From Molanna angustata (Eukaryota; Arthropoda; Insecta; Trichoptera; Molannidae), in NCBI GenBank assembly GCA_963576475.1, contig OY754981.1, forward strand, positions 30,418,132 to 30,482,131: 64,000 nucleotides of DNA, in the 5' to 3' direction. The translations under genes and the position numbers were made by a program. The notes under the pieces were generated by a model. The model was given only the letters and a program-made list of their open reading frames with translations. It was not told the DNA's origin and did no database searches. Of this stretch, positions 1 to 64,000 are shown piece after piece; position 1 is the first letter of the stretch, and each line of letters starts with the position of its first letter.

Positions 1-1318
1 TTTTTTAAATCGCTGAACGCCCCAGAAGAAGACGTCAGCTTCAACAGGTAAATCATTTAATAGAACAGACATTCGTACGAGAGTGTTACGAGCAACCACG
101 TCTGTACGAGCGGCAGGTAAATTAAATAAGTGGTGTCCTCTACCTCTCATGTAGTTCGGGGGAGCGTAAAGGCCTAGGTGCTCAAGCAAAATTGGGCAGT
201 CAATGATATTATTTACAACCTTGTAACCCACCAGAAGTAACGAATTATCTCGCCTTTTTTCGAGACTCTGATAGGCACAGGCCTCAAGGAGATCAGGGTG
301 ATGCATGTAAGTTGGGTACACTCCGTGCGTACGCATGTAAAGGTACCTTAAAAACTTTTTCTGGATCTGTTCCAGCATTTCGGAGTATTTCTTCCGGCAT
401 GGTGCCCAAACAACACTACCAAATTCCAGCTTGGTACGCACCATACAGTTGAATATACTCTTTAGCGCCTCCGGATTTGTAAAATATTTTCCCAGGCGAA
501 AAGTCAGGCCTAGCAACTGTCCACATTTGGATGTCAGGTTGGTGATGTGGTCAGCGAAGGTCAACTTAGCATCATACATCACCCCCAAGTCCTTAAATGT
601 GACTTTTCGTGCTAGCGTGGTACCGTCCATCAAATAGTTGAATAATATAGGGTTTGTCGAGCGACTGTAGCTCATGACGACACATTTTTTAATATTGAAC
701 AACAATTTATTAGTGATTGACCACTTTGACAAGTTATCAATATCACACTGGAGCTTCAAACAATCCTCCATAGCTCTGATAGACAAGAAAATCTTTAAGT
801 CGTCAGCATAGAGTAAACAAAGACAGTGTTCAATGACATCCTGTATGTCGTCAATAAATAACAAAAACAAGAGCGGGCCCAGATTAGATCCCTGAGGAAT
901 CCCAGAGTAAGATTGGAATTCCTGGGAACAGAACTGACCCACCGTTACGTATTGTTTCCGATTTTCAAGGTAGGAAGCGAAAAATGATAGGAGGCAGTTA
1001 TCGAATCCAAAGTCATGCAGTTTTTGTAACAAAACGTCGTGATCTACACTGTCAAAGGCCTTGGCAAAATCAGTATAGACCACATCTGTCTGTACAGTCG
1101 CATCAAGATTGGTGGAAACGTATCCAGAAAACGTTAACAGGTTCGACACTATTGATCTTTTTGGTAGAAAACCGTGTTGGTTGCCTCTAAGATACGGTTG
1201 TATTTGAGGGAAAATATTTTTATAAATACACATTTCGAAAATTTTGGGGATGACAGATAGGATTGATATCGGCCTGTAATTTTTAACGTCCATCTTAAAT
1301 CTTGTTTCATTATTAAAT
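1..1318 (-). pseudogene. LINE reverse transcriptase fragment, open to the window edge
   Basis: On the minus strand an open frame runs from about 1318 (first ATG at 1293) to base 1, 431 codons from that ATG, and leaves the window. It reads as the reverse transcriptase of a Jockey/CR1-like non-LTR retrotransposon: KNYRPISIL, FAKAFDSVDHDVLL (near 1070-1030), GIPQGSNLGPLLFLLFIDD (near 900-850), the catalytic LLYADDLKIF (near 820-790) and KDLGVMYDAKLTFADHI (near 594-545). The frame at 1293 and the frame at the KDLG motif agree, and I found no frameshift. The endonuclease and the first part of ORF2 are missing, so the copy is 5'-truncated, which is usual for LINEs. The 3' end lies outside the window. 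Confidence 0.9.
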
Positions 1319-2120
1319 AAATATTATATTTAAGTAGATTAGATATTTGGTCACAAACTTAAATAAAATATTATAAAATATGTAATTTCGTTGTTATTTT
1401 GAAAACCCCAATCAATGATAAGTATTCCTGAATATATTGTATATAGTCAAATTTAAGTTTGAGTAAAGGTGAAGTCATATAATTATTTTTTAGTATACTT
1501 ACCATTATCATATTTACTCCTTCAAGATACTTACTTTGCGAGTCCGAGTACTTCACCACTAGGCCTTCCCACTCCAGAATACAGCAACCGCAACGGCATT
1601 GTTACTAACCATCTTCAAGTCTTTATCAGAAATTAGTAAACGGAGAAATATACCTCATCTGGCGCCCCCTGGGAACGACAAACAGTCGGCTAATCCTTTC
1701 GAAACCGAGAAACCACGGCCACGACCTTATTTTTTAGTATACATGTTGTATTACACATAACAGACACTTCAACTACAAAAATTATGAGAAATTCATGAAA
1801 ATTTATAAAGAATATTAAAGCTTGACTATTATAATATCAATACTACATGACAATTTGTTTGAAATTAACAAGAGTTAATTTAACTTACCAATATGCAGAT
1901 CTCCGTGGTAAAGTATAAAGGCATTTAACTTCTGTATTGGAATTCCTTTGAAAGAAAAACATAGGAATGGCTGTTGGTGTCTGGCAGACACTATGCAGAG
2001 GTGAATGTTCACCCCTAGCTTCTAATACATTTATTTAGATTGTAAACGATGCTTGGTGAAACACCAATATAACAGTTCTTATTTTAAATTGCATTTTATA
2101 TTCTCTTTAGAATATTATGT
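1319..2120. other. AT-rich stretch without a recognisable gene
   Basis: No frame here has domain-like content, and I see no splice-framed exon or clear repeat ends. A short less AT-rich patch near 1560-1730 is unidentified. Confidence 0.4.
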
Positions 2121-2126
2121 AATATA

Positions 2127-2336
2127 TTATTGGATTTGGTTGCACAGGGGAGAAGAGTGTCTGTCGGAAATTGGTGGGTAAGCGGTGAGCATGACTCTAG
2201 TCATAAAGGGGCACCTTAAGCCCGTATACACAGTCGCAAGCTCGTGTGGCTCGCCTGTTCTGACCGGTTCTCTGGTCGCCCGTGCTCGTGAGCCTGGATT
2301 TGTGATTCCAGTGAAACCACGATTGCCTTTCTCGTT
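2127..2336. other. GC-richer unidentified insert
   Basis: This block is clearly more GC-rich than its surroundings and is open in more than one frame on both strands. It abuts the (TTA)n tail of the SINE at 2337-2533. It has no motif I recognise. It could be a transposon fragment or a 3' transduced piece carried with the SINE. Confidence 0.35.
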
Positions 2337-2533
2337 TAATAATAATAAACACTTCCTTGCACCCTGCGCAAGTTGCGAGTTTATTGCCAAATGGCAATAT
2401 CTTCCAAATAACCAGTGTTTCCAGCCCAGAGAAGTAATATTAGCTAGAGAAATCAATTAAAAAAATTTCTCTGCTGGGGATCAAACCCAGGAAGCCCGCA
2501 CAGAAACCAAACAGCTTATCAACTTTGCCACGG
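2337..2533 (-). repeat. tRNA-derived SINE, family 1, minus-oriented copy
   Basis: The element reads 5' to 3' on the minus strand. It has a tRNA-like head (box B here is a variant of GGTTCGATTCCC), a body containing the CTGG-AAACACTGGTTA and TTGCCATAAGGCAATAAAC-like segments, and a (TTA/ATT)n tail. The same unit recurs at 24033, 54074 and 58070. This copy is diverged. Confidence 0.8.
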
Positions 2534-2984
2534 CAATCTTTTGTATCTTATAATGAATAAGTATGTATATTTTATTCTAATAAACAAATAAATAAGTCAT
2601 AGATATAATATGATAATGTTTAAAGGGTGTGTGATTCTACACTAATTGTGTGTGGGTATCTAACTTACATACAATATCATCTGACATAACATTGTCCATT
2701 TGCGGTCAATTCATCAGACCCACTCACATAACATTTGTAATGAAAATAATTGTACCGTATCATATGTTTGAATCAAATACATTTGCCTCAATCATATTGT
2801 GTTACATATAGCAACAATTTATTTATAGGCTTATTACTAAATACTGTATATATATGTATGTTTTCCAGAATCAATTTTTACAGTAAAAATACTATAAGTA
2901 CACTCTTTTTCAAAAATATCAAATTTGTATGCAATCGTTTTCAATTCTTGGAGACAAAACAAAAGTGTTCAAATTATTTTCTTG

Positions 2985-4738
2985 TCGCATGTAACACATG
3001 AGATCCAACTGTCGTTGAAGATATTATGTCTAATTTAAGAATACATACCAAACTATAAATACGAACACAAATTAATAAATATTTCAAGATATTTTGTATT
3101 CTATATAAAACATGTAGGTATGTATGTCAGGATAGGATAGTAAGGAGGTCAGTCTGTTTTTCCTACCCAGAATATGAAAACAGCATGATGTATGTTTGGA
3201 GATTAAGTAGATATCAAACTATTGGGAGAGATATTGTGTAGTGTTTACTGCCTTATAAATTGTATGAAACAATGTTGTCACTATATTTAATTTTTATAAA
3301 AATTGTTTAAAAAAGTTTGAGATGTACTACTACAATGATCATATTTTTTATAGACTAGTTGCATGTAACACATGAGATCCAACTGTCGATAGCGATAGTA
3401 TGTATAGTTGAAGAATATGTACCAAACTATAAACCCATAAATACAAATTATTTATTATTTTATGATATTTAGTTTTCTATACAACACATGTACCTAGGTA
3501 GTCAAGATATGATAGTATGGAGGTCAGTCTTTTTTTCCTACCCGGAATATGAAAACAGCATGATGGTATATGTATATTGTATGTTTAGAGATGAAGTATC
3601 AAACTATTAAGTCTTCATTGATATTGTGTATAGGTGACTACCATACAAATTGTATGAAGCGATGTCGTCACTAAATTCAATTTTTATAAAAATTGTTGAA
3701 AAAAATTTGAGATGTACTGCTACAATGTTTATATTTTTTATATAAAATTAAAATATCTAGTTGGGGTGTTTCGGCTTTTTTCGATATTTTAAAAAAAAAT
3801 GGAAATATAGGCAGTTAAACTCATAAATTTATCATAAAAAAAATACTTTTCTTAATAAAAAATGTTTGAGAAACCCTGGAATTTTTGTGAAAAAACTAAT
3901 TTGAGATTTTGTATTTGTCTATGTTTGTACCAATTTTCAGCGTTCTAGCGTTTATGGTTTTTGAGATATATGGAAAAATAAAATAAAAATTCAAAAGTTG
4001 ATAACCCCTGACTGAAACAAAAATTCCAAATTCCGAGTATAAAAGTTTTGTAGGCCTGTAACTGTTTATATATTCTGAAATTTTAGGCTCTGTAAATTGA
4101 GCGGATCAAAAGTTATAAGGGACACACACACACACACACACACACAGACACACACACACACAGACACACGAAATGTTCTACTCCGAATTCTGAGTAAATC
4201 CGTGTATGGAACATATATGCTGCGAAGCCTCTAAGTTGGTGTTTTTTGACTTCAAAGTTGGAAAAGCCGTGAAAAAAGTAGACCTCTCCATACAATTCTC
4301 GCGTATTCTGGCTTGATACATTGTCGATATGTTAAGAGAACAAAGTTCTCCTGAACAAATCGACAGTTGGAAAATTAAATTATCTAGTTGGGGTGTTTCG
4401 GCTTCTTTCAATGTTTTTAAAAACCTTGGAAATATAGGCAGATAAACACATATTTATCATAAAAAACGTTTTTCTTAATAAAAAATGTTTGAGAATCTCT
4501 GGAACTCTATTAAAAAAATGAGTTTGAGATTTTGTATTTGTCTATATTTATACCAATTTTCTGGCTTCTAGCTTAGGTATATGTTTTTTGAGATATATGG
4601 AAAAATAAAGTAAAAATTCAAAAGTTGATAACCCCTGACTGAAACAAAAATTCAAAATTCTGAGCATAAAAGTTTTGTAGGCTCTATATATTCTGAAATT
4701 TCAGACTCTGTGCATTGAGCGGATCAAAAGTTTTATAT
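2985..4738 (+). repeat. Interspersed repeat family A (partial tandem duplication, LTR insertion at its end)
   Basis: Two diverged copies of a ~370-bp block (from about 2990 and 3356, each with the GAGATCCAACTGTCG motif) lie in tandem. They are followed by the family body (TAGTTGGGGTGTTTCGGC near 3760 and again near 4384). A (CA)n tract sits at 4122-4169. The body also recurs at 23541-24405 (+), 24768-25456 (-) and 43403-44323 (-). No coding capacity is seen. An LTR element interrupts the copy at 4739, and the copy resumes after 6766 with GGGACACACA and the GAATTCTGAGTAAATCC block. Confidence 0.75.
4122..4169. repeat. (CA)n microsatellite
   Basis: About 48 bp of CA dinucleotides with interspersed GA units, inside repeat family A at the same internal place where other copies have GGGACACAC. 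Confidence 0.9.
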
Positions 4739-5104
4739 CGATTTTCACGAACTTTTCACTCCAAATCTCACTTTTTTTACACGGGGTCACCACTATAGAG
4801 ATAGGTGGGGTGAAGGGTGTTAATTAGTTCGTAAAGGAATGGGTAAATAATTATATTCGTTACCACGATGTGCGCGGCGGGTGCGTGCGACTCTTGACCG
4901 GACAAGACTGACTCTGCTCAGGCTGACTGGAAGACGGCTGGAACTGGCGATGATGTCATCGTTCCTCCGACTGCCTGAAGGTTCCGTGATGTACTTATGT
5001 CGGTCTTGTTACTACCAGAGATGCGGGGAATCCCGTAGAAATCTTTGGTGTCGCCAAAAGATGTGGTGACGCGATATAAGTAACAATATATGTATGTCCC
5101 CACA
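4739..5104 (-). repeat. 3' LTR
   Basis: 366 bp, the downstream LTR of the minus-strand element. Its internal edge meets the purine-rich tract at 5105-5117. The reading frames across it are non-coding by-products, duplicated exactly in the other LTR. Confidence 0.9.
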
Positions 5105-5165
5105 TCACTCCCCTCCCAGTGACGAAGTCACGATGTAAGAAAAATGTCTTTCGCATAAAGTTCAC

Positions 5166-6149
5166 AAAACTGTCTTAAAAAGTTATATTGTTCACAAACA
5201 CATAAATCTGCCCCTGTGTCAATCAGAAACGAGAGCTTGGAGTTCTTGTCAGTAATTAACAAACGGCGTGTTGCGGGGCTGACGTCACCGGCCGTCATCA
5301 GTGAGCGCCCGTGTCGTTTCCCGATGGAGTTGTCAAGGCCTTGTCACAGGGCGCTGTACATTTACGAGCGTTTGTACCGAAACGCCGATGATACCAGCAA
5401 GTATCGTAGTTCTGATTTAGGCGTGATCGTGATCTACTGGCGGCGCGCGAGCGCATTTGATGTCGCCACGGAGAATTTGTTCGTGCGGTGTGGTATGAGG
5501 AGTGGTTTGGTGTGCGACGGTGATCCCAAGATGACATTTCCTGCCTTAAGATCTCCGCAATCTCGCTTCGGAGCGACGAGGCGAGGTTTTGGAATCGTTG
5601 TTCTGATATTCCCTCTGTTTGTGCGATGACCGGGGCGCGAAACTCGTTTGTTGCGTCCACCATGGCGTCAGCCAATTCTGCAACACGGTCCAACGGCGCG
5701 TCTTTCTGTGTGGCTAGAACCATCTGCATGGTGTTGGGTAGGCGGCCCAACCAGAGCGTGCGGAGCATCTCGTCTCCGACCGTCGAACCTGCGAGCGATC
5801 GCAGGTGTCGCAGGAACTAGGAAGGTTTGCGGTCTCCCATTTCCTCGTGCTCGAGAAGACGACGCGTCTTCTGGTCCTGAGTAGAGCTAAGGCGGCGGAT
5901 AAGCTCTAACTTGAGCTTATCGTATGCTCCAGTCGACGGCGGATTTAAGATGATATCCCGTACTTCCGTGGCCCATCGCGGATCAAGAGCACCGAGAATA
6001 TACCCGAATTTGGTTTTATCAGCGGTTATGCCGCTCGCGTCAAAACTTCGCTCCGCCATGTGAAACCACATTTCGGGGTCCTCTGGATAAAAGGGCGGGA
6101 TCTTGACTGAAATTCGGCTCACCATCTCGGCGTCTGTTGATGTGTTCAT
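5166..6149 (-). pseudogene. gag and truncated protease of the LTR element
   Basis: The minus-strand frame from 6149 begins MNTSTDAEMVSR and contains PFYPEDPEMWFHMAERSF and LGALDPRWATEVRDII, a capsid pattern common in Ty3/gypsy gag of insects. It stops near 5817. A neighbouring frame, 5768 down to 5298, continues with MLRTLWLGRLPNTMQMVL and a CWYHRRFGTNARKC segment resembling a degenerate nucleocapsid zinc knuckle (C-x2-H-like). Further down (about 5238-5190) another frame gives LSFLIDTGADLCVC, the DTGA active-site motif of a retroviral-type aspartyl protease. The frame shifts between these pieces, and everything after the protease start is deleted. Confidence 0.8.
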
Positions 6150-6400
6150 TTTGTTTTGTCTAAAGCGCGTATAATGAAATTCGTTAATGCGGAGTCGGCA
6201 CTGGTAGACCTATGTGTTGTTTACGATTTCACTGGTTAAAAGTTAAAACAACGAAACTATTGTTTGTATGTTTCTGTAGCACATATAATCTGTGTACAGC
6301 ACTAGGTACTTACTAGCTGTAGTGACGCAATACCGAGAGAAAAAAATATTGACGATAGATACAAACACAAAGAAAATTACTTATGAAAACTGTTTTTAAC

Positions 6401-6766
6401 CGATTTTCACGAACTTTTCACTCCAAATCTCACTTTTTTTACACGGGGTCACCACTATAGAGATAGGTGGGGTGAAGGGTGTTAATTAGTTCGTAAAGGA
6501 ATGGGTAAATAATTATATTCGTTACCACGATGTGCGCGGCGGGTGCGTGCGACTCTTGACCGGACAAGACTGACTCTGCTCAGGTTGACTGGAAGACGGC
6601 TGGAACTGGCGATGATGTCATCGTTCCTCCGACTGCCTGAAGGTTCCGTGATGTACTTATGTCGGTCTTGTTACTACCAGAGATGCGGGGAATCCCGTAG
6701 AAATCTTTGGTGTCGCCAAAAGATGTGGTGACGCGATATAAGTAACAATATATGTATGTCCCCACA
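6401..6766 (-). repeat. 5' LTR
   Basis: 366 bp, the upstream LTR of the minus-strand element, matching 4739-5104. The expected primer-binding site (just below 6401) shows no convincing match to a tRNA 3' end. Confidence 0.9.
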
Positions 6767-6945
6767 GTTTAATAAAGGGACACACAAACACACATACTAA
6801 ATGTTCTACTCCGAATTCTGAGTAAATCCATAAAAAAAAGTTGGTGTTTTTTGACTTCAAAGTTGAAAAAACCGTGAAAAATATAGACCTGGCATACAAA
6901 TCTCGCATATCTTGGCTTGATACTTCGCGATATGTTAAGAGATAT
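6767..6945 (+). repeat. Repeat family A, right-hand remainder
   Basis: Resumes family A after the LTR insertion: GGGACACACA, then GAATTCTGAGTAAATCCA, TTGGTGTTTTTTGACTTCAA and ATATGTTAAGAGA, matching 4120-4345. Confidence 0.75.
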
Positions 6946-9745
6946 CACATAACAAATAAATATTGTAAATTTTCAAAAGAAAATTATTTGTGACGTTAAG
7001 TTGTTGCAATAGTTTTAAAATGAATCCAGTGATGTACAAAGCATGGTCCGCGATATTAAAAAAAACATAAAGTAAACTTAAGTTATCAATGCATTTAAAC
7101 ATTTTTTAACACAGTATTTTAACAGTTAAAGTATAATAAGTAATCTGATGTATATTGATCAGCTCAAACAGAATATTCTGAATGAAATGGCAGAAATCAC
7201 AAAAAGTTTTTAAGTTTCCATTTTTTGGAGGAGGGCTTTCATTTTTTTTTATTTGATGTATCCATTATGTATTTTTTGTTATTATTATGTATTTAAAATA
7301 TGCACATTCTATTGCACTACCCTGTACAATTTGTATTTTTTTATAATATTATTTATTGATTAACAAAGTATTAGTTAGTATTAACTATGCACACCACTGA
7401 GTAGGCAATTAAGCGTTAGATATTCAAAAGGACAACAAAATGAGAAGGATACAGATGATCTCCTACCGGTTGTTAAGTGTCTCAAAATATGCATTTCCTA
7501 GAGGAGAAGTTGTTATTAGGTGCTCGAACCTCACACCACACATCATATACAGAACATCCTGAATTGGTACAAGTACATATCATATATCTTTATATAATGC
7601 CTAGAGGCACACAACTCATTTGCATGACAAATCATTAGTGTGTCCGTCCCATCTGTATTGTGTTCAAGGTTCGGACTAGACTAAAGATTCTACAATTGAC
7701 TGTTTCATATTAATAAACAAATTATTATATAAAATCAATAATAATATATAATTCAGTGTGAGATAACTACCATTTGTTCTTATAGTGAATAAACAAAGAA
7801 AATCATAAAATATTAAGGTCTAATTGTTCAATTTTATATTGAGAACTTAGAATCAAACTGCACATCAAATTTCAGTAAACTTTGAAAATTAATATCCTTC
7901 CTATAAAACTAAAAGATTTTAAGCATTTCCACATCTATAAGGTTTTGTTTTCTAGTTGTTTGAAACATAGACTCTAGACCTAGACCTGTAACATATACTC
8001 TTTTGTATACATTTTCTATGAAACAATGTATTTCAAAATATGTCAAGTATGCAGCAACCTTTCATTTTGTTCTCAATAAAATAATATAGTATAAATAAAA
8101 CCATTTTTTTACAATAAACTTATTTATTAAAACATCAGTTTTCAGAGTTATCAATAAACGTTTGACAATAAATTATATATTTTTTAAACAGAATAAAGCT
8201 ACAATAGCTGTGAATATTCCTTCGCTGAATTTAAGTAAAAAACAATCAGAAAACCTTTTAACAATACATTTTGCCAAGAGATCCGAAAATTTCTAGTCGT
8301 GTGACGCTGTTGAAAAGTTTTTTTTTTTTTCAGCGACAACCTGTAAACTGATAAAATTTTGAAATCTTATGGATTTAATAAATAACGTTTTTTTCCATGA
8401 AGGTATAATACTAGTTTTTTCAATAGATTGTTCATATAATAAAAAAAAACTAAATATATGTGTACAAAACAATATATGGGTTAATTCTGATTGTCTGTCA
8501 CCAACTCAACAGTTACAAAATGAGTGCTTCTTAAATAAAAAAAACTGAAGCAAATTATTATTTTTGCTACAAGAATATTTATTTATACATTAAAATTATC
8601 ATAAAAAAGTAAAAAAAAATGACAGTATATTTGTAATTAGCTATTTCCATTTTTATTTCTTTATATATTTTTTATCCAAACAAGTCATTTAAAATAAATA
8701 GGAACCAGAAATTTTGAGATTAAAATGATGACAAATAACGTAACAATAATATCAAGAATTGTAATTAATAAGGTATCAATTTTATTTCAAACTTTGAAAG
8801 TCTTCAATAATATCCATTGTGTTTAGGACAAAGGCATTAAATATCAATACTGAAAAAGTAAAATGAAATGACATATTTTGCATATCGCCAAAACCAATTA
8901 AAATTAAAATATAGAAAAATATGTTATTAATTTTTTTCCCTACATGTAGGAATAAGTACCATCAAATTAATCGGGATTTTTTCAGGCCGTTCACGCTTAA
9001 CTTTGATATGATTCCATGCAAACATGACATGTTTTAAATATTTTATGAAAGTATAAAAATGTGCCATAATTTTTTACGAGTCATACCGAAGTCAATCTTG
9101 GACGAACTTTTTCTCAATTTTATGGTAATATTTCCAAATCTCTAATAGCTTTCAAAATAGATGTTTAAGAAAAAATCAAAACAAGAAAAAAGACTGCAAC
9201 GGATTAAGGATAAGTAATTAATCAGAAATTTGTTGAATCAGTTTACATATACAGGTAAATATGAAAAAAATACCTATATAGTGATGTCCAATCTCTTTTG
9301 GTTAATGGGATCTTTTTTCTTTTACAAACATTTCAAAAACCAAATATAGTCACAAATTATATTGATGTCACAACTTCCCATTTCCAGTATTGATATACAA
9401 TTCAAACTAAAAGGCAAAAAAAAATAATTGCACATAACTCTAATTAAACATAGAGTATAATAAAGAATAAATAAGAATATTTTTGATATAAAATCTAGAT
9501 ACATACACAATATATTATATTCATGGTATTAAATTCCTACAAATATGTAATTATATTATCTCAATACATATATAAGTTACTGTTTTTACATACCAGCTAG
9601 ATAACCATATTATATTTTTTGGTTAAAATTTTACCAGCCATCACAGTTGAGTCAATGCAAGTTAAATTGATATAAATTGTTACAATAAAAAAAACTACTT
9701 ACTCTTCATTATCGAGTGAGTTTTATAAATCTATCATCAAATTGT
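6946..9745. other. AT-rich region with no supported feature
   Basis: About 2.8 kb with many homopolymer runs. I see no exon with splice sites, no domain-bearing frame and no clear repeat ends. Confidence 0.5.
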
Positions 9746-9749
9746 TTCA

Positions 9750-9985
9750 ACCATCGTGGCTCAGTTGGTTAGATCCCTGACTGCTGAGTCAAAGGTTCTG
9801 GGTTCGATTCCCTATGAAGACACTGTTTTAAATTGTGTTTTCAGTCTGGATCTGTGAGACGATAAATATCGTAAGTCTCTAGAATGTGGCAACTTTTTAT
9901 TGGATGCTTGTTTTATTAATATTTGACATAGTACCTGTTAGTTGCCAGAAAACCAAAACAAAATAAAATAAAACCCGAAAATATT
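9750..9985 (+). repeat. tRNA-derived SINE, family 2
   Basis: Head: GTGGCTCAGTTGGTTAG (box A-like) and GGGTTCGATTCCC (box B). Body: GGATCTGTGAGACGATAAAT, ATGTGGCAA and TTTGACATAGTACCTGTTAG. The tail is A-rich, (AAAAT)n. A related copy lies at 37760-38030. Confidence 0.8.
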
Positions 9986-10127
9986 GAAAATCAAACAGGA
10001 TATATTTTATTTAGACTTAATGTATTGAGTCGTACTGTCCATTCTATTTAACAAATCCTATTGTATTGCAAAGCTTGCACAGTTGTCAGTTTATGGTCAT
10101 TTTAATTCTAAAGAGTTGTTAACATTT

Positions 10128-11442
10128 TAAACAAAGACAAATAAATTTAAAACTAATTCTGCTGTTTTTATCCCATTAACTAATTATGTTAAAACACTCC
10201 TATTATTATTCTTACTTTGTGACAAATACAACATAGACAACAATACAATCTTTTTAGACCAATACTCATCGGATTTCATTAAATCTGAGACACTCCCAGT
10301 TTACTCATTACCCTATCAAAATTTAATCGAGCCGCCAAACATAATCCACTCATTAGGAATAACTCCAGATGCTTTTGCATCTAAAAGACTTAAACACGTA
10401 ATTGAATCCAAATGGAATGACTGGAAAATACTTTATACGGATGGATCAAAAATGGACTGCAAAAGCAATACTGGAGCAGCAGTATTTAGTGATTCAGATA
10501 AAGTTGAATTACTTTTGACTCTCCATAAAGATTCTACAATATTCTCAGCAGAATGTATAGCTATAATAGAGGCTTTGAACTATGCAAATAAAAAACGATT
10601 CTTAAAGACATTAGTATTGACCGATTCCTTAAGTACACTCGAAAAACTCTCTAAATCCCCTATTTTGTATAGTGATGACCACTACTGTATAGATATATGG
10701 AAAAAAATTAAAGAAATATGCAACCAAAACAGAAAACTTTGTCTGGCATGGATACCAAGTCACTGTGGTATACCAGGAAATGAGAAAGCGGATGAATTGG
10801 CTAAGAGAGCAACATATGGAAACACACGGACACATCCCAATATTACACAAAACGATCTCCTACCAATCGCAAAAAACCGTCTGATGAATAAATGGCAGTT
10901 ATATTGGGACACAAGCTCACTGAAAAAGGGTAGACTTTACAAAACGACCCAACAAACAATTGTCAATAAGCCATGGTTCCATGATAAAGCTTTTGACAAA
11001 CATTCCATCAGCGTTATGTGTCGTATCCGCATGGGACACTGTTGTACCAGAGAGCATTTAAAAAAAATAGGGATCATTGATAGCAGTCTCTGCGAATGTA
11101 TGATTGGTGATGAGACACTGGATCATTTGTTTCTTGAATGCCCCATAAACGATAGGTATCCGTCCTTTTTTACCGACCTCACAGAGATTGGGGTTCCAAT
11201 GCCAACAAATGTGAGGACATTGTTGAGCTACAATTCCAGGCAGGTAAACATTTTGCTCAAAAAATTCATCAAAATTAATGACATTAAAATTTAACTCTGT
11301 TCATAAAATTTAAATTAATCGAAGTAAAATAAATATACAAAAATAATTTAGGTTTCTCTATTTTGACAGTTTAATATTTTAACTTAGATGGCTGAGAACA
11401 CTCTTAACGGGTGAAGAGCCAACAAAAAAAAAAAAAAAATAC
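10128..11442 (+). pseudogene. 5'-truncated LINE with RNase H domain and poly(A) tail
   Basis: An open frame of about 388 codons runs from near 10131 to the stop at 11294. It starts inside the post-polymerase region of a LINE ORF2 and carries a ribonuclease H domain: ILYTDGSK (near 10430), SAECIAIIEAL (10548), LVLTDSLSTL (10611) and WIPSHCGIPGNEKADELAK (10749). A C-terminal Cys/His segment follows, C-x-C then DHLFLECP near 11120. RNase H points to the I/R1/LOA group of clades rather than Jockey or RTE. A 3' untranslated stretch ends in a run of A at about 11426-11442. The usual protein upstream (endonuclease, RT) is absent, so it is a truncated insertion whose remaining frame is still open. 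Confidence 0.88.
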
Positions 11443-12734
<1,292 letters not shown>

Positions 12735-14244
12735 TCATCTCACCACAGCTCTCATGAATTAATTGTTTCTAGTGTGATGTTATTGAATATACAAAAAATA
12801 TTGACACAAATAAATATTAAATATTTTGTACACAGTGAAGTTTGAATATAGAATGATTTACTACACATAATATGTCAGTCTTTTGATGTAGTGTGATTCG
12901 AAGCCCAAAAACCCAGACACCAAAATGTTTAACTTACATTACAATAGTATATACAAAAAAAAAAACACTTTTACAATTGTAATTTATTTTATTATACAGA
13001 ATTCAAGATGTAATAATCAAAAAAGTAATGATTGGTATGTCAAAACCAATTAATGAAAGGAAAGGAAATTTTAAATCCACAATCATAATTAAATCTATTA
13101 ATGTAATACTGAATTGAATGGTAACTTTTACGATGAAATTAATCAAAGGTTAGTTCAGATTAAAAATTAAAAAATTATACTAATTAGTATTTAATTAGTA
13201 AAAGGGAATTTTTCAGGGTAAATTGCATGATTATTTCGGAGAGAAAAATATTTGCTACAATTAAGAAAATAAAAGTATCCGGTTTAAAACACATAATTTG
13301 ATTTGGAGCACAGTAAAAATCTAAAATCAATATGTCAAATCCTGTTTATGGAAAGATTTGAGATACACTGAATGTATCTTATTTTCTGTAATGTTTATTG
13401 TTTTTATAATGAAATTGTATTCATTTTCAACATGATGTGTACACTTTTGTACTTAGTTAAAGTAAAATATTGACTTGACTTGATGATGGAAAGAGAAAAC
13501 ATTTCCGACTTGTGAAAGTTAACCTAATTAATCAAGAAAGAGTCATATTTTTTGAAAACAGGTACTCATAAAAATAAAAATTGTATTAAAATATGGTTAG
13601 CGTATTTTGAAGGAGCATAACCCACACATAAATATAAAGTCAAAGTGACGCGTGTGTAAGGATGCAAATATAATGAGAGTGACCCTGATCTATTGTTGAA
13701 TTCACCTACATTCGGTTGTATGGGATGTTGGTAATTTGCAGTTGATTTAAAACTATAAACGGATATATCCACAATACAAACTATCGTACAATTTCAGTTC
13801 ACAATAATCATATTTATCTTAAGTAGGGAAAACAATGGTTAATGAACTTTTTGATTTATTTAAGTACTTACTGACATTATCTAACCAAGAATAAAAAAAT
13901 AACATAGCTCAAGAAAATACATTATTTAATGTAAGCGACACAACACACTGTTCATACGTGTGATTTATTTATTTGCAAAATAAATTTAAACTTAATATTT
14001 AAATGCAAAAATAATAAATTAAATGTATGAAGCAGAATACACAGATTATTAATTTATTTAAAAATATATTTTATCTATTGAAATACAAACATTCGTTTAC
14101 TGGATAAGCTCTGTTAAATTATTGAAATCTATTCTGTGACTGTTACATGTATTCAAAGACAATTATTGTTAATTGAACGTTACATTTCATATATACACAT
14201 AATATTAAGTTTGTTATTATTTATTTGGTATAATTCCATTCTGA

Positions 14245-14641
14245 ATATTATTAAAATGAAACACTGTGTTTGGATTCTACAATATATTTTATACTTATGT
14301 CGATAGCTATTTCGCCTTACTAGGGCATTATCAAGATTACATATATCGACTTTGTTTCTGTCCTGGTATATATTGGTAAAAGGTGCTAACACACTTAGGG
14401 ATTGGTCAGTCAATTGCAAGCTTAACTATAGTCTCCACCTACCACCATTGTTCAGATATTCAGTACACAGAAACTGACCAATCAAAAATCATGTAAGCAC
14501 CACCAATATATACTACAATATATACAGAAACAAAGTCGATATAGTTTTGATAATGCCCTAGTAAGGCGAAATAGCTATCGACATATGTAAGTATAAAATA
14601 TATTGTAGAATGCAAATACAGTGATTCATTTTAATAATATA
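14245..14641. mobile_element. Palindromic MITE, ~400 bp
   Basis: The left arm (from ATTATTAAAATGAA near 14248) is mirrored by the right arm ending TTCATTTTAATAAT near 14639. Within the arms, CGATAGCTATTTCGCC, ACTAGGGCATTATCA and CGACTTTGTTTCTG at left have close complements at right (14535-14582). No coding capacity. The arm plan resembles the foldback at 54283-54432. Confidence 0.8.
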
Positions 14642-15280
14642 CCTACAATCATGCAATGTCCCTTATGCAGAAGGCAGAGACTGAACTTCTTTCTATTTTG
14701 ACAAACACTCGATAACATTCTATGCCTCTAATTCCATTTCCTTCATCAATCAATCTTCATTCACTATTTTTATTTGATCAAAAATCTCAACATATCGATG
14801 ATATTATGCACAGAAGTAGTTAGTATTTACCACATAGGTATTGTCATTATCATATATCATATATACACAATATCATAATTGTACACAGTAAACTATGAAA
14901 AATAAAACCATTTATGTGTTTACTTATCTCGATTTGACCAAAAATTGTACTTACCACTTCTGTGTATTGATATTATGTACCTACTTTTATTGTATTAATT
15001 CAAACAAATATTTGTTAATGTTACATTCTTTTCTAAGTCCCCATTTCTGATCATCATCTTTTTATTTCATTTCAACTGCATTCATGCGTCTTCCATCCTT
15101 TCAAAACATGTGAGCTGTTGCAGAATACAATCGTAAACAATAATTTCTATATTATATTGATAAATAAATATGGTAGCAAATCCAGTACTATGATAACATT
15201 CAAGTGTATTTATAGAATGCAAGACCTCAACATTCAACAAAATTTCGTAATATGCATACAAACATTTAATGCTTTGTATA

Positions 15281-15436
<156 letters not shown>

Positions 15437-15893
15437 AATAATATTTTACTTAAATCTGTTGTCTTGCCCATACACACAAAGTAGAAACAATGTCTTAATT
15501 TTCCTAATTAAATACATTATTTTACATAGGTAATAAAATATTACATTTGTAATATGCAAATAAAATACCTTAATAACATGTAGGAATAATGCGCATTATA
15601 ACAATATTATAATATAATATGAAGAAACTATACATTGAAAAATATTGTTTTTTTTATTATGATAATTAAAGATATTTAAGATTATAATTAACTAAACTCT
15701 ATTAAATGACCTAAGCAATATATATTTATATATAATGTATTCATAAGCACCAAATGTCAAATGATACATGCAATATGTATATATTATTTTAAAATATTTA
15801 AGAACAGTGAAAAAATAGTACGACTCAGTATTGCGAAATGAAATATTAATTTTAAAACCATCAAATTACTCTTTTGTTAATTTGTACACATAC

Positions 15894-18360
15894 TAGGTCC
15901 GATTCAGATTTGCCGACTAAAATTAGTTTTTATACGTCCCGAATAAAATTTTAGTCGCAAGCGTCGTAAACCCGTATTCTGATTTCGTCTTAAACAATGG
16001 CCGACTAAAATGAATTCGCCCGAAAAATTTTAGTCACCGTGAATAAAAACATTTTCGGTGTTGCCGCGACACAAAAAATAATATATTCAAGACATTCGAA
16101 AATTTATTTCTCTAGCAATATTCAACAGCCTAAAAACGTCAAAACCATAGAAAAGAGATTTTATTGTCAAAACTAGTTAGTGTATTCTATGGTTAAAACA
16201 ACGTTTACCTCCAAAACCGAAACATTTCTAATTTGTACGGCGCTATTTGCTATGGATACCTAAGGATAAATCCAAAATTAAGAGTACAAAGAAGCAGATG
16301 GAGTTGATGATTGACTTCGTATCAACGAATAGTGTAATGAGAAATGGAAAGATAGTAAATTTATGAAGGTAAGTTAGATATGTCAATATAAAGTTTTGCC
16401 TTGAAATTTTATAGGTTAAATATGTCGAGCATATCTAGTGATAACTGGAAGAAAAGAGAGCCGTATTTATGACGCATCACTTGTTATTACATAGGTACAT
16501 CAGGGTAATAACAAGTAACATTCCAAACATCTTTCATTTGAATTCAAATTATTTTTCATTTTCTACTCATATGACAGTCATTACTCAAACTCGTGTTTAT
16601 TATGTTAGACTGACGGCTTCTTTTATTAAAATGATTAAGACCATTTAATAATTCATGTAATACAATGTAATTTTTTGTTTTACAGGGAATTCTAGTGACA
16701 CTAGAGTTGAAAGATTGTGGATCCAGAATACCAGAGAAATTCAGATATGGCGATCTCTATCAATCAAGAGTTTAATGATGTTTCTCTATCAAGGGACTGA
16801 ATTATTTTTTTCACTAATTACTGTATTTTTTTGGTGTTTTGATATAGTATAATAAACTTTTTGCATATAATTATTATTTGAATGTAAACAGCTACCTATT
16901 CAGATTTTATTATACCTACCTATGGATCTGTAAAATAAAATGTTTTAAATAGATACATTAGTTATGTGAAAAAGAGAATCTGCCTTGCCAAAAAACCATT
17001 ATAAAAAACTATATTTTTTTATAATATACAGAATCAATGATATGAAAAAATATATATATATATAAATAAATATATATTATTTTTATAACAATTTACATAT
17101 TTGTTTTATTTTTCCTTGTCATTCTGTCTACTGCTTAAAAGGTTCTAAAAATTAGATACAACAAATTTAATACACATGTATTTATATTACGATTATTTAT
17201 TTTATAAATACTTCGAAATGTGACAAATTTAATATAAGTAAATATATTTATGATTTTTTTTAGTGATGTGTCTTCTTATTAAATTACTTCTAGTTCTTGC
17301 AACGTGGTAAAAAAATGTAAGTATCATCATAAGTAAGTCTGTCGCTATTGCCAATATCTATTTCAATAATGTCTAAATCTGCAATGAACAAAATTTATTA
17401 TTTATAGTATACAAATTATTATTCTAACTAAGAATTCCTGTTTTTAGTATCCTGTCGGTTCATCTGGGGCGTTATTACCCATGGTAATAATTATTTAATC
17501 CAGAGTTACCTAAGTTTTAAAATGAACATAATGGTTTATATAATAACCTAACCTCAAATGACAGACAACTTGTATGTGAGATTTTGACTGAAGCTTCAAA
17601 CTTTAGTAGAACATTGAATATAAATTTAGCTACTTGTAAGAATACTTCATATTAAAATTGATGAAGAATGACCATTCTTGGTAGATTTTCATTATTATGA
17701 TAGATATATAATTTGTAAGTACGTTTTTTGACAAGTGGAATCTCTAACAATTACTTTTAATAAAATTCGTGTCACATCATTAGTTAAAAGCTACAAAAAC
17801 CAATAAAATTTACAACTTTACCTTCTTTATCCATTATCTAGGCAAAAATAATAAAATTCCATTATTTGTGTGGTCTCTAAAAATATCACCGAAAGTCAAG
17901 TAACCTGTACCTATAAATACGTGATGATTATTGTTTGTCATAAATTTGTACAGTTAAAAAGTTATCACGTTTATTTTTCCTTAGACGTGAGTAAAAAAAA
18001 TACTCCACTTTAAACGATTTCACCAAATAATTATTAATAATAATTGAATAAAGTAAAAACAAACAAATAATGGAGCCCTTATCCAGCGTACAAAATTGTA
18101 GACGGATGTCAAACGACCCGCATAAATTTAAGTCATATTTTAAAAGATCGAACGTCTAAGATGCGAATCGGAATACGAAAACGTCCAAATCAACGGGAAA
18201 CCGTGGATAAAAGGATTTTATCCGCGCGGTGTGACGTCATGAGATAAAATTAGAGAATCTGAATACCAATTTAATCCCGTATAAATTTGGTCAACTTTTT
18301 GACATTTCTCATATACTAAAATTCCGTATAAAATTTTTAGTCGAATCTGAATTGGGCCTA
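15894..18360. mobile_element. 2.47-kb terminal-inverted-repeat DNA element, non-autonomous
   Basis: The ends are inverted: left TAGGTCCGATTCAGATTTG, right (reverse complement) TAGGCCCAATTCAGATTCG, followed on both sides by ACTAAAAT-rich subterminal sequence. A possible TA target duplication is part of the ends. Inside, on the plus strand near 16285-16365, a short frame reads STKKQMELMIDFVSTNS. This resembles the start of the SANT/Myb-like accessory proteins found in Harbinger-type elements, but the frame soon ends. A GTAAGT donor and a TTTTACAG acceptor bracket the next 315 bp. No DDE transposase is recognisable. A ~150-bp deletion derivative sits at 28396-28549. Confidence 0.65.
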
Positions 18361-19271
18361 TTATATCATCAAATTACTCTTTCGTAGATTTGTACATGTA
18401 TTTTTAATAATATAAGCATTAAAAAAATGTGACCACTAGTTTGCCATCCTAAGCAAGAAAAGTAAAATACATACAAACAGAACAAAATAAGGAATATTGT
18501 CTATAAAACAAATTTCATGTATTTAGAAACATTATATTCAATTCTGCAATTTTATAGAAGACACTGCTATTAAATATGCAGGCTTTCGCTTAGGACAGCA
18601 GTATAATATAATATTCAAATCAATAAATAATTATTTTTGATGCATACAAAATAATATTCAGAAATATTGTGATATCAAAATTAATGCGGTTACAACGGTG
18701 GTTGGTGGTTGTAGCTTAACACAGTGCAAAAGAACAATAAAAAAATAAAGGTATATTGGCAGTAAAAAACATATTTAAATATTATATTTAAATATTTGAA
18801 ACTTAACAATGTGTAAATAAAAAAAAATGTGGGGTACAATTTAAATGCTCAAAGAAATAAACGAAATGCAATTTTCATCCTCAGTAATACCCTTGGCACT
18901 TGATTCCAATCCTAATATCAATCTAGGCTTAGAACAAACCTACCTGTTGTTTTTCTTTATTATAAGCGTACATTCTAATTACTATTACGCTTGGAACCAA
19001 ACTAACTACGGCCTCATTCTCCAATATGTAGGTTGGTAAATTCAAAATTAGATATTGGAATCAAGTGTCGATAGTAAGGCCGCAGGACAAATGTCATGAC
19101 AACAAAACTCAATTTTTTCCCGTCATATCAATATGTAAGTATATAATTTTTTATCAATTTATCTTTTAAATATTTATTTCTACAAAATTCAGTACGCTTC
19201 TCGTCAACGAACAATACCAATCGTATAAAAAGATATAAATTATTTTCATCCCTTGTCTATGACATTCCGGT

Positions 19272-19474
19272 TTATTGTTTTTTCGACGGCGGCACAAGAT
19301 GACTGGGCAGTTCCGTGGGAAGATCGTGTCCGTCAATTTTGACACTGATGAGGTGCATAGCGAGAGCAAATTCATCAGAGTCGAGCAGTCCGTCCTTGTC
19401 GATGTCGGACAACTTCCATATTTTGCTAAGGACAGACTGAGGCAGTTTGGACTTCACCATTTCGGATTTCGCAG
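19272..19474 (-). CDS. Past1: EHD/Past1 last exon: EH domain and C-terminus
   Basis: Shared last coding exon of the EHD gene. It encodes most of the C-terminal EH (Eps15-homology) domain, which binds NPF-motif partners in endocytic recycling. The acceptor TTTTCAG lies just above 19474, and the phase (1) fits the donor of the preceding exon. The frame reads AAKSEMVKSKLPQSVLSKIW, then an EF-hand calcium loop DIDKDGLLDSDEF with acidic ligands at 1, 3, 5 and 12. It ends DLPTELPSHLVPPSKKQ and a TAA at 19274-19272. A polyadenylation hexamer AATAAA lies at 19178-19173, about 95 bases past the stop. Family identity is certain from the EH domain and its place in the model; regulation is not visible. 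Confidence 0.93.
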
Positions 19475-19848
19475 CTGAAAATCACCGACACAACAAATAA
19501 AACCACATGCTGAATTTTGTTAAGGAGATAGCCTAGGAAATTTTAAGAGAAGATAGAAGTCAAGTTTATCAAAAAACTTATGATGCTGAAAATACTATCA
19601 TTGGAATATCCCTTATATGCATAATATGTATAGCAACTATTAACTAGAAAGCTAAAATTATTATTTATTTTTTATGACAACAATTAGATTACTGCTGCCA
19701 ACTAGGAAATCCTGTTTTAGGGCTAGCAGTTTTAATTTTTAGTGACAATATAAGCAATTATGAACCAGGTGATAGTTCCTGTAAATAATACAAGTAAATA
19801 TTTTATAAATATAAATTTGAACTATTTATATTCCCTTAGCATTATATA

Positions 19849-20077
19849 GTACAATCTCTGACACTAATGAAGACATAAGATTGCCAGATTAGCGGAAAAC
19901 TTGGAGTACTGGAATGTAGGTATACTGAGTAAAAAAATCATAAATATTTATATATAAATATTAGTACATAATTATGTATTAAAATATATGCATAATTCAG
20001 GATTACATAATAATCCATAGTGCAGGATTACAGCATGCGCCGGTTTAGCGAAGAGCCGGATTGGTGAGATTGTACTG
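19849..20077. mobile_element. pogo/Tigger-like MITE
   Basis: Left end TAGTACAATCTCTGAC and right end (reverse complement) CAGTACAATCTCACCAATCC with TA on each side fit a pogo-class element with TA target duplication. A second isolated copy of the right end occurs at about 20092-20112. The element lies in the EHD intron between 20479 and 19474. Confidence 0.6.
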
Positions 20078-20478
20078 TACATTATAAATTTATTGGTGAG
20101 ATTGTACTGTATATTATAATTTTATTGATTAAACTACAATTCTGATTTATCTTTACAAATTAGAGTTATCTAATGAAATAATAGATAAGGAGAGAGTTTG
20201 AAATAACAGAGATTTAAAATATTGCGACAGAATAAATATAATTTTAAGACACTTCCTCTGTCACTGCTCTGCTCTTTCTAGAAATTGGTGAAACTCTTTG
20301 GGAAGTTTCTTCTATATCCATTAGGACATATAGTCTGCTGACATTTATTAGCCATTCAGGCTGGTTCAAGTTGGATTATATAGAAAGAAAGGACAGCCCC
20401 ATTTACGGTATCATAAATGATCAATCTTCTTCTTTAAAAACTGCCACCTGCAAAAAAAATATTGATGACAGAACTTAC

Positions 20479-20649
20479 CGGCTCCGGTAATTTTTCCATC
20501 GACGGGCCCCAAAGCTGTGAACATGTCGTCGTATTTAGGTTTGTCTCTGTTAACAATCCATTCTGGATCTCCGTGACCTGCGTCCACTCCCTCCCCTCTT
20601 TTGTATCCAAATGGTGATATTTGATCTTCTACGCCTTCGAAGGCACCAC
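20479..20649 (-). CDS. Past1: EHD/Past1 middle exon: linker and start of EH domain
   Basis: 171 nt (57 codons, phase 1 to phase 1). Acceptor TTCAG above 20649 and donor GTAAG below 20479. It reads GGAFEGVEDQISPFGYKRGE, then VDAGHGDPEWIVNRDKPKYD and ends PVDGKITGAG/A. This is the linker between the helical domain and the EH domain, with its GPF-like PFGY element, and the first EH helix. It is the only copy of this exon in the window, so both ATPase exons upstream (A at 40226-41450, B at 34237-35461) would have to splice to it to make full-length proteins. Confidence 0.93.
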
Positions 20650-21099
20650 CTGAAGATAAAGAAAAATAGAAAATTAATAATTTTAATTTATTATTGCTTA
20701 GCAGGTAAATTTCAGATAGATTTTAATAATTCATTTAATTTATTGTATTAGGCACTCACTCTTATAGACATACAAGAAAGTATAGCTTACAATTTTATAT
20801 ATTATCAATGTCCCTTTAGAAGTGAATACAACATGAGCAAAGTTCATATTTAAATTTATATATTATCTATTATAGATTAATTTTGCTTCTGATTCATGAC
20901 GTTGCCCAATTGTTTCTAGTTTGTACTACATTTTTTAAATATTTATTTCACTATTTTTTATTTCTTGTATCTTATAATGTGTGTTTATACATATTAAATT
21001 TGTGTTTGACTTTTTTATAGTAATATTGTTATTTAATTGTGTTTGCGCCCTTTAATTGGATATATAATAAAAATTATCAAAATGAACTGCATTTGATGG

Positions 21100-21495
21100 A
21101 TTGTGGTGCCATTGTGTATCGCCAGAAGAAGTAGTGCGCTAAACCAATGGCCATTGGCGATCAAGAGACTTCTTGTGGGATTCATCAACATCATCCGTGC
21201 TTCTCACCGCTTTCAAAAACAATCCGCTACTGTACCTACCTACTATGTATTTACATATTCGCGCCTGTGAGTTGGCAACACTAAAACAAAAGACTTCCCA
21301 CTTGTCATTCGGAATATGGGCATCTCATATTTTTTCTGCATCATTGTGACCGTCGCCAATTAAATAAACCCTTATTTCTGACCGCTATCTTCACCGTATA
21401 ATTCTACAATTACAATGGATTCGTCATCATCAAACACCCGCTAACACTGAAGGAGAAGAGTGCTCTCTGCCAAAGAATCTGTCAGCCTATTCAAG
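21100..21495 (+). repeat. Unidentified moderate-GC insert, possible solo LTR
   Basis: A block less AT-rich than its surroundings, beginning about TGTGGTGCCATTGTG. It contains an AATAAACCC polyadenylation-like hexamer near 21364 and a splice-donor-like CAAGGTAAGT at about 21495. This is compatible with a solo LTR and leader, but no second LTR or target duplication was found. Confidence 0.3.
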
Positions 21496-22296
21496 GTAAG
21501 TGCATTATTTTATTTTGGCTTATATACGAGGTGTCCACAATTATCAAACTGCAGTGCATAAAATCTCAAACATATCATAACAATATCAAATTAATTAATA
21601 AAAAAATTGCACCAGCAAATCCTCGCTACACCAAATATGTGTAATTATGTATTTAATATGATATAATCATAAACTGTAAACAAAGTAACAGGAACTGCAT
21701 TGAACATTAAAATAACCCACCCAATAACAAATTGCATTTTGAGAGAGGTTAAGAAAAACAATGACTACATCAAGAATCGATCTTGGGACCTAAAGACGAT
21801 GTTTAACTAACAGAGCCATGAAGACTAACAAATACATTAAATCTTAAATAAAAAAATGCCACATTCCAAGATGCTTTGTACACAGTACAACATGTTAATA
21901 TAAGAATTACATAATTTATTAACATAATTAAGTGTTATTAAACAGGCAGTTCAGGGCAGTCATAGTGTTTATTTAGTATTTTAAATGTTTCTATGAGGTC
22001 CCCTATTTTTCTCCGATCCATAATAGTGGGGCCTGCCTGGGGCCTGAGACGTTATATGAGAACAAAACGCTCTACAAAAAATGGTACAGTTTAATGAATT
22101 ATTACAATATCACCAAGAAAGGGCACACAGGACAGAATAAATTAAGTGAGGAAGAGACACACACTGCATACATATTTTCTCTTTTACTCCAGTGCAATCA
22201 CTTACATAATAATAAGAAGTTATAGCTGTGTGCAAAAATGAATACAACAACAGAATCCCTCTGCATACCTATGTACAAGCGAATATGACTTGACTA

Positions 22297-22321
22297 CTCT
22301 CTCTCTCTCTCTCTCTCTCTC
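22297..22321. repeat. (CT)n microsatellite
   Basis: 25 bp of CT dinucleotides in the EHD intron. Confidence 0.9.
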
Positions 22322-23439
22322 ATTTACTCAAAATAAAAATAACTATCAAAAAATCTATATAAATATATTAGTTATCGAATAAATATGCAGCATGAAATGA
22401 TATATCTGGTCATTCCTTCACAGTTCTAGTGTGACTTTTACATGGTTTCATCATACAAGATGGTATTTTTATTATGACAATATGTCCGAAGACTACAAAA
22501 TCTTGTGTGTAACTAAAGTTCGGTAAGAATTGAGTGAGGTATGTGCCATAACTTTTAGCTACGGGATTTAAAGACAAGTAAAATATCTATTATTTTTAAA
22601 TATCATTGGGCTCAACACATTCAGACGCTCTTTATAATGTCAAGTCTCTGAGGTCATTTTCCAGTTTGGTAAACCTTCCTTGCACCACAATGAATCAATG
22701 TTACATATTGCTAAAATATATCTTTATTCATAAATTTAGCTTTAATTATAAATATTTGGTATTTTGACCAATGTAGGTACCTTATAGTTGGTTTAATAAG
22801 CGAAGAATAAAAAAAATCTCTATATTGTATGGTATGTAAAGTTAGTCACTTGCTATAAAGATGTCAATGTATGCCAGCGTAAGACAGTGTGTTGATAGCA
22901 ACAACTTACGACAGGTAAGAGTAATGTCGGTCTAAGAGAATGTGTAAATTGAGTGTAATACCTCTAATTTCACGCACAAACAAACATCTAGGACAGAGAC
23001 ATACAACTGATCCACAATAATTTACATTAAGTCAATCGTTTTGATAAAATAATAAATCACACAGTGGGTCAAACATGCATGTCATATGAGATATTCAAAC
23101 ATTATTCATTGTAACAAAATTTAAATATATTGTACAATCAAAAACATTGTTTTTATTTAAATGTAAAGTGGAGTTCTATCGAATAAATAAATAATTACCA
23201 ACTAATTAATATTTGTTGTACTGTATAGCAATTAATGGCTGGAGGGAAAATTGCACACAATTCAGTAAGTTTTAGACTTAAATACATCCTCAGAAGAATA
23301 ACCAGGGCAAGGTGTACGATGTATCAAATGATGTACAATTTTTTACCAAGATGTTGGAAAAACAAATGCAATAAGAAATTGAGTTTTATATTGTATAATT
23401 TACCCATCCTGCATAAATGCTTGTGCTATAGGTGAACGA

Positions 23440-23516
23440 AATCGGTTGAGACAGGATTCGAACTCGCGACCACTGGATTACTAACCCAGCGCGCTAACCG
23501 CTCTGCCATCGACCCA
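23440..23516 (-). repeat. tRNA-like sequence (SINE head or tRNA pseudogene)
   Basis: On the minus strand this reads like a tRNA: GGCAGAGCGGTTAGCGC for the D arm, CTGGG-TTAGTAA-TCCAG for the anticodon arm (anticodon would be AGU, Thr), and GAGTTCGAATCC for box B. The T stem (GCGAG against CTGTC) and the acceptor stem do not pair properly. It is therefore more likely a tRNA-derived repeat or decayed copy than a working tRNA gene. Confidence 0.6.
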
Positions 23517-23540
23517 TCTAAATATTTTATTTGTTATTTA

Positions 23541-24405
23541 CTAGTTGCATGTAGCGCGTGAGATCCAATTGTCGTTGGTGATAGTAAATAAATTATTCAA
23601 TATTTTAAGATATTTTGTTTTCTATACAAAACATGTAGGTAGGTATGTCAAAATAGAGAGAGTGTGGAGGACAGTTCATTTTTCCCATCCCAAATATGTA
23701 AACAGCTTGATGATATGGTATGTATGGAGATTAAGTACTTATATAACTATTGAAAATCCCCCGTGGATATTATGTACATATTATGTATACAGCCATACAA
23801 ATTGTATGAAAAGATGTCATCACGAAATTCAATTTTTACAAAAAATGTTAAAAAAAATTGAAAAGTGCACCTACAAAATTTTTTTAGAAAATTAAATGAT
23901 CTAGTTGGGGTGTTTCGGCGTTTTTCGATATTTCAAATAAATTTGGAAATATATGCAGTTAAACACAAAAATTTCTAATAAAAAGTTTTTATTAAAAAAT
24001 ATAGTTTGAGAAACCCTGGGACAATCTGTGCCAGAGCGTGGCAGAGTTGGTAAGCCGTTTGGCTTCTGTGCGGACGTCCTGGGTTCGATTCCCAGCAGAG
24101 AAGAAATTTATTTTAATTTATTTCTCACGCAGTTCTTGCTTCTCTGGGCTGGAAACACTGGTTAGTTGGAATAAATTGCCATAAGGCAATAAACTCGCCA
24201 CTTGCGCAGGGTGCAAGTAAGTGTTTATTATTATTATTATAACATATATGCTGCGAAGCTCTAAATTGGTGTTTTTTTTATTTCAATGTTGGAAAAACCA
24301 TGAAAAATGAAGATCTGGCCAAACAAATTTTGAGGATCTTGGCTAGAAACTTTGTCGATCTGTTAAGAGAAATAAATTCTCTTGATCAAATTGACAGTTG
24401 GATTA
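23541..24405 (+). repeat. Repeat family A, interrupted by a SINE
   Basis: Starts ACTAGTTGCATGTAGC-GCGTGAGATCC and continues with CTAGTTGGGGTGTTTCGGC near 23900. It is broken by the family 1 SINE at 24033-24240, then resumes at AACATATATGCTGCGAAGC and ends with AATTGACAGTTGGA at about 24405. Confidence 0.8.
24033..24240 (+). repeat. tRNA-derived SINE, family 1
   Basis: Full-length-looking copy. Head: GGCAGAGTTGGTAAGCCG and GGGTTCGATTCCC. Body: TCTCTGGGCTGGAAACACTG, TTGCCATAAGGCAATAAAC and GCGCAGGGTGCAAG. (ATT)n tail. Inserted in repeat family A. Confidence 0.88.
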
Positions 24406-24767
24406 ATTATTACTTTTCTGAGTAAAAAAAGACCGATAAGTTGGGAAAAATTGACTTTAATAATGGTAGTAAAATCAATACTTGCCAAGGTGCAAAGAAG
24501 TGTTCATAAATAAATAAATATTTAAAATAGCATTTTTTTATAATTTCATTAGTAATTTTACTGATAAATCTATAATTTTTAATTAGGACTTAACATTGTG
24601 TAATTTAACCAAATAAATATCAATATCTTTTGTAAATCAATAACTTATGATAAGATTTAGATAACCTTCAGTAACCAATATAATCAAATAAAATACCTAC
24701 ATGCAATTTTATGTTGGTTCTACTATAAACACATTTCTGTTTTCCTGAATAAACAATCAAACTGTCC

Positions 24768-25456
24768 ATTTGTTCAAGAGAATTTATTTTGTCATTAAAC
24801 CAAGATATGCGAAATTTTTTCACGGTTTTTCCAACATTGAAGTCAAAAAACACCAACATAGAGGCTTCGCAGCATATATGTTCTATATAGATATGGATTT
24901 ACTCAGAATTCGGAGTAGAACATTTAGTGTGTCTGTGTGTTAAAAAATCCAAAATTTCTCAAACATTTTTTATTAAGAATTTTTTTTTTGATAAATTTAC
25001 ATGTTTAACTGCTTATATTTCCAAAGTTTTTAAGAATATCGATAAAAGCCGAAACACCCCAACTACATAATTTAATTTTCTATTAAAAAATATGAACATT
25101 GTAGATGTAGGTACATCTCAAACTTTTCATAACAATTTTTATAAAAAAATAATTTAGTGAGAGCATCGTTTCATACAATTTGTAAGGCAGTGTACACTAC
25201 ACAATATCTACGGGGACTGACTCAATAGTTTGATACTTAATCTCCAAACATACATACATACCATCATGTTGTTTTCATATTCTGGGTAGGAATAAAAGAC
25301 TGACCTCCATACAATCCTATCCTGATATACATACCTACATGCTTTATATAGAAAACAAAATATCTTTTGTGTTTAAGTGTTTATAGTTTGGCACGTACTT
25401 CAATTATACACACTTTCGCCATGACATTTGGTTCTCATGTGTTACATGCAACTAGT
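24768..25456 (-). repeat. Repeat family A, inverted copy
   Basis: Reverse-oriented copy from AACTGTCCATTTGTTCAAG to ACATGCAACTAG. It lacks part of the internal segment present at 43403-44323. Confidence 0.8.
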
Positions 25457-26564
25457 AATAAAAAACACTATTTTTGCACTATATTCTTGTATTTGAATAC
25501 AAATTATATGTTAATGTTTGATTGATGTTGAGAACTGCTGAAGTAACAATCAGTAAAATATGTACATACATGCAAATATATAATGGGACATTAATTTTCA
25601 ACATTATTGAGTTAGTATAGTTGTGATGAATATAAGACTGAGAATGATATGACCACTGTTAATTTGAGTAATAATTGACTTAAAAAATTGATTCAGATTT
25701 GAAAGGATTTTATTTAATATATCTAAATATAAATGATAATCTCAACAAGAAGTGCTTCACATAATTTAGAGAAAAAAATTTACCCCATTTGTCTTTATTT
25801 ATTAATTTACGAATAAAGTTAAAAAAAAATCGACATGAAAGAATCGTTTACTTAACCTTGGCAACAACAGTTAACAAAATATTATAGATCAAAAAGATAC
25901 CTGTCGGTGTAGATATATGTTACATAGGTATTAAAAGATAAAATAAAATTCAATTGGTTATATCGAAAATGATAATAATTGATTAAGATAAATATATGTA
26001 ATATTGAGGTAAAATAGTTCTTGTTATAGATAATGTTGAATAATCATCGTTATCTCTAACTGATTATAATTGAGTGATCAAATACTTTAAAAGAATGAGT
26101 AATATAAACTTTTCATACAGCCAAGTGCAATTTTTACATAAGTAACAAATGCAAAATTGTATAAATTGAACAAATATCATTTGTCATAACTGAATATCCG
26201 AGTACTGAGTTGATGACTCCTCGCTCCTTCATCTAACTCTTCTTTGACTGGGTGTTGGAAGGGTGTGGAATAGAGGAGACTTGAAAACAAATTTACATAC
26301 ATAACAGTGGACTACGCACTACACTTCTATCTATGGCAATTCAAAAAACATAATTGCTCAAGATTGATGATAACTTTGTGGTAGCCCACGATTAATAATT
26401 GCAGTACAAGAACTTTGTTTGATGAGTTTTTCTTTCTAACACTACTAGTTTCAGGAGAGCACTCACAGAACAGAAACACAGAGAAATTAGTAGTGTTGAA
26501 ATAATTATTTATTTTTAGATATTTTTGTAGCATAATTATTATGAACAGAATTTTTCTATTTCAA
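25457..26564. other. AT-rich EHD intron sequence, no feature seen
   Basis: No recognisable exon or repeat ends. Confidence 0.45.
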
Positions 26565-27500
26565 CCCTATTATTATTAGATAGAAGTGGGACCCTACGCC
26601 CCCGCCCCGCACTGCGACCATGTTTGATCTATTGTGCACCTCCCTTTAAGGTTGTCATTTCAATAACAGTTCGGTTTCTTGAATAAAGTCCTATATTTTG
26701 CAGATTGAGATGCCTCCCACGTCCTTTTGTCTTAGTATAAAGGCTCCCAGGTGTGTATGTCTGGATTCCATTAGAGTTGGACACTCACAGATCACATGTG
26801 AAGCTGTTACTTCCTCTTGTTCACACTTTCTACAGTTTGGTTCATCAGCGATCCCCATTATGTAATTATGTCTTTTCAGATGATAGTGACCAGTGAATAA
26901 ACCAGTCATTGTTCTCAACTGTTCTCTGCTGAGATTTAGCAGCTTCCTTGTCCTTTTTTTAGAGGGCCCTTCACAGAATTCTCTGTGTTGAACTGTTATC
27001 CAGTCTTTAATCGATTTTTTAACTGTAGATGCAGATAGGCCAACTGCTGGTTCAGGTCCTATGAAAGGTTGCCCTGATCCCTTTTTGGTTAGCTTATCTG
27101 CTCTCTCGTTTCCCTTTATACCTTTATGCCCAGGTACCCATACAAGATGTATTTTGTTGTATTCACCTAGTCTTTCAAGGTACTTTAGACAGTCCCATAC
27201 CAGATTTGATGTAACCTGGGGGGGCAATTCTGGTTCGACCGGCGAAATCAAAACCCCAGTGATTACCCATAATATATCATGGATGTAATTATAGTATGGA
27301 GTTCTATGATATCTAAAGATATTGTAGAACTCCATATAATAATTATATCCATGATATGGGTAATCACGGTGGTTTTGATTTCGCCGATTGAACCAGACTT
27401 GCCCCTCTGGTATGATTCTAGCGCCTTAAGGGCTGCCTGGCTGTCTGATAAAATATAAATGTTCCTGTTTTTGTAGTTCCTATTTATTTTTTTCAACCCT
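26565..27500 (-). pseudogene. LINE 3' end with RNase H, split by a MITE
   Basis: The minus-strand frame from about 27490 reads NRNIYILSDSQAALKALESY. It is cut by a 187-bp MITE (27220-27406) and resumes VTSNLVWDCLKYLERLGEY, IHLVWVPGHKGIKGNERADK and a C-terminal Cys/His segment (CRKCEQEEVTASHVICECP). It stops at 26691. This is the RNase H and tail of a LINE of the RNase-H-bearing clades, different in sequence from the one at 10.1-11.4 kb. The 3' untranslated part seems to reach about 26570. Removing the MITE restores continuity between Q and V of the RNase H domain. Confidence 0.85.
27220..27406. mobile_element. Palindromic MITE (GGGGCAA family) with CTGG target duplication
   Basis: The two arms are near-complementary: GGGGCAATTCTGGTTCGACC at left mirrors GAACCAGACTTGCCCC at right, followed by GGCGAAATCAAAAC, TGATTACCCAT and ATGGAGTTCTA with their complements. 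CTGG flanks it at 27216-27219 and 27407-27410, and the host LINE sequence needs only one copy. Relatives lie at 31634-31730, and the same arms sit at 44645-44700 and 45536-45650. Confidence 0.88.
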
Positions 27501-28125
27501 AAATTGTCTATTAATAAAAAAATTAAAATATTTGTGAGAAAATCAACAAGAGGATTGTGACCAACGCTATACTTCTCATTACAGGTCACTCCACAAAGCA
27601 AACTAAATTCTCACTGACACAAAATTTCATTGTAAACATAAAAACATCATCATATGAAAGAAAATTTACTCATACAGACCCCGTACTTTCATTCCATTTC
27701 TGTTCGATTAATATATTTGTATCAATTCACTTTCATTAATTTTTTTACATTTTTTGTTAATGAATATAAAAAATTAAATAACTAAGCTTTAAATTTCAAA
27801 ATGTTAACCCACCACTATTACATATTAGTGTAGAGTAAAAATACACAGATAAAATTGATGATATGGCAAAGTTTGACAAATGTATGTAAGTACTTTAGAC
27901 GAACAATAACAATCAAAATGTTATTAGCATGTGGAAGTTCAGAATAGGCAGAGGTCATGATATGTGATGTGATGTAGGATAGTATTGAATGGGACATGTG
28001 TAGGTATACCTATAACGAGCAGTAGGAGAGCAGCGTACAATGTGATTATCACTGACATATCACAATGCATTTCTAAATGAATCAATATTGGATTATAAAG
28101 CATTCATCAAACACACAGGCCCATA

Positions 28126-28126
<1 letters not shown>

Positions 28127-28186
<60 letters not shown>
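28127..28186. repeat. (CA)n microsatellite, 60 bp
   Basis: Uninterrupted CA dinucleotides. Confidence 0.97.
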
Positions 28187-28189
<3 letters not shown>

Positions 28190-28395
28190 TATGTATCCCT
28201 CAACATACCAAATATACTTGTTAATTTTTTGTAAGTCTTTCTATATCTATATAAATATGTCTATGTTAAGATTTATATATTTAGTTTGGATTTACTGCGA
28301 AATGTGTTTCACTCAAAAACACGAAGAATTTTCTTTTTGAAGTTGAATTCTTCAAAAATATGAATTTATCATTGTAAAATATTGTAATAATATGT

Positions 28396-28549
28396 CCTAT
28401 TCTGATTCGTCTGAATATTAGTATACGAAAAATGTCAAAAAGTTGACTGAATCTATACGAGACTCGTTACGTCATACAGTGTGGATAAGATCCTTTTTTA
28501 CACGGTCACCCGTTGATTTAGACATTTTTGTATTCTGAATAGGACATAG
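28396..28549. mobile_element. Short MITE derived from the 15.9-kb element
   Basis: Ends TGTCCTATTCTGA and TCTGAATAGGACA are inverted, with TA flanks. Reverse-complemented, its interior matches the right part of 15894-18360: AAATCAACGGG, a GTGGATAA-to-GGATCTTATCC segment, and TCAACTTTTTGACATTT. Confidence 0.75.
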
Positions 28550-28559
28550 TTCCTGATGG

Positions 28560-30560
28560 AATTTATTCCATTGAAATTTCTTAAAATTTTTAATAAATAT
28601 TAAAAAAAACATTTATAAATTAATTCCACTGTTAATTACAGTGGATATTTCACAGTGGAATTAATTTAAAAACTTTTTTTTTTTATCTTTAATATTTATT
28701 AAAAATTTAAAGAAAATAACCTAATAGTTTTATTTTTACTAAGTAATAGTATGGAGTTCTATTAACAATTATCAGTCAATAAATTTAATTTAGTAATGTA
28801 ATTATTAATAAATTGTATTGAATTATTCATGAATAAGTTTTTCGCTACGAGGAAATTCCTTCAAATCAAAACAATGTAAGATCTCAAAAATATTAATACT
28901 TTGGTACAGGGTTTCACAAAATTTGATATAGGGTTTCAAAAACTTTGGTTTCACATCATAAACTAAACCTAACCTAACCTTGTCTGATGATTTATAGATT
29001 TACACGATGTCTTCACAAAACAAAAAGAGTTGCAAGTTAAAATAGTACAAGTGAGATTATTAAATTTACCATAGCAACATGGAAACGACACAGGTATGAG
29101 AAATAAAATTTTGAAATTGTTTTCTTATTCCTGTTATGCTTTACCCGGACTCTTCCTAAACAAAAGAGTTCATTTGACTTCATGATAAAAACATTTATAA
29201 AGTGTAGGATTGACGTTACGTGAGAAGTTCAATTAAATAATAACTGTCCAAATAATAAGAGATAATCTTCATTTTTTAATGTAGCGACATTATTTGTGTG
29301 TGTATTGAAAACCTCTAACTATGAAATAATGGCAAAATTACATGATTCAATGATGCGGCAAGGTCAGCTTTACTACCAACGACATTGAACCAACTAAATA
29401 TCTGACATAATTCACTCGTTTTGATGTAGAATTAAATGAATGAGAATTGATGGTATCTAAAATAAAATGAGATTTATCTGGAACGTTTTAAGCATTTACT
29501 ATGCATTGCAGATCAAGCGGACTAGTGATTTTGTTTTATTGTATTAGAGACACTTACAGACAGACATTGACAACTCCATACAAGAAAGTATACCTTACAA
29601 TTTTATATATTGTCAATGCCCCTTAAGAACTGAACATGACATGAACAAATTTCATCAATACACACACTTAAGAGGACATATAACGCTAAACTTAGTGACT
29701 GAAAACATCTATATTAAAACCGCCCAATGCACTATGAAGTTACGCGTTAGTAAGGGTAACTATGGCTTGCGTTAAAAAAGGTTTATACGTGATTTAAATT
29801 ATCGGAAACCCCAAATTTGTTGATTTTTTGCATTTTAAGAACAAACCTTACTTGAAATGTAAAAACTTTATCGGTCATTCACTTTGATTTTATGCTCTTA
29901 CTCTCACTCTCACTCTTTAAGCACATAAAAGATTTATATCTCTACGAGTTATGGAGTAATTTTAAAAAAAATGCTGTAAAAAAGGATATTTTTAATAATT
30001 TATTTATGTGAATTAAGGATGAATTTTAAAATTGTGTGACAAACATTCACTAGAGAAATGTTGAAAAGATTTATACAATTTTTTCTAGAAACAAACTGTT
30101 TAACATATTTGAGGGATTTGGTTAAATTACTGTGCATTTTTATGTACATCCGTATACCCAGGGTATACAAGAGCCTTAAATAAGTAACTGGTCCCAATGA
30201 CCTGTTCGCGAAGTTTCTAATACAATTTTTAAGAAAATATAACAATAAAATGTTTAATTTCCTAAGATAATGGATATTTATAACTTACCATTGCAATTTT
30301 TTTTACATATATTAATTGCTTTTTTATCAAATAGACTTTCTTTAAAATGAATTTATATTGTCTCCCACATTTGTTTAGTAGTTTATACAAGTAAAATATG
30401 TGTAAATTTTAATGTTGCTTTGAATATAGGTACATTACAGACAGCTCCATAGCAAATTGAGGTGTTTAGGTTTATATGGCCCCTAAACGTTTTTTATACA
30501 TATTATATATTCACAAACACACACACAATCTTATATATTCTCGATATTTTTTTTTTTTAA
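28560..30560. other. AT-rich EHD intron sequence
   Basis: No recognisable exon. A short inverted pair (TTAATTCCACTG near 28620 and CAGTGGAATTAATT near 28655) is the only structure noticed. Confidence 0.4.
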
Positions 30561-30569
30561 GAAAATGAA

Positions 30570-30905
30570 AAAGAAAATATCATTTGACTCCCGAAAGGGA
30601 AAAAAATCCAATGTTTGCGTATATCCAATTAAAAAAGAATATTCGATTTACAGTCAGATGGTCGACAACTTAAATGATAACAAGATATTTGAAGATGCAA
30701 TATTCATTATGAGACAGATTAAAGCAGTTTTCAAGCTGTCGATTGACACGGCTTCCAAACTGTAGAATTCCACAATAATTATGATAAATATGAACACATA
30801 TATATTCCACAACAAGGCTTACAAGGCCAGTTAATTATGGCCTTATACGGTCGTCGGAAGTCAAATAAATTCGTTGTGGAATATATATGTGTTCATATTT
30901 ATCAT
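30570..30905. mobile_element. Foldback DNA element with a 66-codon frame in its left part
   Basis: ATAAATATGAACACATATAT at about 30784 is mirrored by ATATATGTGTTCATATTTAT at about 30882, around a centre containing AAGGCTTACAAGGCC. To its left, a 66-codon plus-strand frame (30565-30765) has a stretch shared almost base for base with 50590-50665 (ATATCATTTGACTCCCGAAA). The frame is therefore repeat DNA and not a host gene. The right edge is cut by the element at 30906-31510. Confidence 0.6.
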
Positions 30906-31510
30906 AGGGCCGGTATTACAGTCTCAGTTTAAGAGCTAAACTCAAGTTTTACAAAAATATAGCGCATTACAGTGTCCGTTTAGGCCTAATCTTCCCTCAA
31001 ATACGTCACTAAAACGACAAATATTTAACTCAACGTTTCTGGCGGATTAATTACTTAACGGTGAGTCAACTTTCATTTGCTAGGCAACGTGTGTAGTTTC
31101 AGTTTCTTTCACTAGAGGCGTTAGGCAACGAGTGTAGATTCAGTGTTCTATCACTAGAGGCGTTAGTTGTATCGACGGTGGCGCCACACAACAAAACAAA
31201 CTGACAGCCGTATTGAACATGGGCATTTAAAAGCATTATTTTGGTGAAAAAAATTAAATTTACCATGTTGGATAATAAAATAATAGTATTTCAAGTCGTA
31301 GCGTCCCGTTTTGCAGTTGGTATTATTTGAGGTTATTTAAAATTTGACAGATAATAACCACAGAAAAAGTAAAATATGTCTATAATTGAAGATTTAGTAA
31401 CTGACATGTCATATTGCACTGTAATACGGAAATGGATTCAATCTCCCCTTAACATTAATCTTGAGTTTAACAAACTCAATGAGTTGAGGGCCGACTATAA
31501 TACCGGGCCA
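30906..31510. mobile_element. 605-bp TIR element with ATA target duplication
   Basis: Ends GGGCCGGTATTACAGTC and (reverse complement of right) GGCCCGGTATTATAGTCGGC. ATA flanks both ends, which fits a 3-bp target duplication of a Harbinger-like element. The interior is non-coding and contains a diverged direct repeat (the AGGCAACG / TCACTAGAGGCGTTAG unit, twice at about 31080-31165). Confidence 0.7.
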
Positions 31511-32600
31511 TAATTAGCTTATATAAGTTTTGTGGATTTAACAAATGTGTTTGACAGGGCTAAAAGATATAGTAATAATACTACAGGAAAGAGGAATTAC
31601 GCATTACATATTATATAACACATACTGTTCGAGATCTGGGGGGGCAAGTCCCGTCAAACGGTGAAATCAAAACCCTCATGATTACCCATATAATGGATAT
31701 AATTTTCATATGGAGTTCTATAATATCTTGTCAACAATCTCGCAATGGGAGACAGGGAGGTAGGGAGACAGTCTAAGCATATTTCTGTTTAATCTTATAA
31801 TGGACGAAATAACAGAAGAGGTGGCTGGCTTGGGACTAGGGTGTAAAATGGGTGGCAAAACTGTTTATGTTATTTGTTACGCAGACGATGCGGCGATAAT
31901 AGCTTAATCTGAGGACGACTTGCAAAGAATGTTGAACGAATTTCATGTGGTATCATAGAGGCTAAACATGGCTTTATCAGAAAAAGTATTACTATATCCA
32001 AACAACCTTCAAGATGTAAGCTAACTGTTGATGATAAGCCCGTGGAGTTTAAAATATTTACGAGTAGAGATCTGCACCTATAATGACCTATACACTGAAG
32101 TCTACGAACAAGTCAATAAAGCATCTGCCGGATCTGGATGTCTGAAAAATATGGTTTAGAAAAAAAACGCATGCATATTGACAGTAAGGACAGAATATAT
32201 GACATGCATGTGATAGATCATAATGTAGGCTGTGGAAATGGGAGCAGACAGTGAATGAACCAAGGGGCTTTGTACAGTGAAGTAATGAAGGTTTTAAGGT
32301 CACTGGAAAAACTCCCCAAGATTGTGTCCGCAATGTTGAAAGAATAAAAAACATGTGAAATAGAGAACATGGTTCAGTGAAGTAGATCCAGAAGAAGACA
32401 TTAGAGGGACCACGTAGACAGAATGGACAGTATATATAGACTTTTATATATAGCGGCAAAGAAATCCTTGCTGGTCGCCGTTTGCCCGGAAAATCACCCA
32501 AGAGATGGAAGGATACTTGGAGTCATTTCTCAGGAGGCATAGTTTTTGTATTATAGACCAACAGGTCAACTAAAATATTGGAAGAAGGGTAACGCTTTAA
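31511..32600 (+). pseudogene. Degenerate RTE-like LINE
   Basis: Reading shifts frame and hits stops, but RT motifs persist: FVDLTNVFDR at about 31540, then after a MITE insertion IMDEITEEVAGLG, and VICYADDAAIIA (near 31880, catalytic ADD, followed by a stop). A C-terminal GRRLPGKSPKRWKD-like segment lies near 32475. The GKSP/RWKD tail is typical of RTE-clade 3' ends. Heavily decayed. Confidence 0.7.
31634..31730. mobile_element. Half of a GGGGCAA-family MITE inside the RTE LINE
   Basis: GGGGGGGCAAGTCCCGTC, GGTGAAATCAAAACC, GATTACCCATA and TGGAGTTCTATAATATC correspond to one arm of the palindromic MITE at 27220-27406. The second arm is missing. Confidence 0.7.
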
Positions 32601-32626
32601 AACAAATAATGAATGATGCACTACAT

Positions 32627-33146
32627 CAGGGATGGGCAAACAGTCGATCGCGATCGACCGGTCGATCGCGAGCGGTTTTAGGGTCGATCGTGCGGATACT
32701 TACAATTTTTTTGTGAGGATGTTGAAATAATTGCTTCTGAAATATCGAATACTTGTGACATAGACTTGCCTTCTCTTGAAAACGAGATAATGCAGATTAT
32801 TTCAGACATACACATAAAAGCCAGAGCAACAGATACCACATTTTGGTCTCTTTTAACGCAAGAAAAATACCCAAATCTTAAAGCAAATTGCCTAACAATT
32901 AACTGCTTTGTTTGGGTCAAAATACCACAATCGGCTTACTGACGAACATCTGTCTTCGTGTTTACGTTTGGCACTTAGTAAATACGTGCCTTCCTACGAG
33001 ATATTAGCAGAAAACACGCAGTGCCATTCATCGACCTCTAAGTAGTATGTAGGTAAGTACCAATTATTTTTTCTGCTTGTGAGTCGATCGCTTGTCGTCC
33101 AATTTTTATGTTGTAGACCGCCGATAGTGAAGTCTGCCCACCCCTG
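32627..33146 (+). mobile_element. hAT transposon remnant with 8-bp target duplication
   Basis: Ends CAGGGATGGGCAAAC and (reverse complement) CAGGGGTGGGCAGAC are classic hAT termini. Flanks CACTACAT (32619-32626) and CACTAGAT (33147-33154) are an 8-bp duplication with one mismatch. Inside, frames broken by stops read EKYPNLKANCLT and then YHNRLTDEHLSSCLRLALSK and YEILAENTQC, the C-terminal dimerisation part of a hAT transposase (GTF2IRD2/ZBED-like branch). The DDE region is mostly deleted. The element sits within decayed RTE sequence. Confidence 0.88.
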
Positions 33147-33154
33147 CACTAGAT

Positions 33155-34170
33155 AATCTATAATAGTTGACTTAAATATTTCAAGGCCAGCAAAATTCAC
33201 AGCACACAATGACCACCCTACCACAATGCTATGGTGCATGCTAGTGTGACATGGACATGGCATAAGAGAGTGAATACAGAGAAAACGAGGTCTCTCAGAT
33301 AAATGTGCGGTAAAACAATTTATGTTAGGAAGAGAAATGAAGGTATAAGACGAAATCAAGAGGTTGATAGAAAAAATTAAAAAAAAATTGGAGTAAAATG
33401 AAAAAAATGCCTCTAGGATGGGAAAGTTAAAATTGAGAATAATGACAAGTATTTATGATACGATAAATGGTTGAATCGTCTGAATAAACAATTGAGATAT
33501 ATTGTGTATTTTAAGAAATTGGAATAAATAAACATTGTTTTAAAAATTCAAATCATTTTGTGAGATACAGTAAATATCAACCTAACACCAATGTTCCTAT
33601 TTAATTTACAAACTTTTCTGTGGAAAAATATGTACATCTTTATATTCACCAGTATAGCCTTATTATTACAATTCTGACATTGCCATTTTTCATATTTCTC
33701 ATAATATGAAATATAACTTCAAAAATCTCATTCAAATAATAAATGCATAGAAATTGAGAAAAATATATTATTAATGGAATACAACCGAAGCTATTTTAAA
33801 ATGAAATATGATTGTAATAGAAATACTTTGTACTTAGAGTATTGACAATGTGCTCTTGAAAGTTTAATTAACTTTGTGAATTATAGAAATACATAAATCA
33901 TATTATTATGATAACACATATTTATTGTTTATTAATAAATATAATATTGTCATTTTAATCATCCCCATTTAATAGTGTATCTATAATAAAACAATAATAA
34001 TTGTACAATTAAATATTATATGTGTACCTAATAAGAGTAGGTACATTCATTCAGAGGTCTTTGTCAAAGGTCAGAGTACATTAATACATATATAAATAAT
34101 ATATGGGTATCTTCAAGTATTTCCAAATCTTTATTTAACATTAAATAATATAAATGTATGTACCTACTTA
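33155..34170. other. AT-rich sequence, no supported feature
   Basis: About 1 kb just downstream of exon B of the EHD gene. The first 200 bases may continue the decayed LINE. Confidence 0.4.
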
Positions 34171-34176
34171 ACCTAC

Positions 34177-35461
34177 CTTTAATTGATAATCTGGCATTGC
34201 GAGATAAGGTGATGTTATGCAATAATTCAAACAAACCTTTGACATTTGGTTCCTTAGAGGTTGTGCTTTCTTCATGAGGAATCCTCTCCATCAGCGCGGC
34301 AACTTGATTTCCTAACATTTCGTCGACGGCTTCCAACAATTTCATATTCAACGTATTAAACTTGCTGAAGTTCTGATTCATCAGACTCTCCTGCATCTTT
34401 TTGAGATCTGGAAAATCTCCCGGTGATATCTGATGATCCTTTTGAATTCTGTCATAAATAGCACCTAAATTTTTAATCAACTCTTTCTTTTTGTTGTCTT
34501 TGCCAAAAACGGACGGCATGTCCTTTCTCAATTCGGAAATAATATAAGCGTGAACTTTGGCCAATCTCGCTCTCTTTATAAGGTCGTTCAGTTTACGCAT
34601 GATGGCGTTTCTCGGAAGACTCTGCAAGTCTTTGAACAAGTCATGTTCTTCGTCTTCGAACAGCTTCTTGTTGATGTCGAATCGATAGGGTTCATCCCAG
34701 AAGGAGCCGACGTAGACTCGAGCAACTTCCGGAGTTTGAAACACTTTACCCAGGGACCACATGAGGGCTCCGTAGACTCTCATCAGCTGTTGGTGGTCCA
34801 CCATGTCGGACTTATTTAAAAGTATTCTAATTTTATCTTCGTGACCCCTCAGGGATTCGATGGATCTTCTGAACTCGTCGGAGATGTCCAGTTTGTGGGC
34901 GTCGAAGAGCAGAATTATTCTGTCGACTCTTTCAGCGAACCACTCCAAGACTCCAGTAAAGTCGTAGCCTCGATCCAGTCTTTGTTTCTCTCCAGACAAT
35001 ATTCCAGGTGTATCTATTATGGATATCCCTTTTAAAACTGGGGAATTCAACATGGAACACTGAAATCTATTAAGGAACGCGTTACCGAATTTGGTTAGAG
35101 GTTTAAACTGTTTAGAAGGATCGACGACCAAAGCATTTCCCGGGATTATTCCATCTTTATCATCGTACATCACTGCAATGAATCTATCGGTGGTTGGTTC
35201 AGGCCCGATCCTTATACCGGGGAAGTCTCTCTCAAGAAGATATTTTATAAAAGTAGTCTTGCCAGTTGAATACTGTCCAACGAGCAGAATCATCGGTTTG
35301 GCGTCAAAGTCTGGATCTTCAAGTTTGGGAGAGTGATAGTCGTGAAACCTGTAGAAGTTCTCCAACGGCAGCAATTTGGATCGATAGATTTTCTTGAGAG
35401 TGTCAGTGACATTGTGGATATTTTCCGCTTTCGAGTTAGTTTTTGACATCCAACTAAACAT
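34177..35461 (-). CDS. EHD/Past1 alternative first coding exon B (ATPase and helical domains)
   Basis: Starts at ATG 35461 (MFSWMSKTNSKAENIHNV). It encodes a complete dynamin-like ATPase of the EHD family, which tubulates and severs endosomal membranes: P-loop GQYSTGKT (residues 62-69), switch I PEPTTDRF, DTPG (150-153) and NKSD (216-219), followed by the helical domain. By my count about 83% of residues match exon A, with changes concentrated in the first 40 and last 60 residues. Two donors are possible. AAAG|GTTTGT ends the exon at 34237 and gives 1225 nt, exactly the length of exon A. AAAG|GTAGGT ends it at 34177 and adds 20 residues (GLFELLHNITLSRNARLSIK) in the same phase. No downstream exons of its own are visible, so it should use 20479-20649 and 19272-19474. 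Confidence 0.9.
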
Positions 35462-35469
35462 ATTTGAAA

Positions 35470-36144
35470 TGAAACAAATGACGTACAATATTCAAAATAT
35501 GGAACACAACCTGAGATGTCACTTGACTCTACACTTATGAGTGAATAACTGACATATACTTACACATATTAGCATGGACAATATGGAGTACTTACTTACC
35601 TAATCTTATCTGCCAGGGAAGGTGTCGTAAACCTTTGCCAATATTATAATTAATTTTTGTACAAATCAAGCTCAAACTCTTAATAGAATAAAATTATACG
35701 TACCAAATTGAAGAATCCATAAGTAGGGTAGCCATAAAAGACAGATTACAATACAATATTGAACAAAAAAATTATACTATAAATTCAAAACTGATCATAA
35801 TAAATATTAATTCAATTGATAAAAAAAGAAAAAATGACATATCATTTATGTAATTACTTAAATAAAAAAATTGCAATTTGAACAATTATTTATCACATAC
35901 CCAGAGGTCGTTTATTTGTAATGTTTTTCACAGGGTATGCAGAAAGAACTGAACATTTTATCTTCTTATGTATGATATTATATTATTTAAACCTCATTCA
36001 AAATAACATTCATATAATCATGCCACTCATTTCTACCTTTCACTTTCATATCTTTCACTTTTGAATATAATTGTGGTCTGTCAATATGTTCAATATGTCC
36101 AAAAAATTTACTCTAGACTAAAAAATAACAATAATAATTTAAAC
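35470..36144. other. Sequence upstream of exon B
   Basis: If exon B has its own promoter it lies here. A TCTCAG acceptor-like site about 45 bases upstream of the ATG would allow an upstream leader exon. No TATA box or initiator could be assigned. Confidence 0.35.
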
Positions 36145-36350
36145 ATACCATCACGCCATGTCCCTGTTATTGGGATAGGCAGGGAGAACTAAGCTCCATG
36201 CTCTTGTGTCTTTGGACAAATTCATCGTCTCACTCACATCCATACACCATTTCATACATTCTTGTCTGTTATTTACAATGTTTCGCAGTGTTAAAAACTC
36301 TAATTTCATGCGACTTTTGTTGAATTTCTGTCTCATTAGCATACAGATTA
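36145..36350 (-). pseudogene. RTE-like LINE 3' end
   Basis: The minus-strand frame ends RAWSLVLPAYPNNRDMA with the CATGGCGTGATGGTATG-type 3' end found at 53030-53066 and 51220-51239. It is a diverged, 5'-truncated copy. Confidence 0.7.
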
Positions 36351-36824
36351 TAAATCATTTCATTAGAATTAAAATTCAAATGTCCACTATGTTAAACAGT
36401 GTATTATGCTAAATCTAAAAGTTCTTGATCCCTGAATTATCAAATAATGTGAGTCATATATTTTATCATATATGATATACATCATTATATTTTTTATTTA
36501 TGATAGTATCTTTTCCTCCTTCAAACTGTGTGTGTACATTTATAAAAATATGTGTGATCTGATTTTTTTTCAAATGTTCACAAATGCACCTCGATAAAAC
36601 ACGTGAATCAACCATGCATAGTTCAGGTAAAAATAAAACAATTCAAGACCAGAATTACTATAACAGTACTTATACATAAATAATATTTTAGTACAGGATC
36701 ATATCTATTTCTGATATCGTAATAATTACAGATTACATTGACATAATAAAGTTAACATTCAAAATGAAAAATCAATATGTATTTCTAAAACTTAAATAAC
36801 ACTTTATATTTTATATAAAACTAG

Positions 36825-37310
36825 CGGACCCGACAGACGTTCTCCTGCATGAACGTTGACTTTTCAAAGAATAATCTTGGTCCATTTTGATTTTTGAAAC
36901 ATAAATTAGTTATCATTTAAAAAATGAAAAAATGCCTTTAGAGTATCTATATATCTTTCAAACACAAAATATACATTTATAGTCTCATTTTATAGTACGC
37001 AGTTACATTTTTTCACTTATTAAATGCCACAGACAGCGTTGTGAAAAATATCGCGTTTTAATGGCATAACCAACATAAAATTATGACATATCGAAAGCAA
37101 TGTTGCCAGTATTCAAAATACATATTCCGAAAAATATTTATAACCATTGATATTTTTATTATATTATTAATGTATAAAAATCATTTTTGTGAATCTAAAC
37201 CATTTGGGGACTCACATAAACACACACAAAAAGTTTCATCAAAATCGGTTCAGCCGTTTAGGAGGAGTTCAGTAACATACACACATACAGAAGAATTATA
37301 TACCTATATA
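36825..37310 (+). repeat. Interspersed repeat beginning ACTAGCGGACCCGACAGACG
   Basis: Starts TAAAACTAGCGGACCCGACA and ends with AAAATCGGTTCAGCCGTTTA followed by (CA)-rich sequence. From memory, these start and end words occur in a repeat common across insect genomes. No coding frame. Confidence 0.6.
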
Positions 37311-37759
37311 AAGACTCATATCTTCCATGCCATGTCTCAGGAAAGAGAACCATGCAAGTATCACACTCTTCTATCCTAAACATTCCAATTTATTCATATA
37401 TTTGAAATTGTATCTAAGCATACAAACTACTTTAATACCCATTCTTTTCTTATATTCTCATTCCTTGTTGTGTCCTATTTCATTTTTTTATTTTAGTCTC
37501 GGTAACTCAAATTTACTTTCATTTCAATCCAAATTTCCTACTTCAAGTTACTATTCATTCCTTATCCTATCATAATGATAAACATTCTTCCACCCTGTAC
37601 TAGACAATTTCATTTTTCCTTAATTAAAAAAAAAAATCCTTTACTGGGACTACTTTAATTGAACCAAGCATAGGAGTCAAACTACTATACCAAGACAGTC
37701 AACATTTTAATGGATTTCATTATTTATTCTACTTTCAGACTAAAAGGCTGTAAAATTTT

Positions 37760-38030
37760 CGGCCAGTGGAGAAACATTTTTCGGCCTCAGATAGATATGT
37801 GATTCTTGGTCTGGGTTCGATTCCCAGTGGAGAAACATTTTTCGGCCTCAGATAGATATCTGATTCTTGGTCTGGGTTCGATTCCCAGTGGAGAATCATT
37901 TTTTATTCTCAGGATCTGTGAGACAAGTAACAAGTAGACAAGTCTAAAATATGTGGCAAATTGTTATTGGTTGTGTGTTAAAAATAATATTTGACAGAGT
38001 ACCTGTTAGTTGTTCTAGAAACAACATAGA
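37760..38030 (+). repeat. SINE family 2 with duplicated head
   Basis: GGGTTCGATTCCCAGTGGAG (box B) occurs twice at about 37806 and 37876, and CCAGTGGAGAAACATTTTTC occurs twice (about 37760 and 37825). A ~66-bp block is therefore duplicated in tandem. The body (CAGGATCTGTGAGAC, GTGGCAAATTGTTATTGG, TTTGACAGAGTACCTGTTAG) matches the copy at 9750. Confidence 0.75.
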
Positions 38031-39754
38031 ATAGACATTATATCAAATGAGTTGTTTTATCTTTTTTCAGAGTTGATAATACTACTCGTGTTAAAAACAC
38101 ATACTATTTGGTACATCACCAACAACTCGTTTAGTATTATAACTAATGACTTGTATGTATTGATTATATTTTACTAGTCAACTATTTCAGTTGTGATAAT
38201 ATTCCGACATACAGTTAACTTTACTATAAACACTACACTTACTGATCAAGTAAAAGATAACAAAAACTTGACACATCAAAGAACTATGTTTACTTAGTTT
38301 CTATTTCAACTAGTGAGGCTTTCAATAAATAATGGTATACTTTGATGTCTGTACTGCATACAAAAACAGTTAATAGTTGACCTCCAAATAGTTGAGATAC
38401 ATAACTTATATTATTATACAACCTTGATGGATTCAAAATAACATTAATGCATTCTTCGACGCCTTAATCACTTGATGCTGTAAAATGTTTAAGGACAAAA
38501 TTCTATCTAACTGTTCTTAGTGAACAACGCATGTGGAAGTGTCCGGAATGAGTAGACTTGAGGTGTGCTTGATGGCGTTTAGTAAATAATAAGAGGATAA
38601 CAATAAACACATTATATTGTGACTATCACAAATGAGCAAATCGTTTTTTTCAGCATTGAGAGGAACACAGAGATTGTGGAGATCGCATATGATGAGGAGA
38701 AAAAGGCTGAGAAATCATATTTTTCAAAGCAGGAAAACCACAAAAATCTCTTTCTAGTTTTCCTTCAACAACTTCTCAGTTCAAACTTTTAATTTATTTT
38801 GATGCATTTCATAACTTAAGTACACTTTACAAGGACGAGGTTTTCACCGCGGTGGGAAAAAAAAAACAGAATATATTCTATTTTTCGATGCGTTTTGTAT
38901 CGTTTTTTGTAAAACAGAAATCTGTAAAATTATTCATTACCAACGTCACACAAAGTCACACAGTACAAACATGGCTACGTTTTGTATTGTGTGACTTTGA
39001 AGTTTGCGGTATCTTTTGCTTATTCGGTATCTTTCGACCAAAGAGCAATGATTTAAAACAAAAACAAATAAGTGAGGGTCCAAAAAAATCAAATTGTGCT
39101 CAATTCAAGTAAAATGATGCCGGGTAATCAAAATGCAAAATCAAACAAAGAAAACGAGAGAAAGATAAAACACCGTTGAACGAAACGCGGAAATAAAATG
39201 TTGCTATTTTTCACATTAATGGCATAATTAGCTTTTTCGTAATTGCAATAACAGAAGTTGCAAACACAGGAGAAAATAATACTCGTGTAAAGCGATGTTT
39301 TGAGTAACCTGTATTTTGGATGCTGTTTCAAACATTGAAAATCGAACTGTGTTATACTGCCGAAAATTCATTCTGAAACCTTTCATTACTGTCTTTATCC
39401 AGTCTTCCAGAAATAAAATTTTTTGTTTTCAACAAAAGTTAAGTAAGAAATTTATCATTGCTAAAACATAAATACTGCCAAAGTTATGTTTTCTTTAATA
39501 TCTTTATTCGCTAAGTCGATACTATTTGACAGTGAAACAAAATACCTTATAAATTGGGAAAATTGTTGTACCAATTTAACAGTGTTCTCAAACAGTATTT
39601 GTAAATATTTATATGTAAATTCCTTCAAGTATTGCAGATTAAATTTAAAAATTAAAGTACATATTTTTTTTTTATAAAGTGAAAAATATGGGATAGTTAA
39701 AAGTATTTATAGTTCAAATATATAAGAATAAAAAAAACTCATTAAATTCCACAA
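38031..39754. other. Region between EHD exons B and A, no feature seen
   Basis: No EH-domain or linker exon like 20479-20649 or 19272-19474 could be found here, which matters for the shared-exon model. Confidence 0.5.
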
Positions 39755-39756
39755 TA

Positions 39757-40137
39757 CCCCCTATTCAGTAACTATTGTAACTAAAATAGGAACGTTCTAA
39801 AATTATAAGATTTACGGTCTTATTTCAGCGTTATAAAATATAAATTTGAATTAAATGGAATAGGAACGTACCTATATTGGCTGGAACGTTCTTAAAAAGT
39901 AACTGAATTAGACATAATTTGAATAATTATGAAAATTATGAAAATCTCATAATTTTCATAATAATTCATAATACGTCTGATTCAGTAACTTTTTAAGAAC
40001 GTTCTGGCCAAAATAGGTACGTTCTTATTCCATTTCGTCCAAGTTTATATTTTATAACGTTGAAATAAGACCGTAAATCTAAAATCTACAATTTTAGAAC
40101 GTTCCTATTCTAGTTACAATAGTTACTGAATAGGGGG
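39757..40137. mobile_element. 381-bp full-length palindrome (mariner-like MITE) with TA duplication
   Basis: CCCCCTATTCAGTAACTATT at left mirrors AATAGTTACTGAATAGGGGG at right, and the complementarity continues to the centre near 39947 (GAACGTTCT, AAGACCGTAAATCT and others). TA flanks both ends. It lies 88 bases past the donor of EHD exon A, so the pre-mRNA would carry a hairpin of nearly 190 bp per arm there. Confidence 0.9.
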
Positions 40138-40225
40138 TATTGAGTGAATATTGGCACAAATGATGCCTACTTTGGTTAACACAAATACAAATAATCACAA
40201 AATAAGTAATTTAAAAGAATCTTAC

Positions 40226-41450
40226 CTTTGATATTTGGTTCTGAGATGGTCTGTCTCTCTTCCTGTGGAATCATGTCCATCAAGTGAGCAATGTCATCAG
40301 CCAACATCTTATCAACAACCTCCAACAAACGAGGTTTAAGGGCGTTGAACTTTGTAAAGTCGTGGTGTAAAAGAGATTCTTGCATTTTTTTTATTTCGGG
40401 AAAATCTCCAGGAGATATCTGATGTTCCCTCTGTAGTTTATCGTAGATTTGTCCTAAATTCTTTATAAGTTCCTTCTTCTTGTTATCTTTACCGAACATC
40501 GAAGGCATATCCTTTCTCAATTCAGATATTATGTATGCGTGAACTTTGGCAAGTCTCGCGCGCTTGATCAGATCATTTAATTTACGGAGAGCAGCGTTTC
40601 TCGGTAAGCTTTGCATGTCCTTGAATAGGTCGTGTTCTTCGTCTTCGAATAATCTTCTGTTCACGTCGTAACGGAAAGGCTGGTCCCAGAACGATCCGAT
40701 GTACACTCGCGCCACTTCCGGAGTCTGCAAAACTTTTCCCAAGGACCACATGAGAGCTCCGTACACTCTCATCAGTTGCTGGTGATCCACCATGTCGGAT
40801 TTGTTCAAAACTATTCTAATTTTGTCGTCGTGTCCTCGCAACGCTTCAATAGATCTTCTAAACTCGTCTGATATGTCCAACTTGTGAGCGTCAAATAATA
40901 AGATTATTCTGTCTACTCTTTCTGCGAACCATTCCAGAACACCGGTGAAATCGTAACCACGGTCCACTCTCTGCTTCTCACCTGATAGAATACCTGGAGT
41001 ATCGATGATTGATATTCCATTCAGCACCGGTGAGTTCAACGTCGAACACTGAAATCTGTTTAAAAATGCGTTGCCGAACTTACTCAACGGTCTAAACTGC
41101 TTTTTAGGGTCCACAACTAAGGCATTTCCTGGTATGATACCTTCTTTGTCATCGTACATAACCGCGATAAATCTATCCGTCGTAGGCTCGGGACCTATTC
41201 GTATTCCTGGAAAATCGCGCTCTAGAAGATATTTGATGAACGTTGTCTTACCCGTGGAGTATTGTCCGACAAGGAGAATCATTGGCTTTGCGTCGAAGTC
41301 CGGATCTTCCAATTGCGGTGAATGGAAGTCGTGAAATTGATAATGTGCCTCCAACGGGAGCAATTTTGATCTGTATATTTTTTTGAGTCCCTCCACGACA
41401 TTGTCGATACTTTCGGGTTTTTGATTTTCTCTTGATAACCAACTAAACAT
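40226..41450 (-). CDS. Past1: EHD/Past1 first coding exon A (ATPase and helical domains)
   Basis: ATG at 41450 (MFSWLSRENQKPESIDNVVE). The donor CAAAG|GTAAG at 40226 leaves phase 1. It encodes 408 residues: N-terminal helix, dynamin-like G domain with P-loop GQYSTGKT (62-69), PEPTTDRF (88-95), DTPG (150-153) and NKSD (216-219), then the helical membrane-binding region. Joined to 20479-20649 and 19272-19474 it gives 1599 nt, a 532-residue protein, the normal EHD length. Compared with exon B its N- and C-terminal parts look closer to the conserved EHD sequence (EAHYQFHDFHSP, MIPQEE), so A is probably the ancestral copy. EHD proteins work in endocytic recycling and membrane tubulation. Confidence 0.95.
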
Positions 41451-41459
41451 ATTGAAAAA

Positions 41460-42650
41460 CTTTCGAACCCTGCTCTAATTTTGACAAATGTTTGACGTGA
41501 CTCAACTGAGTTCCTAATATAACGCTACTAACTTCATGTTGATAATTATATTTCTAGACTGATCCAAAGAGATCCAGAATACACAACATTTCAATGTGTA
41601 TATGTGACTAACTTCATTGGATGTCTTGTGAAATTGTCTTCATTGATACAAAATGCAATAATTCATCAATAAATATTACTTTTCAATGAAAGAATTGATT
41701 AATTGTTACCTTTAGCTGATTATAAAACAACCATTGTTTCTACGAATAATGAGGACTTAAAAAAATAAATCTACCATCTTCGATGTATGTAATATGTTTT
41801 ATTTATTTATGTCTTTTTGTGAAAATGTTAATAAAATGTTACATTGTTATTAACTACCATTTTTTTTTTAATAATTAAATTTTTTATTACATAACCATAT
41901 GGACTGTAGACTAATATTTTACATATTCATTAATGAATAGAATAATAAATTAAGCTTGAATTGTTTTTAAAATGCTTTACTTTCAGAAATGACCATGACT
42001 GTTTATTGTCATGCACTCATTCAATAAATACCTATTTAATATTTTATAATTTCCTGGAAATCAAAGATATTTTTAATAATCGCCGCTTCATATTACATAG
42101 GTATCCGTTGAAATTTTGTACATCATCCTGGCGATTTTTTTTTAAATTCCTCTTGTGATACCTACATACTGAATGTAAATATTTTTCAACATTTATTAAA
42201 CGTCATTTAAAAAGGAGCATAATCCATAATCGACCACAGTGAATGATTAAAAGATATTTTGTTGCAAGTTGTACTCCACAATAAATGGCATGAGATTAAA
42301 TAAACCTATGTACTATATATTATTATACTTATTACCATTTAGTATGTACAATAGAAATATACTATAATAATATAGATAATACGTCACCACAACTATATAT
42401 TCGTCATTATTATTACCTTGATACCCGTATATACATTAAATTTACTATTTTTCGATAGGTATTCATATGGAATTTTATTTATTGTTTTCAATATTAAACT
42501 ATCTGTAATAATTGAAGAATAATCTTATCAATTCCTAAGGCTGTCAAAAAGTCGAAGACTATTTCCGATTATTTTTTATAATAATTCATCATCATCGTCG
42601 TCTTCCTAATTGCTAAGTGAGGATCGTCTGTCATCAATGTTCCGAAGACG
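41460..42650. other. Intergenic region between the EHD gene and the Ig-receptor gene
   Basis: Should contain the promoter of EHD exon A. No specific core-promoter element could be assigned with confidence. Confidence 0.4.
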
Positions 42651-42656
42651 TATTCT

Positions 42657-42900
42657 TCAATTATTTGGACACATTTCCAGGAGATAATTAGATTGCCTTG
42701 AAAAGTTTATTGTGACGGTCAGCGTGGAGGGACGTGAATCTCGGAGACTAGATGAAGTGATCTTGTTAATATCCACATCGGGGTCTTCAGTGGCTGGTGC
42801 TCTATGGTCTGCCCAGAGCAGATTACCAGTCGGGCCACACGAAGAACAATTGATTACAGCCATCAGAGTGGAATAAATTGTTTTCTGACATTCGTGAAGT
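42657..42900 (-). other. Unidentified coding-like patch
   Basis: The minus-strand frame reads MAVINCSSCGPTGNLLWADH, then RAPATEDPDVDINKI and SSSLRDSRPSTLTVTI, ending at 42657. Its base composition is richer in GC than the flanks, which suggests present or past coding. It lies downstream of the receptor stop at 43116, so it is not part of that gene. No family recognised. It may be a transposon fragment. Confidence 0.35.
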
Positions 42901-43115
42901 GCAGAGTCTTTGGGGGCTTTCCCTTGTTATTTTCATATAGAAAAACGACGATTTATAAATTAAAATTTGTATTATTAATGATATTTATACCTAAGTAGGT
43001 ATGTACTGTTTGTTGTGATTTTATATAAATAAAAAGTCAATTCAGATGAGAGATAACATTATTCTTATAAAACTAAAAATAATATAAATTTTAATTAATT
43101 TAACACGAGTATAGG

Positions 43116-43297
43116 TTATATGAAGACTTGTGGTTTTTCAGATACATCAAATCTGAATGAATCTCTGATGGATCTTCTTCGACTGGAAAAATTTGAACAG
43201 ATGCGAGTCCTAAATACTAACGATGCAAATATTAAAGCAAGTCCACATATGGTCAGTACATAAAAGGTCCATGAAAGCAATGACCAATGTTTGATAT
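43116..43297 (-). CDS. Ig-domain receptor, exon 12: transmembrane helix and cytoplasmic tail
   Basis: Acceptor TTTTATTGCAG above 43297, phase 1, matching the donor at 45744. The frame reads IKHWSLLSWTF, a hydrophobic helix of ~22 residues (about 655-677: SWTFYVLTICGLALIFASLV), a basic stop-transfer FRTRICSNFSSRRRSIRDS and the end DVSEKPQVFI, TAA at 43118-43116. The tail is about 31 residues with no tyrosine, so no ITAM/ITIM. The last residues V-F-I would fit a class II PDZ ligand, which is inference. This exon turns the upstream Ig exons into a type I membrane protein. Confidence 0.82.
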
Positions 43298-43402
43298 CTG
43301 CAATAAAAACATCGATTAAATTAATGCTATGATTTGTAAGAATAAAGTTTATTTTAGCTAACTTTAAGAAAGATTAGGTTATAAATTCGACATGATTTTT
43401 CC

Positions 43403-44323
43403 AGCTGTCATTTTGTTCAAGAGAATTTATTTCTCTTAACATATCGACAAAGTATCAAGTCAAGATACGCGAGATTTGTATGCAGGGTCTATATTTTTCA
43501 CGGTTTTTCCAACTTTCAAAAAACACCAACTTAGAGGCTTCGCAGCATATATATATGTTCTAAACATGGATTCACTCAGAATTCGGAGTAGAACATTTAG
43601 TGTGTCTGTGTGTGTACCTTTATAACTTTTGATCCGCTTATTAACAGAGCCCAAAATTTCATAATATATAGATAGTTATAGGCCCACAAAACTTTTATAC
43701 TTAGAATTTTGAATTTTTGTTTCATTCAGGGGTTATGAACTTTTAACTTTTGAATTTTTACTTTGTTTTTCCATATATCTCAAAAGCCATAAAAGCTAGA
43801 ATGCTGAAAATTGGTATAAATATAGACAAATATAAAATCTCAAATGACTTTTTTTTTAAATTAAAGGTTTTTCAAATATTTTTTATAAAGATTTTTTAAT
43901 GATATATTTATGTGTTTAACTGCCTATTTTTTTTTTTTAAATAACGAAAAAAGCTGAAACACTCCTACTAGATATTTAAATTTTCTATAAAAAATATGAA
44001 CATTGCAGAAGGACATCTAAAAGTTTTTTTAACAATTTTTATAAAAATTAAATTTAGCCTCAACATCGTTTCACACAATTTGTATGGCGGTATACACCAC
44101 ATAATATCTACAGGGACAATGGTGTTATCATACTCTGGGTAAAAACAGACTGACCTCCATACTATCCTATCCTGACATGCATACCTACATGTTTTATATA
44201 GAAAACAAAATATCTTAAAACATTTATTAATTTGTGTTTAAGTATTTATAGTTTGGTACGTATTCTTCAATTATACATACGATCGCCATCGACAGTTGGA
44301 TCTCGTGTGTTACATGCAACTAG
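43403..44323 (-). repeat. Repeat family A, inverted copy
   Basis: Runs from TCCAGCTGTCATTTTGTTC to ACATGCAACTAG and keeps most internal blocks, including the (GT)n-associated GAGTAGAACATTTAGTGTG. It lies in the last intron of the receptor gene. Confidence 0.85.
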
Positions 44324-44644
44324 TTTTATGTATGTTCAACGATAAGTCTCTACCACGTCGTCAGATTTCATTAATTTTTCATTAGAAAGGGGGTACCTTA
44401 TGAATTTGTTCAATCCATGAAAAAAATCATCAACTTCAATTTGCAAAGGCATCAATCTGTCGTACAGACTGCAGACTATGGGCGAATAATTATTTACCAC
44501 GAGAGAGAAATGAAAGATGATCATCTTTACTACGCTGGAAAACCAAGGCTTCAGAAAAGTAAGAATGGAAGAGATTGCTGTATTCAGCCATGGCCCATCC
44601 AGGGCTGTCCGGCTTATGATAATAATGATGAATTCTTTTCAGAT

Positions 44645-45650
44645 TTGCCCCCCTGATCAACCGGCGGAATCAAAAACATCCATGTTAACCCATATCATGT
44701 ATTTTGTTCGATGATAAAACTGACCTAGTTGAAATGATAAAATTCAGAGTACCTACAAGGTTTGCTTCACGTCAAAATGCACCTTTTCATATAGAGAATC
44801 TTCGAAATAACTTTATCATTAACTCACCAATACATAGATTGCACCGCCTTGGAAACCAATATAGTGCTGTTGATATATTTAATGTACACACTATAGATGG
44901 TTTCAAAAGGATGCTTAACGCATATTATAATTTTTGATTTTTACTTTGCTTTGTTTATTTTTGTTGTTTAAATTGAATATGTAATACTGTTTATTTTTTT
45001 TCTTTTATGTCTAGTTTTTTTTTATCATTTACCTCTATTTTCTTTTATTATGTTGTATTTTGTTGTTTTATATTGTTCTTCCTTTAACTACTTACGTTTT
45101 TTTATTATGTACCTGTATAATCGATGTATTTACACTTATTGTTATTTTGTTATGCCTACATTGTTCCATTTATCCTGTATTTTTTTGTAAATGCCCTATT
45201 AAGGGCTTATATATAATAAATAAATAAATAAATAAATAAAGAGAGAATTTTAAAGATTGTATAAATTCTGGGTTCTGCTTCTTTTTTGTTTTCGTTTTTT
45301 TTTGTTTTTGCTTAATCTGATGCGTGTTTTTCTTTAATTTTATTTTTATTGTACTTCACTAACTATATATCTTGTAAATTTATATATTTTTTGTTGTAGT
45401 TATATATAGGTACCTATTTATAATTATGTATGTATGTATTGTGCTTCGTGGTTAATGAACATATGTTTTAATAATTTGTAATTGTGTATGTAAAAGCTCA
45501 TTAATGGCTTTTATATAAATAAATAAATAAATAATTATCTTATGGATTTCTATAATATCTTAAGATGCGATAGAACTATATAAGATAATTATATCCATGA
45601 TATGGGTTTACATTGGATGGTTATGATTCCGCCGGTTGACGAGACTTGCC
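44645..45650. mobile_element. GGGGCAA-family MITE split by LINE 3' ends
   Basis: One arm (TTGCCCCCCTGATCAACCGG, GGCGGAATCAAAAAC, AACCCATATCATG) lies at 44645-44700. The rest of the palindrome and the other arm (ATAATTATCTTATGG...CCATGATATGGG, GATTCCGCCGG, GACTTGCC) lies at 45530-45650. The ~830 bp between are LINE 3' sequence with AATA tails. Confidence 0.72.
44701..45535 (+). pseudogene. LINE 3' ends (two AATA-tailed tails)
   Basis: A plus-strand frame to 44937 reads FRVPTRFASRQNAPFHIENL, PIHRLHRLGNQYSAVDIF and a GFKRML tail, the C-terminal pattern of Jockey/CR1-like ORF2. The 3' part ends TTAAGGGCTTATATA with (AATA)n at about 45215-45240. A second similar end, CATTAATGGCTTTTATATAA with (AATA)n, follows at 45500-45535, so two LINE tails seem to lie in series. 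Confidence 0.75.
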
Positions 45651-45743
45651 TCCCAGATCCAATGACTTTAAAAAAATTATGAATTATGGTCGAAACGAAT
45701 TCAAATAATCATTCAAAACAAAAAAAAAAACGTCGATACTTAC

Positions 45744-45935
45744 ATACGTAAATAATGTCATAAGGTTGTAATAAAAATTTATCAGAAAATTCTTTTTCAA
45801 TGTCAGTGGGTTTCGCAGCACATGTCCACAATCCTTTATCGTTTGGTGATACAGTTTTGATTTTTAATAAACAAATACCTTTGTCCAAATCAATTCCGTT
45901 GTTAAGGTAATTTTTATTATTTTGTGGATTTATTC
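45744..45935 (-). CDS. Ig-domain receptor, exon 11: second half of Ig domain 6
   Basis: 192 nt, phase 1 to 1. Acceptor TTTTTTCAG above 45935; donor T|GTAAGT below 45744 (an alternative GTATGT lies five bases earlier). It reads INPQNNKNYLNNGIDLDKG, then ICLLKIKTVSPNDKGLWTCA with the third and fourth domain cysteines and the D-x-G-x-W-x-C F-strand signature, then ends FLLQPYDIIYV. Confidence 0.85.
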
Positions 45936-46019
45936 CTGAAAAAATAAACATATAAACAATATAATTATGAAATGGGACATAGTTCCCGCTCTACATTAGG
46001 TAGGCATATAATCACATAT

Positions 46020-46500
46020 TTAGACAACATGAGCCCGTCACGTGGGTATGCAGATGGCAAATTTGTGTATTTTTGCTTGGTTGGTATATGTGAAAACTGC
46101 GCCCCTCCACGTCGAAAATGTTCAAGAAGTTTGGCGGCATAACCACTACTTCAATAAACTACATAGCAGATACATAGCTCACAACATAAAACAGATTAAC
46201 CAGGTTCAAAATGCCCGACATAATACATTATTTAATATTTTAAGACTAATCTTACTGTTCTGAATAAAACTAAAAAATACAGTTTATTTGCGTTTTCCAA
46301 CCAATTGGGCGGTGACACAGTAGGAGTTAATATTCGATACTTGATAAAAATAATCGATAACTTTGTTATCTACCGCATAATATATTTTATGAGAACAGGC
46401 GCGTTGTGGGCAAACTACCAACCTGCTATTAAATTCTTGGAGGCATGAATAAAATGGAGACTCTTGTATGCAAAAATTGACTGACAAAGTTTTTTAGGTA
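46020..46500. other. Short unidentified frames in intron
   Basis: A plus-strand frame (46042-46263) and a minus-strand frame (46487-46284) of 67-73 codons have no recognisable motif and no exon-like splice setting in the receptor model. Probably transposon pieces. Confidence 0.25.
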
Positions 46501-46877
46501 TTATAGTATTACGAAGAATTTAGTCACAGTGATGACAATACAAAAATACAATAAACAAGTTAATAGAAATGTGGATGATAAAAAATTCGTTAATCATTTT
46601 TATAAAAATAACAGTCACAAGATTCCCGCAAAAATATTTTGTGATAAAAAGGGCTTGATCGTATGGCAATAATGTTTATGTTTACGAACATATTACCCGT
46701 ATCGAGTACCAGAAAATGCAGTGTGAACAATTTAAGAGGTATGCAAGTAAAGTTGAAGCAATTTAAAAAATTTAATGTTCATTGTATTGGCAATCCTACT
46801 GGATTTTTCAAAAGCTTAAATTTTGGTAGATGATTCGTCATTCATTTTCGATATTTAGCTAAAGGCGGATTCTTCTT

Positions 46878-47081
46878 GATAGTGATGAGCAAATGCAATA
46901 CCAGGACCTAGACCGGGGTGGTATTGTATCCCCGGTTTTGCATTTACAGATGTCGTCATGACCTTAGTCTATGGTTTTTCGAGGTCTTGGTCTTGCAGCT
47001 ACACGGGCGGTCTTGGTCTTGGTCTAGCAAGTCTCGCAAGACCAAGACTGCGAAACCAGCAAGACTTTTCTCATCACTACT
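46878..47081. mobile_element. Short hAT-like MITE
   Basis: TAGTGATGAG at left and CTCATCACTA at right are inverted. Flanks CTTCTTGA and CTTGTTGG agree at 6 of 8 positions, compatible with an aged 8-bp duplication. Internally rich in GGTCTTGGTCTTG repeats and their complements. Confidence 0.6.
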
Positions 47082-47232
47082 TGTTGGTAGACAGCAAATT
47101 TATGAATGAATTCGTCATACATCCATTCCTTACTTCCTCCAAAATTCATACAACGATTCCTTTGTTGTTATTTTTTTGTGTTGTAGGTATTTAGATGATT
47201 AAATTGATGAATATATATTACAAAACAATTAC

Positions 47233-47358
47233 CAATTCCATCTGGTCTTACAAATCTGCAATATTCAACTGGTGTTTCCTTGTAAGTTTTGCATCCAATG
47301 TTAATATTTATATCGTCCTCCAAATATGTTATTGTATTCAATGGAACCAACAATGAAT
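47233..47358 (-). CDS. Ig-domain receptor, exon 10: first half of Ig domain 6
   Basis: 126 nt, phase 1 to 1. Acceptor CTCTCAG above 47358; donor G|GTAATT below 47233. It reads LVPLNTITYLEDDININIGC and KTYKETPVEYCRFVRPDGIG: first (INIGC) and second (EYCRF) domain cysteines. Confidence 0.85.
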
Positions 47359-47454
47359 CTGAGAGTTAAGAAAATGTTATTTACACAAAAAAAAATAGGT
47401 AAAATTTACAACGTATAATTCCCCAAGTATAAAATTTTTAAATTCCGTTAGTTA

Positions 47455-47715
47455 AAACTAAATAATTAGGGTTATATTACGGGAATTATTCAAGGAAGGT
47501 ATATAAAAAAATAAATAACTAGGTTTATATTACGGGAATTATTCAAGAAAGATATATATAAAAAATTAAATAATTATGCTAATATTACGGGAATTATTCG
47601 AGAAAGATATATAAAAAACTAAATAATTAGGCTACTATTACGGGAATTATTCAAGAAATATATATAAAAAACTAAGTAATTAGGCTATTATTACGGGAAT
47701 TGTTCCAGAAATTCC
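47455..47715. repeat. Tandem repeat, ~60-bp unit, about 4-5 copies
   Basis: Each unit contains ATTACGGGAATTATTC followed by A-rich ATATAAAAAACTAAATAATTA. Copies are imperfect. Intronic in the receptor gene. Confidence 0.9.
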
Positions 47716-47960
47716 TACAAATAAAAAAGATGAGGTCCCGTAAGTAGTATTCTCGCAGTACGGGATCGTACCTTTATAAACACTTATATTTTTAATAGCT
47801 CTCGTAATACGACCCTTTTGTTCCACGTTAGTATATTTTCTTTCTACAAGTCAATCGTTTCGGCTGACTAGGTTTTTACTATGACATAATATATGCATAT
47901 TCTTGTGTGATGAGGCTTCAAACTAATAAATGACAAAAACATTTAAAATGAATTACTTAC

Positions 47961-48125
47961 TATAAACAGTAACGTTAAATTTCTTTTGAATGTCTGTTCC
48001 ATTTGAAGTTCCCATATTGCATGTCCATAATCCATTATCAGTTTTATTGGAATTTAATATTCTGATGCCGCATTCACCAAAGTTCAAACCACGTCCAAAA
48101 TATTCATAATCAGGTGTGGGTTTAT
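47961..48125 (-). CDS. Ig-domain receptor, exon 9: second half of Ig domain 5
   Basis: 165 nt, phase 1 to 1. Acceptor TTTTAAG above 48125; donor A|GTAAGT below 47961. It reads DYEYFGRGLNFGECGIRI and NSNKTDNGLWTCNMGTSNG: third and fourth cysteines with the D-x-G-x-W-x-C signature, ending FNVTVY. Confidence 0.87.
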
Positions 48126-48780
48126 CTTAAAATGGAAATGAAATAAAATTTAAATTGTCTTTTTACTTTCTTTGATATCGTATTTGCTTCATATATTTCA
48201 TTAAATACATAAAAAAAATGGATATATTCATTATCTTTATTATGTTTTTTTATTTTTGTCATGTCATAACCTTATTCCCGTAGTACACATTGTATTTATT
48301 AAAATCAACTATGGTTGGTTGGAAGAAATTGCCGTTCGTCATGAAGCCAGCCAGTGTACAAATTATGTGTACAAGAAATTACAAAAAAATAAATAAATAA
48401 ATATGAATTATGTTAAAAAATGAATGTGTCTTTGTGCTAATAACATAATATACCTACCTCCTCATAATACATATGTTCCCTATACTAAGCAAATGCATGT
48501 GATTTAGTTGAACGAAATACATCGACACAGAAAATCAAGATTATTTTACAAAAAAAAAAACCGCGAAAGTTCAGTAATTACAATGAAACATAAATATTCA
48601 TAATAAACATTAGCCGATATTTTATTTGTTATGAATCTAAGTTATTATGACACCCTTTTACTAAAATTTACTTGTCAGTAACTACAGTTAGAGCTCTAAA
48701 ACTTTCAGAATTTGTGTATTCCCGGTGAAAATGTATGTCAAAACTATTTCCAGCTTGATTCATTTGATATTTGAATAATT

Positions 48781-49100
<320 letters not shown>

Positions 49101-49259
49101 TAGATAAAATTTACCAATTTTGTATTTCATACAACCTAAACAATAATTATTGCCTAAAACCAGGAGTGTTTTTGTGAATTTCTTTTGAAAAGGAAATTTC
49201 AACGTGAAGAAAACTTTAAAAAGGGTATAAAAAAATAAGATGTTTACACAATAATTTTG

Positions 49260-49395
49260 TATTAAGGATCATATCATGGGAGTTATTTAAGATAAACATA
49301 AGAAAAAGTTGAGTTTTTGTAAGCAGTATTCTCGCAGTACGGTACCTTACCTTTTCTTATATATTTTTCTCAAATAACTCCCGTTATACGACTCC
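49260..49395. mobile_element. Small inverted-repeat element
   Basis: GATCATATCATGGGAGTTATTT near 49267 is mirrored by AAATAACTCCCGTTATACGA near 49372. The centre has GTAGCAGTATTCTCGCAGTACGG-like sequence that also occurs near 47742-47765, so a relative sits there. Confidence 0.6.
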
Positions 49396-49601
49396 GCAAA
49401 ATTTTGATTTTAGACTTGTAAGACTTGGCTTTGAAGAGTTGCTCATTACTACCAATCTGTCAAAAACCCATCTAAATAATAACTACAATTTACATTTGAG
49501 ACTTGAACAAAAATAAAGTAAGATGGCTTCATTTTATGGTTAAAATTAATTACGACGTTTGTATATTTGTGTAAAAGAAAAGTAAAATAAAATTAACTCA
49601 C

Positions 49602-49742
49602 CAGATAAGGGGGCATATTGTGTAAAGTTGGGAGATCTAAACCAACAATAGTTTATCTTCTGTGTATGATTACATTTCATTTCAATTACATTTCCTATGT
49701 GAGATAAAACTTGTGTATTTGAGGATCCTTTATTGTTGTCCC
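49602..49742 (-). CDS. Ig-domain receptor, exon 8: first half of Ig domain 5
   Basis: 141 nt, phase 1 to 1. Acceptor ATTTCAG above 49742; donor G|GTGAGT below 49602. It reads GSSNTQVLSHIGNVIEMKC and NHTQKINYCWFRSPNFTQYA: first (EMKC) and second (NYCWF) domain cysteines, with NHT and NFT N-glycosylation sequons. Confidence 0.87.
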
Positions 49743-49933
49743 CTGAAATGAATTGTAATACGAACAGATTGATATCAATAACGTACCTACATTATTATGT
49801 AATACATACTGTTTGTTATATGAATGTAACTTAAAGAAACCTATGTGGAAAGAAACGAATATTTGTGAACTCTTTAGGAAATCTTCTGTAAAAAGTATTG
49901 TTGGGGACCTATACATACTTATCAATGAATATT

Positions 49934-50667
49934 GATTTCGAATATTTTTTTATATACGAAAACATTTAATCGTTTTCCCCTGTCGAGAGTCAAACGATAT
50001 TTTTTTGACAAATTTTCAACATCTTAATAGAGACGAAGTTGGAATATTATGGAAGAATTTCTAACTTTTATTTTTATTGACAAACATTTTTTCAACATCT
50101 CAATAGAGACGAAGTTGGGATATTGTAGAAGGACCAGGAACTCGAGGCACCTACAGGGCTTACGACCTGTCATCGGCTGGTTTACGTGATAACTTTATGC
50201 GCTTGCGCAACGTTCACCAATTATGCCTTCTTATTGAGTTCCCTTATCGATGTAATTTTTGAAAGTTCTATATATTTGAATAGTGTGTAAAATTTTTCCT
50301 GAAAATAATGCATTATTACTATTGCCATCTATGGAGCAACGGTGAAATGTTTTTGTAACGCCATCTATTGAAAAATTGAGAAATTAATTTTTATTTGTAA
50401 ACAATGAAAGCAATAGTCCTTATAAATGAGATGACGTGTCAAGAAGGCATAATTGGTGAACGTTGCGCAAGCGCATAAATTGATCACGTAAACCAGCCGA
50501 TGACAGGTCGTAGATGCCTCGAGTTCCTGGTTCTTCTACAATATCCCAACTTCGTCTCTATTGAAATGTTGAAAAAATGTTTGTCAATAAAAATATCATT
50601 TGACTCCCGAAAGGGAAAAAAATCCAAATGTTTGCGTATATGCAATTAAAAATGAATATTCGAAATT
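49934..50667. mobile_element. ~730-bp foldback element with long inverted arms
   Basis: TTTCGAATATT at left and AATATTCGAAAT at right bound the structure. Core arms 50070-50241 and 50440-50600 are near-perfect complements (e.g. GACGAAGTTGGGATATTGTA, CCTGTCATCGGCTGGTTTAC and GCGCTTGCGCAACGTTCACC against their complements). The left arm also carries a second direct copy of the CAACATC-TAGAGACGAAGTTGG segment (50019-50045). The outer arm sequence (ATATCATTTGACTCCC) is shared with 30580-30660. Non-coding. Confidence 0.85.
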
Positions 50668-50914
50668 CTAACTTTTTAGAAAATCTTAATAGATCGCATT
50701 ACAAGAAGATTTCTTCGTTCATAACATAACCTTCTAGAGACTTCTCATGGAAATGCTCCCGATTTCTCTCATTGTGTATAGCACGTAAAATTGTCAAAAT
50801 TGTGTGTACATAATGTTCATATATTGTACACATGTAAAATAATTAGCCAACTGATATGATAGAAAGATAAAATAATTCAATGCCATGTATCTACCTAAAA
50901 TAAAAAAATAATAC

Positions 50915-51084
50915 CTGATTCAACACCTGGCAAGTTTTCACTAGTATTGCTCAAAGTCAAGATTTCTCCAACAGTGGTATCGTCTTCCTTGGTCATTAGA
51001 CATTGCCATCCCTCTAAATCATTTTCGTCAGGATTTTCAACCTTCAGTCCACATTCTGTGATTGTATTATTTTCAGTGTCTTTA
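50915..51084 (-). CDS. Ig-domain receptor, exon 7: second half of Ig domain 4
   Basis: 170 nt, phase 2 to 1. Acceptor TTTTCTAG above 51084; donor G|GTATTA below 50915. It reads KDTENNTITECGLKVENPDE and NDLEGWQCLMTKEDDTTVGE, with the third and fourth cysteines, ending ENLPGVES. Confidence 0.85.
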
Positions 51085-51147
51085 CTAGAAAACGCAAAAC
51101 AAACAAACAAGAGAAAAGTATTAAATTTACTTGAGATAATTAATCTA

Positions 51148-51239
51148 TGTGTACGATGAATGTGTGCCAGGATAGAAAGATATGGCGTTCGGTTCTCTCT
51201 GCCTACCCCGTAAGGGACATGGCGTGATGGTATGTATGT
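51148..51239 (+). mobile_element. 92-bp RTE-like LINE 3' tail with 12-bp target duplication
   Basis: Carries the end of the frame seen at 52735-53066 (WRSVLSAYP-type, GACATGGCGTGATGGTATGT). ATAATTAATCTA occurs exactly on both sides (51136-51147 and 51240-51251). Very short 5'-truncated copy inside a receptor intron. Confidence 0.88.
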
Positions 51240-51341
51240 ATAATTAATCTAAGGAATTGGAGCTGTTGAGTCGAGTTTTTATGATTGCAGAACTTACGAG
51301 GAATTGTTTTTCCATATATTTTTAAATTATACACGCCATTT

Positions 51342-51894
51342 TTACTCCTCACTAACCCAAGGGGATATAGTGGGGAATTATGATTTCGGAATATTTAAGG
51401 CTATGTTGCTGAGATTGTATTCTGAAAGTTTCATCACAGTGTATTTGTGTCGTGTGTGTATACTGTGTACTATGTGCTGTGTGCTACGTACGTTGTGTTT
51501 ATTTTACTTTATCGATTATAGACTAAAGTACTCATTCGATTCCTTTTAAATTTTGCTTATTTGTATATCTAATACTCGCTTAGACTCCATTAGATTTTGA
51601 AGGATATCTGAATAGTGCTTCTCATTTTTTTAACTATGAAATTATTCAAAGTGACCCCAAGCTCAGGAAACTAAAAATTTAAATTTTTTATTTTCAAATT
51701 GGTAAAAAGGTACACCACTTTCATAAAATGGCATTAAAGAATTGTCAGGTTTTCGTTATAAAATATTTAAATAAAAAAATAATTTATCAAACTTATTTCA
51801 TGAAAATGCTGAATATTTTTCATACAAAATTTTAATACTTTGTAGAATGATCACTAACAAGTGAGGAGTTTAGCGTTGGCCACAACCCACTATA
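51342..51894. repeat. Interspersed repeat family B, copy 1
   Basis: TACTCCTCACTAACCCAAGG to GTTGGCCACAACCCACT. It shares TATAGTGGGGA, CATCACA-TGTAT, ACTTTATCGAT-ATAGACT and AGTGACCCCA blocks with 54492-55013 and 62327-62928. Non-coding. Confidence 0.8.
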
Positions 51895-52085
51895 TTTAAT
51901 ATGGATTTAATTTTGATATAAAAATAAATGATGGTAAAATTGAGTTGGATTTGGCTTCTAGCTCCAAGAATATTTATGTCTTGACCTTATATAATTATAA
52001 TTAAATAACTTAAATTACTAAGTGTATTATACTTCTTTTTTTGGTAAATAACATTCTTTGCATAGCCTTAAAAAATGTTCCTTAC

Positions 52086-52275
52086 TATTGAACTCTTCCA
52101 TGGTAGGAATATCTTCCGTTTCCAATGCCAGGTGATAGCACAAAGACAGTTCCATCTTGTCTGATCATCTTACAAACCTTTATTGAAGGGATCATCATAG
52201 AGCACAGTACAGTCAAAATATTATCTTGTTCGTTGTGTAATATATGCGACACCATCTTGTCAGGATGAACTGGAC
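52086..52275 (-). CDS. Ig-domain receptor, exon 6: first half of Ig domain 4
   Basis: 190 nt, phase 1 to 2. Acceptor TTTTAAG above 52275; donor AATA|GTAAGG below 52086. It reads HILHNEQDNILTVLCSMMIP and SIKVCKMIRQDGTVF, then IGNGRYSYHGRVQ/Y: first (VLC) and second (KVC) cysteines, and the YSY-G element before the second half. Phase 2 at this junction, unlike the phase 1 of the other two split domains, is why it is easily missed. Confidence 0.82.
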
Positions 52276-52489
52276 CTTAAAATCATAGACAAAAACGAGA
52301 TTGTAAAATTAAATATAAATTTTAATATTTTTTCAGAAGGACAGGTACTCCGTCAGTGCCCTCTAAACCAACGAGTAAGAGTCGCAAATAATGTTAAACG
52401 AGGACTAGGAGGCCCGACCCTGGAAGAACTGGAGACTGGATATGATGATGATTTTAAATAATAAATTTTGTCTGTAATAAATTAAGATC

Positions 52490-53568
52490 AATTTTAAGTA
52501 AATTTTACCATCTTAAATAGTGCGTGTCCAGGCACACCCTGTACTGCCTGTACTATGCTATGTCTGGTCGAGTCTATTATTGACTACGGGCTCAGTAGTT
52601 ACGGACGAACATTTAAAACCTACCTTGATAAAATAAAACAATTACAAATAATATTTTTAAAAATAATTGCAACAAAAAGAACAGTGGAGGCAAGTAAAAA
52701 TAACATTAACGAAATATTTAAAAGATGCAATATTAAGAATTAAGAAAGATGTCATTACTAGAATGAAAGTAAACACATTGAGATGGTTTGGTCACATGGG
52801 GAGAATGAATGAGGAGCGCCTGACGAAGAAAATATACAGAGCGGAAAGGAATGGAATGAGAGGTCGGGGACGCCCAAGAAAGGGATGGCACGACCATGTG
52901 AATGAAATTTTGAAAGACGGAAATGTTAGAAGTGTGAGCAATAGACGAACATGTATGAGACGATGCATGAATGTGGACGAGGCGAGGGATGCGTGCCAGG
53001 ATAGAAAAATGTGGCGTTCGGTTCTCTCTGCCTACCCCGCAAGGGACATGGCGTGATGGTATGTATGATGCAATATTTTACCTATAGAAAAAAAGGTGAA
53101 TCTTTTACTGACCATAGAAGAACTTTATAACGAACAATTTAAATTAAAGATCACTCACGAATATACAACTAGACAAATAACGAAAGACTTACTGACAATA
53201 CCTAAAACAAATAACGTTTACGGCGACAGGACAAAAGCAACGATAATTCCGAAACTATTTAACAAACTGCCAAAATATTCAAATTAAAAACAAAAAAAAA
53301 ATAAAAAAAATGTTAAAAGAATTTTATATATAAGTTTGTATGTTTTCTTTGTTGTTACATTGTGTTAATGGTTTTAATTATTGTTATATTGTGTTGCTAG
53401 TTTTTAATTTTTGTTTGTTTATTATTAGTTTTTGTTACATTATCAAATTTATATAAGTGTACGAGAGAGCTAGCACTGTTAAACTGCTTTTTCAGTTTAG
53501 TGCAAGAATACTTATTGTTTAAAAAAATGTAAATACTTAAATAAAACTTTAATAAAAAAAAAAAAAAT
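52490..53568 (+). pseudogene. LINE 3' end interrupted by another LINE
   Basis: The plus-strand frame from 52555 reads VESIIDYGLSSYGRTFKTYL, DKIKQLQIIFLKIIATKRT and EIFKRCNI. It is interrupted by an RTE-like insert and resumes LPIEKKVNLLLTIEELYNEQ and ATIIPKLFNKLPKYSN, stopping at 53287. A/T-rich 3' tail to about 53568. Jockey/CR1-like C-terminus. Confidence 0.82.
52735..53066 (+). mobile_element. RTE-like LINE 3' fragment, 332 bp, with 11-bp target duplication
   Basis: Frame: LRWFGHMGRMNEERLTKKIY, GRGRPRKGWHDHVNEILKD, MWRSVLSAYPARDMA, stop at 53056, then GATGGTATGTAT. This RWFGH / GRPRK-W C-terminus is typical of non-LTR ORF2 ends. GATGCAATATT is repeated exactly at 52724-52734 and 53067-53077. 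Confidence 0.93.
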
Positions 53569-53589
53569 ATTTTCTGATAAAAGGAGATG

Positions 53590-54050
53590 GGTTGTTTTCA
53601 AGATGTGGTTCTATTAAAGAATGTTGGGGATTTCCTAGGAAGACAACATCACACGAATGAAGTTTTCATAAGAATCGAAGGATGAAGACACTTGAAGGCA
53701 TCTCAGAAAAACGTGCCAGATATATTGGGACCATAATGCGACAGGCGAGGAGGGGGTTTTCTACATATAATAACATAATAGAGGGAACGAATTCTAGGGA
53801 GTATCTGGAAGACAGGAGAGTGCCTAGAACCTTCGGGCTAGGCAAACCCTGAAGGAAAATTGAGAAACGTCGAAAATTGAAAGTTTTTTTAGCATCGTTG
53901 TTCATTTTAATGGTTATGTAAATATTTTAAAATCACATGACAAAATAATATTTATATTTGAGGCCCTGTCAAGCATCGCATCTACATACATACGGTTTAA
54001 TTTTTAATCTTGTAGTATGATTTCAATAAAACAAACAAAAAAATACTAGG
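53590..54050. repeat. Decayed LINE-like piece and repeat shared with 63490-63700
   Basis: The plus strand contains RMKTLEGISEKRARYIGTIM, a LINE-like C-terminal segment. From TAGAACCTTCGG (about 53826) the sequence matches 63495-63690 (TTTTTTAGCATCG-TGTTCATTT, AAAATCACATG-CAAAA, GGCCCTGT-AAGCATC). Confidence 0.55.
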
Positions 54051-54073
54051 TATTTTTTTAATCAAACTTAATC

Positions 54074-54280
54074 GACCGCCGTGGCACAGTTGGTAAGCCG
54101 TTCGGTTTCTATGTGGGCGACCTGGGTTCGATTCCCATCAGAGGAGAAATTTATTTAAATTCATTTCTCACGCAAATATTGCTTCTCTGGGCTGGAAACA
54201 CTGGTTAGTTGGAAGAAATTGCCATAAGGCAATAAACTCGCAACTTGCGCAGGGTGCAAGGAAGTGTTAATTATTATTAA
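54074..54280 (+). repeat. tRNA-derived SINE, family 1
   Basis: GTGGCACAGTTGGTAAGCCG, GGGTTCGATTCCC, CTGGGCTGGAAACACTGG and an (ATT)n tail. Nearly full length. Confidence 0.88.
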
Positions 54281-54282
54281 AT

Positions 54283-54432
54283 GATTATGATTCTACATAT
54301 ATATTTTCCTTATAATAGGACGACCGTTTCGGCTGACTAAGCCCTTATCAACCAGTTGATAAGGGCCTAGTCAGCCGAAACGGTCGTGCTATTATAAGGA
54401 AAAAATATATATAATATGTAGAAACATAATCA
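54283..54432. mobile_element. 150-bp perfect-looking foldback
   Basis: GATTATGATTCTACATAT at left mirrors ATATGTAGAAACATAATC at right, and CGACCGTTTCGGCTGACTAA / CTAGTCAGCCGAAACGGTCG meet at the centre GTTGATAAGGG. It abuts the SINE tail. Confidence 0.88.
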
Positions 54433-54491
54433 TTCTTGTTTGATTTAAAAATAAAATAAAATATTAAAAATAAATAAAAATATTTTATTTT

Positions 54492-55013
54492 TACTCCTCA
54501 CTAACCCAAGGTGATATAGTGGAGAGTTATGATTTCGCAATTTTTAAGGGTATTTGTAAATTGCAGATTATCAACTGGTATCATGCTGAGATTGTGTTCT
54601 GAAAGTTTCATCACAATGTATCTGTGTGTGTGTGCTATGTGCTATGTGCTATGTACGGCGTGTTCATTTTACTTTATCGAATATAGACTGAAGTACTCAT
54701 TCGATTCTTTTCAAATTTTGCACATAGGTAATATGTATATCTAATGCTCGCTTGGACCCCAATAGATTTTGAAGGATATCAGAATAGTGCTTCTCAATTT
54801 TTTTAACTGTCAAATATTTCAGAGTGACCCCAATCTCAGGAACTTTGAAATTTGAATTTTTTATTTTCAAATTGGTAAAAGGGCATATCGCTTTCATAAA
54901 ATGGCATTAATCAATAATTAAGTTTTCATAATAGAGTGTTTAAATAAAAAATAATTGAACAGGCTCATTTCATGAAGATGCTGAATATTTTCCATACAAA
55001 TAATTAGCTGTGA
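54492..55013. repeat. Interspersed repeat family B, copy 2 (right end lost)
   Basis: TACTCCTCACTAACCCAAGG onward. Lacks the GTTGGCCACAACCCACT end. Confidence 0.75.
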
Positions 55014-55194
55014 GGCACCGGCTTAGAATAGTGCTTCCATTCTTTTAAATCATTGTTTTCGAGTGTCCCGTAAGAGCCGGGTAATCGAAAATACAACAGG
55101 CAACAATAACATCTCACATAGTTCAGCAATGAGGATCACCACCCATTCTGAATGTAGTGCCTTTTTTGGTGAAACGAGACTGGTGTGTGGGTAT

Positions 55195-55300
55195 ACATAG
55201 ATGTGTTGTTCTCCCTTTTATAAGGCAATGCACACCCGCACACCTTTCGCTGGTTACCCCACATTGTGGGATATGCCGTGATGGTATGAATGAATGAATG
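55195..55300 (+). pseudogene. LINE 3' tail fragment
   Basis: GGTTACCCCACATTGTGGGA-TATGCCGTGATGGTATGAATG resembles the TACCCC...GACATGGCGTGATGGTATG end of the RTE-like copies. Confidence 0.5.
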
Positions 55301-56195
55301 ATTTAAAAATACCTAGTATAATGGAGTTCTACATATTAAATACCGTCAGTATTGACAAATTAAAAAGACAAAAAAATATTAGGTCTTGAATTTCTTGATA
55401 TAATATTCGTATGCAAGCCAAGATTTTCGGCTTCCATAAGCAATTCCGCTACTGCTGGAAGATCTGTGCCAGGGTTTGGGCTGTAGCACCAACAAGGAGC
55501 TGAAAAGGGTAGCACAAAACACTAGAATGGAAGGGAGGATGAGAGAATTTGCTATTGAACAAACCCAAAGATTGAATCAAGACGAGAAGAATAAAATCTC
55601 GTAGTATTACGATTCGTAATATTAATTTTATTTTGATAATCTCATTTTATAACTTATTGTATTGCGAAATTCATTGTTTCATCAAATATAATAATCAAGT
55701 TTGTAAAATCAAATATTTTTAAATCAAGCATACCAATCTCATTCCACAATCAATGGTTATATTGATTGTATTTTTTTTTGTCATATTATATATTGCTTTC
55801 GAATATAAATAAAATAAATTATTTATAATGATAAGGGCAGTTAAGGTTATTTGACTGAAGCGACATAGTAGTCAATATTGAAGTTATATACAATTTTTTT
55901 CGACTTTAAATATATTTTCGTCAAACGAAGTTAGTATTAAGTGAAGCGTGGAAAGAACAGGATTGCTGATTTTCCAATGAACCTTTTGCTCTCTATATTC
56001 TATACATGGACGGTTTTACTCAATATTTGGGATTTGACTTTATTGATTTGACGTTTATTCAGTTTTGTTTTGTAATGCCGAAACTTTTAGGTAGTCAATT
56101 TGCGAATAGTAAGGACTGGAATGTTCTAAAAGAATACCATTTGCTGCAAATAGTACAATATTCCATCAGTTTGTACATAGGTTTAATCAAACGAT

Positions 56196-56277
56196 ATCAA
56201 TAATCATAATAAGACGATCTTGTCTTTATATTTAAAAAAGCTATTACAAGACAAAACGATCGTCTTATTATTAGGTA
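56196..56277. mobile_element. Short palindrome
   Basis: AATAAGACGATCTTGTCTT mirrors AAGACAAAACGATCGTCTTATT around an A-rich centre. Probably a small foldback MITE. Confidence 0.6.
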
Positions 56278-56385
56278 AGAGGAATATGAAATTATTGAAA
56301 TATTGATCAAATTCGATTTTAATTAGTATTGTTGTGGAGTTCTACAATATAAAAGATGTCAAATCAGATGATTCCATCAACTTAC

Positions 56386-56640
56386 CATCTGTTTCTTCGA
56401 CTTTCAAACTGTAATTGTATGTGACTGTCTGAATTGTTCCTGGCAAACCGACATTCACCGTCCAGACACCTTTATGCCCTTTAGAGACACTGTCCAGAAA
56501 TATGGAACATGGACCGACATAGCTGTATTTGGTGCCTGAAGGATCTATTGCTTCGCAGAACAAAGATTCACTCGGTCCAAGCTCCAAGGTAACGGATGAT
56601 CCAAGTTTAAGTTCAATGTCTGTATTTACCTTTGGCAAAT
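56386..56640 (-). CDS. Ig-domain receptor, exon 5: Ig domain 3
   Basis: 255 nt, phase 1 to 1. Acceptor TTTTTAG above 56640; donor G|GTAAGT below 56386. Whole domain in one exon: SVTLELGPSESLFCEAIDPS, YVGPCSIFLDSVSKGHKGVW. Cysteines occur only at the second (LFCEA) and third (GPCSI) positions. The F-strand has GVWTV in place of WTC, so the canonical Ig disulfide cannot form. Confidence 0.87.
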
Positions 56641-56860
56641 CTAAAAATACATTTTTTGGTTATTAAAATGTTTCAGAATATTATTTTTAACATCTAATAA
56701 TTATATAAAAAAATCGGTTAACACGTTAAAGAATTATTTGATGATTTTCTCACTAGATATTATCAAATTTAATGGAATCACCCCATAATTTACCCTCTTT
56801 CCTATTAAAAATAAATCAACTAACAGGTGTCACTTTATCAAATCTATCTTGAATAAAAAT

Positions 56861-57093
56861 TTGTCACAATTTGGAGATTTCTGATCTTAATCGTCCCACA
56901 AATCCAGATTGAATAAAAGGTTGTCACAATTTGGAGATTTCTGATCTTAATCGTCCCACAAATCCAGATTGAATAAAAGGTTGTCACAATTTGGAGATTT
57001 CTGATCTAAATCGTCCCAAAAATCCAGATTGAATAAAAGGTTGTCACAATTTGGAGATTGATGATCTTAATTGTCCCACAAATCCAGATTGAA
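56861..57093. repeat. Tandem repeat, 60-bp unit, four copies
   Basis: Unit: TTGTCACAATTTGGAGATTT, CTGATCTTAATCGTCCCACA, AATCCAGATTGAATAAAAGG. Units 1 and 2 are nearly identical, 3 and 4 carry a few changes. Intronic between receptor exons 4 and 5. Confidence 0.95.
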
Positions 57094-57266
57094 AACGCAG
57101 TGATAAAATGTTTCTACCGGGACTTTTTCCTCAGGAGATCTTACAAATAAATTACAAATTTTATCTATGTAACAAACTGGGCGACGAAGATTTCAGGATT
57201 TCCCTTAATAAATACAGGTTTAGTACCTACTTAAAAATATTGTAAAAATAAACAAATTAAACTGAC

Positions 57267-57539
57267 CTATAACTGTAATATTTAACTTCCCGTATACAAC
57301 ATAACCTAATTCCATTTTAATGACCCATTCTCCAGATTGGTTCTTGTTTATATTCTTCAGGGTTGTTTCGCAAGTGAATGTTGAACTATTATATTGAATT
57401 GCCTCTTTACTGTTTGGCCATGTTCCTGGACTGAATACTTCACATGTTGGATTACTCGTCATACTTTCAGAGATATAAAAACGAACGTCTTGTCCATCGT
57501 ATACAGTCAGAGAATCTTCTGGAACTGTGTTCACTTCCT
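57267..57539 (-). CDS. Ig-domain receptor, exon 4: Ig domain 2
   Basis: 273 nt, phase 1 to 1. Acceptor TTTTCTAG above 57539; donor G|GTCAGT below 57267. Reads VPEDSLTVYDGQDVRFYI, TSNPTCEVFSPGTWPNSKEA, STFTCETTLKNINKNQSGEW, ending YGKLNITVI. Two cysteines (PTCEV, FTCET); GEWVI replaces WTC. Confidence 0.87.
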
Positions 57540-57749
57540 CTAGAAAAGACAACAAATCGTTAGCCATACCATATTATTTATATCTAGATTCAATTATATT
57601 TAAATGTTATATTTTTTTAAAATAATAATATTATTATATGTTATTCAATTATCCACGATACAAATAGTGAGTTAACCCCAGGTTTTCATAGATCTGGGAT
57701 GGAGCCCTTATGTTGCCAAAGAACAGACTTTTGGAGACGCTTAGAGTTG

Positions 57750-57835
57750 GCCATAATAGACTTCCTTGCACCTTCTACAAGTGGGGAATTTATTACCGAA
57801 TAGCAATTGTTTCCTACTTACAACAGTATTGTCAG
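57750..57835 (-). repeat. Diverged SINE family 1 tail
   Basis: On the minus strand, TAATAAATTCCCCACTTGTA and AAGGTGCAAGGAAGT resemble the SINE body end. Confidence 0.45.
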
Positions 57836-58069
57836 ACCAGAAAAACAAGAAAATTTGTTTGCCTGTCACCGTGAGACAGGCCTTTATTTATTTAAGTGAC
57901 AAAATATAAAAAAGTTATTGATAAGCATTTAACTAAAACATTTTAATAATTTACTATTAAAAATTTAGTAAATATTTTTAATCTTATTCTATTTGTTTTT
58001 TAACAAATTAATAAGTAGTGATTTACTTATATTATAAGAACAAATTAACAGTAGGTAGGCGACCGCCGC

Positions 58070-58290
58070 AGACCGATGTGGCACAGTTGGGAAGCCTTTC
58101 GGTTTCTGTGCGGGCGTCCTGGGTTCGATTTCCAGCAGAGAAGAAATTTATTTAAATTCATTTCTCATGCAAATATTGCTTCTCTGTGCTGGAAACACTA
58201 GTTAGTTGGAAGAAATTGCCATATTGCAATAAACTCGCCACTTGCGCAGGGTGCAAGGAAGTGTTCATTATTATTATTATTATCATTATC
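58070..58290 (+). repeat. tRNA-derived SINE, family 1
   Basis: GTGGCACAGTTGGGAAGCC, GGGTTCGATTTCC, CTGGAAACACTAGTTAGTTG and an (ATT)n tail. In the intron between receptor exons 3 and 4. Confidence 0.87.
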
Positions 58291-58598
58291 ATATAGCATT
58301 AGTAAAATCTTGTAAGACACGGTATTGTACATCTGAAATGGGTCTCGCATTGATAATGCAGATTTAGGGATGAATTTTAAGCAAGATTTAGGGATAATTG
58401 CTATAGCGAATTATGAGCGATTACTTATCCTAAAAAATATGAAATCATATAACTTATATTATCTAATCATATGACAAGTTACAGAGTACCACTTTTTTTG
58501 AGACATGTCATATTACAATTCGCCTATACTACACCCCCAAGAAACTTATAGCCCATAACTTAGTATTCAATATATCAAAATTCCAAAAATATACATAC

Positions 58599-58934
58599 CT
58601 AAAATAGAAATGGTCCAAGTTTGTTTTTCATATCGATGTTCTTCTGGATATAAGTCTTTGCTGTGTGATTTGAGTGTCCAGTTTCCAATATAACCAACGT
58701 GGAAGTTGTCGATCTTTACTCCACATTCATCAAAGTAATATGTATCTATAAGTGTTATGTTGTCGTCTGTTAAGTTGGAATTTTTAATGGGATACAGCTG
58801 AAATGTCGATCCATCTGGTGGGATTATGAAGCATTCTATAATTTTATTGAAGCTCGGTGGCTTTAAAACCATTTCAACACTTTTCCCTCTTTGCGTATCT
58901 AGCACTTGGTCTTTCAATGTTATGTTATACAGAT
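58599..58934 (-). CDS. Ig-domain receptor, exon 3: Ig domain 1
   Basis: 336 nt, phase 1 to 1. Acceptor TTTTCCAG above 58934; donor G|GTATGT below 58599. Reads DLYNITLKDQVLDTQRGKSV, NKIIECFIIPPDGSTFQLY, TYYFDECGVKIDNFHVGYIG then NWTLKSHSKD. Cysteines at positions two (ECFI) and three (DECGV) only; NWTL replaces WTC. NIT, NLT and NWT sequons support an extracellular protein. Confidence 0.88.
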
Positions 58935-59084
58935 CTGGAAAATAGGAAATAACCTTTGAAAAATATAAATATAAAAGAAATGTGCGAGATTTGGTTATAC
59001 TTACTCTTTTATAAAATTATTTAAACATCACTCTTATAAACATGTAACGATACGATCGGATAATATGGACCCAGAGTAATTTTT

Positions 59085-60375
59085 TTTTTTTATTTATTTA
59101 GGTAAAATATACAGGATTAAACCTACAATTATTTTACACGATTAATCTTAAAAAATAATTACATCAAATTTGTATAATATTTCAAATTTCAAAGCACAAA
59201 AATTAAAATAAACCAAAAGCATACAAGGTAGTAGGTACAAAAATCAAAATAAATCAAAATAAATTAAAGCATTCAAGGTAGTAGGTCATTCGCTTGTTTA
59301 CAAAAATATATACCGAAGTAGGTAGGAAAGAAACATCCAAAAAATTCGCACCTACATAATATTAACTATCCCGCATTGCATACTATGTGGGCACATATTG
59401 CACAAGCTCCACAAATCAAGGCAAGAAAATACATTTTTTAAATTCATTTAATTCTGAGAAAATATCTACAAGAGGTCTGGTCAACGATATGATATTAAAA
59501 TCGCGAGTAATTCTAGGGAGGGGGGAGAAACAACATATATTAGTTTTATATGACTTTAAAATAAAAAAGTCCCGAGATCTTGTATACACTTTTTTTGCGT
59601 TAAAATTCAATAGGCGCAGTATATTGGGGGCATCTAGTCTGCCATTGACGACATTATATAGGCAAATTAAACCAACCATTCTTCTTCTTTCCTTCAGGGA
59701 GTTTATTTTATAAAAGTTCATTTTTTTTCGTACGTATCTAGATTTGATTTCTTTAAGCGATAAGTCAGAATCCTGAGGAACTTTTTTTGAATTCCCTCAA
59801 TTCTCTGACTATGCACTTCATAATTCGGTGACCAAATAACCGAATTATATTCTAAAACAGAAACTACGAGACTTTTGTATAGACTCAATGCTACTGTTTG
59901 GTCCGAAAAGTCCTTTGTCTGCCTGCATATACCTAAACCCTTGTAGTTTAGAAGCTTTTTTGGCTATTTCATCTATATGCGCGTCATATTTAAGTTTAAA
60001 ATCGAATAGGACTCCTAAATCTATCACAGTATCACATCTTGCTAAATAATTATTATTTATGTTGTACTGGAAAGATATTTTAGATTTATTATTTGTGAAG
60101 GAAATATATTGGCACTTGCTGTAGTTAAAATAAAGGTTATTAAGTTTACACCAAGTATATAGGGAGGCGAGGTCCTTCTGCAGTAGATAACAGTCTGTGA
60201 TAGATTCTATTTTACGGTACAGTTTTAGATCGTCGGCAAAAAGCAAAAATTCAGAGTACTTAATTGACGAGGCTATGTCGTTTATGAATAATAGAAATAG
60301 AAGCGGTCCAAGTAGTGATCCTTGTGCGATTCCCGATTGTAATGATGGCTTTCGGAGATAACGGCCTTTAAAGTG
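59085..60375 (-). pseudogene. 5'-truncated LINE reverse transcriptase and tail
   Basis: On the minus strand: SLQSGIAQGSLLGPLLFLLF (near 60335), FLLFADDLKLYRKIES (near 60250-60210, catalytic ADD), then VIDLGVLFDFKLKYDAHIDE. A frameshift near 59870 is followed by the C-terminal frame 59721-59416 (MVGLICLYNVVNGRLDAPN, DIFSELNEFKKCIF). The tail at about 59085-59100 is A-rich with AAATAAATAAA. Jockey/CR1-like. Sits in the intron between receptor exons 2 and 3. Confidence 0.87.
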
Positions 60376-61061
60376 TTGAAAATTGCTATTTTAACACGTC
60401 AGTTATAGTAAGCAGTGTGATTTTTTTAAAATATCTTGAACCTAGCTTCCGAGTTCCTGGCAAATTCGTGTCTTTTTGTTTCGTTGGTTTGCGTGCGAAT
60501 TGCTCCCCTTCGAAACTGTATTTGGCGACAACTATACTACGGCTTTATGAAATACAATTAGAAATCACGTCTTACATTCATATTACACAATCGTTGTTAC
60601 CTGCTGTAGTATCCTTTTACAGAAAAAAATCAGCCTTTTTACTGCCAGTAAATCTGTAAGATTACGTCATAATCTGACAGACGCTGGCCTCTTGATCTAT
60701 TATTAAAATTGAATGTGTATCGATAAATAAATTTGCAAGTCACCACTCGAACAGCTACAATATAATAATGTACTGAAAGACTCTTTTGTCAAATCGTATA
60801 AACAACATTTTTTAATTTACATAAACACAAAAATATAGTAAAATTAAATCAATCTTGTCGAACTTTCAAACTTTATTTTTATATTTTTTATAAATATTTT
60901 TTTGTGATTATTGGATAGCGCTAGTGGATGAATATTTCTTTTGACAGTTTATTCGGATTGTTAACAAGCAACAAATAATTATAAAGTGAAAATATGTAGA
61001 ACATTGTTTATAATAAACAAATAAAACTTAATTATATACAAAAAAATAAATTGTTACATAC

Positions 61062-61100
61062 CATCATCATCTTCCTTATAGGAGTCTTCCGTAAAACAAA
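61062..61100 (-). CDS. Ig-domain receptor, exon 2: short acidic linker
   Basis: 39 nt, phase 1 to 1. Acceptor TTTTTTTTCAG above 61100; donor G|GTATGT below 61062. It encodes VCFTEDSYKEDDD, placed just after the signal peptide. Such a microexon is found only by phase matching, so it is somewhat less certain than the Ig exons. Confidence 0.75.
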
Positions 61101-61971
61101 CTGAAAAAAAATGTAAGTATCTATATCAAAATTAAACGCTTTCAATATTTTTTATCTGCCCGTGTTCGAAAGTATGCAAAAAAGTGTTTCGGTATAATAT
61201 CTCAGTTGAAATCCATTATTTGCTTCATTTTTATTTATTTATGTATATACACTATACACATACATTTATATGCACCGCAAGAATTGTATCCGCAATGCCC
61301 CACTAGGTAATAAGCCTGTGCCGAGGCTAATGCTTCTCGAAACTCACACTGTAATAAATAGTGAATACCAACATCAATCGTATATAAAAAATTGCATCTA
61401 TATACTGTTACAAATCAAATAACAATAAATATAAATATATAAATAATATAAGAATAATAAAATGTCAAAATTTACTGTATCGGTTTATACTTTTGTGTTA
61501 AGATATAGTAAGTAACTACCTACTTATTGTAATTTATTGTGTTGTGATGTCTGTTGTCCGTTTTAAAATTTTTTGGAAAAGACAAAATAACTATGTAAAA
61601 CCGAAATGTCAAATATTTGGCTTGGTAAAATTCTAAACTGCTAGCCCTAGAACAGGGTTACCTAGTTGGGCAGCAGTAATCTTCATAATAGTCTTTGTTA
61701 TAAAGGTGTGAAAAATAAATACAAAAAATATGTATAAGTATATATAAATTAATAAAAAAATAAACCCACATACAAATGTAAAAAAAAAAAAAAACATGTA
61801 TCCTCGAAGTGCAAAGCTACCTTATTTTCGGGTAAAATGTCCAACTTTGTAGTTATTTTTATTTTCTTATTTAATGTCATATATTTAATATATATATTTT
61901 TTGTATACAACATTTATATAATTCAAAACCTTAATTGTGATATTTTTAAATTAAAAAAATAGTTTAATTAC

Positions 61972-62029
61972 CATGTATTATAATCAGGAATATCATAAAA
62001 CTGCGGAAAATCAAGCCACAAAACAACAT
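61972..62029 (-). CDS. Ig-domain receptor, exon 1: signal peptide
   Basis: ATG at 62029, 58 nt, donor G|GTAATT below 61972 in phase 1. Encodes MLFCGLIFRSFMIFLIIIHG, a hydrophobic stretch suited to a signal peptide. With the other eleven exons it makes 2127 nt: 708 residues and a stop, with every junction in phase. Layout of the whole protein: signal peptide 1-20, acidic linker 20-32, Ig1 33-144, Ig2 145-235, Ig3 236-320, Ig4 321-440, Ig5 441-542, Ig6 543-648, membrane helix about 655-677, cytoplasmic tail 678-708. The family is not recognised. Confidence 0.78.
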
Positions 62030-62204
62030 GATGTCAAATTTTTATTATCTATAATAAATTATGTACCTAATTGTGTTTAACGAACGGAGTCGATGAAATA
62101 ACTAAAAATCTCATTAGTAAAAATATTGATCGAGTTATGAGAGATAAAATATTTACCACGTGCCATTAAGCGGATTTGATAATATTTTACAATATTTTTT
62201 ATAA

Positions 62205-63112
62205 TAAGCGGACCCTAGACCTTTATCTTATGGCGTACCAAAATAAAAGGTCTAGTACGAGCGAATAGTGAAAAAAATGTGATACTCTTCAACTTTTCAT
62301 ACGATACGTTATAGGATTTCATTTTTTACTCCTCACTAACCCAAGGGGATATAGTGGGGAGTTATGATTTCGCAATTTTTAAAAGTATTTATTTTTTAAC
62401 GCAGATTATCAACCAGTATCATGCTGAGATTGTATTATGAATGTTTCATCACAATATATCTGTGTGTGTGTGCTATGTGCTGTGTGCTGCGTGCTGTGTG
62501 CTATGTGCTGTGTGTTATGTACGGCGCGCCGTACATAGTGTTTATTTTACTTTATCGATTATAGACTAAAGTACTCATTCGATTCTTTTCAAATTTTGCA
62601 AATATGTATATCTAATACTCGCTTAGACCCTATTAGATTTTGAAGGATATCTGAATAGTGCTTCTCAATTTTTTTAACTGTATATTATTTCAAAGTGACC
62701 CCAAGCTCAGGAAAATTAAAATTTGACATTATTTTCATATTGCTAAAAAGGCACATCACTTTCATAAAATGGCTTTGAAGAGTAATCATATTGTCGTGAT
62801 AAAATTTTCAAATAAAAAATAATTTAACAAACTCATTTCATGAAAATGCTGAATATTTTCCATACAAAATTTGAATAATTTATAGAATGACTTGTTAGTG
62901 AGGAGTTTAGCGTTGGCCACAACCCACTCGTTTTTTTTTTTTTTAATTCGTTCAACCAGGGGGTCTAGTATGAACGAATGGTAATATGACTTGTCACAAA
63001 AAGTGTGATACCCTATAACTTGTCATTGGATTAGTTACAGAATAGTCACAAGTTACCGAATATCACGTTTTTGTGACAAGTCACATCACAATTTACTCAT
63101 ATTAGAACCTAT
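62205..63112. mobile_element. MITE-like repeats flanking family B copy 3
   Basis: 62958-63112 is palindromic: TATGACTTGTCACAAAAAGT-GTGATA mirrors TATCACGTTTTTGTGACAAG with GGTCTAGTATGAACGAATGG / TTACTCATATTAGAACC outer parts. A related piece (AAGGTCTAGTACGAGCGAAT, GTGATACTCTTCAACTT) lies at 62259-62300 before family B copy 3. Similar motifs recur at 58440-58540. Confidence 0.6.
62327..62928. repeat. Interspersed repeat family B, copy 3
   Basis: TACTCCTCACTAACCCAAGG to GTTGGCCACAACCCACT, with a GTGCTATGTGCTGTGTGCT simple repeat and a palindromic TACGGCGCGCCGTA at 62519-62532. Confidence 0.82.
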
Positions 63113-63329
63113 AAATGTTAAGTGAAACAAGATAGATAATTTCTTTTTTATTTCACGGAGCCACCAATTAATCATATTATGTGTTGTTGGAATGTTGGAA
63201 TGGTTTGTTTCTACAAAACAGCGTTATTTAAATCTGCTTTACTTTATTATTATAGGCTAATTAACTCTCAAGATGGACAAATACGTATTAAATACAAGAA
63301 TTACGCGCACTTTTCAATCTTTTGATTGC

Positions 63330-63460
63330 GACGGCTTCTAATTTGTAGAACTCCGTCATGAAAATGAAAAATATGAACATATATATAATTCTACAATCGA
63401 TTTATTTCACTCTCGACGACCGTTTAGGCTTATAAGGCCATTATGTATTTTTAGTCACAT
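63330..63460. mobile_element. Fragment of foldback family sharing CGACGACCGTTTAGGC
   Basis: CGACGGCTTCTAATTTGTAG, ATATGAACATATATATAAT and CGACGACCGTTTAGGCTTAT match parts of 30740-30860. Confidence 0.55.
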
Positions 63461-63489
63461 TATATAATATGTTGTATTAGAAATATTTA

Positions 63490-63790
63490 AACCAGGAGCG
63501 AACCTAGAACCTTCGGACTGGAAGAAAATTGGAAAATATCGATAATTATTGTTTTTTTTAGCATCGCTGTTCATTTAAGTGACCATGAAATATATTTTTA
63601 AAATCACATGCCAAAAAATACTTACACTTGTGGCCCTGTAAAGCATCATATCTACAAACGTTTTAACTTTTAATCTTGCAGTATGGTTGCAATAAAACAA
63701 ATTAAAGAATTTCTTGAATTTCTAAACATAATATTCATAGGCAAGCCAAGATTTTCGGCTTCTATAAGCAATTCCGCTACTGAATTCTAA
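63490..63790. repeat. Repeat shared with 53826-54030 and 55385-55445
   Basis: TAGAACCTTCGGACTGG and downstream blocks match 53826 on; GCAAGCCAAGATTTTCGGCT-TC-ATAAGCAATTCCGCTACTG matches 55412-55456. Confidence 0.6.
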
Positions 63791-64000
63791 ACTTGTAGTG
63801 CTTTTTAATTAAACTAGGCAATCATTTTATTATCTTTAGCGCATTTTTCTCCTTATTATATATTTTATATTTTTTATTGTATATGTTTTTGAAAAAAGTT
63901 TTGGATAAATTATTTTATTTTGGTTCTAACACAGGAGTACATCCAATGATTCACTGCAACAAGGAACGAGAGGAGAAGGATGCTGACAATACAAATATCG

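Follow-up and report, generated by a model that had tools for sequence, protein, structure and literature searches.

Several described proteins with Ig domains offer themselves for comparison with the gene reported here. Fasciclin 3 (Fas3), a classic adhesion marker, has three extracellular Ig domains, one of them of Ig1 type, and its binding is reportedly homophilic (Kose 1997, cited in PMC10635556); Dscam carries fibronectin III repeats beside its Ig domains, and hemolin is secreted and has four Ig domains. The canonical Ig disulfide is also absent from some described domains. Domain 2 of CD4 and domain 1 of CD2 lack it, and CD4 domain 2 has a C-F bond. Titin likewise contains Ig domains without the canonical disulfide and prefers a B-G bond (PMC5766482).

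The window, by which we mean the whole stretch of 64,000 nucleotides that was analysed, is C17:30418132-30482131 of the 995-Mb genome of Molanna angustata (131 contigs). It contains a spliced gene for a predicted membrane protein with six Ig domains. The protein belongs to the immunoglobulin superfamily by Pfam, with a V-set match of 35.9 bits (cut-off 26) and an I-set match of 24.0 bits (cut-off 23.7). Dscam was rejected because the Pfam scan returned no FN3 family at E up to 10, and hemolin because six domains are followed by a hydrophobic C-terminal stretch. A profile of 13 domains gave only generic Ig matches among solved structures, Dscam (E 5.1e-6) and hemolin (E 2.5e-5) included, and other sequence searches of solved structures likewise found generic Ig matches only.

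Gene model and support for it

The open reading frame was rebuilt from 12 minus-strand exons and is 2127 nt long, with 708 codons and a single stop at its end. All 11 introns, of 602 to 4110 bases, are GT-AG and preserve phase throughout, ten being phase 1 and intron 6 phase 2. The exons are given below, where E values, unless stated otherwise, come from a window-free profile, that is, one built from 12 Heliothis virescens domains without any window sequence and run on the six-frame ORFs of the whole window.

61972 to 62029, minus strand: exon 1, start codon and predicted signal peptide (by hydropathy; one of two filter candidates; no homologue)
61062 to 61100, minus strand: exon 2, acidic linker of 39 nt, symmetrical 1-1 (no homologue; skippable in frame)
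58599 to 58934, minus strand: exon 3, Ig domain 1, cysteines only in the C- and E-strands, C67 and C103 (rank 7, E 0.038)
57267 to 57539, minus strand: exon 4, Ig domain 2, cysteines C177 and C201 only (E 9.1e-6)
56386 to 56640, minus strand: exon 5, Ig domain 3, cysteines C264 and C280 only (E 3.2e-6; AlphaFold2 pLDDT 81.6)
52086 to 52275, minus strand: exon 6, N-terminal part of Ig domain 4, C345 and C355 (E 0.0042)
50915 to 51084, minus strand: exon 7, C-terminal part of Ig domain 4, C395 and C412 (E 0.45, the weakest)
49602 to 49742, minus strand: exon 8, N-terminal part of Ig domain 5, C464 and C473 (E 0.21; four-cysteine profile E 1.2e-4)
47961 to 48125, minus strand: exon 9, C-terminal part of Ig domain 5, like Fas3 Ig1, C506 and C523 (E 1.6e-11)
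47233 to 47358, minus strand: exon 10, N-terminal part of Ig domain 6, C565 and C576 (E 0.011)
45744 to 45935, minus strand: exon 11, C-terminal part of Ig domain 6, C606 and C623 (E 0.004)
45589 to 45669, minus strand: short frame in intron 11 resembling the B-strand part of an extra Ig domain and ending in a stop, a candidate relic (read by eye; absent from the profile hits)
43116 to 43297, minus strand: exon 12, predicted transmembrane helix, basic tail with IRDSFR, and stop codon (tail motif common to three Heliothis tails)

It can be seen that the first three Ig domains occupy one exon each (exons 3, 4 and 5) and the last three occupy two each (6 and 7, 8 and 9, 10 and 11), with the predicted signal peptide, the acidic linker and the predicted membrane helix with its tail in exons of their own. 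This structure had been proposed in a sequence-only reading of the window, and its 12 exons, GT-AG sites, kept phase, 2127 nt and 708 residues were reproduced exactly. The same reading had judged chance unlikely, and the profile and the tail bear this out. The window-free profile ranked the nine domain exons above everything else in the window, with E from 1.6e-11 to 0.45, and only then, at E 2.6, came a plus-strand ORF. Exon 12 is tied to the same gene by the motif IR[ND]SFR, which occurs in the tail of the window protein, in that of the Heliothis protein P0001 and twice in P0004. The ectodomain has 15 N-glycosylation sequons, compared with 7.7 +/- 2.3 over 1000 shuffles. A smaller profile, built from six domains with four cysteines (Drosophila Fas3 supplying one), placed eight of the exons on top and the ninth level with a chance match (E 1.4). 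An Rfam scan of the window returned nothing at gathering score.

The reading frame runs through 708 codons and 12 exons without a stop or frame break, its splice sites, phase and cysteines are all concordant, and by codon-usage score the frame used is the best of three in 10 of the 12 exons (the exceptions are exons 1 and 9). All of this argues against a gene model that is partly wrong, in which the domains are those of one gene but its true transcript passes over exons 1 and 2 or some middle exons or has others in their place, or in which expression has been lost, and we regard such an error as rather unlikely. It has some footing at the 5' end, where exons 1 and 2 found no homologue, a second signal-like phase-1 first exon less than 5 kb ahead of exon 3 passes the same filter (two of the two listed), and omission of exon 2 would leave the frame intact; the weak profile match of exon 7 and the candidate half-domain within intron 11 also speak for it. 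We conclude from the sequence evidence that the gene is very likely real, with exons 1 and 2 standing without homology support.

Relatives and the connection to Fas3

The protein database returned four relatives, of which two are Heliothis virescens proteins; as a match there depends on identical words of five residues, the number says nothing about how widely the group is distributed. P0001 (572 aa) aligns over 79% of the window protein at 27% identity (E 5.1e-45), the alignment running in order through domains 2 to 6, helix and tail. P0001 and P0004, which UniRef names only Immunoglobulin or Ig-like domain-containing protein, resemble the window protein in the order of domains 2 to 6, a predicted membrane helix, the cysteine pattern and a basic tail (IRNSFR). 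They differ from it in having five Ig domains where the window protein has six, in that no acidic linker exon was seen in them, and in the loss of the canonical cysteines from domain 6. P0004 probably represents two neighbouring genes annotated as one, the first for a receptor with five Ig domains and the second for one with two, both having a helix and tail of their own. All four tails of this group carry IR[ND]SFR after the membrane helix. The remaining two, P0002 and P0003, are unnamed proteins with several Ig domains and weak matches (E 1.6e-5 and E 9.9e-5); they share a membrane helix by hydropathy with the window protein and lack the tail motif.

When single domains were compared, the Heliothis domain of equal rank was the first match for window domains 2, 3, 5 and 6, and for domain 4 it was Heliothis domain 5, ahead of Heliothis domain 4. 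A tree of the domains was mostly without resolution, good support being confined to 2 of its 16 inner branches. Within the window protein all six domains are mutually similar, the clearest pair being 5 and 6 (33% over 69 aa, E about 3e-8).

The domain with a described counterpart is domain 5. It matches Ig1 of Drosophila Fas3 at 35% over 80 aa, or 31.6% over 95 aa in another comparison, and it contains the four cysteines of Fas3 Ig1. When Drosophila Fas3 was compared with 18 domains from the window and from Heliothis, domain 5 was its best match (53.5 bits; the next reaches 39.7). The Molanna genome has its own Fas3 gene on contig C2, with exons that match Fas3 residues 230-383 at 32-54% identity, a second-Ig exon and, upstream, three Ig1 exons. 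Against this Fas3 Ig1, domain 5 scored 52.8 bits (27% over 81 aa), and it scored no more than 23.1 bits against 53 ORFs of eight other Ig loci in the genome, which were the best Ig_3 matches and some of which are perhaps parts of one gene. The other domains behave differently. Domain 6 scored 26.2 and 25.4 bits with two of the control loci and 24.3 with the genome's own Fas3 Ig1, which is not listed among the matches of domain 4 against the controls, and domains 1 to 3 gave 20.4 bits or less, or no match, with it. As read from these comparisons, the kinship with Fas3 is by domain 5 alone, and the other domains are tied in by their likeness to one another, to domain 5 and to the Heliothis domains.

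The window gene is not Fas3 itself, which was ruled out on four grounds. The locus is different, C17 as opposed to C2, and the two are not orthologous loci. The architecture is different, with six mutually similar Ig domains as against three in Fas3, one of them of Ig1 type. The inner introns also differ: in Ig1 of the genome's own Fas3 the introns, of phases 2 and 0, follow the C-strand cysteine and precede YGDCG, whereas domain 5 has a single phase-1 intron at residue 488. Finally, the tail after the helix begins with FAKATNRWCFGG in the C2 Fas3 and is of the IRDSFR type here. Among Lepidoptera, Trichoplusia ni is listed with a Fas3 of its own (PMC7379565).

The sequence-only reading had left the family unknown and had said that an evident match with a family already described would overturn it. 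This stands for the protein as a whole, which fits none of the families compared here (Fas3, Dscam and hemolin), and has to be amended in that relatives sharing its order and tail motif exist in Heliothis and one of the six domains, domain 5, clearly matches Fas3 Ig1. Judged by sequence, the window protein and its relatives are a Fas3-domain-derived group, undescribed as far as the limited literature searched extends; Ig proteins built from the first domain of this classic marker were not found described there.

Identity between the window protein and its Heliothis relative is 29% in a whole-length alignment, and this divergence between two insects, together with the neighbouring copies implied by the joined genes of P0004, would suit a fast-evolving recognition family. 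These two points, along with the detection of Fas3 homologues in Heliothis blood cells (PMC3230841), favour a receptor of blood-cell or gut immunity, a lineage-specific multi-Ig surface protein that would bind microbes or parasite surfaces and not a partner on a sister cell. We consider this reading unlikely, as the Pfam scan found no immune domain or signalling motif and no adjacent copy was seen, a search over 50 kb on the upstream side and 20 kb on the downstream side giving no extra domain better than E 1.1. When P0001 was compared with the whole genome, two window exons and one noise match at E 0.08 with four stops were returned, a search in which distant copies could be missed. That the protein serves in recognition at the surface of sperm or egg and evolves fast under sexual selection is in our judgement very improbable. 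Probable neighbouring copies in one moth as against a lone copy in another genome make the group a candidate fast-changing recognition system.

Cysteine pairs and the Ig fold

We aligned 19 domains and found that the cysteine pair of the C- and E-strands is kept in every one of them. The two cysteines of the canonical disulfide are both absent from 10 of the 19, and in no case is just one of them absent. In the window protein it is domains 1 to 3 that keep two of the four cysteines. The conserved C-E pair sets the group apart from the B-G bond of titin and the C-F bond of CD4 domain 2.

The best AlphaFold2 model of domain 3 is an Ig sandwich with a pLDDT of 81.6 (65.8 to 52.1 for the other four of the five models), in which the second cysteine sits just ahead of its strand. 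An Ig fold without the canonical disulfide is predicted with confidence for this one domain. A whole-length AlphaFold2 model of P0001 was set aside as poor (pLDDT 47.9, pTM 0.25), as were its structural matches to multi-Ig proteins, which reached a TM of at most 0.22 among the 50 listed. From the cysteine pattern we infer that a C-E disulfide holds each domain. Such a bond would pin the two sheets together as the canonical B-F bond does, and the B-F bond, once redundant, could then have been lost as a pair, here in domains 1 to 3. Because the canonical pair goes as a unit and the other pair stays, the group is a natural experiment on which of the bonds is required for the Ig fold.

Predicted topology and proposed function

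Signal peptide and membrane helix are predictions from hydropathy. The N-terminal hydrophobic stretch is a 15-mer from residue 4 (mean 2.48), and the C-terminal one a 19-mer at residues 659-677 (mean 2.27). The type I topology, six Ig-like domains and tyrosine-free basic tail already suggested from the sequence agree with hydropathy, profile and tail composition. A surface receptor is the likely product because of the predicted signal peptide, the 15 sequons, the single C-terminal hydrophobic stretch and the short basic tail.

Fas3 takes part in fasciculation and in the recognition of synaptic targets (PMC12173457). For the window protein our best guess is adhesion or recognition in trans, a function carried over from Fas3 by way of one domain. 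We put it at somewhat better than even that this six-Ig predicted type I membrane protein, its domain 5 kin to Fas3 Ig1, is a surface adhesion or recognition receptor that binds a partner on a neighbouring cell; by analogy with Fas3 the binding would be in trans and possibly homophilic. A fuller version, which we hold more tentatively and at a little under even, is that a family of recognition receptors arose from a multiplied Fas3 first domain, with a C-E disulfide replacing the tryptophan core and the B-F pair lost in half of the domains.

The tail has 32 residues, of which eight are K or R, three are D or E and none is tyrosine, and its composition suggests that the receptor would not use tyrosine-based signalling. 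R-[ND]-S-F-R agrees with a protein kinase C consensus, and the likeliest output would be a phosphorylation switch at this predicted protein kinase C site on the short membrane-near tail.

The EHD-family gene pair

Beside the receptor gene lie two neighbouring genes of the EHD family, each with EHD_N, Dynamin_N and DUF5600 domains:

34064-35491, minus strand, EHD-family gene
40176-41474, minus strand, EHD-family gene, neighbour of the first

When the two were compared with each other, it was found that their products are 83% identical across 409 amino acids, while just 42% of third codon positions are identical (400 codons). Together these two values point to a tandem duplication that is old and has been kept under purifying selection.

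Related proteins

The public entry for P0004, an Ig-domain protein of Heliothis virescens related to the receptor, seems to be two adjacent receptor genes fused into one protein, because its 831 residues contain two helices and two IRNSFR tails. By eye, the four-cysteine pattern is apparently also present in the domains of P0002, a weak multi-Ig relative.

Intron contents and retroelement-like frames

The following features were noted in introns of the receptor gene:

45589-45669, minus strand, intron 11, short frame similar to the B-strand portion of an additional Ig domain
47454-47711, intron 9, 53-base repeat
56849-57093, intron 4, tandem repeat of a 60-base unit (4.1 copies with 95% matches)

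The intron 11 frame begins after an AG and runs into a stop; it may be a relic, or else a half-domain exon that goes unused. By eye, frames in intron 2 (59416-60390, minus strand) resemble a non-LTR reverse transcriptase fragment, and long frames at 10131-11294 (plus strand) and 26691-27425 (minus strand) resemble RNase H and retroelement endings.
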